A stretch of DNA of 64,000 nt, from contig JAZGTN010000027.1 in NCBI GenBank assembly GCA_037783415.1, positions 3,868,001 through 3,932,000 of the forward strand, written 5' to 3'. The position numbers and the translations under genes are program-made. The DNA comes from Leptasterias polaris. Its lineage: Eukaryota > Echinodermata > Asteroidea > Forcipulatida > Asteriidae. The notes under the pieces are model-generated. The model was not told the origin of the DNA. It saw nothing but the letters and a program-made list of their open reading frames with translations, and made no database searches. Shown one piece after another: positions 1 through 64,000 of this stretch (position 1 is the stretch's first letter; every line of letters starts with the position of its first letter).

Positions 1-1945
1 GGTCTGTATTTTAATTAACGAAACCTTGAAGCTCAAGAAGACGGTCGGTTAGCTTTGAATGCAACCGTCCTCGCCTTCAATTCAGTATCTTCCTCCGTGT
101 ATATTGACTTTGTTGATTCAAAAGCAACAACCTATAGGGCTATTTAAACCGCCAAATATAACTTGTTTCTGCTGGTAAAAGTCACGTTTTCATCGACCAA
201 GCTCCTTTTTTCTAGAAATAAGGGAAACAATCGAGATCGAGACCAACCTTGAAGCTGTCGCCACGAAAAATCGAAAACGTGATAGAAATGCCGCCCCCCC
301 CCTATCCCACAATGATACGCTCGGCTGGATAATTGTATTGCGGTGACCTTTGTGAATCTTTAATTATAAACAAGCTATTATAAACAAGTTTTGAAATCAT
401 CTAGGTTGGCGACAGCTGTACGTCGTCAACATATAATATTTAGCTCTGCAATTATTATGAACAGTCATAAAATAAATAGTATTAATCTAAGTCGTCAATA
501 TTTTAATCTGATGAGAATGAGAATGAAGTAAATAGCTTAAGTAAAATAAGTCCCGAAAAGGTGAGTTTTAAGCGATGTTTTGAATTCAGTAACAGTAAGA
601 GAAATTGTGCAAGAGATATTTGATAAGGAAGATTGTTCCAAAGGTTTGGAGCAGCTGCATGAAAACCTTAGCAGATGAAGAGTATTTGGTTTGAGGTTTT
701 GTGAGAATCATTGTATCTGAGCTTGAACAGAGTGTGCGATTAGGCTGGTATGAAGTTCAGTTAAGTAAGGAGGAGCACCTTCCTTCCAACAATTATACCT
801 GATGGTTAACAACTTGAGGATGATACGTTTTTGGAAAGGAAGCCATTAGAGTTGTTGTGACAATTTTGCCATAACGATTAATTCGGCTTGCCTGCTCTGG
901 AGTCGTTGTATAAGGAAGGAGTTCAGACCACCATGGGAGGGGGCTGATCCGCCCCTATGGACTAAAGAGAGAGAGAGAGAGAGTAAGAGATGGGGGGGGG
1001 GGGGGGGAGGGGGGCATGAACAAAAATCAAACGGACAAAAAGGGACTCAATATCCACATATTAATGAGTTATTATGAGGGGGAGACGGACAGTCAGAGAG
1101 AGAGTAAAAGAGAGGGGAGGGATGGGGGAGGGAGAGGGGCGGGGGAAGTGCGTCGCGCGTACAGATCTGAGCGTTTCCGTTCTTACATCATCGGTTTATT
1201 AAGATGGCAGCGTGATGACGTCAGTGCAAAGGTCTGTATTTTAATTAACGAAACCTTGAAGCCCAAGAAGACGGTCGGTTCAATTCATTCAATTCAGTAT
1301 ATTTTCCTCCGTGTATATTGATTGTGTTACTTCAAAAGCAACAAGCAAAGGCTAGCTGAAACCACCATATAGAATTAACTTTTTTCTGCTGGTAAAAGTC
1401 ACGTTTTCATCGACCAAGCTCCCTTTTTCTAGAAATAAGAGGGAAATCGAGATCGAGACCAACCTTGAAGCTTTCGCCACGAAAAATAGAAAACGTGATA
1501 GAAATGCCTCCTACCCTTCCGCGCAATGATACGCTTGGCTGGATATTAAACTGTACTGTGGTGTCCTTTAATTGTGAAGCTGTAATGGAGCTATTTGCTC
1601 ACAAATTTTGAAATCATTTTAGGTTGGCGGCAGCTGTACGTCGTCAACATTTAATAATTTGGATCTGCAAAAATATTGTAATTGCTACAATTTAGGGATA
1701 GGATTTTCAGAAAATTTATCTTCAAAGTAGACTTGCAGCACTTCTTGGTTTTTCACGTGGATTGAAGACAACGTCTTCAGTGGTGACCAAGAGATTCTTC
1801 AAATTGGGAGTATTGTTCTAAGTTGTCAATGTTTTACTCTGATACTAACACCCTTCGCTCCTAATTGCACCGGATCGAGCATTATTTTAATACCCCAAAA
1901 ATCTGAGTACGAAGATAATAATCTGACAACCAAAGTACACCCAAT
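1..1945 (+). repeat. Arm A of a large inverted repeat
   Basis: Reads as the reverse complement of 34366-37076. The inner end of this arm is near 1945 and the outer end is cut by the window start. Inside, a ~1.23-kb unit begins twice, at 1 and at 1231, with the same opening sequence, so the arm is itself a partial tandem repeat. It contains a decayed LINE C-terminus on the minus strand (about 560-950) and GA/G-rich simple sequence (967-1015). The arms enclose 32.4 kb. The 1016-1321 open frame is part of this repeat and recurs at 34988-35293, so it is not treated as a gene. Confidence 0.85.
560..950 (-). pseudogene. Decayed LINE reverse transcriptase C-terminus
   Basis: The reverse strand carries the order of motifs seen at the C-terminus of CR1/L2-type LINE proteins, broken by frameshifts. 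A better copy of the same region lies at 37200-37739, where AAPNLWNNLPYQIR can be read. The plus-strand counterpart in arm B is at about 35390-35760. Non-functional. Confidence 0.6.
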
Positions 1946-4296
1946 TAATCAACTTTAATTTATCGAATACCAATAGTTGATTTCTTGCTGCAGCCGCTGT
2001 CAAGGTAGACAGTTGGTTTTATAATCCCATTTCACTAATAAACACAGGATGCTCATCCTAAGTGCGTAAACGCATTGTGCCACGCAAAGCCCATCAGTCC
2101 GGGCTGTGCTCAAATGCTACGCAGGGGGGGGGGGGGGGGGGGGCGGAAGGGGTAGCGCCACCAGCGCTCCACCTACGTTGAAAATAATCTCATTCGACCA
2201 TCGCGACGTGAACTGGTCGAAGCTCCCCACTACGTACAAACGGATGTGTGTGTACGCACAGTACACACTATTTGAATTGACGGTTGCTCTCCGCTGCGTG
2301 CCGTTGAGACTGCCTGGACGAGTCCATTTTATCAGAGGTTTATTGTTATCTTCAAATGTTGTAAATTCACAAAATCTTTACACCAGAAAACATTTGTAAA
2401 TTGTTTTTTTTGCCTTGCCAACTGCTTCAGTAAATTAACTATTTAATAAACAACATATATTTAACCTAAACGACATGTATAACATATCTGTTTAAGATGT
2501 GTATGTTGCCTCAGAATTACAATTACCTGCGGCAAATGTTCCCGTCCGTCAACAGAGATCGTTTAAACGCAAACTACGTATTGGCGGGATCCATTCTCTC
2601 CAAAAAAATCGTCAAATATCTAGAGGATGTACCGAGGGATTTTGATTAAACTTTCAGGAATGAAAGATCTATTCCTAAATATTACGTTAATGGAAAAAAA
2701 TCAGAGGATGAACGATAATTTTTTTCACATTATGTCGATATTTGTAGCCATTTTAGGGGAGACCATTTGTAACGAAATTCCCACCTGGACCCATTCATAC
2801 ACACGTTAGCCGCTGCAATAAACCAACGGGAAATTTTCGATAATATTTGTACGCACTTTATTTAAAATTAAGCATCTCAACAATTGAAAATACTCTTACG
2901 ATATACACTGTTATGTTTTCAGTGCTGATAAAGAGAGAATTTTAACGGTATACATGGATTTCTTTTTGTTTGTTAATGGTCATTACCTATTTTTAAAATG
3001 GAGTGTACCCCAACAGCGATCGCAAATGATTGCGCAACACCCCTTCCGCCCCCCCCCCCCCTGGTTCAGTGGCACATAGATGAGGGGTTGGTGTTTGGGG
3101 TGTGAAAACAATTCCAGTTTAGTCAAACGCGTCCGTTTAGGCGGTATATCGCGTTAAAAAGGGCGCGAATAGCGCGTGCAGATTATAACGAAATGAACTT
3201 GCGAGGTATTACTTTATTTCTTCACTCTCCATTGCCCGCGCAGTGTTTTCTTCTTTGTTATCATTGCTTACCCACTCAACGTCATCTCATCACTGAATAT
3301 ATCTTGTCTTTTTTGTTGCTGTTTGCGTTCTTCCTCTTTTACTCTCTTTCTTGAACAAAAGAATTAGGCAAGTATTCAAGTTCGCATCGCGAAGGTAACC
3401 TATTTGTTCATGTTCAGCAATGTGGGTTATAAAAATTATGTTTGAAGAAAAGTAGTTTTAAGGTGTCATGATTTTTACTTTCTTTCAACCTACATTTGGT
3501 CATAATCTCAATACCATAGCACACGTAAAATCTATTTATACTAGCCTTGCGAAGCAAGCTGATATGCTATTGAAATGCTAGATTTCTTTCTTTATATCAG
3601 CCTTGCAAGACAGGCTGATATATTTTGAAGCAATAATTCTTTCTTTTTTTCCTTTTTTCTTTATATCAGTCACGCGAAGCAGAGTGATATATTATTATAA
3701 TGCTAGATTTAATTGTTTATTTCTTTCTTCGGTCAAAATGAAAAAGAACATAACTCTAATTAACTGTCCGGCCGATTAAAAAAAAACTTCGTCAAATTAA
3801 ACCATGATACCCGTCCTAACTGGGGATGGTAGTAAAATTTGGGCAATAGTTAACTGGTGGTCAGTAGTGGTCATTTCATGAATATATACAAAGTGATTTT
3901 TCTCCCACATTCTTCAGCCGATTGCAGCCTGCAAGATGTTGGTCCAATGCCTGGTTGACCCAAGCCACATTTGGGGTGTACACAGATTTTGGCTACTGGT
4001 AAACTATCGGTCAGCAGTGGATTTACAAAATGCTTATTTTCCAACATTCTTTTGCGGATTGCAGCTTAACTTGGTCCAATGCTTAATTTGCTAGAGCTAC
4101 ATTTGGGGTGTATACAAATTTTACCAAATACTGTATTACTGTATAAATTATACACAGTACCATTGGAACTGTCAGAGACTTTACTATACTTTACAAGAGC
4201 TTTACATACATGACAAGGGGCAACTGAACTTTGTGCTGAAAATACCAAGTAAAGCACTGCGCATCGTAAACTGCTTGATAGTGTCTGTCTTTCCTT
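1946..4296. other. No gene seen; simple repeats
   Basis: No convincing coding sequence. There is a G run at 2124-2142 and a C run at 3050-3061. Three imperfect ~65-bp repeats lie at 3541-3705. Each holds a small inverted repeat of the form TATCAGCCTTGC...GGCTGATA and is spaced by T-rich sequence. The short open frames here have no recognisable motif. Confidence 0.6.
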
Positions 4297-5935
4297 CCAT
4301 GATTTTTCGATGACAACTTTTCAAATCAATTGTTGGTGCTTGTTCCAGACGTTATAGTAAATTCGCACACGGGCTTTATTTATTCAATTGTTTAATTAGT
4401 TGGGCTGAGTTAATTAGTAGGTTAATTAAGTGGGGCGCCTAGGCATGTTGGTTTGGGATAATGAAGACAACTGGGAAGAAAAAAGTGGAGATTTAATGAT
4501 TTTTCGATGACAACTTTTCAAATGAAAATTGGGTAGCAGCGTGTTTATTTCTAAACTTGTTACAGAAAATTCGCATACGGGCTATATTATGCAAATGTTT
4601 AATTAGTTGGGCTGAGTTAATTAGTCAGTAAATTAATTGGGGGCGCCTAGGCATGATGGTTTAGGATATAATGAAGACAACTGTGAAGATTTTAAGTGAC
4701 AACTTTTCAAATGAAAATTAGGTAGTTGCTCGTTTATTTCTAGACTTTGTCACAGTAAATTCGCATACGGGCTGTATTATGCGATTGTATAACCCTGGGT
4801 CCCAAGGGTCCCATTAAATCGCCTTCTGGTGACTTTCGCCTCATTGGAAGGCACTTTTAATTACAGGGCAGTTAAGTATGTTTGGGGGTGATTATGGAGG
4901 TCGAAAAGTGGACATCTGCTTTCCAGCTTTCCAATTATGAAAAAACGGATTGAACGTTTTATTCTGGAGCATTTTTCTACTTTTCTGCTTTTTGTCCCCC
5001 TGAAAAGTATAGATTGAACATTTTTGTAGTAACCGGCATTTTTCTACTTTTTTACTTTTCAGTGTCGATGAAAGCAGGTTTTACTTAATCGCCTACACTT
5101 ACGGTCGAAAAGTGGACACTTGTCTTTTGGGTTTCCTAGAAGCAGAAAAGCAGGTTGAACGTTTTAGATAAATCTATTTGTCTACTTTTCTGCTAGCCAG
5201 AAAGCAGATCGGACGTTTTGTCACACAGTGGCACAAAAACGGACATCTACTTTTACTGGTTTCCTACAACCTGAAAAGCTCGGGACCATTTCACCTTTCT
5301 GCTTTCCTGCTTCCCAGAAAGTGGATCGAACGTTTTTTTAACAGAGGTTTGAACGTGGACATCTGTTTAACGCACCACCCCCCCCCCCCAACACATAAAA
5401 TACATTTTAATGTACTCCCCTGTTATAAGAATGCACGACTCCACGGCCAATGCGTGTCACTGACACGTACGGACGTGTCAAAGGCACATATTTGTACAAA
5501 AATTGTTTTTTGTCAATTGATCCTCAAAGCACGGAGGATAGTCGGAATTAAGGTCGATTATGTTTTACAATTTTTATTATGGCTTTATGGGTATGGTATT
5601 TGGGAATAATTATAAACTCTTTGATATTCAAACATTAAGTCTAAACACAAAACATTTAGAAACGCCGTGGGAACCGTTGGTAAACTGCTTTATAATCAAT
5701 AATGTTTCTTCATGTTTCGACATTTTCGACCAATATTTTGAGTAATTTTTTTATGAAAATGGTGACCCCCCCCAAAAAAAAAAAAAATCGTCGGACGATG
5801 ACAAACAAACATGGTGGACTTGTTGATGTCAATTATTTACTGGGTTAATTATGGGTTAATTAATTGGGGGCGCCTATAGGCATGATGGTTTGGGATATAA
5901 GGAAGGCATCTGTGAAGAAAAAAAAAAATTATGAT
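4297..5935 (+). repeat. Transposon-end block, copy 1 (subterminal repeats)
   Basis: Starts with ~200-bp subrepeats, each opening GATTTTTCGATGACAACTTT (near 4300 and 4497, with a shorter one near 4700). From about 4890 it passes into degenerate ~75-bp motifs built on a GAAAGC-GATYGAACGTTTT core next to TTTCTACTTTTCTGCT. The second half (4900-5845) is repeated as reverse complement at 7640-8575. The first ~1.05 kb recurs at 5937-7000. Open frames at 5178-5609 and 5560-5745 are by-products of the repeats. I read this as one terminal arm of a DNA transposon. Confidence 0.65.
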
Positions 5936-5936
5936 T

Positions 5937-7090
5937 TTTCGATGACAACTTTTCAAATCAATTGTTGGTGCTTGTTCCAGACGTTATAGTAAATTCGCAC
6001 ACGGGCTTTATTTATTCAATTGTTTAATTAGTTGGGCTGAGTTAATTAGTAGGTTAATTAAGTGGGGCGCCTAGGCATGTTGGTTTGGGATAATGAAGAC
6101 AACTGGGAAGAAAAAAGTGGAGATTTAATGATTTTTCGATGACAACTTTTCAAATGAAAATTGGGTAGCAGCGTGTTTATTTCTAAACTTTGTTACAGAA
6201 AATTCGCATACGGGCTATATTATGCAAATGTTTAATTAGTTGGGCTGAGTTAATTAGTCAGTAAATTAATTGGGGGCGCCTAGGCATGATGGTTTAGGAT
6301 ATAATGAAGACAACTGTGAAGAAAAACGTGAAGATTTTAAGTGACAACTTTTCAAATGAAAATTAGGTAGTTGCTCGTTTATTTCTAGACTTTGTCACAG
6401 TAAATTCGCATACGGGCTGTATTATGCGATTGTATAACCCTGGGTCCCAAGGGTCCCATTAAATCGCCTTCTGGTGACTTTCGCCTCATTGGAAGGCACT
6501 TTTAATTACAGGGCAGTTAAGTATGTTTGGGGGTGATTATGGAGGTCGAAAAGTGGACATCTGCTTTCCAGCTTTCCAATTATGAAAAAACGGATTGAAC
6601 GTTTTATTCTGGAGCATTTTTCTACTTTTCTGCTTTTTGTCCCCCTGAAAAGTATAGATTGAACATTTTTGTAGTAACCATTTTTCTACTTTTTTACTTT
6701 TCAGTTTCGATGAAAGCAGGTTTTACTTAATCGCCTACACTTACGGTCGAAAAGTGGACACTTGTCTTTTGGGTTTCCTAGAAGCAGAAAAGCAGGTTGA
6801 ACGTTTTAGATAAATCTATTTGTCTACTTTTCTGCTAGCCAGAAAGCAGATCGGACGTTTTGTCACACAGTGGCACAAAAACGGACATCTACTTTTACTG
6901 GTTCCCAACAACCTGAAAAGCCGATCGTACGCTAGGGACCATTTCACTTTTCTGCTTTTCTGCTTCCCAGAAAGTGGATCGAACGTTTTTTTTTCCAACA
7001 GATGCTTCGGACTATAAAGAGAAAGAACCGCGGGAAGAAAATTGTAGAACACCCCCTCCTTTAGTGGACGAGCCCTACAAATAAGCGAAT
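5937..7090 (+). repeat. Transposon-end block, copy 2
   Basis: Direct copy of 4297-5340. It starts with the same GATGACAACTTTTCAAAT subrepeat and runs through the same AAGCAGATCGGACGTTTT-type motifs. Near 6990 it leaves copy 1 and enters sequence shared with 8760-8850, ending in AAGCGAATGGCGGCG. At 7090 it joins the 5' region of the third gene, whereas the equivalent block ending at 8850 leads into the integrase gene. Confidence 0.65.
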
Positions 7091-7560
7091 GGCGGCGCGA
7101 ACCGGCTAGAGACGAAGCGCCCACAGTTAGTTCAGCAAGGCCGGCCGCAAATCAACAGGAATAGGAAAGTTCACGAAACTAAAATAATTTTCTTCTGTGA
7201 AGCCGCCAAGCTTTTTGGGAGTCGCAGGTCGCTAGCACCTTGCGTTTTGGATGACTAAATTCATTCTCATTCTCTACGTTTCAACAATAGCACAATATGA
7301 AAGAAATAAACTAGACCTATAGCGGCAAATTCTGTGTTCCCGGCGTTTTAATGAAACGACAACAACTCATTCATGTTTTGCCAGGGATTTGTTTTTGGAC
7401 TTTTACGGACAGAGCACTGTTTCGTTTGCAGTCAAAATACACATGGATCCAGGCAGGCTGCTTAATGAAATAGCAAGAACTTTGACGTCCTCAAAATACT
7501 ACTATCGACATATTTCTGATGACAATAAGTGTCTCAAGGTTGTACTTACTTCTCAAATCA
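7090..7560 (+). pseudogene. 5' end of a third gene of the element, copy 1
   Basis: About 430 bp in direct repeat with 22840-23275. In both copies an ATG (7443 here, 23201 there) opens a reading frame MDP(G/D)RLLNEIARTLT followed by SKYYYRH. This copy continues ISDDNKCLKVV before running into unrelated sequence near 7560. The upstream ~350 bp is also conserved (GAGACGAAGCGCCC, GTTTTGCCAGGGATTTG), which suggests a promoter and 5' UTR. I do not recognise the protein. Here the piece sits directly behind a transposon-end block, so it is probably what remains after an internal deletion. Confidence 0.5.
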
Positions 7561-7639
7561 GTGAGAGGGCGAAGCCCCCCCCCCCCCACCCGAAAATCAA
7601 ATGTAGAAAAGCCGTGTAAAAAAACGTCAACCAGAATAG

Positions 7640-8575
7640 ATAATTGACATCAACAAGTCCACCATGTTTGTTTGTCATCGTCCGACGATTTTTTATGTTT
7701 TTTTTGGGGGGGTCACCATTTTCATAAAAAAATTACTCAAAATATTGGTCGAAAATGTCGAAACATGAAGAAACATTTTGATTATAAAGCAGTTTACCAA
7801 CGGTTCCCACGGCGTTTCTAAATGTTTTGTGTTTAGACTTAATGTTTGAATATCAAAGAGTTTATAATTATTCCCAAATACCATACCCATAAAGCCATAA
7901 TAAAAATTGTAAAACATAATCGACCTTAATTCCGACTATCCTCCGTGCTTTGAGGATCAATTGACAAAAAAACAATTTTTGTACAAATATGTGCCTTTGA
8001 CACGTCCGTACGTGTCAGTGACACGCATTGGCCGTGGAGTCGTGCATTCTTATAACAGGGGAGTACTACAATGTATTTTATGTGTTGGTGCGTTAAACAG
8101 ATGTCCACTTTCAAACCTCTGTTAAAAAAACGTTCGATCCACTTTCTGGGAAGCAGGAAAGCAGAAAAGTGAAATGGTCCCGAGCGTACGGTCGGCTTTT
8201 CAGGTTGTAGGAAACCAGTAAAAGTAGATGTCCGCTTTTGTGCCACTGTGTGACAAAACGTCCGATCTGCTTTCTGGCTAGCAGAAAAGTAGAAAAATAG
8301 ATTTATCTAAAACGTTCAACCTGCTTTTCTGCTTCTAGGAAACCCAAAAGACAAGTGTCCACTTTTCGACCGTAAGTGTAGGCGAATAAGTAAAACCTGC
8401 TTTCATCGAAACTGAAAAGTAAAAAAGTCGAAAAATGGTTACTACAAAAATGTTCAATCTACTTTTCAGGGGGACAAAAAGCAGAAAAGTAGAAAAATGC
8501 TCCAGAATAAAACGTTCAATCCGTTTTTTCATAATTGGAAAGCTGGAAAGCAGATGTCCACTTTTCGACCTCCAT
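7640..8575 (-). repeat. Transposon-end block, inverted copy
   Basis: Reverse complement of 4900-5845, including the frame near 7693-7917 that matches 5560-5745 in the opposite direction. With 5937-7090 it forms a pair of inverted arms around the gene fragment at 7090-7560, as expected for the two ends of one short deletion-derived element. It stops abruptly near 8575, where a plus-oriented partial copy of the same repeat begins. Confidence 0.65.
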
Positions 8576-8584
8576 AGTTTTAGA

Positions 8585-8850
8585 GAAATCCATTTTTCTA
8601 CTTTTCTGCTAGCCAGAAAGCAGATCGGACGTTTTGTCACACAGTGGCACAAAAGCGGACATCTGCTTTACTGGTTTCCAACAACCCGAAAAGCCGATCG
8701 TACGCTAAGGACCATTTCACTTTTCTGCTTTCATGCTTCCCAGAAAGTGGATCGAACGTCTGCTTCAGGACTAAAGAAAATGACAATATTGTAGGACACC
8801 CCACCCCCTCCTCTCTATGGACGAGCCCGATAAAATAAGCGAATGGCGGC
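8585..8850 (+). repeat. Truncated transposon-end block upstream of the integrase gene
   Basis: Plus-oriented copy of the inner part of the arm (6815-7090), with the same AGCAGATCGGACGTTTT and GTGGATCGAACGT motifs. It ends in AAGCGAATGGCGGCGC and runs into the 5' region of the integrase gene. This is probably what is left of the left terminus of the gene-carrying copy. Confidence 0.55.
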
Positions 8851-9120
8851 GCAGCGCACACACCACCAGCGCACACATGCACTAAGGGCATGCACGCGCT
8901 GACCCTGCCTGCCTGATGCATAATCGTACGTGTTTTTTTAAAACTTCTTGTCGGTTATCATTGACGTCGACGTCGACGGCTGACTGCTGATTGTAAACAA
9001 TCACATTGTTGCGCAAACGTGTCTTTTGCAGTTCCAGCAATTGTATGTTTTGAAGTTGGGTATAGATCATTGGGCTCCAAAGCGGTTAACCTGTAGGACA
9101 GTATTACTGCCTACTGAAGT
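8851..9120 (+). promoter_or_regulatory. Presumed 5' region of the integrase gene
   Basis: Lies between the truncated terminal repeat and the first ATG at 9121. It holds a CG-rich perfect palindrome GACGTCGACGTC at 8963-8974, which contains CRE-like GACGTC half sites. No TATA box is evident. Assignment as promoter is by position only. Confidence 0.3.
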
Positions 9121-12100
9121 ATGGATGGACTCGGCCATCAACTCTTGCAGGACATTAGAGAGGCAGTTTATCGTGGAAAGTCATATGCAGATATTTCTCG
9201 ATCATTACGACATAGGTTTCCCAATACAAGGGGCCTATCAGTAAAAAGTGTCCGTCGTTATTGTAAACTTATGGACATATCCCAAATCAGCAATAATGAC
9301 TTAGACCGTGTAATCCACCAGAGTGCATTTTGCAGGTAAGTTGTTGACCCGAATAATTTTGTGGTAGAATTCCGTATCCAACTGCCAATTTTAATTCACC
9401 AAGAAATGAAATACTATCCTTCCTAGGGCTCCCTTCCTAGTAGTAATATACTGTAACGGACATTGCAACCGCCGGACAAACCGCCGGCGTGAGAACGCTC
9501 TCTCTCCAGAGATTGGACCGGAAGTATGGACTATAAATAGACAGTTGTGTTCGCGCCGGCGGGAAAACGTTGGCCAGGAGCCAAGATAACTGACTCTGTG
9601 CATTGTGCATGTATTGTGCATGATAAGTTGTGTTAGACAGACCAGATGTTGAGTTCAGTGAGTGAGCATGAACAAGTTGTCGTTCTTGGAAGATAAATAA
9701 ATTGGTGTGTTTCACATTTAACCGAATTTGAGTTTCCGTTTGTTTTCTGTCTGCGTTTGGCTGCAGAGCAAACAAGGACCCGTTGGCAGTACGTTACAAT
9801 GGTGGCAGCGGTGGGATATGTTTGACTCAATTAAATGTTGAACACGACTGAAATATGACGACGAGGTACACATCATCGGCTGATATCGTGGACGCCATCT
9901 TCGGATTAATGAGTGACATTCGGGAGTTGGAAGCCTCCTTGGCACGGCAGATTTTTGAGTCAGCTATTTCCTCACCTGAGTATGGAAAGAATCCTTGGGA
10001 CACGAAACCAGTCGTTGATGCGTACCACAGAAGATGCTTCGAGAAAACGATTGCCAACTTGGAAGCGACGTGGAGTAGTGGTGACTTAGCCATCAGTGAG
10101 GATCAGAGTGCAGGTAAATGCCACGCAAACCCGTCCCGCGGTCCCGTGGCTGGCGCCGATGTTGGGCTTTGTTGTGTGGATGCGGAGACCACAAGTAGGG
10201 AGGCCGTTGCGAGCGGTGAATGCCCTACTGTTGATGTGGTCCCGAGTCCCTCGATCTTGCCCTGCATGGCGTTTGCCGTTGGGATTGCGGTTCGTGGTTG
10301 CGATGGGTTTTCCAGCCCTGATCCAGCTGCTTTGTCCCTCAACTCCACGTCAACACCTCCACCGTTGTGGAAGGCTTCAACAACGCACACTGTTCCATCG
10401 TTGTGGACGGCTCCGCCAGTGCAACTTGCCTCGCCGGAGCACGCTGCTCTCATCATCAACCAACAAACTGACAGGACAAAGACTATGACATTGAACAATC
10501 AACTCCAGGACACTGGCGTTGGCCTTCATGTGCAGGTGACGGCAGCTCAGCTGGAGCGGCAATTTCCACCAGCAAAAGCAGCCCCACCGGAACAAGCAAG
10601 AGCACCGACGGACCCCCGGATGCATGATGATGAAGGATACGGATGATGCAGGACGCATCGCAGATGACAAGGCCGAGGGTACAGGAAGTACCACCGAAGA
10701 CAGGATACCTGTTGGTGCGGGGAGCATCAACGGCTGGGTATCCGCCAGTGCATGATGCACCACTGAAGAAGGCCGCTGAAGACAGAGTATCCGCAGGTGC
10801 TGGATGCACCAAAGACAGAGTGACTACCGGTGCTGGGGGCACCACAAACATGGGACCCGCGGGCACAACAGACGGGGGACCCGCCGGCACCACAGACAGG
10901 GGATCCGCCGGCACCAACGACAGGGGATCTGCCGGCACCAAGGACAGCGGAGGATCCGCCGGCACCACGGACAGGGGATCCGCCAGGGGAAGCACCGAAC
11001 AGAATATGTCAAGTGTTCGACTGCATGGCCTGAGTCATCGGCTGAAGACACTGAAGCTAGAAGAGCACATCATTAACAATGACTGGAGAGAAGTCCTCTC
11101 TTGGATGGACATTGTTTTGTTGTTGTTAAATAAAGAAATGCGGTTGTGGGTCTCACCGCCGATTGTTGTATCTTTGGTGGATTCTGGGTCACCAAATTGG
11201 GGACCAGAATCAACATTGATCATCATTCCCGGGGAAACTCCAACCAGTTACAAGTAAAACCTGTTGAACTATGTTAATCACCTGCCTATCCAGGAGTATA
11301 GGCTAAACTAAGGAGGGAGTGATGTAACGGACATTGCAACCGCCGGACAAACCGCCGGCGTGAGAACGCTCTCTCTCCAGAGATTGGACCGGAAGTATGG
11401 ACTATAAATAGACAGTTGTGTTCGCGCCGGCGGGAAAACGTTGGCCAGGAGCCAAGATAACTGACTCTGTGCATTGTGCATGTATTGTGCATGATAAGTT
11501 GTGTTAGACAGACCAGATGTTGAGTTCAGTGAGTGAGCATGAACAAGTTGTCGTTCTTGGAAGATAAATAAATTGGTGTGTTTCACATTTAACCGAATTT
11601 GAGTTTCCGTTTGTTTTCTGTCTGCGTTTGGCTGCAGAGCAAACAAGGACCCGTTGGCAGTACGTTACAATACTATTATTATTAAATTAAATAGTCTGGG
11701 AATTAGCAGGAGGGATCACCTTTTGTAAGGGGATGATGCCTTTTATTTTATACATAAAGTTAGACACAGTAACCGGGTCGCTGTTACTCCTTTTTATTAC
11801 TTTTATTTAAGTTGACATCTGCAAAGTAGTATCAAACCCAAATTCACAACTAGACCTTAGTACTGATGATGTCACAGTTTCTTGGAAATGCAGTTTCCAG
11901 TTAAAGTACTTAGGTAATGCAGTAAACAAATCATGATTAGATAATGCCATATCACATCAAATTCTTCTCATTTGGTCAATTATTGTAGTTGCAATTTTGT
12001 ATTCTCGATGCTAAAAAAAAATTACAATGACAGTCACAATCATTACAGTCAGTAATTATGGTTATTCATGGCTAAAACTTAAAGACATCTCTATGTGTAT

Positions 12101-14728
12101 TATAATTTTTATGAGAATTCTTGCCTTTATCAGTGAGAGAAATTTTAAAACATTGATGATGATAGTTTCTATGCACCTGTCAAAATATTACTGACAATAT
12201 TAGTTTATTTAAAAAAACTGCTGTCTTTTCATCTTGCAGGTTGGTCCTCTTTATGGAAGAAGGATGATGGGGGGATACCTAAGAGCGCAAGGAATAGCTG
12301 TTAGTCATGACAGAGTAAAAAGATCACTTCAGAGACTGGATCCTAGAAACTATGAAATCAGGCGCACCGATGCAGGTGACCGGACAAATCCTAGACTTTA
12401 CACAGCAAACTACTATGGCCACAAAATCCACATGGATCAGAATGAAAAGATTGCCATGTATGGTGTAACACACGTCTGTGCAAGAGATGGTTACAGTGGC
12501 AGAATCGTCGACCTGATTACCATCCCTTGTAAATGCAACTTCAAAATTGTTGAAGAACTGTTCAGGTAAGTTTGAAATTAACAAGTTGTTAGATCTTACA
12601 AAATCTCAATGGTATCTTTTAACTAACTAATTCCAATTAATATATATATATTTTGTTTCATTCAGTGTCGCTAAGGAAAGTTTATAACAGACTACAGGAA
12701 AATAGCTAATATAAATCATTTTTTATAACAAATCAAAGTTATATGTATTATTGTTAACGCTAGAAGAAAGCTTACTTTTTTCCCTTTTATTAAAAAAATC
12801 ATTGTTATCCTTGTCTTTGAATTTTGATTATTGATCATAGCTGCACAAAAGCTTCCTGTATTTTAATATTTAATAAAAGAAGTGCTGTTTACAAGTTGAA
12901 GAAGTTCTAGGCCCACTAGGGTTAACAAAATAAGACGGTTATTGGTTTTGTGCATATTTTCTTGCCAACCATCAGTTTATGTACATTGTTCTACAGGCCA
13001 TTGTTGTTGCGAGAAGGTGTATGGACCCAACTCCGTGTTGACCAAGGAACTGAATTTGTGTTAGCAACCTTCATTCAAGACTGTCTTGCAAGACATCGTC
13101 CAGAGCAGAATTGCCCTCCCTGGGTTGCAACATCATCAGTGCACGTGAGTGTTTTGGTAGCTAATTTTGGATTGAACAAAAAAAAATTGAAAAGAGCGGA
13201 TTTGATCCTGCGACCTCCAGATTAACATAGGCTTCAGAAGTAAATTGTAATGTGGCACGCTGAGTGGAAAAAATATGGATGAAAATAAAAGAATTTCTGG
13301 GCGCAGAGTGCATTTATGAGGCCTGATTTATTTTTGGCCTGAAAAGTTTTGAATTTGAATGTTAAAAACATTAAATGAAAAAAAATACATAGGCCTATTT
13401 AGTTTGAACCCCCAAACAAGCCGAAATTGGTATTGAAAAAGGAGAAAGAAAAACACTTGGATCCAAACTCAAACAAACTGTTGCCATGGTAGCAGCTGAC
13501 CCTGATAAGAAATATTTGTTTCTTAATTTGACCTAGATGAATATTGGGGAAAAGTCGGTTAATTGTGATACAATGATCAGATGTAGCTTCAAACAGTTAA
13601 GGGCAAAAATATGTAAGTTGCTACCCCCCCCCCCCCCCCCCCCCGTCCTGATAGGGTTAAAAACAAATAAAACAGTGTACATTTTGTGCATCACTTCTAA
13701 ATAAACATCTTTACTACTAATTTTACTTCAGAACCTGCGCATTGAACGGATCTGGCCAGAAGTTAACCAACGAGTAAATTATCCATTGAAGCGCATAGTA
13801 GTCACTATGCATGAACAAGGAATGATTCACATGCAAGATGATGTAGAGAAGTTCTGTGTCTCCATGGTTCTCATTCAAGTGGCTAAGATTGGAACTCGCC
13901 GATTTGTATTAAGCTGGAACAACCATAATATGAAAGGTAAATGTACATCGGTATAGAAAATAATGATGATAGAATAGTGTACATTTATAATGTCGACATG
14001 CCTGTCATAAATGACACTCCTGGCACCAAATTATCCAATTATGTGGATCCCTGTGAAGAATGATTTTAAAGCAACCATAAAAACAAGAGGTGTTCGTGCT
14101 TGTATTGCACAAACACCTAATTATGGTGTTCAATATCTGCCATCTCGTGTCAGGTAATTTGATACACTGTGTTTATTTACATTGATGTATTCTGCCCAGG
14201 CGGTTACAAGGTGGGGTGGTGCATATTGTTGCTAGACCATGCAATAAACACCAGTGGCATGCTTACACTTCCCAAAACTAAATTTCCATATATTTGTCTG
14301 ACACTTGGATGTATTAAATGGAATAGACACTCACCTGTGTCTAAAATGATGGTTTACTACCCCCCACTAAAATAATGAATACATAAAGGTGTATAACATG
14401 TTACGCTCTCTTATTTACAGTGTCTGTTGGTCGACCAGGTGCAACTGGAACACCTGAACAGTGTTATCAGCGAAATAATCAAGCTGCATCTATCAGACAT
14501 ATTCATGTTCCGACCACAGAAGAACTTATTAACCTGTATCAACAAAATGGAGGGCGAATTGAAAGCTCGGGTAAATTTGGCTGGGACCCTCTCGGCGAAG
14601 ACATTCAGCTTGTAGAGGAGCGTCAACAAAGATTGGACCGCAACTTCCCATCATATGAGCAATGTTTCAATGCTGCTGTGCACGGTGTCCAGCAACCGCT
14701 TCAACAACTCATTGTTGGTGAAATGTAA
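9121..14728 (+). CDS. IS3-like DDE integrase/transposase gene, five exons
   Basis: Exon 1 is 9121-9335 (ATG at 9121). Exons 2-5 are 12240-12565, 12997-13144, 13732-13936 and 14421-14728 (TAA), all with AG/GT borders. Exons 2-5 join in frame. Exon 1 encodes a helix-turn-helix-like N-terminus (SYADISRSLRHRFP). Exon 2 opens with VGPLYGRRMMGGYLRAQGI, like the HTH_21 region of IS3 OrfB proteins. The rve fold shows D in HMDQN (exon 2), D in RVDQG (exon 3) and E in NLRIERIWPEVN (exon 4), spaced D-57-D-38-E, as in IS3 and retroviral integrases. The C-terminus has SWNNHN and a PLGED segment. The catalytic triad is intact, so the enzyme may be active. Exon 1 ends in phase 2 but exon 2 begins in phase 0, so an exon is missing from view or a one-base error exists. 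A domesticated integrase gene is an alternative. Confidence 0.8.
9452..9798 (+). repeat. 5' LTR
   Basis: TG...CA ends. A TATA box TATAAATA lies at 9532-9539 and a polyadenylation signal AATAAA at 9696-9701, giving the U3-R-U5 order expected of a functional LTR. Matches 11323-11669 over the whole length. Confidence 0.93.
9532..9539 (+). promoter_or_regulatory. TATA box of the LTR
   Basis: TATAAATA, placed about 160 bp before the AATAAA of the same LTR. The 3' LTR carries the same box. Confidence 0.6.
9800..9817 (+). other. Primer-binding site, tRNA-Leu type
   Basis: TGGTGGCAGCGGTGGGAT, one base after the 5' LTR. Its complement ends in CCCACCGCTGCCACCA, which I recognise as the 3' end of animal tRNA-Leu(AAG) with its CCA. 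The gag element at 49364 uses a similar site. Confidence 0.8.
9855..10646 (+). CDS. LTR element ORF1, 263 aa, unrecognised
   Basis: First ORF after the primer site. The N-terminal ~80 residues look globular and helical (DIVDAIFGLMSDIRELEASL). The remainder is low in structure and rich in P, S and T. No gag, zinc-knuckle or enzyme motif is visible. It overlaps ORF2 by ATGA (stop 10644-10646, ATG 10643-10645), an arrangement typical of coupled re-initiation. It may be a gag remnant or a specific protein of this family. ORFs on the opposite strand here are shadows. Confidence 0.5.
   Translation: MTTRYTSSADIVDAIFGLMSDIRELEASLARQIFESAISSPEYGKNPWDTKPVVDAYHRRCFEKTIANLEATWSSGDLAISEDQSAGKCHANPSRGPVAGADVGLCCVDAETTSREAVASGECPTVDVVPSPSILPCMAFAVGIAVRGCDGFSSPDPAALSLNSTSTPPPLWKASTTHTVPSLWTAPPVQLASPEHAALIINQQTDRTKTMTLNNQLQDTGVGLHVQVTAAQLERQFPPAKAAPPEQARAPTDPRMHDDEGYG
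10643..11257 (+). CDS. LTR element ORF2, 204 aa, repeat protein
   Basis: Overlaps ORF1 by four bases. Residues ~70-115 are 24-bp tandem repeats encoding units like AGTTDRGS (10855-10990). After this comes a helical segment (LHGLSHRLKTLKLEEHIINN) and a hydrophobic stretch (IVLLLLNKEM). No polymerase, protease or integrase motif. Function unknown. It may be expressed by re-initiation after ORF1, or it may be a chance open frame in a repeat. Confidence 0.4.
   Translation: MMQDASQMTRPRVQEVPPKTGYLLVRGASTAGYPPVHDAPLKKAAEDRVSAGAGCTKDRVTTGAGGTTNMGPAGTTDGGPAGTTDRGSAGTNDRGSAGTKDSGGSAGTTDRGSARGSTEQNMSSVRLHGLSHRLKTLKLEEHIINNDWREVLSWMDIVLLLLNKEMRLWVSPPIVVSLVDSGSPNWGPESTLIIIPGETPTSYK
11306..11322 (+). other. 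Polypurine tract
   Basis: AACTAAGGAGGGAGTGA immediately before the 3' LTR, where plus-strand priming is expected. Confidence 0.65.
11323..11669 (+). repeat. 3' LTR
   Basis: Same length and, by reading, the same sequence as 9452-9798, followed by the ATAC target duplication. Confidence 0.93.
11670..12239 (+). other. Remainder of integrase intron 1
   Basis: AT-rich sequence ending in a polypyrimidine tract and TTGCAG at 12239. No open frame or repeat recognised. It would have to hold any missing exon that repairs the exon 1/exon 2 phase. Confidence 0.5.
13622..13644. repeat. Poly-C run in intron 3
   Basis: About 21 C residues in the intron between 13144 and 13732. Likely unstable in replication and in sequencing. 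Confidence 0.85.
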
Positions 14729-14740
14729 TTAACTCTATAC

Positions 14741-15815
14741 TATGGTGTTCCATATGTGCCACTCCTTTCCGTCGCCTTTTCAATTTTGTCCGTCGCCTTT
14801 TCAATTTTTCCATCGTGGGTCCACGTGACTACCAGGTGATTATCACATGACTCCAAAGGAAATTCGACCTTTGGGAGGCATACCGCTGTTGCCAAAATGT
14901 ATACGTTGCTTCATCCACAGTCGAGACCAGATAGCTATGGGGCGCCGTTTGTCAATTAGTTGTTTAGCGTATTTTTGACGTGTTTTTACCATGGTTTGTA
15001 ATAATTAGATGTAAACCATAGAAAGTGCTGTCAATTTATTTTGTGGTTTACATACAATCAAAGTTTATAAATTATGGTTTATAAACCATGAAAATTGAAG
15101 CTTCATAAAACATGGTTTATAAACCATAACAAACGTGTGTTCACAAATCATGTTTATAAACCATGATTTGTAAACCATGTTTTGATGCTTAAATTTGTAT
15201 GGTTTATAAACCATGTTTTGAAGGCGCTTAAATTTTCATGGTTTATAAACCATGTTTTGAAGGTGCTTAAATGTTCATGGTTTATAAACCATGATTTGTA
15301 AACCATATGTTTTATGATGCTTAAATTGTTATGGTTTATAAACCATGTTTTATGATGATTAAATTTTCATGGTTTATAAACCATAATTTATAAGCTTTGA
15401 TTGTAAATTTATGGTATGTAAACCACAAAATAAATTGACAGCACTTTCTATGGTTTACATCTAATTATTACAAACCATGGTAAAAACACGTCAAAAATAC
15501 GCTAAACAATTAATTGACAAACGGCGCCCCATAGCTATCTGGTCTCGACTGTGGATGAAGCAACGTATACATTTTGGCAACAGCGGTATGCCTCCCAAAG
15601 GTCGAATTTCCTTTGGAGTCATGTGATAATCACCTGGTAGTCACGTGGACCCACGATGAAAAAAATGAAAAGGCGACGGACAAAATTGAAAAGGCGACGG
15701 AAAAGAATTGACTAAGGCGACGGACAAAAATTGAAAAGGCGACGGAAAAAATTGAAAAGGCGACGGACAAAATTGAAAAGGCGACGGAAAGGAGTGGCAC
15801 ATATGGAACACCATA
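14741..15815. mobile_element. Foldback (palindromic) element, 1,075 bp
   Basis: The two ends are long inverted copies (about 14741-15050 against 15420-15815) opening TATGGTGTTCCATATGTGCC. The 6-bp flank CTATAC is present on both sides (14735-14740 and 15816-15821). The arms contain a minisatellite based on CCGTCGCCTTTTCAATTTT, with 2 copies on the left and about 6 on the right. The centre is a set of small palindromes. No coding sequence, so it moves, if at all, with a transposase from elsewhere. It lies 12 bp after the stop codon of the integrase gene and would form a giant hairpin in its 3' UTR. Confidence 0.92.
15060..15400. repeat. Array of ATGGTTTATAAACCAT palindromes
   Basis: The 16-bp perfect palindrome ATGGTTTATAAACCAT and close variants recur at ~45-bp spacing, separated by spacers such as GTTTTGAAGGCGCTTAAATT. 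The array is the loop region of the foldback element and is itself able to form multiple cruciforms. Confidence 0.9.
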
Positions 15816-15821
15816 CTATAC

Positions 15822-16950
15822 TTCAAACCACTTAAAACAGTGATAACACCAGGTTTAACAGTCTTTGATTTACGGTGTCTAAATTATCAGAAAATATGTA
15901 CTCACTTGATCAGCATGCACCCCTCTAATCCTCACATGGCAGTCATATGTATGTTTTTTTTTCTTTGGGTTTTTGTTATCAGGAAAAATACAGCAGACTA
16001 GTTTATAACAAAATATGTTTCGTCTCACTCCACTCCCAAAGCTCAGATTACTGAGAGCTGCCATTTACTCATTTTGTGAACTTTGTAAATTAAAGGGAAA
16101 TGAACATGCTTTAAAAGATAATATTATGCTTCCAATGTTGTCAGTGTTTGTGTCTGTTCCACCCCCAACCACTTTTAAAGTAATTTTACCTATTGATGTT
16201 GTCATTTAACACTGCTCTCCATTACAAATCATTAATACCAAAATTGTGTTGCATCACAGAATTGTTAATGTTGTCAATATTTACGACTTTACTTAAGTAG
16301 CCAACATGCCCCCAACTCTCAATTTGAAAATAATGAAATCCTGTAGCCAGATGCCTAGGTTTTCTATTTGACTGAAAGTGCATTTGACTGTGTATGTGAA
16401 CAATAAATGAGTAATGGCACATGCAGATTTGGTCTAAAAGACTCATTCACTTCCATGAAATTGCTTAATGATTTTGAGGTTCAACAAAATCTGCACCCCA
16501 CCAACCCAGTTCAACTTTGAGCAGTGGGTTGTATTTGAATACAACTACCTTTCAAAATTAAGATGAGCGACAAGCTAATAAAATCCAAAGCAATAACAAG
16601 ATTAAAAAAGCGAGCTAGTCAGTGTAACAATTTATTAATGTTTTTATCAGAAAAAACGAAATGTTTGTTCAAAATATAAAAGCACAAAACCAATAACACA
16701 ATCTGTTGAAATTCTAATTAACACTTAACGGTTTAACAATATCTAAGAACCAAAGACAAATCTTTTTCAGTATGGGAATACTGCAGCAGTACTCTTAAGT
16801 TCTAACAAAATATTAAAGGGGCATGTTGCCTCCAGATCGGGCTATAGCCCGACTCTTCTCAGTATCTCAATGGTTTGGTTTCATTTTGTTTGCTCTATTG
16901 AAAAGTGTAAATAAAATTGAAAAAAATAAATTTCACCCACATCATGAATA
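15822..16950. other. No gene recognised
   Basis: AT-rich sequence with only short open frames. TTAAAGGGGCATGTTGCCTCC at about 16814 resembles the end of the TTAA MITE at 30908, so a remnant may be present. Nothing else identified. Confidence 0.5.
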
Positions 16951-16954
16951 CAGC

Positions 16955-17345
16955 TTTGAAATAAATAAAAAAGTTCCATGAACAACAAAATAAACCCCTT
17001 CTTCAAAACCACTGCTGGTGGTAAAAGAACTTTAAAATGTTCCCCTATTAAATAAAGTAGAACATTACCATACATAATTTTTTTAAACACCTTCTTCAAA
17101 ACCACTACTGGTGGTAACAGAACTTTGCCAGTTTCCCCTCTTAAATCAAACAGAAAATAAACATTCATACAAAATCACCACCTTCTTGTAAACCACGGCT
17201 TGTGGTGAAAGAACTTAACCATTTTCCCCTTCTAAATCATATGCTCAAATCAAGCAGAAAATAAACATTCATACAAAATCACCACCATCTTGTAAACCAC
17301 TGCTTGTGGTGAAAGAACTTCTAACTATTTTTCACTCTTAAGTCA
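16955..17345. repeat. Four ~105-120-bp tandem repeats
   Basis: Units with TTCTTCAAAACCACTGCTGGTGGT or TCTTGTAAACCAC-GCTTGTGGT, then AAAGAACTT and a TTTCCCC-TTAAATCA stretch. Each unit carries an ACCAC-N5-GTGGT dyad. The units have diverged, so the array is old. Confidence 0.75.
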
Positions 17346-17767
17346 AGCAGGCCGCCTCCAAACAGTACCATAAGAGCCTCACCATACACTAAATACTTGG
17401 AGAACCATGCCAGTTGAACAAATAAAAAATAGCCTTACATGATCAAGCTTTAAAAAACCAAGCAACTCACAAACAGCACTGGTTATTATACAAGATAATG
17501 TTCTCACCAATATTTTAAAATAAAACTCACAATCGTGGTATGTTGGGGAGCCCTTAAAGTTGTCCATAGTTTTTAATCAAAATTAAAACCTGAATTTCCT
17601 GTATGGATTGAAGCTTTTTTTTCTACGAAGTGACCCTACCATGTATCCTAATTGATTGATGCAGAGAAATCAGTAAATATTAAAAGTCATCACCTGGAGA
17701 CCGAGTTACAATGCAAGTATGCACACTATTTTAAACATGGATTTAATACCTTGTATATGGCAAACGA

Positions 17768-18055
17768 AGGCAGGGTGTACTTTTGGTAATTACTCCACAA
17801 GTTAATGACCATACAAACATACTTGGTAAAGAGCACTGGAGAGCTGTTGATAATTGTTATAAATGACCCCTTATAATTTGAAACAAAAGAAAAAGTATAG
17901 TTTAAGAGAAAGAAGTAACTTTTCACCAACAAATTTGAATCTGAGAAAGGTTTCAGGCATGGAGCCTTTCTCAGGCGTCTGAAAGTACACATTTTATGCT
18001 ACAAGGGTGTGTTTTTCTTTCATACACCAAGTGATCGGATGCTGGTCTGTGACTA
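17768..18055. repeat. Diverged copy of the 21025-type MITE
   Basis: Contains CTTTTGGTAATTACTC, CATACTTGGTAAAGAGCACTGGAGAGCTGTTGATAATTGT, AAGGGTGT-TTTTTCTTTCAT and CACCAAGTGA in the same order as the piggyBac-like MITE at 21025-21372. The ends and flanking TTAA sites have decayed. Confidence 0.6.
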
Positions 18056-18179
18056 AAAAAAATATACCCTGCCTTTATTTAACAATGGGGGGTGGGGGGG
18101 GGGGGTCATAATATTTGAAGACATCCCAAGGATGGGCCCTGAAGCCTGCACACTGAGACTACCCCCCCCCCCCCAAATA

Positions 18180-18540
18180 ATATATAATAATTTTAACAAA
18201 ATGAAAATTTAATAAATGTAGTGGCCTGTGCATTATTTTTTACTTTATGACCCTTTTATATGACTTGTGATTGTTTGTATTTTTACATGTTCTTACATGT
18301 TACCATTGTACCAGAGAGATGCAGGAAATCTATAATTCCACAACTTGCTCAAATCTTATAGTTTTTATGAAGGGTTTGGTTTAATTTTGTACTTTTTACT
18401 TTAATGCCCTTCAATATGTGATTGTTTATATTTTTTACATGTGCTTATATTTTTATCATTGTTAAGTGACCCTTTCAGCTACTGCTGCTGGTAATTTGGT
18501 TTGTAAATATACCAATAAATAAATAAAAACACTAAAAAAA
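18180..18540 (+). repeat. Possible LINE 3' tail
   Basis: Ends in TTTGGTTTGTAAATATACCA followed by AATAAATAAATAAA, the form of a CR1-like 3' UTR with a short simple repeat tail. No coding part is left. Confidence 0.35.
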
Positions 18541-18870
18541 TTAAAAATTAAAATAAATTATGCAGTTGAGCAAGATGAGTTCTGAATATGCTTAATTTAC
18601 AGCCAAGAATGTTTTAAGTACTGATATTAAGCTTCCAATTCATACACAAAACTGCTTGCAATGATTTTGATTAAATCCAATTTTCAGGGATCCTTGTTAT
18701 CTCAAAACAATAAATAGGCCTATGCATTATGAAATTCCAAGTGTCGACGTCACTTCTTCATATACAATTCAAATAATTTAACTCAAGTTTGTTTTCAAGT
18801 TTTCTGGGCTCCCCAACTACACTGCTTTTTGGGTCGACTTTGACTGATTGCTTATAATATAATAGCTAAT

Positions 18871-19004
18871 GTACGGAGCCCCTAAGGGGACAGGTAAAAA
18901 AATGTGAAAGGTAAAAAAAATATCAAAATTATTTCGTTCCCTCAAAATAGTATTTGTTTTACCTTTTTAACTTCTTAATTACCTGCCCTTTAGGGGCTCC
19001 GTAC
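18871..19004. mobile_element. Short MITE with 4-bp TAAT duplication
   Basis: 134 bp with terminal inverted repeats GTACGGAGCCCCTAA / TTAGGGGCTCCGTAC and inner GGCAGGTAA. TAAT flanks it on both sides (18867-18870 and 19005-19008). Non-coding. It lies downstream of the RING-like gene. Confidence 0.85.
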
Positions 19005-19105
19005 TAATGGAACAAAGTTAAGATTTAAAAAAACTGTTAGGATGGTCGGTTATTGGAAGTACAAAATGCACTTTTAGTTATTTCAAAAGCTTTCTTTTAA
19101 CATAA

Positions 19106-19111
19106 TTTATT
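19106..19111 (-). terminator. Polyadenylation signal overlapping a stop codon
   Basis: On the minus strand the stop TAA (19112-19110) and the signal AATAAA (19111-19106) share bases, so the RING-like gene has almost no 3' UTR before its signal. Confidence 0.6.
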
Positions 19112-22100
19112 AAACACTTGGTAGCTCTATACCAGCAAGTTGAAACACCCCTCGAATTGGAGGCATTTCAACAAACAAACCCATGGGATAATCCTCTGGT
19201 AAGGCTCTACACAACAAACAAGCCTGGTCGTCAGAACATTTGGTGATGCATTTCGAACAGCCTGCAACATTCAAACAGCATCTTGTCACAAAAATTGGTG
19301 GGGTACTCGTGTCAAAACATATTTTGCACTTAAATAGTGTTGCAAGATCATTCTTGATAGATTTTGATCTCGACAACTCTAACACAAGTTCTTCAACCTT
19401 TGAAATTTTGTTGGACAAAGTTTCAAGACTTGTGTGTGCTTGACAGTCTTGCTGTGCTGTTACAGACTCATCTGAGGATGAAGAAGATAACTGGACTGTT
19501 GGAAGGTTTAGTTTCTTTCTCTTGAGGTTCACCCAGTCATTAGTCTTTACAGCCTTTATCTTTCTGTTTGTTCCCCAATATGCTCGTCCTGTGTGAATGA
19601 CAAACAAAATCACGTTAAGGATCTATGAATACTATTTAATGTTTAAAATAATTTCCATACTACATATGATGCCAGTGCAACATATGAAATGGGAACGTTG
19701 CAGATCTCTAGTAAAAAATGCCTTCAGGTTGTTAGCAATAATTCAACTCATTCATCAATTTCAGAAAGATTATAAAAATGCTTTTGGATGATTTGATAAC
19801 CTCTCCATACCGGCTAATTTATGTGACATGCATGATAACGAAACAAAATTGGATTCATACAAATCAATTAATACAACAATATTTCTGAGGATTAAAAATA
19901 AACAGTGCAAGTTTGGCAAGTTTTAAAACTTGTTAACAGGCCAAACATGTGGATACCCAAAATACTTGCATATAGTCTATTTATCTGTATCTATCATTTC
20001 ACAAAAAATCCTTAAGACTACTTTGCCTCTTCTACACCTTTTTAAATTAATAATAATTTTCAGGACACTGATGATTGTATACACAAACATCATCTTGTGA
20101 AACTTTATAGCCTATCGGCTAATACAATTTGGAATGAATAAAACGACAGATTTACAAATTGTGGATATTAATTTTCAATTCTAATTTTAGAGTGAAAAAG
20201 AAAATTTAACTAGAATGAGATTCGAACATGTGACCTCTGATTAACGTGCAGCCTAAGATAAGAGATTAACTGTTATACAAACCTTTCGTAGCAGTTGTCT
20301 TCTCTATTTCTAAACCTTTAGAGTCAAGCAAAGTGATTGCCCCTTCACTCTTTGATGCTTTGAAGTGTTCAGACTCTGCTATCAGCAGCCTTTTTATGAC
20401 ACTGGTCGTGGCATTGTCATCTAATATGAGGGTAGTAGATTTACTCTCACTGAGGAAACCCTTCGAGTTTACTTGGCAGATAGTGAAGTTTTTCGTAAAT
20501 GTACCACGTGGTGCTGGTAGACCCTCAGTACCAGTCACAGATGTCGACGCTGAGGAACCTATACAAAACCATAATGAAACTATATTGGTGAGGATCAGAC
20601 TAAGCAATTTTGTTCTGCTGGTCTGACTATAGCAATGTCCTAAACTGTTTGAAACTCTAAAATGAAATAATGACAACACACTCAAACAGCAAATGGCAGA
20701 TATTTGTTTGCAGCTTGTTTTTTGAGTAGTTGAACCACACTTACTCCTCTCGGCCCAATGCCGGGGTATATGTTAAAATCTTAATGTTGTTACATAACAT
20801 CTGCAATTAGTTCAAACTGTTTGTTTGCTCAAGATGAAGCAATACCATTTTGTTTTCATTTTGTTTTGTTTAGTTATCAAAAAGGGGGTCATTGTCAAGG
20901 CTTTCCTAACACAATGTTATCATTAGGCTTATATAATTATACATATTTTGCTCTAACGTTTAAACATGTCCCAGAGACAAATGCATGTATCACGTATACA
21001 CCACAAGGGAATACTTACACTTAAAGGCACTGTACACGTTTGGTAATTACTCAAAATATATATTAGCATAAAAATTTACTTGGTAACGAGCAACGGAGAG
21101 CTGTTGATAGTATAAAACATTGTGAGAAACGGCTCCCTCTGAAGTAACGTAGGTTTTGAGAAAGAGGTAATTTCTCACTAAAATAATAAAAGACTTCTGT
21201 CCAGAAGCCTTTTATTCCTATCTGAAAGCACACTAATTTGTACAACAAGGGTGTTTTTTCTTTCATCATTTTCTCGCAACTTCAATGACCAGGCTTGTTA
21301 TTTTATGCATATGTTGGGATACACCAAGTGAGAAAACTGGTCTTTGACAATTACAAAATGTGTTCAGTGCCTTTAAAGGCATTGTATACTTTTGGTAACA
21401 GCTCAAAATCAGTGTCCACATTTTGTGTGATTCAACATTTATACATGAACAAACAAACCTGTGAAAGTTTGAGCTCAATTGGTCATCGAGGTCACGAGAA
21501 AATATTGAAAAGAGACCTTATGTGTTTTCTGTTTTTCAAACATCGAGTTTATTATCGCGCGAGATAAAAACTATTGTTTTACTCATTTCGATCTTACCAA
21601 TAGTGTACAGGGCCTTTAAGTTAAAGTTACAAACGAATCCCAATGGGACCACTTGGTTATGATGAGGAAAGGAGTGGTAAGCTTAACATAGACATGTTTT
21701 TCAATATAGAGAAAAGGAGACTAAAAAACGGTCTCAAATGGAACATCAGATAGTTTACATTTTATTTTGAAGGAATTTTATTTTATTTTATTTTTGTCCA
21801 CAACAAAATAATGACATAAATACACCAATTACTGGATGGCTCAAAATATTATTGTCATTGAGTGAAAGTTATGAAAGATAAATACTTGACAAATTGCAAT
21901 CAATTTTGGAAATTAAATGCACAAATCAAATCAAAATAAGAACTAAAAAGTTTTGGGAAAAGAAGGGACCATACTTAGTCATAATCAAAACCCATCATTA
22001 GATCACGCAATCAGTGGGGCAGGTGCCAACGGTCATACATTGACAATGACAGCAAATTAACAAGTTGCAGGGAAATAGGGTAAAAATGATATTTTTTATT

Positions 22101-22528
22101 TGTCATTTGCCATTGAAAGTGTGAAAAGAGTGGCGATTGACACGTTGAATAAAGCTATGTAACATTATAACTACATTTCTATACATACCTGGGTATTGGG
22201 TAGTTGATGAGGATCTTGCCATCGAGTCATGGCCTATCCGTGATTTATGCTGGCCACGGCGGCGTTTTGAAGGCCCTTCACGATCTCCCGCTGTCGCACC
22301 GGTGATGCTTGCTAAGTAAAACGGGTTACTCATCTTGTCCGTAGTCGCCGGCATGTCATCGCCCGTGATCTTCCAGGTGAGAAAACTATCCAGAGAGGGG
22401 AATCCCCCTCTTTCGTCGGGTACTACAACCGAATCATCTGACCCATACAGAACGATGGTTTCGGGGAAAATTTTGAAAATTTTCCCGAGGGTTACACTTT
22501 TCATTTGTGAAGATTTTAACTTTAGCAT
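19110..22528 (-). CDS. RING-like Cys-rich protein gene, three exons
   Basis: Exons on the minus strand are 22528-22189, 20558-20283 and 19588-19110, with AG/GT borders and matching phases (phase 1 at both joins). Together they encode about 364 aa from the first in-frame ATG (22528). An upstream exon may add a few residues, since the frame stays open to 22570. The N-terminus (LGKIFKIFPETIVLYGSDDS) is a compact domain I do not recognise. It is followed by a basic RRRGQHKSR, a possible nuclear signal. The last exon has an amphipathic helix (LSNKISKVEELVLELSR) and eight cysteines: CKIC, CC, CSKC and CLLC. This pattern suggests a RING/U-box-like E3 or DNA-binding zinc fold. The gene is convergent with the integrase gene and flanked by the same repeats, so I infer it is a second gene of the same large transposon. 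Confidence 0.7.
21025..21372. mobile_element. PiggyBac-like MITE, copy 1
   Basis: Ends AGGCACTGTACAC... and ...TGTTCAGTGCCT are inverted, and TTAA lies on each side (21021-21024 and 21373-21376), the insertion mark of piggyBac transposases. Inside intron 1 of the RING-like gene. The family is familiar to me from echinoderm genomes. Confidence 0.85.
21377..21615. mobile_element. PiggyBac-like MITE, copy 2, abutting copy 1
   Basis: AGGCATTGTATAC... to ...GTACAGGGCCT, then TTAA at 21616-21619. Shares the middle TTAA with copy 1 and is shorter inside. Either a second insertion into the TTAA of the first or an internal duplication. Confidence 0.8.
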
Positions 22529-22839
22529 ACGACCCCCTTCATTGAGCCCCTGTACCAATGATGGTTTATGGAATCAGTAACAAAATCATCTTCACTATCC
22601 ATGATGATGGCAAATATGTGTCCTACTCAGTCGATGGTTCATAGGAAGAATGACACCCGTTGTCAAAATAAAACAAGTCTTATGGGTTCATTGCCCACCT
22701 CGCTCACCTCATCCCCCCCCCGAAAAAAATAAATAAAAAATGTATCAATTTGAATAAACAAGCTTCGGAAACAATTTAACTGAACAACTATGTCGGCTCC
22801 AACAAAGCCGGCCCGCGTCCACTAAAACTAGTTCGGGCG
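22529..22839. promoter_or_regulatory. Presumed shared promoter region
   Basis: Lies between the divergent RING-like gene (-) and the third-gene 5' region (+). A second ATG frame on the minus strand (near 22604, MDSEDDFVTDSINHHW) closes quickly and could be a 5' exon or an upstream ORF. The part near 22800-22840 is GC-rich. Confidence 0.3.
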
Positions 22840-23275
22840 GCTATAGAGACGAAGCGCCCAGTTCAGCACGGCCGCCGGCCGCCAACAAACAAAGTTACAA
22901 AAAATACATATCTTCAGTGAAGCCGCCAAGCTTTGCTTTTTGGTGGTGGGGGGGGGGGGGGGGGGGGGTGGGGGTTGCAGTTCGCTAGCAATGTGAGTTT
23001 GAATGATTACAGTCATTCTCATTCTCTACGTTTCAACAAAATCATAGCACAATATGAAAGAAATCTAAAATAACTATAGCGGCAAATTATGTGTTCCGTT
23101 TTAACGAAACGACAACTCACTCATGTTTTGCCAGGGATTTGTTTTTGGACTTTTACGGACAGAGCAAGTTTCGTTCGCTGGAGCAGCAGTCAAAATACAC
23201 ATGGATCCAGACAGGCTGCTTAATGAAATAGCAAGAACTTTGACGACCTCAAAATACTACTATCGACATTGACAA
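22840..23275 (+). pseudogene. 5' end of the third gene, copy 2
   Basis: Direct repeat of 7090-7530. It includes the same upstream sequence, interrupted by a G run (22946-22968), and the ATG at 23201 with MDPDRLLNEIARTLT then SKYYYRH. It is cut off at about 23275, where the LINE-containing duplicated segment begins. Short homology (GAGAGCAAACAAG) lies at the junction. The rest of the gene is not in the window. Confidence 0.5.
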
Positions 23276-23288
23276 TATTTCTGAGAGC

Positions 23289-24420
23289 AAACAAGTTCGT
23301 GAGAGCAAACAAGGAGGCTGCAGAGATCTGCATGGACAAGGTGAAGAGGTGGGGGAGCCACATCTGATCCTCGGGTCGTCAGAGCTAGGGAGGAGATGGA
23401 AGTGGCCTACTGTTCTCTTGTAGCAGACCACAGCTTCACTAACCAAGAGGACGATGTACAAAAGCAAGAAGAAAGTCCTACTTGAAACTTATGATCTCAT
23501 CGAGGAGGAGGAGCTTACCCTAAAAATCAGAGAAGTGAAAAAAGCTCATGTCAACCAAACGCAAGCGGTGTGCTGGAGGTTCATCAACGAGATTACAGAC
23601 AGAAAGTCCTCCAGACCCTCTAAGACCATGGGAGATACCGATGACAACGGGTAGAGACATGGAAAAACCACTTCAAAAACCTTCTTAGTGATGAACCGGA
23701 GGTGCTGCACCGGATGTGCTGCAGCATACTGGGTGCACAGGTGGAGGGGGATCAGGTGTTTATACCCTGGACATCGAGGATGGCCCATTCAACCATGAGT
23801 AGTATGTCATGGCAAGGGGTGAACTCAAGGGTGGAAAGTGCTGTGGGGATTCAGACGAGAGAGGTCTACGGTGGGGCACGTCATTGCACTAGGAGACTTA
23901 TTGAAGGTGTCAAGCATAAACATCTCCCTGCAGTCTTCACCTCCATCGACTTCCGCAAGGTGTTTGACACTACCGGGTCAAGATGATGAACATCCTCACC
24001 GCATATGGGATCCCCAAAAAGTTAGTGCAAGTGAATGGGGTAGCCTCAAAAAGTTTGTGCAAGTGAATGGGGGTAACCTACGCAAACACCCCGGCCAGGG
24101 TCACTTAACTAGATGATGTCACCGTGTTCTTTGACATCCTGGCAGGAGTGTTTCAGGGTGACACCTTGGCCGCATTTCTCTTTATCATCGTCCTCGACTA
24201 CATCCTGAGGAAGGCGATCAATGGAAGAGAAGATGAGCTGGGTTTCACCATAGTGACCTGCAAGAGCCGGCGAGTGTCTCCTGATGTGATGATCACTGAT
24301 ATGGACTTTGCTGATATGACATTGCACTTGTTTCAAATACATTGGAGCAGGCTCGAGACCTATTGCTGAAGGTTGGACTCCAGGTGAACACAAAGACGAC
24401 CAAAATGCTCGCTACAACAT
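23289..24420 (+). pseudogene. RTE-clade LINE fragment, copy 1
   Basis: Fragments of an RTE-type polymerase in several frames: the linker YDLIEEEELTLKIREVKKAH, WRFINEITDRKSS, the reverse transcriptase pieces RRLIEGVKHKHLPAVFTSID and FDILAGVFQGDTLAAFLFII, and DFAD. Stops and frameshifts throughout. Truncated at the 5' side relative to 40854-42513. Confidence 0.8.
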
Positions 24421-24439
24421 CACTGACAATCATGGTTGA

Positions 24440-25271
24440 CATCTCGAATGACTAGTGAATCGACTGCTATAAATGACAGACTCATGACCATGACAGCAGT
24501 TCTTCAATCTGGCAAAAGTGTGACTTTCAGCAGTGTTTATGCATCAACAATGCAGAGACGAGATGATGAAAAAGAATCCTTCATATGAAGTTAATCGCAC
24601 CATCTCTAAGACCAAAGGTAAAATGATTGTGATTGCAGACTTCACATGAGTTGGAAAAGAATGAGTAGTTTGGCCTTGTGTATTTGGCAGATATGGTGTA
24701 GGAAAGATGAATTCTAACAGCCTGCTACTGCTAATACCCAATCGAAGCTGACTGTCAATGGGATAATGTTTAGATTGAAAAACAAGTTTAACGAGAACAT
24801 GGCAGCTTATGAGATCCAGGCAATGACACCAGATAGATCACATCCTTGCGAATGCCGGCCGATGCGCTCAAAAACATTTGCGTCACTCGCATGCTTCGGA
24901 GTGCAAACTGCTTCACAGATCATAGGCTGCTTTAATATCACAAGGTCCAGATTTTCCACTATACGTGACCAACAGGTTCAGCTCATCAACTTACAAAATA
25001 CGACACAGCTATATAAACCCTCAACTTGACAGAGCTGAACTACGAAGTCGAATCCATGACCTAAAAACAACTGGTTCCAAGACAGAGCAGACAAAGTTGA
25101 GAAGTTTGCACAGAGGAAAAACTATCGCGACTTCTACACATCACTCAACATGATATATGGTCCAAGTTCTCATCCCATCATGACCACTGATGGCAAGCTT
25201 TCGACCTCCCCCAGAGACCTCAAAGCCAGATTGATGGAACATTTTTCTACTCTTCTAAACCAACCTGATAT
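24440..25271 (+). pseudogene. Second decayed LINE, endonuclease part (copy 1)
   Basis: Pieces such as DRLMTMTAVLQSGKSVTFSS and MIYGPSSHPIMTTDGKLSTS followed by HFSTLLNQP match the endonuclease and linker of APE-type LINEs. Many stops. Continues after the inserted CR1/L2 element at 29145. Confidence 0.65.
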
Positions 25272-25379
25272 AATAATAATAATAATACGAGAAATTTATA
25301 TAGCGCATAATGCAGAAGCCTCTATGCGCAACACAAAAACAAAAACATAGAAAAGAATATAATTTTAAAAAGCAAGTTA

Positions 25380-28300
25380 CACAAATAAAGATTCAAACAA
25401 ATGAGTTTTTAAAAGTCCCTTGAAAATCTGAAGAGAGCCAGCTTGGCGAATATTAAGAGGTAAGTCATTCCATAATGAAGGTGCAATGAAGTTGAAGGCT
25501 CTTTGACCATAAAATTTTGTGGAAAAAGTAGTTTGCGTGAGTAGGGATTGGCCAGCAGATCGGAGAGGACGAACAGGAATATATTTATGGAGAAGATCAG
25601 ATATATAGTCAGGGGATAAGCCATGAAGAGCTTTGAAAGTGAGAAGATTTAACTTATAAACGATACGCAGTTTGATTGGGAGCCAGTGGATTTCTTGTAT
25701 AAGATGGGAGTAATATGTTGGGAACGAGGGGTGCGAGAGACGAGGCGAGCAGCGGTGTTCTGAACTCGTTGAATTTTAGAAAGTTCTCTATCTGACAGAC
25801 CAATTAGAAGAGAATTGCAAGAGTCGAGTCTGGAAGTGACAAAGGCATGAACCAGTAAAAGAGTAGAATCATCATCAAGATGGCGCCGGATTCGACCTAT
25901 TTTTCGAATTTGTAGAAGAGCAGATTTGCATATATTGGTTACCTGGTCGGTCATACTCATTGTAGAATCCATTAGAATACCGAGGTTTCTAACTACACGA
26001 GATGGTTGAATAAGAGATTGTCCAATGTTAATTTCTGTAGGAGAAACGTTTTTAGAAAAACGTGAGTTGAAAATGATGATTTCGGTTTTAGCATCGTTAA
26101 GAGCAAGCTTGTTAGATAAAGACCAAGATTTAATGTCGTCAATACAAGCCTCAATTTTTGCAAGGGCTAAGTCACGATTCGCCGGATTATAGGTGATATA
26201 AAGCTGTGTATCATCTGCATAAACAATACTCTTTATTCCATGAGCAGCTATGATATCTTGCAGCGGTGCACTAAACATATAAATAATAGGGGTCCGGCTG
26301 CAGAACCTTGTGGCACACCGCACCACAGGCAATGACAATCAGATTTCACACTATCAATGAGTACTGATTGATTACGGTTCTCCAAATACGAAGCGATCCA
26401 TTTCAAAACTGTGTGACGTAACCCATAACGAGAAGAAAGACGCTTGCAAAGATGAGTATGGACAAGAGTGTCAAAGGCGGAGGAGAAATCCAGGAGTACC
26501 AAGACTGCTTCTTGGTGATTATCTAGCGCGAGCAGGATGTCATTTTGCACGCTGAGGAGAGCAGTCTCGGTACTGTGAAATGGTCTATAAGCAGACTGCA
26601 TTTTTGCATAAAGATTGTTATCACATAAATGAGCTTGAAGTTGATCCACAGCAATTCTTTCAATTAATTTAGAAATATATCTCAGGTTAGAAATTGGGCG
26701 GTAGCTGGCAAGGCTTTCGGGATCTAAGTTCGGCTTCTTTAAAAGAGGAAGTACACATGCTTCCTTCAAATGATCAGGAAAAAGTCCGGAGGAAAGCGAA
26801 AGATTAATCACTTTCGTTAAAACAGGAAGCAATACAGGAACACAATCCTTAAAAACAGACGATGGTAATGGGTCCAATTTGCAAGAAGTGACAGGAGACG
26901 ATTTAATCATTTTCAGCACCTCCTCTGAGGAAACAGGGCGAAATTCAGTGAACAGTGAAGTACAGTGATCATGTATCGTAACAGAGAGCGGTGCAGGCTG
27001 GACACTATCAATTTTACTATGCAGTTTGCGAATTTTGTCATCAAAGAAAATTGCAAACCTGTCCGCAAGTTCTTTAGGGTCATGAAAAGTGGGCAGAGTT
27101 TTTGTGGATTTGGCAGATGAAAGTTTATCAATTATCCGAAACTGATCTTTAGGTTGGGAGTCAGATATTTCCTGGCGATGATAATTAGATTTTACAGAAT
27201 TTAGGAGGTTTCTGTAAAAAAGACACTGATCATTGTAATATTCTTTATGAACCACAAGACCAGTTTTGGACCATTTTCTCTCACGGCGGCGTCTTTCCTG
27301 TTTGGCTTCACGTAGTGAGTCTGTGTACCAGGGAGCATGAGGGCGTAAAATAATAGTCCTCACAATCTCTGGAGCATGACGGTCAAGAGTAGCTTGAAGA
27401 ACGGTATCATACTGACGAACAAGACCTTCCAAATCATCAGAAGGATTCATAACTAAGTTCGAATTAGAAATGTCACGCTTAAATGAATCCATATCAATGG
27501 AGCGGAGTTTGCGGCTGCAAATGGTCTTAGTGGGAGCATCCGGTCGAGCAATATTTATGAGGCACTGAACAGCAGCATGGTCCGATGGAAGATCATGGTG
27601 AACAGTAACAGAAGAAATCAGGTTGTCATTTGCATTGGATATTAGCAGATCTAAAGTATGCCCAGCAGTGTGTGTAGGAACAGAGACATACTGTTCAAAA
27701 TTGCTCAAGTTCAGAAAATCATGACAAATCTCAGCTTCACGGTTACCTGGCACATCCACATGTATGTTAAAATCTCCTGCCAGGAGAAATTTACCAGAAT
27801 TGGCAATAAGGAATTCTACAAGGCAACCAAAATCATCATGAAACATGACATTGGTAATCTTGTTTTTGTTGTTTGGCGGAGGCCTGTAAACTACTACAAG
27901 CCGAAAGGTAGAAGCATGGACTGTTAATGAGAGGTCTATGGTTTCAAATGCTCTGTATTCTTGACTTTTGTGGGTTTTGAAGCTAATGCCATCACGAAGA
28001 AGAACACCAACACCGCCAGCTCTTGAGTGTAATCTTGGAGAGTGATAGAAAGTATAGTTTGGTAGCGTGCTTTTTATATCAGCTAGGGCCCGATCATCTC
28101 GATCACTTCCCGTGAGCCACGTTTCAGTTATAGCCATTATGTCCAACTGGTGACTGATAACAAAATCACATAGGGCAGTTGATTTGTCTTTGGAATTGAC
28201 TGAATGGGCATTCCACAAGGCAAAGCGAAGGCGTGGGGCATTACTCTTCTTTTTGTCGGGAGTTGGAAGTGCAATGTTGGTTTCAGCAGGGTAACATGTC

Positions 28301-28779
28301 ACAAGGTTTGCATTACTCGACCGCTTGCGTGTTCCACCACGGAAACCTCTACGTGTTCTCGGTTTGGAGCAAATTTTCAAGTTATTAAGCATTTTCCATA
28401 ATGGTGGAGGAATAGGGAAAGTAGTACGGGTATTTCCTAGTTTCAGAAGTTGACCATTGTCATAGGAATACAGTTTATTTGTTGTTGCTTTTGAGATGAG
28501 CTCATCACTGCAATTATTTAAAGGCCCAGGGTTGGGACAGACATCACCACAGATCAAAAGTTGAATGTTGAAAGTTGATGTTGAGTTGGTAGAATGGGGA
28601 ATTGGGGTCCTCAGATATCCCTTGGTTGATACTTTCCTTCCATTTAAGCACAATGCAGACTCATACTTAACCTTAGAGTGTAGGCCAACATAGTGTACAT
28701 GGGCATGGGTATTAGACAAGAGTCGAAGTGTACATAAAACAGCAACAGACATAAAACACCTCCATGTAAATAATTCCAT
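25380..28779 (-). pseudogene. LINE ORF2: signal-like N-terminus, 2A motif, endonuclease, reverse transcriptase
   Basis: From ATG 28779: a hydrophobic leader (FMSVAVLCTLRLLSNTHA), a 2A-like motif GDVCPNPGP (residues 78-86), an APE endonuclease (LRFALWNAHSVNS, LLAGDFNIHV, SDHAAVQC) and a reverse transcriptase (SYRPISNL, LLDFSSAFDT, GVPQGSAAGPLLF, YADDTQLYI). It ends with the C-terminal QRVQNTAARLVSRTPRSQHI and APSLWNDLPLNIRQAG. One frameshift lies just before YADD (near 26300) and another near 25690. Otherwise it is open for 843 codons. Encodes the machinery for target-primed reverse transcription. Probably inactive as it stands, but young. Confidence 0.88.
28522..28545 (-). other. 2A-like stop-carry-on motif
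   Basis: Encodes DVCPNPGP, the core D-V-x-x-N-P-G-P at which ribosomes can release at G and continue at P. It lies after a hydrophobic FNIQLLIC stretch. Similar motifs at the N-termini of CR1/L2-type LINE proteins are known to separate leader and enzyme. Confidence 0.8.
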
Positions 28780-29144
28780 TGTGCCTCCAGCACTTTGACA
28801 ACCAGTACTTGAGAATTACACCAGGCTCCTTCTAATCATCAAGGTCAGCATGATTGATAAACAGGAAGTCTTAATGGTAGCTGGTGACAGATGTTATGCT
28901 TGCTGGGTTGATCTAACTAAAGGCAGAATACTCAAAATGAGAAAGTTTCTTCCACCAAATTCTTTAAAACACAGAAAAAGAATCACAATCCAAAGATACA
29001 GCGAGAAGGACTGTTCATAGCACTTTCAGATGATATCAAAATGAGCACACAACTCGAGCTGGATCAGGTTTAATCCACAGGATAAGTAGGACAGACAGAC
29101 ATGTGTGTGCAGCCTGTTAGGCGCTCACAACAACAAGAAAGATA

Positions 29145-30060
29145 TATGGTCCAAGTTCTCATCCCATCATCACCACTGATGGCAAGCTTTCGACCTCCCC
29201 CAGAGACCTCAAAGCCAGATTGATGGAACATTTTTCTACTTATCTAAACCAACCTGCAACATTCAGGTCATTAATAATTTATGACCTAGGAACAGGACCA
29301 ACACTGGCTGAGGTAATCGAAACAATAAAATAGACGAAGTTTAAGAGAAGCCCTGGACCAGATGGCATACCCCTGAAACACTAAAAAATACATTACTGGA
29401 AAGCTCCATTAAATAACTTCCGAGTTTGGTCACAAAAACTCAGAAAGTATTTTCACTTATTTAGTGGGAGTGTACATTGAATTACTTGGGTCATTAAACT
29501 TAATGGATGAGCAGTAAGTTTGCCTGGGGCAGTCAGCAGCGCTACTTTATGGTTTGTGCATAATCCAATTAACTCCACTGTTTGGAAAAGGAATTAAATG
29601 GAGATAACAGATGTGAGTTGCCAGGCGAAAAGGATGTTTTATTTTAGCCTCTTTCTGAAATAGAGCTTTCCCGTAATGTGGAGGAGATGTCATGATTTAG
29701 GCACCTACATGTATGCAAAATCTTCAATGATATATTGCATAAGAACATCTCTACCGACCTCAAGATTGCTAACATGTTGATCTATGAGAAAAGAGCCAAG
29801 TTTTTGTGTGACAACTATGTATACAGAGGTGTCTCTCTCCTGAGCGTGGTAGATAAATGTTTTGCTGACATCTTGCTACAACGCCTCCAATAGGTCATGT
29901 AACCAAATTTCAGTCAAGATACAGAGATGATAGAAGCACCATCGATGTAATACTCACTCTACGTCTACTAATTGAGAAAAGCAGAGAGCAGAGGCAACAC
30001 ATGGGAAGGAAAAATGCCTACTTACTACTTTACTCGAGTGACTTCTAGTGCCACCATTTT
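29145..30060 (+). pseudogene. Second decayed LINE, reverse transcriptase part (copy 1)
   Basis: Begins with the second ~120-bp repeat (GGTCCAAGTTCTCATCCCATC). It then gives KFKRSPGPDGIP and, in 29700-30010, fragments such as CDNYVYRGVSLLSVVDKCFAD and LLIEKSREQRQH of a reverse transcriptase. Full of stops. Confidence 0.65.
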
Positions 30061-30665
30061 GAAAAGCGCCCTCTATAAGAAAAATCTAAATATACTTTAG
30101 TTCAACAGCTCTGTGGTATTATTCTCACTACAAATCAAGAAATGTAAAGATATTTGCCTGATTTTGGGGGCTAAAATATGCCATTTAGTGGTATTTTGGG
30201 GGCCATCTTGAAAACAGCGCCCTCACGGTCTTACCCACCACCAGGATTTTTGCAGACAACCAGATTTCAAAAGTAATATTGTCAAGGGTTCCAAAAATCC
30301 CCAGGGGGTGCAGGGGGGGTGGGGGTAGCCCACGGACTAAATGCTACCACTCATCTCATGCTCAAGTTTAAGTATTATTCTTGACAAAACACAAATAAAA
30401 AACTAATTTAATTTTAAGTACTTTACTAACGAATAAAATGGTGCGAATACAATATAATAGAACAACTTTCTTAAATCCTTTTTTTAAACACCGATGAATG
30501 AAATAGATACACCTTCGTTTGATATACTGTTATATGATTTGTATAAAAAAGACCAGAAAAAAATGTAAGTACATGCATTGATAGGATGGCTTGTTATATC
30601 ACGAAAATGATAATAATTTGTTGTTCTGGCAGAGCCTGATGAATCTAGTCTAGAGTTTATACCTT

Positions 30666-30757
30666 GGGCCCAATTTCATAGAGCTGCTTAAGCACAAAGG
30701 TAGCTAAGCACAACAAAAGTATGCCTGCTTATTAAGCAACTCGATGAAATTGGGCCC
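30666..30757. mobile_element. Short foldback MITE (copy 1)
   Basis: 92 bp with inverted ends GGGCCCAATTTCATAGAG and CTCGATGAAATTGGGCCC and inner GCTTAAGCA / TTAAGCA. No clear target duplication. A second copy is at 45786-45877 because of the segmental duplication. Confidence 0.75.
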
Positions 30758-30907
30758 TGGTGGTAGATGTTATAAGAAAAAACAAAAGAAAAATAATCAA
30801 AGGAATCAAGGTTTAAACAATTTTAAAAATAAAAATATCTTTAAATATCCTTGTTTTGAGCCAGGTGTAATTAAATAAAATAATGTTTTTATGTCTACAG
30901 TGTTTAA

Positions 30908-31245
30908 AGGGACACGTTGCCTTCAAATCTCATGAAATTTTACTGTTTGTAGGTGTTCCTTATCCTTATTAAGAGTTGTTCATGCAATAAAACACTCTTA
31001 AAGTGTTATAATTAGTGAATGGTGATTAAAAAACCCAACATTACCCTCTGACCCCCTGACATCTGTCCCGCGAAACGTGTACGTATTTCCAGCCGTAAAT
31101 ACCATCGTCCATCTGGTGCCATAGCCAGTGGCCTGGTAAACCTATCAGATGAACACCGGGTAAAACATCTTTCCAACCGTGTTCATTTCATACAAACGCT
31201 TTTTATAGCCCAAAAGCGCACAATCTGAAGGCAACGTGTATACCT
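30908..31245. mobile_element. TTAA-flanked MITE (copy 1)
   Basis: Ends AGGGACACGTTGCCTTCA and TGAAGGCAACGTGTATACCT are inverted, with TTAA at 30904-30907 and 31246-31249, the piggyBac-type insertion mark. Non-coding. Confidence 0.85.
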
Positions 31246-33076
31246 TTAATATAAATAAGATGTTACAAGAATAACTGCTTCTGATGCAAAGTTGTTATGT
31301 TCTACACAATATTTGTCAAAATCAAAAACAAAGCTTTTAATACAACTAGATATGCTATTACACAATAATCGTAATGACTTAACAAATTACCAAAGAATAA
31401 GATTTCCTCTCGCAATAATCAAAATGCTGCAACATCACATAATTTTTACAAATGTAACCATACGATTGTTAGTATTAAAAAATACTGACGTTCAATCTAA
31501 AATCTCAGTGATGAAAACGTTTATGCTCAAATGCTAATGTGTTAGAGAAATAATTCCCCACGAATTACTGTAGTAACAGGTCGATGAATTTTTGTTTGAA
31601 TTTCAAAAATGACACTGCTTATTTAACATGTCGCAAAGGAAAAGAGCTCGCTTTGAACGTCGATTATTTGTTGTTTTTCACTAAAAAACAACTACTGAGT
31701 TTGATGACAGTTTTTACAGGTTTGTTTTATGGTGTGTTTGTTGAAAACTTGAGAATGAGAATTAATTTACTCTTCCCGAAAACAATGATGTACTTTCCCT
31801 TAACAATAACCTTCTCAACTTCGAACCGGGGATCGATTAGTGATCAACTTGAGCAACCTGATATTCTATTGGACGAATCAAAAGAGGAATCAGAAGAATG
31901 TTCTATTACTTTAGAAACCCAAATCTGTACAAAACTTTCTAAAATAATAACATTTCTAAACTATCTCAGAAAAGTGTCAGTTCTCATTCAGTAAAATTGG
32001 TTCAACGTTTAATTTAAAAAAAGTTTTATAATTCCAACCAAGTATATAGCTGATTGGACAACTACACATTATGCATCAGTGGAGCTTTCACTATAAACAC
32101 TAAGATGTAACGAGACTGTCTAAATTTATTCCAACAAAGCATGTAGACTGATATGGGACAAAAATGTGTTTCAACACCTGAGACGCAGAATGGTTCACGA
32201 GAGTGTCCATGGTTTTCCAAATTGATTGAACTTGTGACAGTTGTGGACAACCAAATTGAATTGCTTAGACCCAAATATTATTGTTTGACCTTTGAAAAGC
32301 GAATTATCGTTGTGATTTTTATTAAGAAAACGAATCCGTGTTGAGAGGTATAGGTTTGTTTTCATTCCCATCTTTTCCCCAAATGCGTTTAAACACGATG
32401 AATTATTTACAGTTAAGCAATAACAAATAAAGCAGTTTAAACCATTTGATTAAACATTTTATCAGCTTCAAAAATAGCGATTAAAAATATTCTAGAAACA
32501 TCCAGGCACTCAACCTTATTATTTCTAAACAAGTATACGTAATATTTCAAGCTGTGTTAAAAATTGCATGTTGTTACTAAGACATCTTAAAATCAACAAA
32601 GCAAAATTGAAAGCCAAAGGAAAAAAAAGTACAATTTGAAAATGTCAAAACACATTTTACAAATGTACGTGTTTGATACACTTGAATTCGTAACGTTATT
32701 AATCTGTAGGCTACATGCATTTAAGTAATCATAAATAAAGTGATTCACTCGTGGTTAACAATGTTTTTACTTGCTTGGAATAACGACAGTATTTCCGTCA
32801 AAAGAAGTGCAAAATGCTTAAGTTCTTTTAAAATTAGAATAAATAAATCAATCAATAAATTAATTAATCATTAAATTTTAACCCCAACAATGATGGGATC
32901 GCCTTTTTGTTGTTGACTATAGTCTGTTACAATCTTTGTAGGCCATACAAAGATTGTAACAGACTGTAGACAACAAAAACTCAGATTGATTTGCATATGG
33001 CTATCGTAACAGTCATTGACGGTCTTTCTGTTTGACACATTATTAACAAATTATTTGTTTCTTAGCTTTGCAGAAA
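31246..33076. other. No confident gene; AT-rich flank of the exon
   Basis: Open frames at 31292-31537 and 31584-31994 have no recognisable domain. The second is frameshifted in copy 2 (46698-47057), so neither appears to be under coding constraint. Contains the hairpin at 32908-32977. Confidence 0.5.
32908..32977. repeat. Inverted repeat (hairpin), only in copy 1
   Basis: Arms GTCTGTTACAATCTTTGTA and TACAAAGATTGTAACAGAC are perfect, with a 5-base loop GGCCA and weaker pairing outside (TTGTTG / CAACAA). Copy 2 (near 48030) has only the right arm. Confidence 0.85.
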
Positions 33077-33390
33077 TTATAAGAACTTTGGATCGAAATA
33101 ATTAATACATGGCACAGTGAAATTGAATTCGGCCTCTATGTCCCAGGTACTGAAACCTACAAACCAGCTGGACTGAGGTGGTGTTGTAGCGTTGTAGGTC
33201 AGGGTAGACTCTGGCACCCCTTGGACTGCTACCGTGAAGAGACCGTTATCGTATGTGATCATGACTGGTACGCCGATGTAGTTTACGTCATTCTTAGACT
33301 TAACCCTTCTAGCCTCAGGATAGGAGGAATCCACTTTACTGATGGAAATAGAAAATTCGCGAATGTCCGGCTCTTCATAAGTCTCCCAAC
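33077..33390 (-). CDS. Terminal exon of an unrecognised secreted-type gene, copy 1
   Basis: Minus-strand exon after the acceptor GATGCAG, ending in TAA (33079-33077). Encodes about 104 residues: GWETYEEPDIREFSISISK, then NYIGVPVMITYDNGLF, AVQGVPESTLTYNATTPPQS and SWFVGFSTWDIEAEFNFTVP. The pattern of short beta strands with a terminal SWFVGFSTWD suggests an extracellular beta-sandwich or lectin-like domain. I cannot name the family with confidence. Two N-glycosylation sites are possible (NAT, NFT). Earlier exons are not visible. The paralogue at 48161-48477 differs mainly in this exon, and most changes alter amino acids. Confidence 0.6.
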
Positions 33391-34126
33391 CTGCATCCAA
33401 GTAATTAAGAGTAATCACAATATCAAGAACAATGTCATCATTATCAAAAAAATTCAGCGATTATCAAAATAAAGCGTGAATTTATCCTTGCATGCCTTTC
33501 AGTTATAATTGTATGTAACATCTCATAATAACGTTAACACAAAAGTTTGTAATTTTTTCATTTGCTGCCGCATTGCTTCGAATCTGGTTTTTAGAACAAA
33601 TTAAAAGATTAATTAGTTAGTTCATTAAAGTTTGAAAAGTGAAAGAATGTATATATCAAACTTTGAGATTTTGAAAATTCCAGTGCACATACGCAGCTCT
33701 TTCACACATACACTCTACGGACATTTCTTTGTATGGGGAGAATTAATATAATTATAAAAAACCACTAGTGAAAACATTGTGTGGACGAAGATCCAAATAG
33801 AGTTTAAAATCCCTACATATACGGTGTGGACCTCCTGATCTCAGGTCCACACATCATCGTAGTGCTTAAACACACAAAGAAAGGGGGAAAATTAAAGAAA
33901 CCACATGATTGGTAACTTCAAACTGTACTGCAACTAAAGCAGCATAATCACATGATTACTTCCCTTAAATTTACAATAAACTTAAGGCCCTGTCACACCT
34001 TGACGTTTTAGCCAGCGTATGCACAAGTATCAACATTTCTCTAAAGCGCTGGCGAACGCTAAACTATCGACGTTTTTTCAATTTTGAGCGTATACACAGC
34101 GTAATCATAACGAGTTGGATGTATAC

Positions 34127-34168
34127 ATATCGTAGTAGTAACTTATCTATAAGTTACTACTACGATAT
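34127..34168. repeat. Perfect 19-bp hairpin
   Basis: Arms ATATCGTAGTAGTAACTTA and TAAGTTACTACTACGATAT with a 4-base loop TCTA. Inside a MITE-like stretch starting GGCCCTGTCACACCTTGACG (33984), whose copy-2 counterpart is cut by the LTR element at 49174. Confidence 0.85.
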
Positions 34169-34224
34169 AGAAGTAACGTTTCCATACCGTTTAGATAACT
34201 TGTATCAACGAATACCAACGAATG

Positions 34225-34365
34225 CTTAGCGTGTTGCCGGTGTGGACGGAGATTCTGTCCCCCGGTTTCTGTCCCCCCGGTGAAGATCTGTCCCCCCGGA
34301 AAACTTTACCATGGCTTGTCTATGCTACAATGTCCCCCGAGACAGTATCTCCTAGGATAAACTGT
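34225..34365. repeat. Dispersed repeat rich in TGTCCCCCGG, copy 1
   Basis: Carries GTTGCCGGTGTGGACGGAG, several TGTCCCCC(C)GG motifs and CCTAGGATAAACTGTC. Nearly the same 140 bp lies at 54183-54320. Here it breaks at AAACTGTC, where arm B of the inverted repeat starts. Confidence 0.8.
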
Positions 34366-37076
34366 CGGGTGCACTTTGGTTGTCAGATTATTATCTTCGT
34401 ACTCAGATTTTTGGGGTATTAAAATAATGCTCGATCCGGTGCAATTAGGAGCGAAGGGTGTTAGTATCAGAGTAAAACATTGACAACTTAGAACAATACT
34501 CCCAATTTGAAGAATCTCTTGGTTACCACTGAAGACGTTGTCTTCAATCCACGTGAAAAACCAAGAAGTGCTGCAAGTCTACTTTGAAGATAAATTTTCT
34601 GAAAATCCTATCCCTAAATTGTAGCAATTACAATATTTTTGCAGATCCAAATTATTAAATGTTGACGACGTACAGCTGCCGCCAACCTAAAATGATTTCA
34701 AAATTTGTGAGCAAATAGCTCCATTACAGCTTCACAATTAAAGGACACCACAGTACAGTTTAATATCCAGCCAAGCGTATCATTGCGCGGAAGGGTAGGA
34801 GGCATTTCTATCACGTTTTCTATTTTTCGTGGCGAAAGCTTCAAGGTTGGTCTCGATCTCGATTTCCCTCTTATTTCTAGAAAAAGGGAGCTTGGTCGAT
34901 GAAAACGTGACTTTTACCAGCAGAAAAAAGTTAATTCTATATGGTGGTTTCAGCTAGCCTTTGCTTGTTGCTTTTGAAGTAACACAATCAATATACACGG
35001 AGGAAAATATACTGAATTGAATGAATTGAACCGACCGTCTTCTTGGGCTTCAAGGTTTCGTTAATTAAAATACAGACCTTTGCACTGACGTCATCACGCT
35101 GCCATCTTAATAAACCGATGATGTAAGAACGGAAACGCTCAGATCTGTACGCGCGACGCACTTCCCCCGCCCCTCTCCCTCCCCCATCCCTCCCCTCTCT
35201 TTTACTCTCTCTCTGACTGTCCGTCTCCCCCTCATAATAACTCATTAATATGTGGATATTGAGTCCCTTTTTGTCCGTTTGATTTTTGTTCATGCCCCCC
35301 TCCCCCCCCCCCCACCTCTTACTCTCTCTCTCTCTCTCTCTCTCTCTCTTTAGTCCATAGGGGCGGATCAGCCCCCTCCCATGGTGGTCTGAACTCCTTC
35401 CTTATACAACGACTCCAGAGCAGGCAAGCCGAATTAATCGTTATGGCAAAATTGTCACAACAACTCTAATGGCTTCCTTTCCAAAAACGTATCATCCTCA
35501 AGTTGTTAACCATCAGGTATAATTGTTGGAAGGAAGGTGCTCCTCCTTACTTAACTGAACTTCATACCAGCCTAATCGCACACTCTGTTCAAGCTCAGAT
35601 ACAATGATTCTCACAAAACCTCAAACCAAATACTCTTCATCTGCTAAGGTTTTCATGCAGCTGCTCCAAACCTTTGGAACAATCTTCCTTATCAAATATC
35701 TCTTGCACAATTTCTCTTACTGTTACTGAATTCAAAACATCGCTTAAAACTCACCTTTTCGGGACTTATTTTACTTAAGCTATTTACTTCATTCTCATTC
35801 TCATCAGATTAAAATATTGACGACTTAGATTAATACTATTTATTTTATGACTGTTCATAATAATTGCAGAGCTAAATATTATATGTTGACGACGTACAGC
35901 TGTCGCCAACCTAGATGATTTCAAAACTTGTTTATAATAGCTTGTTTATAATTAAAGATTCACAAAGGTCACCGCAATACAATTATCCAGCCGAGCGTAT
36001 CATTGTGGGATAGGGGGGGCGGCATTTCTATCACGTTTTCGATTTTTCGTGGCGACAGCTTCAAGGTTGGTCTCGATCTCGATTGTTTCCCTTATTTCTA
36101 GAAAAAAGGAGCTTGGTCGATGAAGAAAGCTAACAAGAAAGCTAACCAACGGTTACACTTTGTAAGGAAACTGAAATCTTTTAATGTTAATACCCGGGTT
36201 TTAAAACTGTTTTACCAGAGCACAATTCAATCTGTTATAACTTTTTGTTCGATCACTTGGTTTAATTCTCTAACTATTAGCAATCGTAAGAAACTAGAAC
36301 GTATTGTGAAACATGCTGGAAGGATTATAGGTGAGGACATTGATGGTCTTCAGAAGTTGGTCCATAATAGTCTCATGTGTAAGTTTAGTTCCATTATGTC
36401 TGACAATACACATCCTCTCAACTCGTCTGTGGTTACAAATAAATCCGGTAGAATTCGTCAGTTAAGCCTTAAAACGAATAGGTTTAGGAACTCTTTTTTA
36501 CCTCATGCCATTCACAATTTTAACTGTAAATTTTGTAGATAATAGACCTTTGTCATGGTGCAGCCATCTTGATTTCTCCCATTCATGTCGGTGTGGCCAG
36601 ACCGGGACTGGGTGGATGAGTAGTCTGGTTCCTTTTTGTACACTGTAGATTGGCATTCATTGCTGTTGTTGGATGTAGGGAGCATGTCCAATAATGACTT
36701 TTTATTATTTTGTGTAATTTCTTTGTTGGTTTTTACTGTGTTTACTGTGTTACTGTGTTTATTTGCCAATTTGTTTATTTTTAATATTTTTAATATTTTT
36801 ACGTACTTTTACTGCTGTACAAAGGATAGCAAATTTCATGTATAACAATACATGACGAATAAATTAAATTGAATTGAATTGAATTGAAAACGTGACTTTT
36901 ACCAGCAGAAACAAGTTATATTTGGCGGTTTAAATAGCCCTATAGGTTGTTGCTTTTGAATCAACAAAGTCAATATACACGGAGGAAGATACTGAATTGA
37001 AGGCGAGGACGGTTGCATTCAAAGCTAACCGACCGTCTTCTTGAGCTTCAAGGTTTCGTTAATTAAAATACAGACC
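34366..37076 (-). repeat. Arm B of the large inverted repeat
   Basis: Reverse complement of 1-1945, starting GTGCACTTTGGTTGTCAG. It includes the same ~1.23-kb tandem unit (starts near 35033 and 37030). It contains an extra 760-bp LINE insertion (36125-36884) that arm A lacks. The related sequence continues to 37739, beyond what arm A shows. Confidence 0.85.
36125..36884 (+). mobile_element. 5'-truncated LINE insertion with ATTGA tail
   Basis: Insert flanked by TGAA (36121-36124 and 36885-36888). The same place in arm A (TTCA at 189-192 on the plus strand) is empty. The frame 36120-36542 encodes a non-LTR reverse transcriptase C-terminus (KKANQRLHFVRKLKSF, SVITFCSITWFNSL, KTNRFRNSFLP). A ~340-bp 3' UTR follows and ends in (ATTGA)n. 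Confidence 0.9.
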
Positions 37077-37199
37077 TTTGCACTGACGTCATCACGCCGC
37101 CATCTTAATAAACCGATGATGTAAGAACGGAAACGCTCAGATCTGCGCGCGACGCACTTTCCCCCTCCCCTCCCACCTCTCTCTCTCCTTAGGGGCGTC

Positions 37200-37739
37200 A
37201 GCCCTCCCGTAGCGGTCTGAACTCCTTCCGTATACAACGACTCAAAAAGGCCATCCAAATTAATCTTTATAGCAAAAAACTGACCACGTCTCACTACAAC
37301 TCCATTGGTTTCCTATTCAAGAACGTATCATCTTCAAGTTGTTAACCATCAAATGCTCCTCCTTAGCTTACTGAACTTATCACTCCTACCAGCCTAATCG
37401 CACACTCCGTTCCAGCTTTGATAACAGGGCTCTTTTCACAAAGAGTTAAGATTGATCGTAACTGCAAATCCATCGCAGTTGCTTAGCAAAGAGTGGTGTC
37501 ACAATACAAATCACTATGGTAATACTGATAACTCATCTTAAGATGAATAATTAGTGCTTTGTGAAATCGACCCCCACAGGACTCTCACAAAATCTCAAAC
37601 CAGATACGCCTCATCTGCCAAAGGATTTTATGCGGCTGCTCCAAACCTTTGGAACAATCTTCCTTATCAAATACGTCATGCACCATTTCTCTTACTGAAT
37701 TCAACATTAATTTATTTTTTGTTTTTATCCCGGGGATAG
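37200..37739 (+). pseudogene. CR1/L2-like LINE C-terminus, with MITE insertion
   Basis: After degenerate sequence, TQTRYASSAKGFYAAAPNL and WNNLPYQIRHAPFLLLNS are readable (37554-37739), the usual last block of CR1/L2 reverse transcriptases. A MITE at 37427-37575 splits the region. Confidence 0.7.
37427..37575. mobile_element. Short MITE inside the LINE fragment
   Basis: GGGCTCTTTTCACAAAG at one end and CTTTGTGAAATCGACCCCC at the other are inverted. The related units in the inverted repeat (about 700, 35605) lack it, so it is a separate insertion. Confidence 0.65.
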
Positions 37740-37740
37740 C

Positions 37741-38850
37741 ATTTTATTGACTATATTTCACAATCATACATAAAAATATTAAAACACTTTGATGAGAAAG
37801 GTACAATCAATTCATAGTTGTTACAAGAAATTAATACCTGTAGCATTAGTCTTGGCAAAGTACTGAGGGGAAATCCCACTTATGGTAGAAATTAGCCAAA
37901 TTATAATTAAAAATATAAATGAACTTTTCCACGGAATAGTAATTCTTAAGTTCTTTTTTGAGGATTAACAATTGGATGGCCTATTCTTAGTCATTTTCAT
38001 TTTATACATATGAACACGACAAATTAATAGAATAAGGTTAATTGCTTTACATTTGAAATCGGTTTTACCAAACAAAAATGCTTCATTGTCTGGGATTATG
38101 TTTAAGTTTGTTTTTTTCTGGATCCACGAAACAACCGCAGTCCAAAATGAAATTGTAGCGGCACATGAGCAAAACAGTTCAATTTGTTGATTTTGAAAAG
38201 AAAACTATTCGTGCCCAGAATTCTGTGTATTACTATTAGTCGGTACTGGAACCATCTCAGTCTAGTGTCAATTGTGCAGTTAAAAGGGATGTTAAATATT
38301 AACGACCATTTAGAAAAACTATAGTCTATTTGCAAACTAAAGTTCCTGGAGGAGGTCAGGACCAATTAGGAGTCTGCTTGAGCCTTTCTTATCCCTCAAA
38401 AGGGTCTTGAAATTGAATGGAATAAAAGGATGTTGAATGGTCCATTTCATCGAAGATAAAATATTCGGAAAAGCAGACTTGATGGCCCTGACCACACCCC
38501 CATATTCCAAGAAATTAGTTCTAATATTAAACTTATTTATGAAAACATTAAAGGGGAAAAATGTTCCATTATCGTCCATAAGATTATAGATATAATTGAC
38601 TCCTGCAGACTCCCAATGTTTGTAATAGGTGCATTTTTTATCAATCTTAATTTTGTCATTATGCCACAGAGTATTGGTCAAGGTATCTTCAGCAGTCACT
38701 GGGGTATGTTTCAGGGTGAATTTAGACCAAGATGTAGAAACATTCCTCCAAAAAAGGTTACCATATGATTTTGGTTTTTGTGCGTAAAGCAATTTTAGAG
38801 AGCCTCCTTCAAAAACTGACATTCCAGAGGTATTCATAATCTTGTGGAAT
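37741..38850 (-). pseudogene. L1/Tx1-type LINE C-terminal fragment
   Basis: The open frame 38337-38837 (NLFWRNVSTSWSKFTL, TNTLWHNDKIKIDKKCTYYK, WESAGVNYIYNLMDDNG) matches the region after the reverse transcriptase in L1/Tx1 elements. The following DTRLRWFQYRLIVIHRILGT (38102-38365) continues it in another frame. Confidence 0.7.
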
Positions 38851-39254
38851 AAATGAACCCAACCTTTTTGGGTGTTGAGCTATACACACACATTTTGCTG
38901 CAATTTTCTCCAGGAGTAAAGTGATGTTTACAAATTAACAAAATACAAACAAAATACACACCAGGGACCCAATAACCATTATGAATTCCGATTAAACAGG
39001 AAAAACAGTTCTGCCGAGTACAAATAAGCAGACTGAACATGTGACATGGCATTTTGACTGGTGACCTTATTCTGGAAAGTATAATTCTGTTGTGCTTATA
39101 GCTATATAAGGGGGGCTTGTATAAGCAGCTCAGTATGAAACTGGGCCCTGACATACTCGTAATTATTTGAATGTTATACGAGATACACTTAAACACTCCC
39201 GGGTCAGAATTGACTCAGATTCTAGGCCCAATGGGGGCCTTGAACATTTCTAGG

Positions 39255-39492
39255 TCAGTATGACCTGGAATATGTGTCAAATTGACCCGAATCTGTGTCA
39301 AATTGACCCGAATATGTGTCAAATTGACCCAAATATGTGTCAAATTGACCCGAATATGTGTCAAATTAACCCGAATATGTTCAATTTGACCCCGAATATG
39401 TGTCAAATTGACCCAAATATGTGTCAAATTGACGTGAATATGTGTCAAATTGACCCGAATATGTGTCAATTTGACCTGAATATGTGTCAAAG
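39255..39492. repeat. 21-bp minisatellite
   Basis: About eleven copies of a 21-bp unit with the core TGTGTCAAATTGACCCGAA. GTCAAATTGAC inside is a palindrome around a central base. Because 21 is a multiple of 3, both strands stay open (NMCQIDP repeats on plus, THIRVNL repeats on minus). The flanking DNA shows no gene. Confidence 0.92.
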
Positions 39493-39724
39493 TAAGAAAA
39501 ATATCAATTTCAAAAGAAAAGTTTACTGTAGCATTGAAAGGAAATGGTGGTGTTGCGTCCAAATTATTTGATCCGATTCTCGTCACAGCGTCCAATTTTG
39601 ATTATATTATCAAGAGGCGTTATTCCTTCCACTCTTAAATATGACTCTACTGAACGCGACAGCTGATGGCTGCACGTTATTCACAAATGACACAACCCAA
39701 AGACGCATGGTAACGTCGTTTCTT

Positions 39725-40035
39725 TCACTTAGTTGTTGGTAACATAGGCGTAAACTTCGACGAATACATTCTGACCCACACGCAGGAACATCGGAAAACC
39801 AGTAGAGTAGGTGTCATAACTTCCGACTGAGCAGTGATTCTTGAACAAAATGATCGAACAAAACAGAAGGCGCTCTGCACCTGGTTCACTCCAACAAAGG
39901 TATAGACCGTGCAAGTCTCGCGTGTTTGGAACATTGTGGAGATCACTTTGGTCCCACGTACATTGCTTTGACGCGTGAAGGAAACAAACTCGCGCACTTT
40001 AACGGGTCCCAATGTTTGAATGCGCGCGAGACCTA
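39725..40035 (-). pseudogene. Possible exon, weak ZP-domain resemblance
   Basis: Minus-strand frames after a TGTAG acceptor at about 40032. One frame gives SVGSYDTYSTGFPMFLRVGQ then NVFVEVYAYVTNN, which resembles the middle of a zona-pellucida domain. Another frame covers the upstream half. A frame change is needed between them, so this is at best a broken exon. Confidence 0.22.
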
Positions 40036-40853
40036 CACAGTCTACTGTGTTGCTTCATGCAGGTACAATTAGTGCATGGGCCAAATACCGAAACCCTGCA
40101 CCCCCTGGGGATTTTTGGAGACTGGTATTTTTGGAAACCTTATCCTATGGGCTATTGAAATCAGGGTGTGTGCAACATTCCTACTGGTGGGTAAGACCGT
40201 GAGGGCGCTTTTTTCAAAATGGCTGCCAAAGAAACGTATTGATAGATGTTTTCATTGTGGAAGGGCCTTGAAGTAGGGTACAAATGCAATTTTATTGCTG
40301 AAAATGATAGATGAGGGTGTCTAAAGCCAAAATCTGGCTTGGCACCCTTGGGCAATTTTTTTTTATTGACGTCACAAGCCACGCCCACTTTTCTGATTAT
40401 GTAATAATTATGACAAATGTAGTTTGTCATATAAACATAACATATTTGGTATCAAATTAAAGCTATTGGTGCATGAAATGCAAATATACAGATGAGAGAA
40501 CAATAACATAAAATGGAGGTCACTTTAGGGTCATTAAAGGTCATACAAGGTCAAATATGAAGGAAAATGTAAGAAATCAAGTGTAAAATGTGCATATAAA
40601 TATGTCACCTGTATTGCCATAGCAGGCAATGAAAATGAGACTTTACTGTCATTTGAAAAGCTCTGTAAAATTTAAACCAATCGTACCATGCAAACCAGTC
40701 AAAGGGATAGTGCAGCAATCATTGATCACCAAATGCATGACACATAATTATGAGACCAGATATTTATCTTTGTTTACCAAAACAAGAGGCTGAAGCGTTT
40801 AGCATTTAAACTATATGTAAACAGTATCATCATTTAAGCCAATGGTGTCAATT
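40036..40853. other. No gene recognised
   Basis: Contains GTAAGACCGTGAGGGCGCTT (about 40192), an inverted copy of part of 30190-30245, and runs of AGGTCA-like half-sites near 40515-40560. No coding sequence. Confidence 0.5.
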
Positions 40854-42513
40854 TCATGATGTCCTCACAACCATGGTGGCCTACGCAACAACTCTAACTG
40901 CATCTGAAGAGGAGAAGACGAAGTTCTATAATGATCTACGACACGCGGTACAGGCTGTTCCCCATCACCACTTCCTTGCCACCCTTGGTGACTTCAATGC
41001 CTGACTGGGGCTGGGGGACGCTCCTTTCACCTTCATCAAGACACAAACAACAACGGTTTGCGTCTGTGGCTGTCACCATCCGGGAGGAAGGCCCAGATCG
41101 ACTTTATTCTGACCAGGAGGAAATGGCGTAACAGTATCATCAACTCTTATGCCCACAGCACAAGTTCTCTACAGTAGGATCAGATCATAGAGTGGTGGTG
41201 ATGAAGGCTCGTCTCAGCCTCCGTGCACCACGCAAGGCAGTGACAAGCAGAGTGAAGTACAATTGGGAAAGGCTCAAGAGAAACAGCGATCTACAGGAGA
41301 GGTATGCCCGCCATGCCGTAGAAATTCAAAATCGGTTGCAGGTATTGACGGAGGATGATGATGATTCTGCAACCAACCGCTATGACAAGTTCGTGAGAGC
41401 AAACAAGGAGGCTGCAGAGATCTGCATGGACAAGGTGAAGAGGTGGGGGAGCCACATCTGATCCACGGGTCGTCAGAGCTAGGGAGGAGATGGAAGTGGC
41501 CTACTGTTCTCTTGTAGCAGACCACAGCTTCACTAACCAAGAGGACGATGTACAAAAGCAAGAAGAAAGTCCTACTTGAAACTTATGATCTCATCGAGGA
41601 GGAGGAGCTTACCCTAAAAATCAGAGAAGTGAAAAAAGCTCATGTCAACCAAACGCAAGCGGTGAGCTGGGGGTTCATCAACTAGATTACAGACAGAAAG
41701 TCCTCCAGACCCTCTAAGACCATGGGAGATACCGATGACAACGGGTAGAGACATGGAAAAACCACTTCAAAAACCTTCTTAGTGATGAACCGGAGGTGCT
41801 GCACCGGATGTGCTGCAGCATACTGGGTGCACAGGTGGAGGGGGATCAGGTGTTTATACCCTGGACATCGAGGATGGCCCATTCAACCATGAGGAGTATG
41901 TCATGGCAAGGGGTGAACTCAAGGGTGGAAAGTGCTGTGGGGATTCAGACGAGAGAGGTCTACGGTGGGGCACGTCATTGCACTAGGAGACTTATTGAAG
42001 GTGTCAAGCATAAACATCTCCCTGCAGTCTTCACCTCCATCGACTTCCGCAAGGTGTTTGACACTACCGGGTCAAGATGATGAACATCCTCACCGCATAT
42101 GGGATCCCCAAAAAGTTAGTGCAAGTGAATGGGGTAGCCTCAAAAAGTTTGTGCAAGTGAATGGGGTAACCTACGCAAACACCCCGGCCAGGGTCACTTA
42201 ACTAGATGATGTCACCGTGTTCTTTGACATTCTGGCAGGAGTGTTTCAGGGTGACACCTTGGCCGCATTTCTCTTTATCATCGTCCTCGACTACATCCTG
42301 AGGAAGGCGATCAGTGGAAGAGAAGATGAGCTGGGTTTCACCATAGTGACCTGCAAGAGCCGGCGAGTGTCTCCTGATGTGATGATCACTGATATGGACT
42401 TTGCTGATATGACATTGCACTTGTTTCAAATACATTGGAGCAGGCTCGATACCTATTGCTGAAGGTTGGACTCCAGGTGAACACAAAGAAGACCAAAATG
42501 CTCGCTACAACAT
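40854..42513 (+). pseudogene. RTE-clade LINE fragment, copy 2
   Basis: As at 23289-24420 but longer at the 5' side. It adds the endonuclease piece (VAYATTLTASEEEKTKFYND, FLATLGDFNA) and the linker RVKYNWERLKRNSDLQERYA. The reverse transcriptase pieces are the same. Stops and frameshifts throughout. Confidence 0.82.
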
Positions 42514-42532
42514 CACTGACAATCATGGTTGA

Positions 42533-44270
42533 CATCTCGAATGACTAGTGAATCGACTGCTATAAATGACAGGCTCATGACCATGACAGCAGTTCTTCAA
42601 TCTGGCAAAAGTGTGACTTTCAGCAGTGTTTATGCATCAACAATACAGAGACGAGATGATGAAAAAGAAGCCTTCAAATGAAGTTAATCGCACCATCTCT
42701 AAGACCAAAGGTAAAATGATTGTGATTGCAGACTTCACATGAGTTGGAAAAGAATGAGTAGTTTGGCCTTGTGTATTTGGCAGACATGGTGTAGGAAAGA
42801 TGAATTCTAACAGCCTGCTACTGCTAATACCCAATCGAAGCTGACTGTCAATGGGATAATGTTTAGATTGAAAAACAAGTTTAACGAGAACATGGCAGCT
42901 TATGAGATCCAGGCAATGACACCAGATAGATCACATCCTTGCGAATGCCGGCCGATGCGCTCAAAAACATTTGCGTCACTCGCATGCTTCGGAGTGCAAA
43001 CTGCTTCACAGACTGGCTGCTTTAATATCACAAGGTCCAGATTTTCCACTATACGTGACCAACAGGTTCAGCTCATCAACTTACAAAATACGACACAGCT
43101 ATATAAACCCTCAACTTGACAGAGCTGAACTACGAAGTCGAATCCATGACCTAAAAACAACTGGTTCCAAGACAGAGCAGACAAAGTTGAGAAGTTTGCA
43201 CAGAGGAAAAACTATCGCGACTTCTACACATCACTCAACATGATATATGGTCCAAGTTCTCATCCCATCATGACCACTGATGGCAAGCTTTCGACCTCCC
43301 CCAGAGACCTCAAAGCCAGATTGATGGAACATTTTTCTACTCTTCTAAACCAACCTGATAATTATGGTCCAAGTTCTCATCCCATCATCACCACTGATGG
43401 CAAGCTTTCGACCTCCCCCAGAGACCTCAAAGCCAGATTGATGGAACATTTTTCTACTTATCTAAACCAACCTGCAACATTCAGGTCATTAATAATTTAT
43501 GACCTAGGAACAGGACCAACACTGGCTGAGGTAATCGAAACAATAAAATAGACGAAGTTTAAGAGAAGCCCTGGACCAGATGGCATACCCCCTGAAACAC
43601 TAAAAAATGCATTACTGGAAAGCTCCATTAAATAACTTCCGAGTTTGGTCACACAAACTCAGAAAGTATTTTCACTTATTTAGTGGGAGTGTACATTGAA
43701 TTACTTGGGTCATTAAACTTAATGGATGAGCAGTAAGTTTGCCTGGGGCAGTCAGCAGCGCTACTTTATGGTTTGTGCATAATCCAATTAACTCCACTGT
43801 TTGGAAAAGGAATTACATGGAGATAACAGATGTGAGTTGCCAGGCGAAAAGGATGTTTTATTTTAGCCTCTTTCTGAAATAGAGCTTTCCCGTAATGTGG
43901 AGGAGATGTCATGATTTAGGCACCTACATGTATGCAAAATCTTCAATGATATGTTGCATAAGAACATCTCTACCGACCTCAAGATTGCTAACATGTTGAT
44001 CTATGAGAAAAGAGCCAAGTTTTTGTGTGACAACTATGTGTACAGAGGTGTCTCTCTCCTGAGCGTGGTAGATAAATGTTTTGCTGACATCTTGCTATAA
44101 CGCCTCCAATAGGACATGTAACCAAATTTCAGTCAAGATACAGAGATGATAGAAGCACCATCGATGTAATACTCACTCTACGTCAACTAATTGAGAAAAG
44201 CAGAGAGCAGAGGCAACACATGGGAAGGAGAAATGCCTACTTACTACTTTACTCGAGTGACTTCTAGTGC
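42533..44270 (+). pseudogene. Second decayed LINE (copy 2), uninterrupted
   Basis: Same pieces as 24440-25271 and 29145-30060. The ~120-bp stretch GGTCCAAGTTCTCATCCC... occurs twice in tandem (about 43245-43363 and 43364-43482), joined by GATAATTATGG, where copy 1 has the CR1/L2 element. Confidence 0.7.
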
Positions 44271-44338
44271 CACCATTTTGAAAAGCGCCCTCTATAAGAA
44301 AAATCTAAATATACTTTAGTTCAACAGCTCTGTGGTAT

Positions 44339-45234
44339 TCCTTTCTAATCTCCCGCAATTAGCAACAACAAATATTATGTTTGGAGTGGCAGTTCCTGAC
44401 AACACACTTGTCACTCGTTTTATTCATCTTGTTAAACATTTAACAATTCTTAAATACAGAAATCCGTAAGTCAGTCCAACAATTTTTCATTACGAATAAA
44501 TATACAACATACGTACATAACTCGCTTGTAATTAAAAACAAACACGAGAAGGCATATTGCCTGAAATTCTGCCAAACGACACACGCAGATTACTCGTCAA
44601 TGCGACGTACCAGACTAAAGCTGCAGCTCCGAGTCAATGGTCACCGAGCTAAAACCAAGCTCCAAGCCAATTACTCGTCAATGCGACGTACATGGGCACC
44701 AGACTAAAGCTACAGCTCCGAGTCAATGGTCACCAAGCTAATTACTTGTCAATGCGACAATCATGGGCACCAGACTAAAGCTCTCAGCTCCAAGTCGATG
44801 GTGATATCATGACTAATATGCTATCGGTCCAATATCGGACACATCTGCTGCCAATCCAGCATCGGCCTGTGCATCAAGTTCTAAAGAGTCAGCACACACG
44901 CAACCCCTACGCTTGCCTAGATAAAAACCCGTGGGCCAAAAAACTAGGAGAGAGGACGTGTCTGGGAGTAGGCATGACTCAAAGTACCCAGGTCACTTGA
45001 ACTAATGCAATCCTACCACAATATGTAACCTGCAAAAATTATGTAAAGTAAACTTGGCGTGTACGCCATATAAGTGTGTCAGAAAGCCGAATGACATACC
45101 ACAAGAACACAATACTTATATAGCCCGCCTAAGCAACGCTTGATTGCCCAGGCAGGCCATACCCCCATTCTAATTGCTTACGAACCGAAAGGAAAGTGTT
45201 TCTCTTCTAACAAAAGACCGAAAAGAAACACATT
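44339..45234. mobile_element. 895-bp insertion present only in copy 2
   Basis: Interrupts sequence that is continuous at 30115-30125 in copy 1. Contains three ~71-85-bp repeats (from 44586, 44671 and 44742) with TTACTCGTCAATGCGACGTA and CCAGACTAAAGCT-CAGCTCC. No ORF of note and no clear terminal repeats. Possibly a solo LTR or another non-coding element. Confidence 0.6.
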
Positions 45235-45785
45235 TATTCTCACTACAAATCAAGAAATGTAAAGATATTTGCCTGATTTTGGGGGCTAAAATATGCCATT
45301 TAGTGGTATTTTGGGGGCCATCTTGAAAACAGCGCCCTCACGGTCTTACTCACCACCAGGATTTTTGCAGACAACCAGATTTCAAAAGTAATATTGTCAA
45401 GGGTTCCAAAAATCCCCAGGGGGGTGCAGGGGGGGGGGGTGGGGGTAGCCCACGGACTAAATGCTACCACTCATCTCATGCTCAAGTTTAAGTATTATTC
45501 TTGACAAAACACAAATAAAAAACTAATTTAATTTTAAGTACTTTACTAACGAATAAAATGGTGCGAATACAATATAATAGAACAACTTTCTTAAATCCTT
45601 TTTTTAAACACCGATGAATGAAATAGATACACCTTCGTTTGATATACTGTTATATGATTTGTATAAAAAAGACCAGAAAAAAATGTAAGTACATGCATTG
45701 ATAGGATGGCTTGTTATATCACGAAAATGATAATAATTTGTTGTTCTGGCAGAGCCTGATGAATCTAGTCTAGAGTTTATACCTT

Positions 45786-45877
45786 GGGCCCAATTTCATA
45801 GAGCTGCTTAAGCACAAAGGTAGCTAAGCACAACAAAAGTATGCCTGCTTATTAAGCAACTCGATGAAATTGGGCCC
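45786..45877. mobile_element. Short foldback MITE (copy 2)
   Basis: Counterpart of 30666-30757, with the same inverted GGGCCCAATTTCAT ends. Confidence 0.75.
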
Positions 45878-46028
45878 TGCATGGTAGATGTTATAAGAAA
45901 AAACAAAAGAAAAATAATCAAAGGAATCAAGGTTTAAACAATTTTAAAAATAAAAATATCTTTAAATATCCTTGTTTTGAGCCAGGTGTAATTAAATAAA
46001 ATAATGTTTTTATGTCTACAGTGTTTAA

Positions 46029-46365
46029 AGGGACACGTTGCCTTCAAATCTCATGAAATTTTACTGTTTGTAGGTGTTCCTTATCCTTATTAAGAGTTGT
46101 TCATGCAATAAAACACTCTTAAAGTGTTATAATTAGTGAATGGTGATTAAAAAACCCAACATTACCCTCTGACCCCCTGACATCTGTCCCGCGAAACGTG
46201 TACGTATTTCCAGCCGTAAATACCATCGTCCATCTGGTGCCATAGCCAGTGGCCTGGTAAACCTATCAGATGAACACCGGGTAAAACATCTTTCCAACCG
46301 TGTTCATTTCATACAAACGCTTTTTATAGCCCAAAGCGCACAATCTGAAGGCAACGTGTATACCT
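46029..46365. mobile_element. TTAA-flanked MITE (copy 2)
   Basis: Counterpart of 30908-31245, with TTAA at 46025-46028 and 46366-46369. Confidence 0.85.
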
Positions 46366-48160
46366 TTAATATAAATAAGATGTTACAAGAATAACTGATG
46401 CACTATTGTTATGTTCTACACAATATTTGTCAAAATCAAAAACAAAGCTTTTAATACAACTAGATATGCTATTACACAATAATCGTAATGACTTAACAAA
46501 TTACCAAAGAATAAGATTTCCTCTCGCAATAATCAAAATGCTGCAACATCACATAATTTTTACAAATGTAACCATACGATTGTTAGTATTAAAAAATACT
46601 GACGTTCAATCTAAAATCTCAGTGATGAAAACGTTTATGCTCAAATGCTAATGTGTTAGAGAAATAATTCCCCACGAATTACTGTAGTAACAGGTCGATG
46701 AATTTTTGTTTGAATTTCAAAAATGACACTGCTTATTTAACATGTCGCAAAGGGAAAGAGCTCGCTTTGAACGTCGATTATTTGTTGTTTTTCACTAAAA
46801 AACGACTACTGAGTTTGATGACAGTTTTTACAGGTTTGTTTTATGGTGTGTTTGTTGAAAACTTGAGAATGAGAATTAATTTACTCTTCCCGAAAACAAT
46901 GATGTACTTTCCCTTAACAAATACCTTCTCATCTTCGAACCGGGGATCGATTAGTGATCAACTTGAGCAACCTGATATTCTATTGGACGAATCAAAAGAG
47001 GGAATCAGAAGAATGTTCTATTACTTTAGAAACCCAAATCTGTACAAAACTTTCTAAAATAATAACATTTCTAAACTATCTCAGAAAAGTGTCAGTTCTC
47101 ATTCAGTAAAATTGGTTCAACGTTTAATTTAAAAAAAGTTTTATAATTCCAACCAAGTATATAGCTGATTGGACAACTACACATTATGCATCAGTGGAGC
47201 TTTCACTATAAACACTAAGATGTAACGAGACTGTCTAAAATTATTCCAACAAAGCATGCAGACTGATATGGGACAAAAATGTGTTTCAACACCTGAGACG
47301 CAGAATGGTTCACGAGAGTGTCCATGGTTTTCCAAATTGATTGAACTTGTGACAGTTGTGGACAACCAAATTGAATTGCTTAGACCCAAATATTATTGTT
47401 TGACCTTTGAAAAGCGAATTATCGTTGTGATTTTTATTAAGAAAACGAATCCGTGTTGAGAGGTATAGGTTTGTTTTCATTCCCATCTTTTCCCCAAATG
47501 CGTTTAAACACGATGAATTATTTACAGTTAAGCAATAACAAATAAAGCAGTTTAAACCATTTCATTAAACATTTTCTCAGCTTGAAAAAAGCGATTAAAA
47601 ATATCCTAGAAACATCCAGGCGCTCAACCTTATTATTTCTAAACAAGTATACGTAATATTTCCAACTGTGTTAAAAATTGCATCATGTTGTTAATACTAA
47701 GACATCAACAAAGCAAAATTGTAAGCCAAAAGTACAATTTTGAAAATGTCAAAACACATTTATTTTTACAAATGTACGTGTTTGATACACTTGAATTCGT
47801 AACGTTATTAATCTGTGCATGCATTTAAATAATCATAAATAAAGTGCTTCACTCGTGGTTAACAATTTTTTTTACTTGCTTGGAATAAAGACAGTATTTT
47901 CGTCGAAAAAGTGCAAAATGCTTAAGTTCCTTTAAAATCAACATAAATTAATCAATCAATAAATTAATAATTCATTAAATTTGAACCCCAACAATAGGCA
48001 ACGATGATGGGATTGCCTTTTCTTGGGCCTACAAAGATTGTAACAGACTGTAGAAAATAAAAACTAAGAATGATTTGCATATGGCTATCGTAACAGTCAT
48101 TGGCGGTCTTTCTGTTTGACACATTATTAACCAATTTGTTTCTTAGCCTTGCAGAAATTA

Positions 48161-48477
48161 TTAGAACTTTGGATCGAAATCATTAATACATGGCACAGTG
48201 AAATTGAATTCGGCCTCTATTTCATAGGCTCTGAAACGTACAAACCAGCTGGACTGAGGTGGTGTTGTAGCGTTGTAGGTCAGGGTAGACTCTGGCACCC
48301 CTTGGACTGCTAGCTCGAAGAGACCGTTATCGTACGTGATCATGACTGGTACGCCGATGTAGTTTACGTCACGAATATACTTAATGTTTGTGTACTCAGG
48401 ATAGGAGGAATCCAGTTTACTGATGTGAAGACTTAAGGAGTCATACTGATAGCCCGGCTCGTCATAAGTCTCCCAAC
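48161..48477 (-). CDS. Terminal exon of the unrecognised secreted-type gene, copy 2
   Basis: Same exon borders as 33077-33390 (GATGCAG acceptor, TAA stop) and in frame, one codon longer. It keeps GWETY, SSYPE, DVNYIGVPVMITYDNGLF and QGVPESTLTYNATTPPQSSW. It differs in the segment after GWETY (EPGYQYDSLSLHISKLDSS), after SSYPE (YTNIKYIR) and near the end (FVRFRAYEIEAEF). Introns and downstream sequence are much more alike between copies. Suggests a functional paralogue under diversifying selection. Confidence 0.6.
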
Positions 48478-49363
48478 CTGCATCCAAGTAATTAAGAGTA
48501 ATCACAATATCAAGAACAATGTCATCATTATCAAAATTGTTCAGCGATTATCAAAATAAAGCGTGAATTTATCCTTGCATGCCTTTCAGTTATAATTGTT
48601 TGTATCATCTCATAATATTAACGTTAACACAAAAGTTTGTAATTTTTTCATTTGCTGCCGCATTGCTTCAATCTCGTAACCAGAGTGGTTATTAGAACAA
48701 ATTAAACAATTTATTAGTTAGTTCAATAATGTTTGAAAAGTGAAAGAATGTATATATCAAACTTTGAGATTTTGAAAATTCCAGTGCACATACGCAGCTC
48801 TTTCACACACACTCCACGGACATTTCTTTGTATGGGGAAAATTAACAAAAACAGTAGTGAAAACATTGTGTGGACGAAGGTCCAAATAGAGTTTCAAATC
48901 CCTACATTGTGTGGACCTCCTGATCTCAGGTCCACACATCATCGTAGTGCTTAAACACACAAAGAAAGGGGGAAAATTAAAGAAACCACATGGTAACTGT
49001 ACTGCAACTCAAAGCAGGATAATCACATGATTATTTCCCTTAAATTTACAATAAGCTAAAGGCCCTGTCACACCTTGACGTACGTTTTAGCCAGCGTATG
49101 CCGAAGTATCAAAGTTTCTCTAAAGCGCTGGCGAACGCTAAACTATCGATGTTTTTTCAGCTTTGAACGTATTGTGAACTGACTGGTGGCCCCTGCGGGC
49201 CGATCGGTGAAACCCGCTCGCTAGTGAAGCAGCTCCTGTCGCCCTTCTGTATTTTTGGTGTTTACATGTTGAGACAGAAATAAAAGAGCTCCCATTCGGA
49301 TGCCAGAAACCAGAGAAATAGTCCACCTTGTATCCTTCAAAGTTGTGTGTTCGAAAGCTACAT

Positions 49364-49381
49364 TGGTGACAGCGGCGGCAC
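49364..49381 (+). other. Primer-binding site of the gag element
   Basis: TGGTGACAGCGGCGGCAC, one base after the LTR end. Similar to the tRNA-Leu-type site at 9800, so the two LTR families are probably related. Confidence 0.6.
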
Positions 49382-49412
49382 ACTTTGGAGCAGGAGAAAA
49401 AGGTAAAATTTC

Positions 49413-51748
49413 GTGTTTATTTTTGGAAGCTCGACTCACCAGGCGAGGAAGTATGGCATCCGGCTCGCCACTGGGAGAGGACAGCGGGCGTGGGGGGGGG
49501 GGGGGGGTGGGGAGGCCAGACTGGCTCCCCAAGCTGCCAATCGTTTGTTACGGTGGATGACTTGCTGTATTTCTTTGAGGGAAGCCCCGGGGAGACCTTT
49601 GGGAACAGGAGGACAGGGCAGACGTGCTTTCACCCGAGGTCCTAGGGGGTCCTTGGACTCAGCCAAGATGGGCAGACAGGGGGAATTACCCGGAAAGCCA
49701 GGCCAGAACGGCGAAGCCCACGATGATGGGTTATTCGCTGGATTTTATGATTCAGTGGGCCTATATCGCTCCCATTCGGAGGCGTCTTGTTCTTACGAGG
49801 GGAGGGTTAGGTCAGATGGGTTGGGGGTTTCAGACAAAACTTCCATGCCCACACATATTTCCATGAATATGACAGGGCCACGTCGGTACCAATCGAAACC
49901 GTCGTGTTGCCCGCAAATCAATTCTCCGCAGATAGGGCCTTGTTCAGGGTCATGTTGTCCAGTAAGGGCGCTGTCGCTGGGCGTTCGGTACCACTCGGAA
50001 CCGATCGACCGTGTGCCGGAGCGTGACCGGGACGCACGGCTCGGCTCGGGGTCTTATATTCCGCAGTATTTCACTTCAGAGCAGCATTACGCTGCACACA
50101 CAGCTACGTCGGACGTGCAGGCCCACTCGGAGCCGTACTGTCCGACAAGCATTTACACACCACCGACACATTTCACATCAGAGCAGCCTCACGCTGCATA
50201 CACAGCTACGTCGGACGTGCAGGCCCGCTCGGAGCCGTACTGTCCGACAAGCATTCACGCACCACCGACACATTTCACTTCAGAGCAGCCCCACGCTGTG
50301 CACACAATTATGTCGGACGCACGGATCCACTCGGAGCCGTCCTGCCCGGCACGCACTCACACACCACTGACTTATTACACTTCAGAGCAGCCCCACGCTG
50401 CACACACGTTTACGTCGGACGCACGGGCCCACATGGAGCCGTCCCGTCCGACACGCATTTACACGCCACCGATATATTTCACTTCAGAGCGGCCCCACAC
50501 TGCATACACATCTCCGTCGGACACACGGGTCCACTCGGAACCGTCTCGTCCGACATGCACTCACGCCCCAGACACTTATTTCACATCAGGGCAGCCTCAT
50601 GCTGCACACAGAGCTACGTCGGACGTGCAGGCCCACTCGGAGCCGTACCGTCCGACAAGCCTCCACACACCACCGACACACTTCACTTCTGAGCGGCCCC
50701 ACGCTGCATACACATCGGACACACGGGCCCACTCGGAGCCAGCTCGTCCGACATGCACTCACACCCCAGACACGTATTGCACTCCAGAGCAGCCCCACGT
50801 TTTTACGTCGGACGCACGGATCCAATCGGAGCCGTTCCGTCCGACATACATTCACATGCCACCGACATATTTCACATCAGGGCTGCCCCACGCTGCGTAC
50901 ACATCTCCGTCGGACTCATGGATCCACTCGGAGCCGTCCTGTCCAGCGTGCATAACGCATCAGAGAGACCAACAGCTTCGGCAGGGACCTACAGGCCATT
51001 GATGCTCCCGGATAAATTCGACGGAGTCTCCTCATGGGCAGATTACCTTGTTCACTTCGAGAGCGTCGCCATGGTCAACCAATGGAGCGAAGCAGAGAAA
51101 GCAATGTTTCTAGCTTCGCACCTGCGAGGATTGGCGCAGGAGGCCTTGGCTGACATGGTGCCTGAAGCAAGACAAAGTTACTCTTCCATTTTGGAGCAGC
51201 CCCACACATTTACGTCGGATGCACGGATCCAATCGGAGCCGTCCCGTCTGACATACATTCACATGCCACCGACATATTTCACATCAGGGCTGCCCCATGC
51301 TGCATACACTTCTCCGTCGGGCGCACGGATCCACTCGGAGCCGTCCCGTCCGACACGCATTCACGCACGAGACGCTTATTTCCCTTCACAGCAGGCCCAC
51401 GCTGCATACACATCTCCGTCGGACGCACGGATCCACTCGGAGCCGTCCTGTCCAGCGTGCATTAACGCATCAGAGAGACCGACAGCTTCGGCAGGGACCC
51501 GCAGGCCATTGATGCTCCCGGATAAATTCGACGGAGTCTCCTCGTTGGCAGATTACCTTATTCACTTCGAGAGCGTCGCCATGGTCAACCAATGGAGCGA
51601 AGCAGAGAAAGCAATGTTTCTAGCTTCGCACCTGCGAGGATTGGCGCAGGAGGCCTTGGCTGACATGGTGCCCGAAGCAAGACAAAGTTACTCTTCCATT
51701 TTGGAGTATTTCGAGGAACGATTTGGGGAAGCGGCCAAGATCCCGTGA
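49413..51748 (+). pseudogene. Gag polyprotein with 39-residue repeats and duplicated gag core
   Basis: The open frame 49413-51002 carries about ten ~39-residue repeats (PPTHFTSEQPHAAYT, SDVQAHSEPYCPTS). Near 50953 one base is missing compared with the second copy (CATAACG against CATTAACG), which breaks the frame. Reading continues in 50753-51748. The gag core (LPDKFDGVSSWADYLVHFES, WSEAEKAMFLASHLRGLAQE) occurs twice, 51000-51196 and 51510-51745, because a ~400-500-bp segment is tandemly duplicated. The core matches Ty3/gypsy-type gag. The N-terminal part spans a G run at 49494-49507, so the start is uncertain. Confidence 0.65.
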
Positions 51749-52259
51749 CATCGGGCCCAACTATCGATGCACACTAGAGGTCGGGGGAGTCGCGGGAAAG
51801 GGTTCACGACCCCTCGGAACAAACCCCAGTGGTATTAACGAGGCGGGGACAAAAAAACCACCGGCCGCAGGCCTGTTGCAAACATTGCGACCGAGAGTTC
51901 AACCGGATGGCAAACTTGACACGCCACCTGAAGTGGAGCTGCCCTGTCTCTACCGGGTGAAGCCGTACTGGTGCCCCTATGGGTGCGGGCAGGCATTCTT
52001 TCGGCCCCAACTGCTTCCCCTGCACCTGAAACACTGCGCCCTTCGCCCAGGACTAGTGGGCAGAGTCGGAGTGGCAGAAGATGAACTAAATGATTACGCC
52101 AGCGACACGGAGTTGGACGAGGGGCGGATGGAAAAGGAGGGTTGCGACCACTCGGAGCGCCTTCCAACGGTTCCGTCCGACCCAACGCCACCTGGACCGT
52201 CAGGAGGGGGGATTTCGACCATTCGGACCGATCCCCGTCTCCACACCCACCACGTCTAA
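51723..52259 (+). CDS. C2H2-finger ORF of the gag element, 178 aa
   Basis: Overlaps the gag end. Residues ~85-110 hold YWCPYGCGQAFFRPQLLPLH and LKHC, a C2H2-type finger (C-x3-C ... H-x3-C variant). The downstream part is acidic, then proline-rich. It may be the nucleic-acid-binding C-terminal part of gag, reached by frameshift, or an acquired domain. It overlaps the next ORF in another frame. Confidence 0.45.
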   Translation: MGKRPRSRDIGPNYRCTLEVGGVAGKGSRPLGTNPSGINEAGTKKPPAAGLLQTLRPRVQPDGKLDTPPEVELPCLYRVKPYWCPYGCGQAFFRPQLLPLHLKHCALRPGLVGRVGVAEDELNDYASDTELDEGRMEKEGCDHSERLPTVPSDPTPPGPSGGGISTIRTDPRLHTHHV

Positions 52260-52984
52260 CCAGACAACCATCGCCGGTCGGTCACCATCGGCATGAGGCC
52301 GAAAGCAACACCCAACGGCCGGCATCACCACCTCTACTGGAGCTGAGTGACCCCCTCTCTCCGGAGGTCAGACTGGGCGAGGCAGGCCGCCTCCAGTTGG
52401 AGCGGCCTCTGACGCCATCTCCCTCAGCGGTGGAGGGTGGTCCCGAGGAGAGTCCCCTCTGGTGGAGCCGAGGGCGTGGCCGACGTAAGCATCTGGCTGG
52501 ACGAGTAGGCGCGACCCCCCGCTTCACCGCATCGCCCATCCGGACAGATGGCAACACACAGACGGAGAACGCCGCGCGGCCAACCTCTCCTGCACCCCTG
52601 CCCCTGGGCCACGGTCTGACGCTTGGTGTCCCCTTGGGCTCTGTCATAACCTTCCCCAACGGCACTCGTTGGTCAGTCACCGTGACGGGAACTGCCTGCG
52701 ACACCACTACCGCTATGGAGGAGCCCCTCTGCGCGCCTCACAGGGACGAATGGCGCCTGGAACAGGTCCCCTGGAGATTGCTACAGATTTACGATGGCCA
52801 GCAGTACGGGCAGTACTACGTCGATCCCTCCGTCGCCAACCAATCTTTCCTTGGAGGACTGCTGCCGCCCGGAGCACCTCCACCTCCCCGCTTCCCCGAC
52901 GGAGTCCCCGCCCATTTTTGGGAGCAGCTGTTCCGGCAGACGGAGACGCAGCGGGGCCCGCCGCTACGCCCGACTTCCCCATAG
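52142..52984 (+). CDS. Downstream ORF of the gag element, 280 aa, unrecognised
   Basis: Proline/serine-rich first half, then a more ordered part (LGVPLGSVITFPNGTRWSVT, WRLLQIYDGQQYGQYYVDPS). No polymerase, protease or integrase motif, so the space where pol would lie is taken by this frame. Ends about 110 bp before the polypurine tract. Opposite-strand frames are shadows of the GC-rich sequence. Confidence 0.4.
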   Translation: MRPLGAPSNGSVRPNATWTVRRGDFDHSDRSPSPHPPRLTRQPSPVGHHRHEAESNTQRPASPPLLELSDPLSPEVRLGEAGRLQLERPLTPSPSAVEGGPEESPLWWSRGRGRRKHLAGRVGATPRFTASPIRTDGNTQTENAARPTSPAPLPLGHGLTLGVPLGSVITFPNGTRWSVTVTGTACDTTTAMEEPLCAPHRDEWRLEQVPWRLLQIYDGQQYGQYYVDPSVANQSFLGGLLPPGAPPPPRFPDGVPAHFWEQLFRQTETQRGPPLRPTSP

Positions 52985-53096
52985 TTCCTCGTCTTGATTT
53001 CTCTTTGTATTTGCCATTGTGAAGGAGTTGCTTCGCTGGCGAGCGATGGCGCTCGCTGCCTGCTTCTGGGATAAGCAGGGTCCTAGGAGGGGGCAG

Positions 53097-53175
53097 TGTA
53101 ACGGGCACCGATTGGCCAGTAGGGGGCGCCAGCACGACTCCCCGTCGGAGAACTGACTGGTGGCCCTGACTGGTG
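53097..53175 (+). repeat. Partial 3' LTR of the gag element
   Basis: Starts TGTAACGGGCACC and stops at GAACTGACTGGTGGCCC, then TGACTGGTG. Its start resembles the LTRs at 9452 and 11323. Confidence 0.6.
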
Positions 53176-53189
53176 GTATTAATTGCATA

Positions 53190-54180
53190 CAGAATTGTAT
53201 TATTGTTTATTACATACTAAACGAATATAACAGGTTACACAAAACAAGGACAAGGACTAGGACAATATGACGCGGACGTAGGCCTTCTGCACTGCAGTAA
53301 AATAATGGTCAAGAAGGTCAATCGGCAGAGAAAATGTAGAAAAAGATTACATTTATGAATGAAAAAATGAAAAAAAAAATGAAAAAATCAATTCAGCTAT
53401 TATGTAGTATCATATTTTTCCCGTAACATACACTTCAATTTTTTCTTAAATAAGTAACGACTGTTCACGCATTTAATGTCATTATTTAAGGAATTCCAAA
53501 ACTTAGGACCTTGATAACGAATTCCTTTTTGGGCAAATGTATGTACGTACATATGGAATATGGATGTCACTGGTGTGCCTGGTAAAGTGATGATGAACAA
53601 AGGTATTTTAAATGAACATAGATTGAAAATAATTAGGTAGTTCATGTTTAAAGAACTGATACATAAAGACTCCTAATTGGAGTAATAAATTAATATCATT
53701 AACTTTAAGAGTCTTATGTCTAATGAATAATGGGTTTGAGCATGGAGGTAGGCCTACCTCCATGGTTTGAGTGAGCTCTAAAGTCTACATTGTCAATAAT
53801 TCTCAGTGCCCCTTTTTGTAAAATGAAAATTCTTTTTGCAAGATGAGTGTTACCCCAGGCAAGTAATACCATAGGTAACATGAGTTAAAATTAAAGTGTT
53901 ATAAATTTTAAGTAAAATCTCAGAGGGAAAGACATATTTCAGTTTATTGATAATGCCTATGTTCCTAGATATTAGTTTACAAAGGTGTAATGTGATGACT
54001 CCAATCTAGTTTAGTATCAATAAACAGACCCAGGAATTTAATACAGTCAGTTTGAATAATTGGTGCACTACCAAACAAAATATCATGAGAAAGACATGTA
54101 ACTGTGTTGCTGAATAACATAAAACTTGTTTTACCAATATTAATAGATAATTTATTCGCTTTAATCCAGTTTGAAACATG
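53190..54180 (-). pseudogene. LINE reverse transcriptase 3' fragment
   Basis: On the minus strand SNWIKANKLSINIGKTSFML, IKFLGLFIDTKLDWSHHI (53977-54180) and, further on, TFAQKGIRYQGPKFWNSLNN with LFKKKLKCML (53400-53645) are the late RT blocks and C-terminus of a non-LTR element. A frameshifted stretch lies between. The 3' UTR extends toward 53190. Confidence 0.75.
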
Positions 54181-54182
54181 AA

Positions 54183-54320
54183 CGTGTTGCCGGTGTGGAC
54201 GGAGATTCTGTCCCCCGGTTTCTGTCCCCCCGGTGAAGATCTGTCCCCCGGACAACTTTACCTGGCTTGTCTATGCTACAATGTCCCCCGAGACAGTATC
54301 TCCTAGGATAAACTGTCTGT
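54183..54320. repeat. Dispersed repeat rich in TGTCCCCCGG, copy 2
   Basis: Nearly identical to 34225-34365. Here it continues past AAACTGTC into CTGTCGTGCTCAACGGAG and related motifs. It appears to have cut the LINE fragment on its left. Confidence 0.8.
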
Positions 54321-54720
54321 CGTGCTCAACGGAGATCATGTCCTCCAACGGAGAATTATGTCCCACAGGCATGAACGTCCACCGACGGAACTACTTTAAT
54401 AAACTTGCTTTATTAACCCGCACTTTGCTGGTTTATAATATAAGTATTATCTATTTGTCAATTTAGTCAACATTGATTCACCAATGTAATAATTTGTGTG
54501 TGTGTGTGTATTTATATATTTTCTAACATATTTTTGTTCAGCCCTACACCCCATTTTCCCGTATTTTGTATTTATTTAGCCTCATATTTAGCCTCATTCA
54601 CTTGTTCTTATTTACTTGTTGAAATGATTCAACGGAGCATTAATATTCCATATGTACTTTTTGAAAGATTTGCATTGAAGTTAATATAATTGAACTAAAT
54701 TGCAGTAAAACAATAATAAA
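54321..54720. other. No gene recognised
   Basis: Starts with further GGAGA-TGTCC motifs belonging to the preceding repeat, then AT-rich sequence with a short (TG)n run at 54497-54510. Confidence 0.5.
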
Positions 54721-54829
54721 CTAGACATTAGGTGTTTGTGGACAAACACAGAGCTGTTCCGGTTTTTCTGATTCATAAAATGTTTTAACAATAAACAAGA
54801 AATCACAAACATTACGACATTATGACATG

Positions 54830-55505
54830 TGGTTCGGGAGATATGATTATCTCAAATTATGAGCTTCCTGTTAAGACCGGAAAGAAAGGGCAACATGGGG
54901 TCACGGTTACCCAAGGCTTATCTCCAATGCCCAAGGAGTCTATAACTGAAAATAAATTGAAAATCAGTTTGGTAGTTCTTGAGATATGGTCCACTTCCGG
55001 TTGACCCTTTGGTAAAGGTCAACATGGGGTCATGGTTGTTACCCAAGGCTTATCTCCAATGCCCAAGGAGTCTATAACTGAAAATATATTGAAAATCGGT
55101 TCGGTAGTTCTTGAGATATGGTCCCACTTCCGGTTGACCAGGAAGTAAAGGTCAACATGGGGTCGCGGTTACCCAAGGCTAATCTGCAATGCCCAAGGAG
55201 TCTATAACTGAAATTTTTTTGAAAATCGGTTGTGTAGATCTTATGGTCCCACTTCCGGTTGACCCGGAAGTAAAGGTCAACATGGGGTCACGGTTACCCA
55301 AGGCTAATCTCCCATGCCCAAGGAGTCTAGAACTGAAAAAAGTTTGAAAATCGGTTGGGTAGTTCTTGAAATATGGTCTCACTTCCGGTTGACCCGGAAG
55401 TAAAGGTCAACATGAGGTCACGGTTACCCAAGGCTAATTTCCAATGCCCAAGGAGTCAATAACTGAAAAAAGTTTGAAAATCGGCTGTGTACTTCTTGAG
55501 ATATG
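54830..55505 (+). repeat. ~130-bp repeats, first block
   Basis: Each repeat has ACTTCCGGTTGACCCGGAAGT (a hairpin with 8-bp arms), AGGTCAACATGGGGTCACGG, TTACCCAAGGCTAAT, GCCCAAGGAGTCTATAACTG and a GAAAATCGGTTGTGTAGTTC end. The same repeats fill 56270-56955, 58730-59465, 60415-62090 and 63130-64000 in differing numbers. Minus-strand frames of 60-104 aa in them (LLGHGRLALGNRDPMLTF) come from the repeat. Confidence 0.92.
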
Positions 55506-55506
55506 G

Positions 55507-56157
55507 TGCTGAAAAGATTAACTAATTAAAGCTTTGAATTACCGTAATTTGACACCTGATGACGTCACAGTAACAAAAATGTGTTTTTCATACTAATAAA
55601 TTTGATAAGGTTCACGATGGTATGTAACTTATCCCAATCCAATGCCTTTTAACGAAAACCCTATTAGAACGTACGTATATCCTCTCTCGATTCCAATATC
55701 ACGGCAGTCTTTGACGCCTAGCCGTGATTGCGCAATCACGGCACAATTTGCTTCGTAGCCATGGTTTGTGTTTGAACCACCAAAACGTTACTAAAACGTT
55801 TTTGTTTATACGAAAAGAAAAAACACCTACAAATGACGTCATGATGACGTGACGAAAAATGTTAGACCGGAATCGACATCTACAATACAAGACGATGCCA
55901 TAACTGAAAATTGTTTGAAGATCGGATGTTTACTTCTTGAGATATGGTGTAAATCAGATTGGCTAATTAAATATTCATACAGCTGTGACGTGAATAATTA
56001 ATTAAGATTTGTAATCTAATTACATCTAAAATTCAAGTCAGGGCATAAGCTTTAATATGATATAGGATTTGTCTGCTTTTGATAATTCTAAGAATAACAT
56101 ATGGTCTTCGAAAGAGACACAGGTTAAGTCAATACGATTTTAGGGAAAGAAAGAAAA
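55507..56157 (+). repeat. Conserved ~650-bp module (first of the array)
   Basis: Recurs at 56955-57470, 57785-58450, 59470-60140 and 62088-62760, with a partial copy at 57597-57785. Contains CCTGATGACGTCACAG and AATGACGTCATGATGACGTG (CRE-like TGACGTCA) and a 22-bp perfect palindrome, GCCGTGATTGC / GCAATCACGGC (55721-55742; also 57173, 58010, 59690 and 62305). It ends in GAAAGAAAGAAAAATA. No ORF of note. Confidence 0.88.
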
Positions 56158-59100
56158 ATAACTAGACTTGAGGTGTTTGTGTACAAACACGAAGCTGTTC
56201 CGGTTTTCTGATTCATAAACAAAATTTAACCCTTGTCTAACATTTTCTGCTCAAATGGTTTATAACTGAAAAGAAATTGAATATCGGTTGTGTAGTTCTT
56301 GAGATGTGGTCTCACTTCCGGTTGACCTGGAAGTAAAGGTCAACATGGGGTCACGGTTACCCAAGGCTAATCTGCAATGCCCAAGGAGTCTATAACTGAA
56401 AAAAGTTTGAAAATCGGCTGTGTAACTCTTGAGATATGGTCCCACTTCCGGTTGACCCGTAGGTAAAGGTCAACATGGGGTCACGGTTACCCAAGGCTAA
56501 TCTTCAATGCCCTAGGAGTCTATAACTGAAAAAGTTTGAAAATCGGCTGTGTAATTCTTGAGATATGGTCCCACTTCCGGTTGACCCATAGGTAAAGGTC
56601 AACATGGGGTCACGGTTACCCAAGGCTAATCTTCAATGCCCAAGGAGTTTATAACTGAAAAAAGTTTGAAAATCGGTTGTGTAGTTATTGAGATATGATC
56701 CCACTTCCGGTTGACCCGGAAGTAAAGGTCAACATGGGGTCACGGTTACCCAAGGCTAATCTCCCATGCCCAAGGAGTCTATAACTGAAAAAAGTTTGAA
56801 AATCGGTTGGGTAGTTCTTGAAATATGGTCTCACTTCCGGTTGACCCGGAAGTAAAGGTCAACATGGGGTCACAGTTACCCAAGGCTAATTTCCAATGCC
56901 CAAGGAGTCAATAACTGAAAAAAGTTTGAAAATCGGCTGTGTACTTCTTGAGATATGGTGCTGCAAAGATTAACTAATTAAAGCTTTGAATTACCGTAAT
57001 TTGACACCTGATGACGTCACAGTAACAAAAATGTGTTTTTCATACTAATAAATTTGATAAGGTACACGATGGTATGTAACTTATCCCAATCCAATGCCTT
57101 TTAACGAAAACCCTATTAGAACGTATGTATATCCTCTCTCGATTCCAATATCACGGCAGTCTTTGACGCCTAGCCGTGATTGCGCAATCACGGCACAATT
57201 TGCTTCGTAGCCATGGTTTGTGTTTGAACCACCAAAACGTTACTAAAACGTGTTTTTTAATACGAAAAGAAAAAACACCTACAAATGACGTCATGATGAC
57301 GTGACGAAAAATGTTAGACCGGAATCGACATCTACAATACAAGACGATGCCATAACTGAAAAAAGTTTGAAGATCGGATGTTTACTTCTTGAGATATGGT
57401 GTCAATCAGACTGGCTAATTAAATATTCATACAGCTGTGACGTGAATAATTAATTAAGATTGTTTGTCAATAATATCTAAGGATTACTTCTCGGCGAACT
57501 GTGATAAGTCCTATTCTTAATAGGCATTCACAAGTAGCGAACCATATTCCAGGCTAACTGAACAATTGTTGGTGACTGAACCTAATCAAATAGCACAGCT
57601 TCGTAGCCATGGTTTGTGTTTGAACCACCAAAACGTTACTAAAACGTTTTTTTTAATACGAAAAGAAAAAACACCTACAAATGACGTCATGATGACGTGA
57701 CGAAAAATGTTAGACCGGAATCGACATCTACAATACAAGACGATGCCATAACTGAAAAAAGTTTGAAGATCGGCTGTGTACTTCTTGAGATATGGTGCTG
57801 CAAAGATTAACTAATTAAAGCTTTGAATTACCGTAATTTGACACCTGATGACGTCACAGTAACAAAAATGTGTTTTTCATACTAATAAATTTGATAAGGT
57901 ACACGATGGTATGTAACTTATCCCAATCCAATGCCTTTTAACGAAAACCCTATTAGAACGTACGTATATCCTCTCTCGATTCCAATATCACGGCAGTCTT
58001 TGACGCCTAGCCGTGATTGCGCAATCACGGCACAATTTGCTTCGTAGCCATGGTTTGTGTTTGAACCACTAAAACGTTACTAAAACGTTTTTTGTTATAC
58101 GAAAAGAAAAAACACCTACAAATGACGTCATGATGACGTGACGAAAAATGTTAGACTGGAATCGACATCTACAATACAAGACGATGCCATAACTGAAAAA
58201 AGTTTGAAGATCGGATGTTTACTTCTTGAGATATGGTGTAAATAAGATTGGCTAATTAAATATTCATACAGCTGTGACGTGAATAATTAATTAAGATTTT
58301 TAATCTAATTACATCTAAAATTCAAGTCAGGGCATAAGCTTTAATATGATATAGGATTTGTCTGCTTTTGATAATTCTAAGAATAACATATGGTCTTCGA
58401 AAGAGACACAGGTTAAGTCAATACGATTTTAGGGAAAGAAAGAAAAATAATAATAAACTAGATATGTAGTGATTGTGAACAATCACAGAGCTGTTCCGTT
58501 CTGTTGACCATAAAAGTTGTTTTTGTAGCTCGAGAATGGAACTAATTACTTTGTGTATATCCTGTAATCGTGTTTGAAATGAATGCATGTGATCATGCGT
58601 ATTCATCGCAGTGTAAACAAATCAAACAAGATCGGATCTTGTTTGAAACCGAAAGTAAAGGTCAAAGTAAGCTACAAATCATTACGAATTTATGACGTGT
58701 GGTTCGGGAGATATGGGTTTTTCGAGCTATGGGGTCACGGTTACCCAAGGCTAATCCCCAATGCCCATTAGGAGTCTAGAACTGAAAACAGTTTGAAAAT
58801 CAGGTGTGTAGTGCTTGAGAAATGGTCCCACTTCCGGTTGACCCGGAAGTAAAGGTCAACATGGGGTCACGGTTACCCAAGGCTAAGCTCCCGTGCATAA
58901 GGAATCTATAACTGAAAAAAGTTTGACAAACGGTTGTGTAGTTCTTGAGATTTGGTCTCACTTCCGGTTGACCCGGAAGTGAAGTTCAACATGGGGTCAC
59001 GGTTACCCAAGGCTAATCTCCAATGCCCAAGGAGTCTATAACTGAAAAGATTTGAAAATCGGGTGTGTAGTGCTTGAGAAATGGTCCCACTTCCGGTTGA

Positions 59101-62100
59101 CCCGGAAGTAAAGGTCAACATGAGGTCACGGTTACCCAAGGCTAATCTCCCATGCCCAAGAAGTCTATAACTGAAAAAAGTGTGAAAATCGGTTATGTAG
59201 TTCTTGAGATAGGGTCCCACTTCCGGTTTACCCGGAAGTAAAGGTCAACATGGGGTCACGGTTACCCAAGGCTAATATCCAATGCCATTAGGAGTCTATA
59301 ACTGAAAAAAGTTTGAAAATCGGTTGGGTAGTTCTTGAAATATAGTCTCACTTCCGGTTGACCCGGAAGTAAAGGTCAACTTGGAGTCACGGTTACCCAA
59401 GGCTAATTTCCAATGCCCAAGGAGTCAATAACTGAAAAAAGTGTGAAAATCGGCTGTGTACTTCTTGAGATATGGTGCTGCAAAGATTAACTCATTAAAG
59501 CTTTGAATTACCGTAATTTGACACCTGATGACGTCACAGTAACAAAAATGTGTTTTTCATACTAATAAATTTGATAAGGTACACGATGGTATGTAACTTA
59601 TCCCAATCCAATGCCTTTTAACGAAAACCCTATTAGAACGTACGTATATCCTCTCTCGATTCCAATATCACGGCAGTCTTTGACGCCTAGCCGTGATTGC
59701 GCAATCACGGCACAATTTGCTTCGTAGCCATGGTTTGTGTTTGAACCACCAAAACGTTACTAAAACGTTTTTTTGTACACAAAAAGAAAAATACGCCTAC
59801 AAATGACGTCATGATGACGTGACGAAAAATGTTAGAACAGATTTCACATCTACAATACGAGACGATCCCATATCTGAAAAAAGTTTGAAGATCGGATGTG
59901 TACTTTTAGAGATATGGTGTTAACAAGATTGGCTAATTAAATATTCACACAGCTGTGACGTGAATAATTAATTAAGAATGTTAATCTAATTACATCTAAA
60001 ATTCAAGTCAGGGCATAAGCTTTAATATGATATAGGATTTGTCTGCTTTTGATAATTCTAAGAATAACATATGGTCTTCGAAAGAGACACAGGTTAAGTC
60101 AATACGATTTTAGGGAAAGAAAGAAAAATAATAATAATAATAAAAAAAACTAGATATGTAGTGATTGTGTACAATCACAGAGCTGTTCCGTTCTGTTGAC
60201 CATAAAAGTTGTTTTTGTAGCTCGAGAATCGAACTAATTACTTTGTGTATATCCTGTAATCGTGTTTGAAATGAATGCATGTGATCATGCGTATTCATCG
60301 CAGTGTAAACAAATCAAACAAGATCGGATCTTGTTTGAAACCGAAAGTAAAGGTCAAAGTAAGCTACAAATCATTACGAATTTATGACGTGTGGTTCGGG
60401 AGATATGGGTTTTTCGAGCTATGGGGTCACGGTTACCCAAGGCTAATCACCAATGCCCATTAGGAGTCTAGAACTGAAAAAAGTTTGAAAAACGGTTGTG
60501 TAGTTCTTGACATTTGGTCTCACTTCCGGTTGACCCGGAAGTAAAGGTCAACATGGGGTCACGGTTACCCAAGGCTAATATCCAATGCCCAAGAAGTCTA
60601 TAACTGAAAAAAGTTTGAAAATCGGGTGTGTAGTGCTTGAGAAATGGTCCCACTTCCGGTTGACCCGGAAGTAAAGGTCAACATGGGGTCACGGTTACCC
60701 AAGGCTAATATCCATGCAATGCCATTAGGAGTCTATAACTGAACAAAGTTTGAAAATCGGTTGTGTAGTTTTTGAGATATGGTGTTACTTCCGGTTGACC
60801 CGGAAGTAAAGGTAAACATGGGGTCACGGTTACCCAAGGCTAATATCCCATGCCCAAGAAGTCTATAACTGAAAAAAGTGTGAAAAACGGTTGTGTAGTT
60901 CTTGAGATTTGGTCTCACTTCCGGTTGACCCGGAAGTACAGGTCAACATGGTGTCACGGTTACCCAAGGCTAATCTCCAATGCCCAAGAAGTCTATAACT
61001 GAAAAAAGTTTGAAAATTGGTTGTGTAGTTTTTGAGATATGGTGTTACTTCCGGTTGACCCGGAAGTAAAGGTAAACATGGGGTCACGGTTACCCAAGGC
61101 TAATATCCCATGCCCAAGAAGTCTATAACTGAAAAAAGTGTGAAAATCGGTTGTGTAGTTCTTGAGATAGGGTCCCACTTCCGGTTGACCCGGAAGTAAA
61201 GGTCAACATGGGGTCACGGTTACCCAAGGCTAATATCCAATGCCCATTAGGAGTCTATAACTGAAAAAAGTTTGAAAATTGGTTGTGTAGTTCTTGAGAT
61301 ATGGTCTTACTTCCGGTTGACCCATAGGTAAAGGTCAACATGGGGTCACGGTTACCCAAGGCTAATATCCAATGCCCATTAGGAGTCTATAACTGAAAAA
61401 AGTTTGAAAATTGGTTGTGTAGTTCTTGAGATATGGTCTTACTTCCGGTTGACCCGGAAGTAAAGGTCAACATGGGGTCACGGTTACCCAAGGCTAATAT
61501 CCCATGCCCAAGAAGTCTATAACTGAAAAAAGTTAGAAAATTGGTTGTGTAGTTCTTGAGATAAGAACTTACTTCCGGTTGACCCATAGGTAAAGGTCAA
61601 CATGGGGTCACGGTTACCCAAGGCTAATATCCAATGCCCATTAGGAGTCTATAACTGAAAAAAGTTTGAAAATTGGTTGTGTAGTTCTTGAGATATGGTC
61701 TTACTTCCGGTTGACCCGGAAGTAAAGGTCAACATGGGGTCACGGTTACCCAAGGCTAATATCCCATGCCCAAGAAGTCTATAACTGAAAAAAGTGTGAA
61801 AATCGGTTATGTAGTTCTTGAGATAGGGTCCCACTTCCGGTTGACCCGGAAGTAAAGGTCAACATGGGGTCACGGTTACCCAAGGCTAATATCCAATGCC
61901 CATTAGGAGTCTATAACTGAAAAAAGTTTGAAAATTGGTTGTGTAGTTCTTGAGATATGGTCTTACTTCCGGTTGACCCGGAAGTAAAGGTCAACTTGGA
62001 GTCACGGTTACCCAAGGCTAATTTCCAATGCCCAAGGAGTCAATAACTGAAAAAAGTGTGAAAATCGGCTGTGTACTTCTTGAGATATGGTGCTGCAAAG

Positions 62101-62756
62101 ATTAACTCATTAAAGCTTTGAATTACCGTAATTTGACACCTGATGACGTCACAGTAACAAAAATGTGTTTTTCATACTAATAAATTTGATAAGGTACACG
62201 ATGGTATGTAACTTATCCCAATCCAATGCCTTTTAACGAAAAACCTATTAGAACGTACGTATATCCTCTCTCGATTCCAATATCACGGCAGTCTTTGACG
62301 CCTAGCCGTGATTGCGCAATCACGGCACAATTTGCTTCGTAGCCATGGTTTGTGTTTGAACCACCAAAACGTTACTAAAACGTTTTTTTGTACACAAAAA
62401 GAAAAATACGCCTACAAATGACGTCATGATGACGTGACGAAAAATGTTAGAACAGATTTCACATCTACAATACGAGACGATCCCATATCTGAAAAAAGTT
62501 TGAAGATCGGATGTGTACTTTTAGAGATATGGTGTTAACAAGATTGGCTAATTAAATATTCACACAGCTGTGACGTGAATAATTAATTAAGAATTTTAAT
62601 CTAATTACATCTAAAATTCAAGTCAGGGCATAAGCTTTAATATGATATAGGATTTGTCTGCTTTTGATAATTCTAAGAATAACATATGGTCTTCGAAAGA
62701 GACACAGGTTAAGTCAATACGATTTTAGGGAAAGAAAGAAAAATAATAATAATAAT

Positions 62757-62990
62757 AAAAAAAATAAAAATCTCGACGAAAACAATAGCTGTTCCGACTG
62801 AAAGGTCGGAACAGCTAATAAAAATCTCGACGAAAACAATAGCTGTTCCGACTGAAAGGTCGGAACAGCTAAAAAAATAAAAATCTGGACGAAAACAAAA
62901 GCTGTTCCGACTGAAAGGTCGGAACAGCTAAAAAAATTAAAATCTGGACGATTTCAAAAGCTGTTCCGACTGAAAGGTCGGAACAGCTAA
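62757..62990 (+). repeat. Four tandem 12-bp-arm hairpins between array units
   Basis: Perfect hairpins AGCTGTTCCGAC-TGAAAG-GTCGGAACAGCT at 62787-62816, 62841-62870, 62900-62929 and 62959-62988, at 54-59-bp spacing. Each is preceded by AAATCT(C/G)GACGA. They share AGCTGTTCC with the unit start and occur only at the junction of the fourth and fifth units. Confidence 0.92.
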
Positions 62991-64000
62991 CTAGAGATAG
63001 TGATTGTGAACAATCACATAGCTGTTCCTGTAATTTTCTCTAACGGTTCAGGAGATATGATTATCTCAACTTATGAGCTCTTTTTTGGACCGGAAGTTAA
63101 GGTAAAAAATAAACCTGGTCTTCATTTTGATACGGAATTGAAATGAGCTTTTAAACCAGAAATAAAGGTCAACATGGGGTCATGGTAACCCTTGTCTAAC
63201 ATTGAATGCTTAAGGGGTTTATAAATGAAAAGAAATTGAAAATTGGGTGTGTGGTTCTTGAGATATGGTCCCACTTCAGGTTGACCCGGAAGTAAAGGTC
63301 AACATGGGGTCACGGTTACCCAAGGCTAATCTCCCATGCCCAAGGAGTCTATAACTGAAAACAGTTTGAAAATCGGTTGTGTAGTTCTTGAGATAGGGTC
63401 CCACTTCCGGTTAACCCGGAAGTAAAGATCAACATGGGGTCATGGTTACCCAAGGCTAATATCCCATGCCCAAGAAGTCTATAACTGAAAAAAAGTTTGA
63501 AAATTGGTTGTGTAGTTCTTGAGATATGGTGTCACTTCCGGTTGACCCGGAACTAAAGGTCAACATGGGGTCACGGTTACCCAAGACTAATCTCCCATGC
63601 CCAAGGAGTCTATAACTGAAAAAAGTTTGAAAATCGGGTGTGTAGTTCTTGAGATAAGGTCCCACTTCCGGTTGACCCAGAAGTAAAGGTCAACATGGGG
63701 TCACGGTTACCCAAGGCTAATATCCCATGCCCAAGAAGTCTATAACTGAAAAAAAGTTTGAAAATTGGTTGTGTAGTTCTTGAGATATGGTGTCACTTCC
63801 GGTTGACCCGGAACTAAAGGTCAACATGGGGTCACGGTTACCCAAGGCTAATCTCCCATGCCCAAGGAGTCTATAACTGAAAACAGTTTGAAAATCGGGT
63901 GTGTAGTTCTTGAGATAGGGTCCCACTTCCGGTTGACCCAGAAGTAAAGGTCAACATGGGGTCACGGTTACCCAAGGCTAATACCCCATGCCCAAGAAGT

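What the first reader, a model, noticed from the sequence alone, without database searches (positions are those of the whole stretch)
4297..23275. Candidate large eukaryotic IS3-like transposon with three genes
A spliced integrase gene with an IS3 OrfB-like N-terminal motif and an intact D-57-D-38-E triad lies convergent to a spliced RING-like gene. Next to them are two copies of a third gene's 5' end and blocks of subterminal repeats. The arrangement suggests a mobile unit encoding its own transposase and accessory proteins, rather than host genes. An IS3-like superfamily (IS3EU) has been described in eukaryotes. Whether this is a member, and whether the RING-like and third proteins are known parts of it, I cannot check.
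Basis: partly seen in the sequence, partly recalled or inferred. Interest (0 to 1): 0.82.

Follow-up and report, generated by a model that had tools for sequence, protein, structure and literature searches.

The report
Sea-star transposon with RING-like helper gene
This is a 16 to 18 kb jumping gene of the IS3-like kind, probably in a sea star, that carries its own transposase plus a second gene resembling ubiquitin-pathway proteins; the copy read here has been broken by a rearrangement.

Summary
A near-identical copy 0.3 Mb away is 16,068 bp, TATGG...CCATA, with ~450-bp inverted repeats (94.9%). A diverged copy (17,854 bp; transposase 67%, second protein 51% identical) has the same two convergent genes, the same kind of ends and a perfect 6-bp target duplication. 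Nine short relatives share the termini; six of nine have perfect 6-bp duplications. The transposase is an rva_4 integrase with a conserved D-57-D-38-E triad.

The second gene (three exons, 364 aa) occurs at six genomic places: four in element copies, two as fragments. It shows signs of purifying selection. Its middle domain is predicted ubiquitin-like; its C-terminus is Cys-rich and RING-like, below Pfam's cut-off. The two database relatives found are a Patiria miniata protein, apparently on the same scaffold as that species' closest transposase, and one ENA fragment.

The 'third gene' is not supported: it is right-end sequence, seen twice because a 2-kb deletion derivative lies beside the main copy. 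The window copy has lost its right end, best explained by a ~31-kb inversion. I propose, without proof, that the second protein is a ubiquitin-pathway helper.

The parts
9121..9335 (+). transposase exon 1 (N-terminal part); 2 nt out of phase with exon 2 in this copy and in copy 2
   Evidence: tblastn and splice inspection; same exon 49% identical (aa) and in phase in copy 4
12240..12565 (+). transposase exon 2, first catalytic D
   Evidence: Pfam rva_4 on joined exons 2-5, E 1.2e-18
12997..13144 (+). transposase exon 3, second catalytic D
13732..13936 (+). transposase exon 4, catalytic E
14421..14728 (+). transposase exon 5 with stop codon
22189..22528 (-). accessory gene exon 1 (start codon uncertain; the Patiria protein begins 31 residues earlier)
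   Evidence: 47% identical (aa) in copy 4
20283..20558 (-). accessory gene exon 2; encodes most of the predicted ubiquitin-like domain
   Evidence: 60% identical (aa) in copy 4
19110..19588 (-). accessory gene exon 3; rest of the ubiquitin-like domain, a likely helix, RING-like Cys-rich end, stop codon
   Evidence: weak RING matches
8577..23284 (+). main body of the element: starts inside the left terminal repeat, right end missing after 23284
   Evidence: 99.5% identical to copy 2 over 14,756 columns
4893..5839 (.). terminal-repeat segment beginning TATGG; matches the right end in inverted orientation
5840..6537 (.). second copy of the left flanking DNA
6538..8576 (+). 2,039-bp short derivative, TATGG...CCATA, holding one copy of the supposed third gene
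   Evidence: a short element on C6 has the same length from its two terminal-repeat matches
9452..11671 (.). LTR-retrotransposon-like insertion in intron 1, two LTR copies identical over 349 bp; also in copy 2
14736..15820 (.). palindromic insertion between the two genes; also in copy 2

Best explanation
The region is a large cut-and-paste DNA transposon of the IS3EU superfamily. Its transposase should bind the roughly 450-bp terminal inverted repeats, cut at TATGG/CCATA and insert with a 6-bp staggered cut (ends and duplications are shown; the enzymology is inferred from DDE transposases). The convergent second gene belongs to the element. It encodes a protein with a predicted ubiquitin-like domain and a RING-like Cys-rich end. 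Its most likely role (inferred) is that of an E3-type or ubiquitin-mimicking helper that shields the element from host silencing or tunes transposase level. Short derivatives keep the ends and are presumably moved in trans. The window copy is broken: its right end was most likely carried off by an inversion of about 31 kb, its left end is duplicated and rearranged, and exon 1 of its transposase is out of phase.
For: Four places with strong transposase matches and six with the accessory gene. Copy 2 has both inverted ends, 16,068 bp. Copy 4, diverged, has the same two convergent genes, inverted ends (91.1% over 459 columns) and 6-bp duplication CCATAG. Nine short copies: 6 of 9 perfect 6-bp duplications, 1 of 9 at 5 of 6, 1 of 9 a 7-bp match, 1 of 9 none. 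Termini fit the published TA..TA and TAYGG..CCRTA (passages of PMC10045372, and PMC12730594). rva_4 E 1.2e-18 and triad. Accessory gene: third-position excess 136/92/220 over 338 codons between window and copy 4; 3 of 1092 exon against 70 of 5150 non-coding substitutions, window against copy 5 (p 0.00095); relatives in Patiria on contigs of the same length.
Against: No comparison with Repbase was possible. The window locus and copy 2 have no clean duplication (copy 2 none; window flank GGTGAT against GCTGAC at the displaced end, 4 of 6). The RING match is below Pfam's cut-off and lacks a conserved His. The structural model is poor outside residues 145-245, and Foldseek itself gave no match at E <= 0.001. 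Window against copy 2 shows no difference between exons (1 of 1092) and non-coding DNA (11 of 6346). The accessory frame is broken by small gaps in copies 2 and 5. Ubiquitin-pathway activity is untested.
Confidence: 0.9

Rival explanations
1. Same transposon, but the second protein is a non-catalytic transposition subunit: the Cys-rich end and the beta-grasp domain bind DNA or transposase and help pair the long, repeat-rich ends, with no ubiquitin-pathway activity.
For: RING-like end without a conserved His and below Pfam's cut-off; a basic stretch between the domains is visible in the sequence; long subterminal repeats.
Against: The best, weak, sequence matches are RING domains of E3 ligases (RNF146, SIAH1), and the middle domain is predicted ubiquitin-like.
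Confidence: 0.35
2. Same transposon, but the second gene is a passenger captured from the host and needed for nothing in transposition.
For: Transposons of other lineages carry captured genes, such as fungal TET genes (passages of PMC12730594); the gene evolves faster than the transposase (51% against 67% identity).
Against: It is kept in the same place and orientation in two copies that differ by a third to a half in protein sequence, with signs of selection. The six loci found in this genome are element copies or fragments; no intact host gene was seen.
Confidence: 0.15
3. Separate host genes (a domesticated integrase and a RING gene) next to unrelated repeats.
For: Both genes are spliced with several introns, and the window copy has no intact pair of ends.
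Against: Several copies in the genome; a complete copy with both genes, inverted ends and a duplication; a dispersed terminal repeat.
Confidence: 0.02

Closest known systems
IS3EU superfamily of eukaryotic DNA transposons (Repbase; with GingerRoot not separated from it in PMC10045372)
   Same: Integrase-type DDE transposase, TA..TA termini, 6-bp duplications, inverted repeats (passages; own results)
   Different: Size of 16-18 kb, long terminal repeats of about 450 bp, and the accessory gene; no description of this gene was met in the searches made
TET+ IS3EU families of rust fungi (PMC12730594)
   Same: TAYGG..CCRTA ends, TIR over 30 bp, 6-bp duplications, and a second gene (alpha-kinase) opposite in orientation to the transposase (passages)
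   Different: Accessory proteins are alpha-kinase and TET/JBP dioxygenase there, a ubiquitin-like plus RING-like protein here; no sequence comparison made
Uncharacterised integrase-core (rva_4, PF24764) proteins of fish, cnidarians, annelid and sponge
   Same: Same protein family; 59 hits, 55 of them with PF24764 listed; 35-53% identical beyond Patiria
   Different: Window, copy 4 and Patiria sequences form their own group (98/99); neighbouring genes of the others could not be read
Ginger1/Ginger2 transposons (PMC2836005, listing and start of abstract only)
   Same: Cut-and-paste elements with an integrase-like transposase; that Ginger1 can carry Ulp1/OTU protease parts is recalled
   Different: PMC10045372 places IS3EU apart from Ginger1/2 (passages)
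Host proteins with a ubiquitin-like domain and a RING (for example UHRF1, or the RING1B C-terminal domain; recalled)
   Same: Combination of the two domain types; RING1B/RYBP complex chains (3ixs) are among the Foldseek rows
   Different: No sequence relationship shown; domain order and flanks differ

Membership tests
IS3EU | TA..TA termini, TAYGG..CCRTA | tested here: met
   TATGG..CCATA in copy 2, copy 4 and 9 of 9 short copies examined
IS3EU | 6-bp target site duplication | tested here: met
   Copy 4 CCATAG; 6 of 9 short copies perfect, 1 at 5 of 6, 1 with 7 bp, 1 none. Copy 2 and the window locus have no clean duplication
IS3EU | Terminal inverted repeats over 30 bp | tested here: met
   450 columns at 94.9% (copy 2); 459 columns at 91.1% (copy 4)
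IS3EU | Integrase-type DDE transposase | tested here: met
   rva_4 E 1.2e-18; D-57-D-38-E
IS3EU | No HHCC zinc motif before the catalytic core | tested here: inconclusive
   No Pfam match in exon 1 and no such motif apparent in the copy 4 N-terminus by eye; no dedicated search made
IS3EU | Transposase groups with Repbase IS3EU entries in a tree | not testable with these tools
   Repbase is not held
RING finger (Pfam zf-C3HC4_3) | Score above the curated cut-off | tested here: not met
   16.4 bits against 27 (window exon 3); 16.1 for Patiria. I therefore say RING-like
RING finger | Cys/His ligand spacing | tested here: inconclusive
   Nine Cys invariant in three proteins, C-x2-C ... CC-x5-C-x2-C-x3-C ... 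C-x2-C; no conserved His
Ubiquitin-like (beta-grasp) domain | Fold similar to ubiquitin | tested here: met

The most novel reading that the evidence does not exclude
Echinoderm IS3EU transposons carry a dedicated ubiquitin-like plus RING-like protein, a previously undescribed transposon-borne E3-type factor, kept under selection because it disarms host silencing or controls the transposase, in the role that fungal IS3EU elements may give to an alpha-kinase or a TET dioxygenase.
Probability: 0.3. Interest if true: 0.75.

Novelty: new variant of a known kind. Interest (0 to 1): 0.5.

Why it matters
Here a second gene is tied to an IS3EU-type element in two diverged copies of one genome and, by scaffold length, probably in a second species, and it shows signs of selection. 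If it is a ubiquitin-pathway factor, it would be a compact, testable case of a DNA transposon carrying its own interface with host regulation, beside the TET dioxygenases and alpha-kinases reported for fungal IS3EU elements (passages of PMC12730594).

Tried and rejected
Third gene: no match inside copy 4 with a 23-aa query, open only for a short stretch. I read it as non-coding right-end sequence or a dead exon. A genome search with it did not complete.

Host-gene reading: rejected on copy number, ends and duplications.

Clean target duplication at the window locus: not found (4 of 6); copy 2 none. Beside the displaced right end there are about 120 bp that copy 2 lacks, so later change at the junctions is likely.

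Accessory genes near other rva_4 integrases of this genome: two 9-kb stretches read, no second gene recognised. Only open frames of 100 aa or more were listed, so spliced genes could be missed.

N-terminal part of the accessory protein: the model is too weak to use (mean pLDDT 43.4); its strand-strand-helix order could hint at a second beta-grasp, a guess.

dN/dS: saturated. NG86 gave 0.22 for accessory exon 3 and 0.06 for the joined transposase exons; for the joined accessory gene dS was undefined; YN00 failed except for one transposase exon.

Phage records: no tblastn match for the Patiria accessory protein.

Abundance of the copy-4 type terminal repeat: not completed.

Left-end duplication 4893-8576: no single-step origin found; unexplained.

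Literature: eight searches gave, in the listings and in passages of two papers, no description of an IS3EU element with a RING or ubiquitin-like gene. Repbase and most subscription journals were not searchable, so this does not prove novelty.

Full report
WHAT IS THERE. The window is C27:3868001-3932000 of an unnamed 629.7-Mb genome in 334 contigs. The closest protein relatives found for both genes are from the sea star Patiria miniata, so the host is probably a sea star (inference; not tested with host genes). On the + strand there are five transposase exons (9121-14728) and on the - strand, convergent, three exons of a second gene (22528-19110). The joined transposase exons 2-5 match Pfam rva_4 (integrase core), E 1.2e-18, and HTH_21 below cut-off. 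The D-57-D-38-E triad is conserved: 57 of 57, 59 of 59 and 58 of 59 rows with a letter at those columns (61 rows aligned).

IT IS MOBILE. A genome search with the transposase gave 37 matches. Fifteen are strong and lie at four places: the window, C27:3.58 Mb (copy 2), C58:5.62 Mb (copy 3) and C58:3.15 Mb (copy 4). The other 22 are distant, 23-31% identical. Exon 3 of the second gene gave six places: the window, copy 2, copy 4, C58:3.73 Mb (copy 5, with one recognised end), and two fragments, C58:48 kb (97.9-99.4% to copy 4 over exons 2-3 and intron sequence) and C216 (exon 3 with stops; no other element sequence recognised). Copy 2 is a complete element of 16,068 bp, TATGG..CCATA, with inverted repeats 94.9% alike over 450 columns. 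Copy 4 is a diverged element of 17,854 bp with both genes in the same order and orientation (exon identities 49-85% for the transposase and 47-60% for the second protein; 67% and 51% overall), inverted repeats 91.1% alike over 459 columns, and CCATAG directly outside both ends. Copy 3 is a fragment matching 13021-17748.

TERMINAL REPEAT FAMILY. A 142-bp piece of the terminus gave 46 matches, a lower bound (197 candidates, 40 scored). From these rows I took the nine pairs outside the window that face each other on one contig within 3 kb (339-2,536 bp apart, end to end) and read their flanks. Nine of nine end in TATGG/CCATA. Six of nine have a perfect 6-bp duplication (CCATAG, CTTACG, CTTTTG, ATACAT, CAAAAC, CCTAAC), one agrees at 5 of 6, one shows a 7-bp match and one none. 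Back-to-back, same-strand and unpaired rows were not used. The chance of six or more perfect 6-mers among nine is about 2e-20 under equal base use.

THE WINDOW COPY IS BROKEN. The body 8577-23284 is 99.5% identical to copy 2. At 23284 the match stops. A matching right end lies at C27:3859469-3860523, inverted, about 7.5-8.5 kb before the window's first base, beside the same right flank as copy 2 (99.2%); the two breakpoints agree within a few bases (c2r 23532 and 23537). One inversion of about 31 kb is the simplest explanation (inference). The left side carries a segment matching the right end in inverted orientation (4893-5839), a second copy of the left flank (5840-6537) and a 2,039-bp derivative (6538-8576). 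The order of events on the left is unexplained. The window copy and copy 2 also share about 4.5 kb of left flank at 99% and two nested insertions, so they probably arose by segmental duplication, not by two insertions. Neither has a clean duplication (copy 2 none; window locus GGTGAT/GCTGAC, 4 of 6). Exon 1 of the transposase is out of phase in both.

HOW IT LIKELY WORKS. Shown: ends, duplications, two-gene linkage, signs of selection. Inferred: DDE cut-and-paste; mobilisation of short derivatives in trans; a helper role of the second protein in the ubiquitin pathway. A non-catalytic transposition subunit is the main rival.

COMPARISON. PMC10045372 (passages) gives IS3EU as TA..TA termini with usually 6-bp duplications. 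PMC12730594 (passages) gives, for TET+ families of rust fungi, TAYGG..CCRTA, inverted repeats over 30 bp and 6-bp duplications, with transposase and alpha-kinase genes in opposite orientations. The features that could be tested for termini, duplication, repeats and transposase type are met; a comparison with Repbase was not possible. What differs is the accessory gene. In a tree of 26 transposases chosen from 61 plus two other integrases of this genome, the window, copy 4 and Patiria sequences form one group (98/99); the two others are far away.

VERDICT. The reading as an IS3EU-type transposon with an accessory RING-like gene is right; the third gene is not supported. The element is a new variant of a known kind. 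The open point is what the second protein does.

Noticed in passing
window 9452-11671: LTR-retrotransposon-like insertion with two LTR copies identical over 349 bp and a short internal part inside intron 1 of the transposase gene; shared with copy 2.
   Followed up: partly
window 14736-15820: Palindromic element of about 1.1 kb with nested inverted and direct repeats between the two genes, shared with copy 2; copies 3 and 5 also match over this stretch.
   Followed up: partly
target duplications of copy 4 and six short copies: Six of seven perfect 6-bp duplications start with C and six of seven end in G or C, with mostly A/T between; two unrelated loci share CCATAG. Possibly a target preference.
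   Followed up: no
C58:3140001-3170000 (L015-L017), joined coordinates 19317-25129: A 5.8-kb insertion with identical 361-bp direct end repeats (LTR-like) in the second-gene intron of copy 4; the C58:48-kb fragment lacks it.
   Followed up: partly
window 34367-35913: Inverted copy, 99.1% identical, of part of the left flanking DNA (window 402 onward), so the flank itself is repeated.
   Followed up: no
window 23291-23500 and 41385-41594; open frames 23645-24369 (+) and 25649-26338 (-): A 210-bp repeat at 99.5% right after the break at 23284; the open frames look like pieces of non-LTR reverse transcriptases by eye (not searched).
   Followed up: no
L031 and L032 (C36:444001-453000, C58:7192001-7201000): A second, distant lineage of single-exon rva_4-like integrases (424 and 429 aa open frames) in the same genome.
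   Followed up: partly
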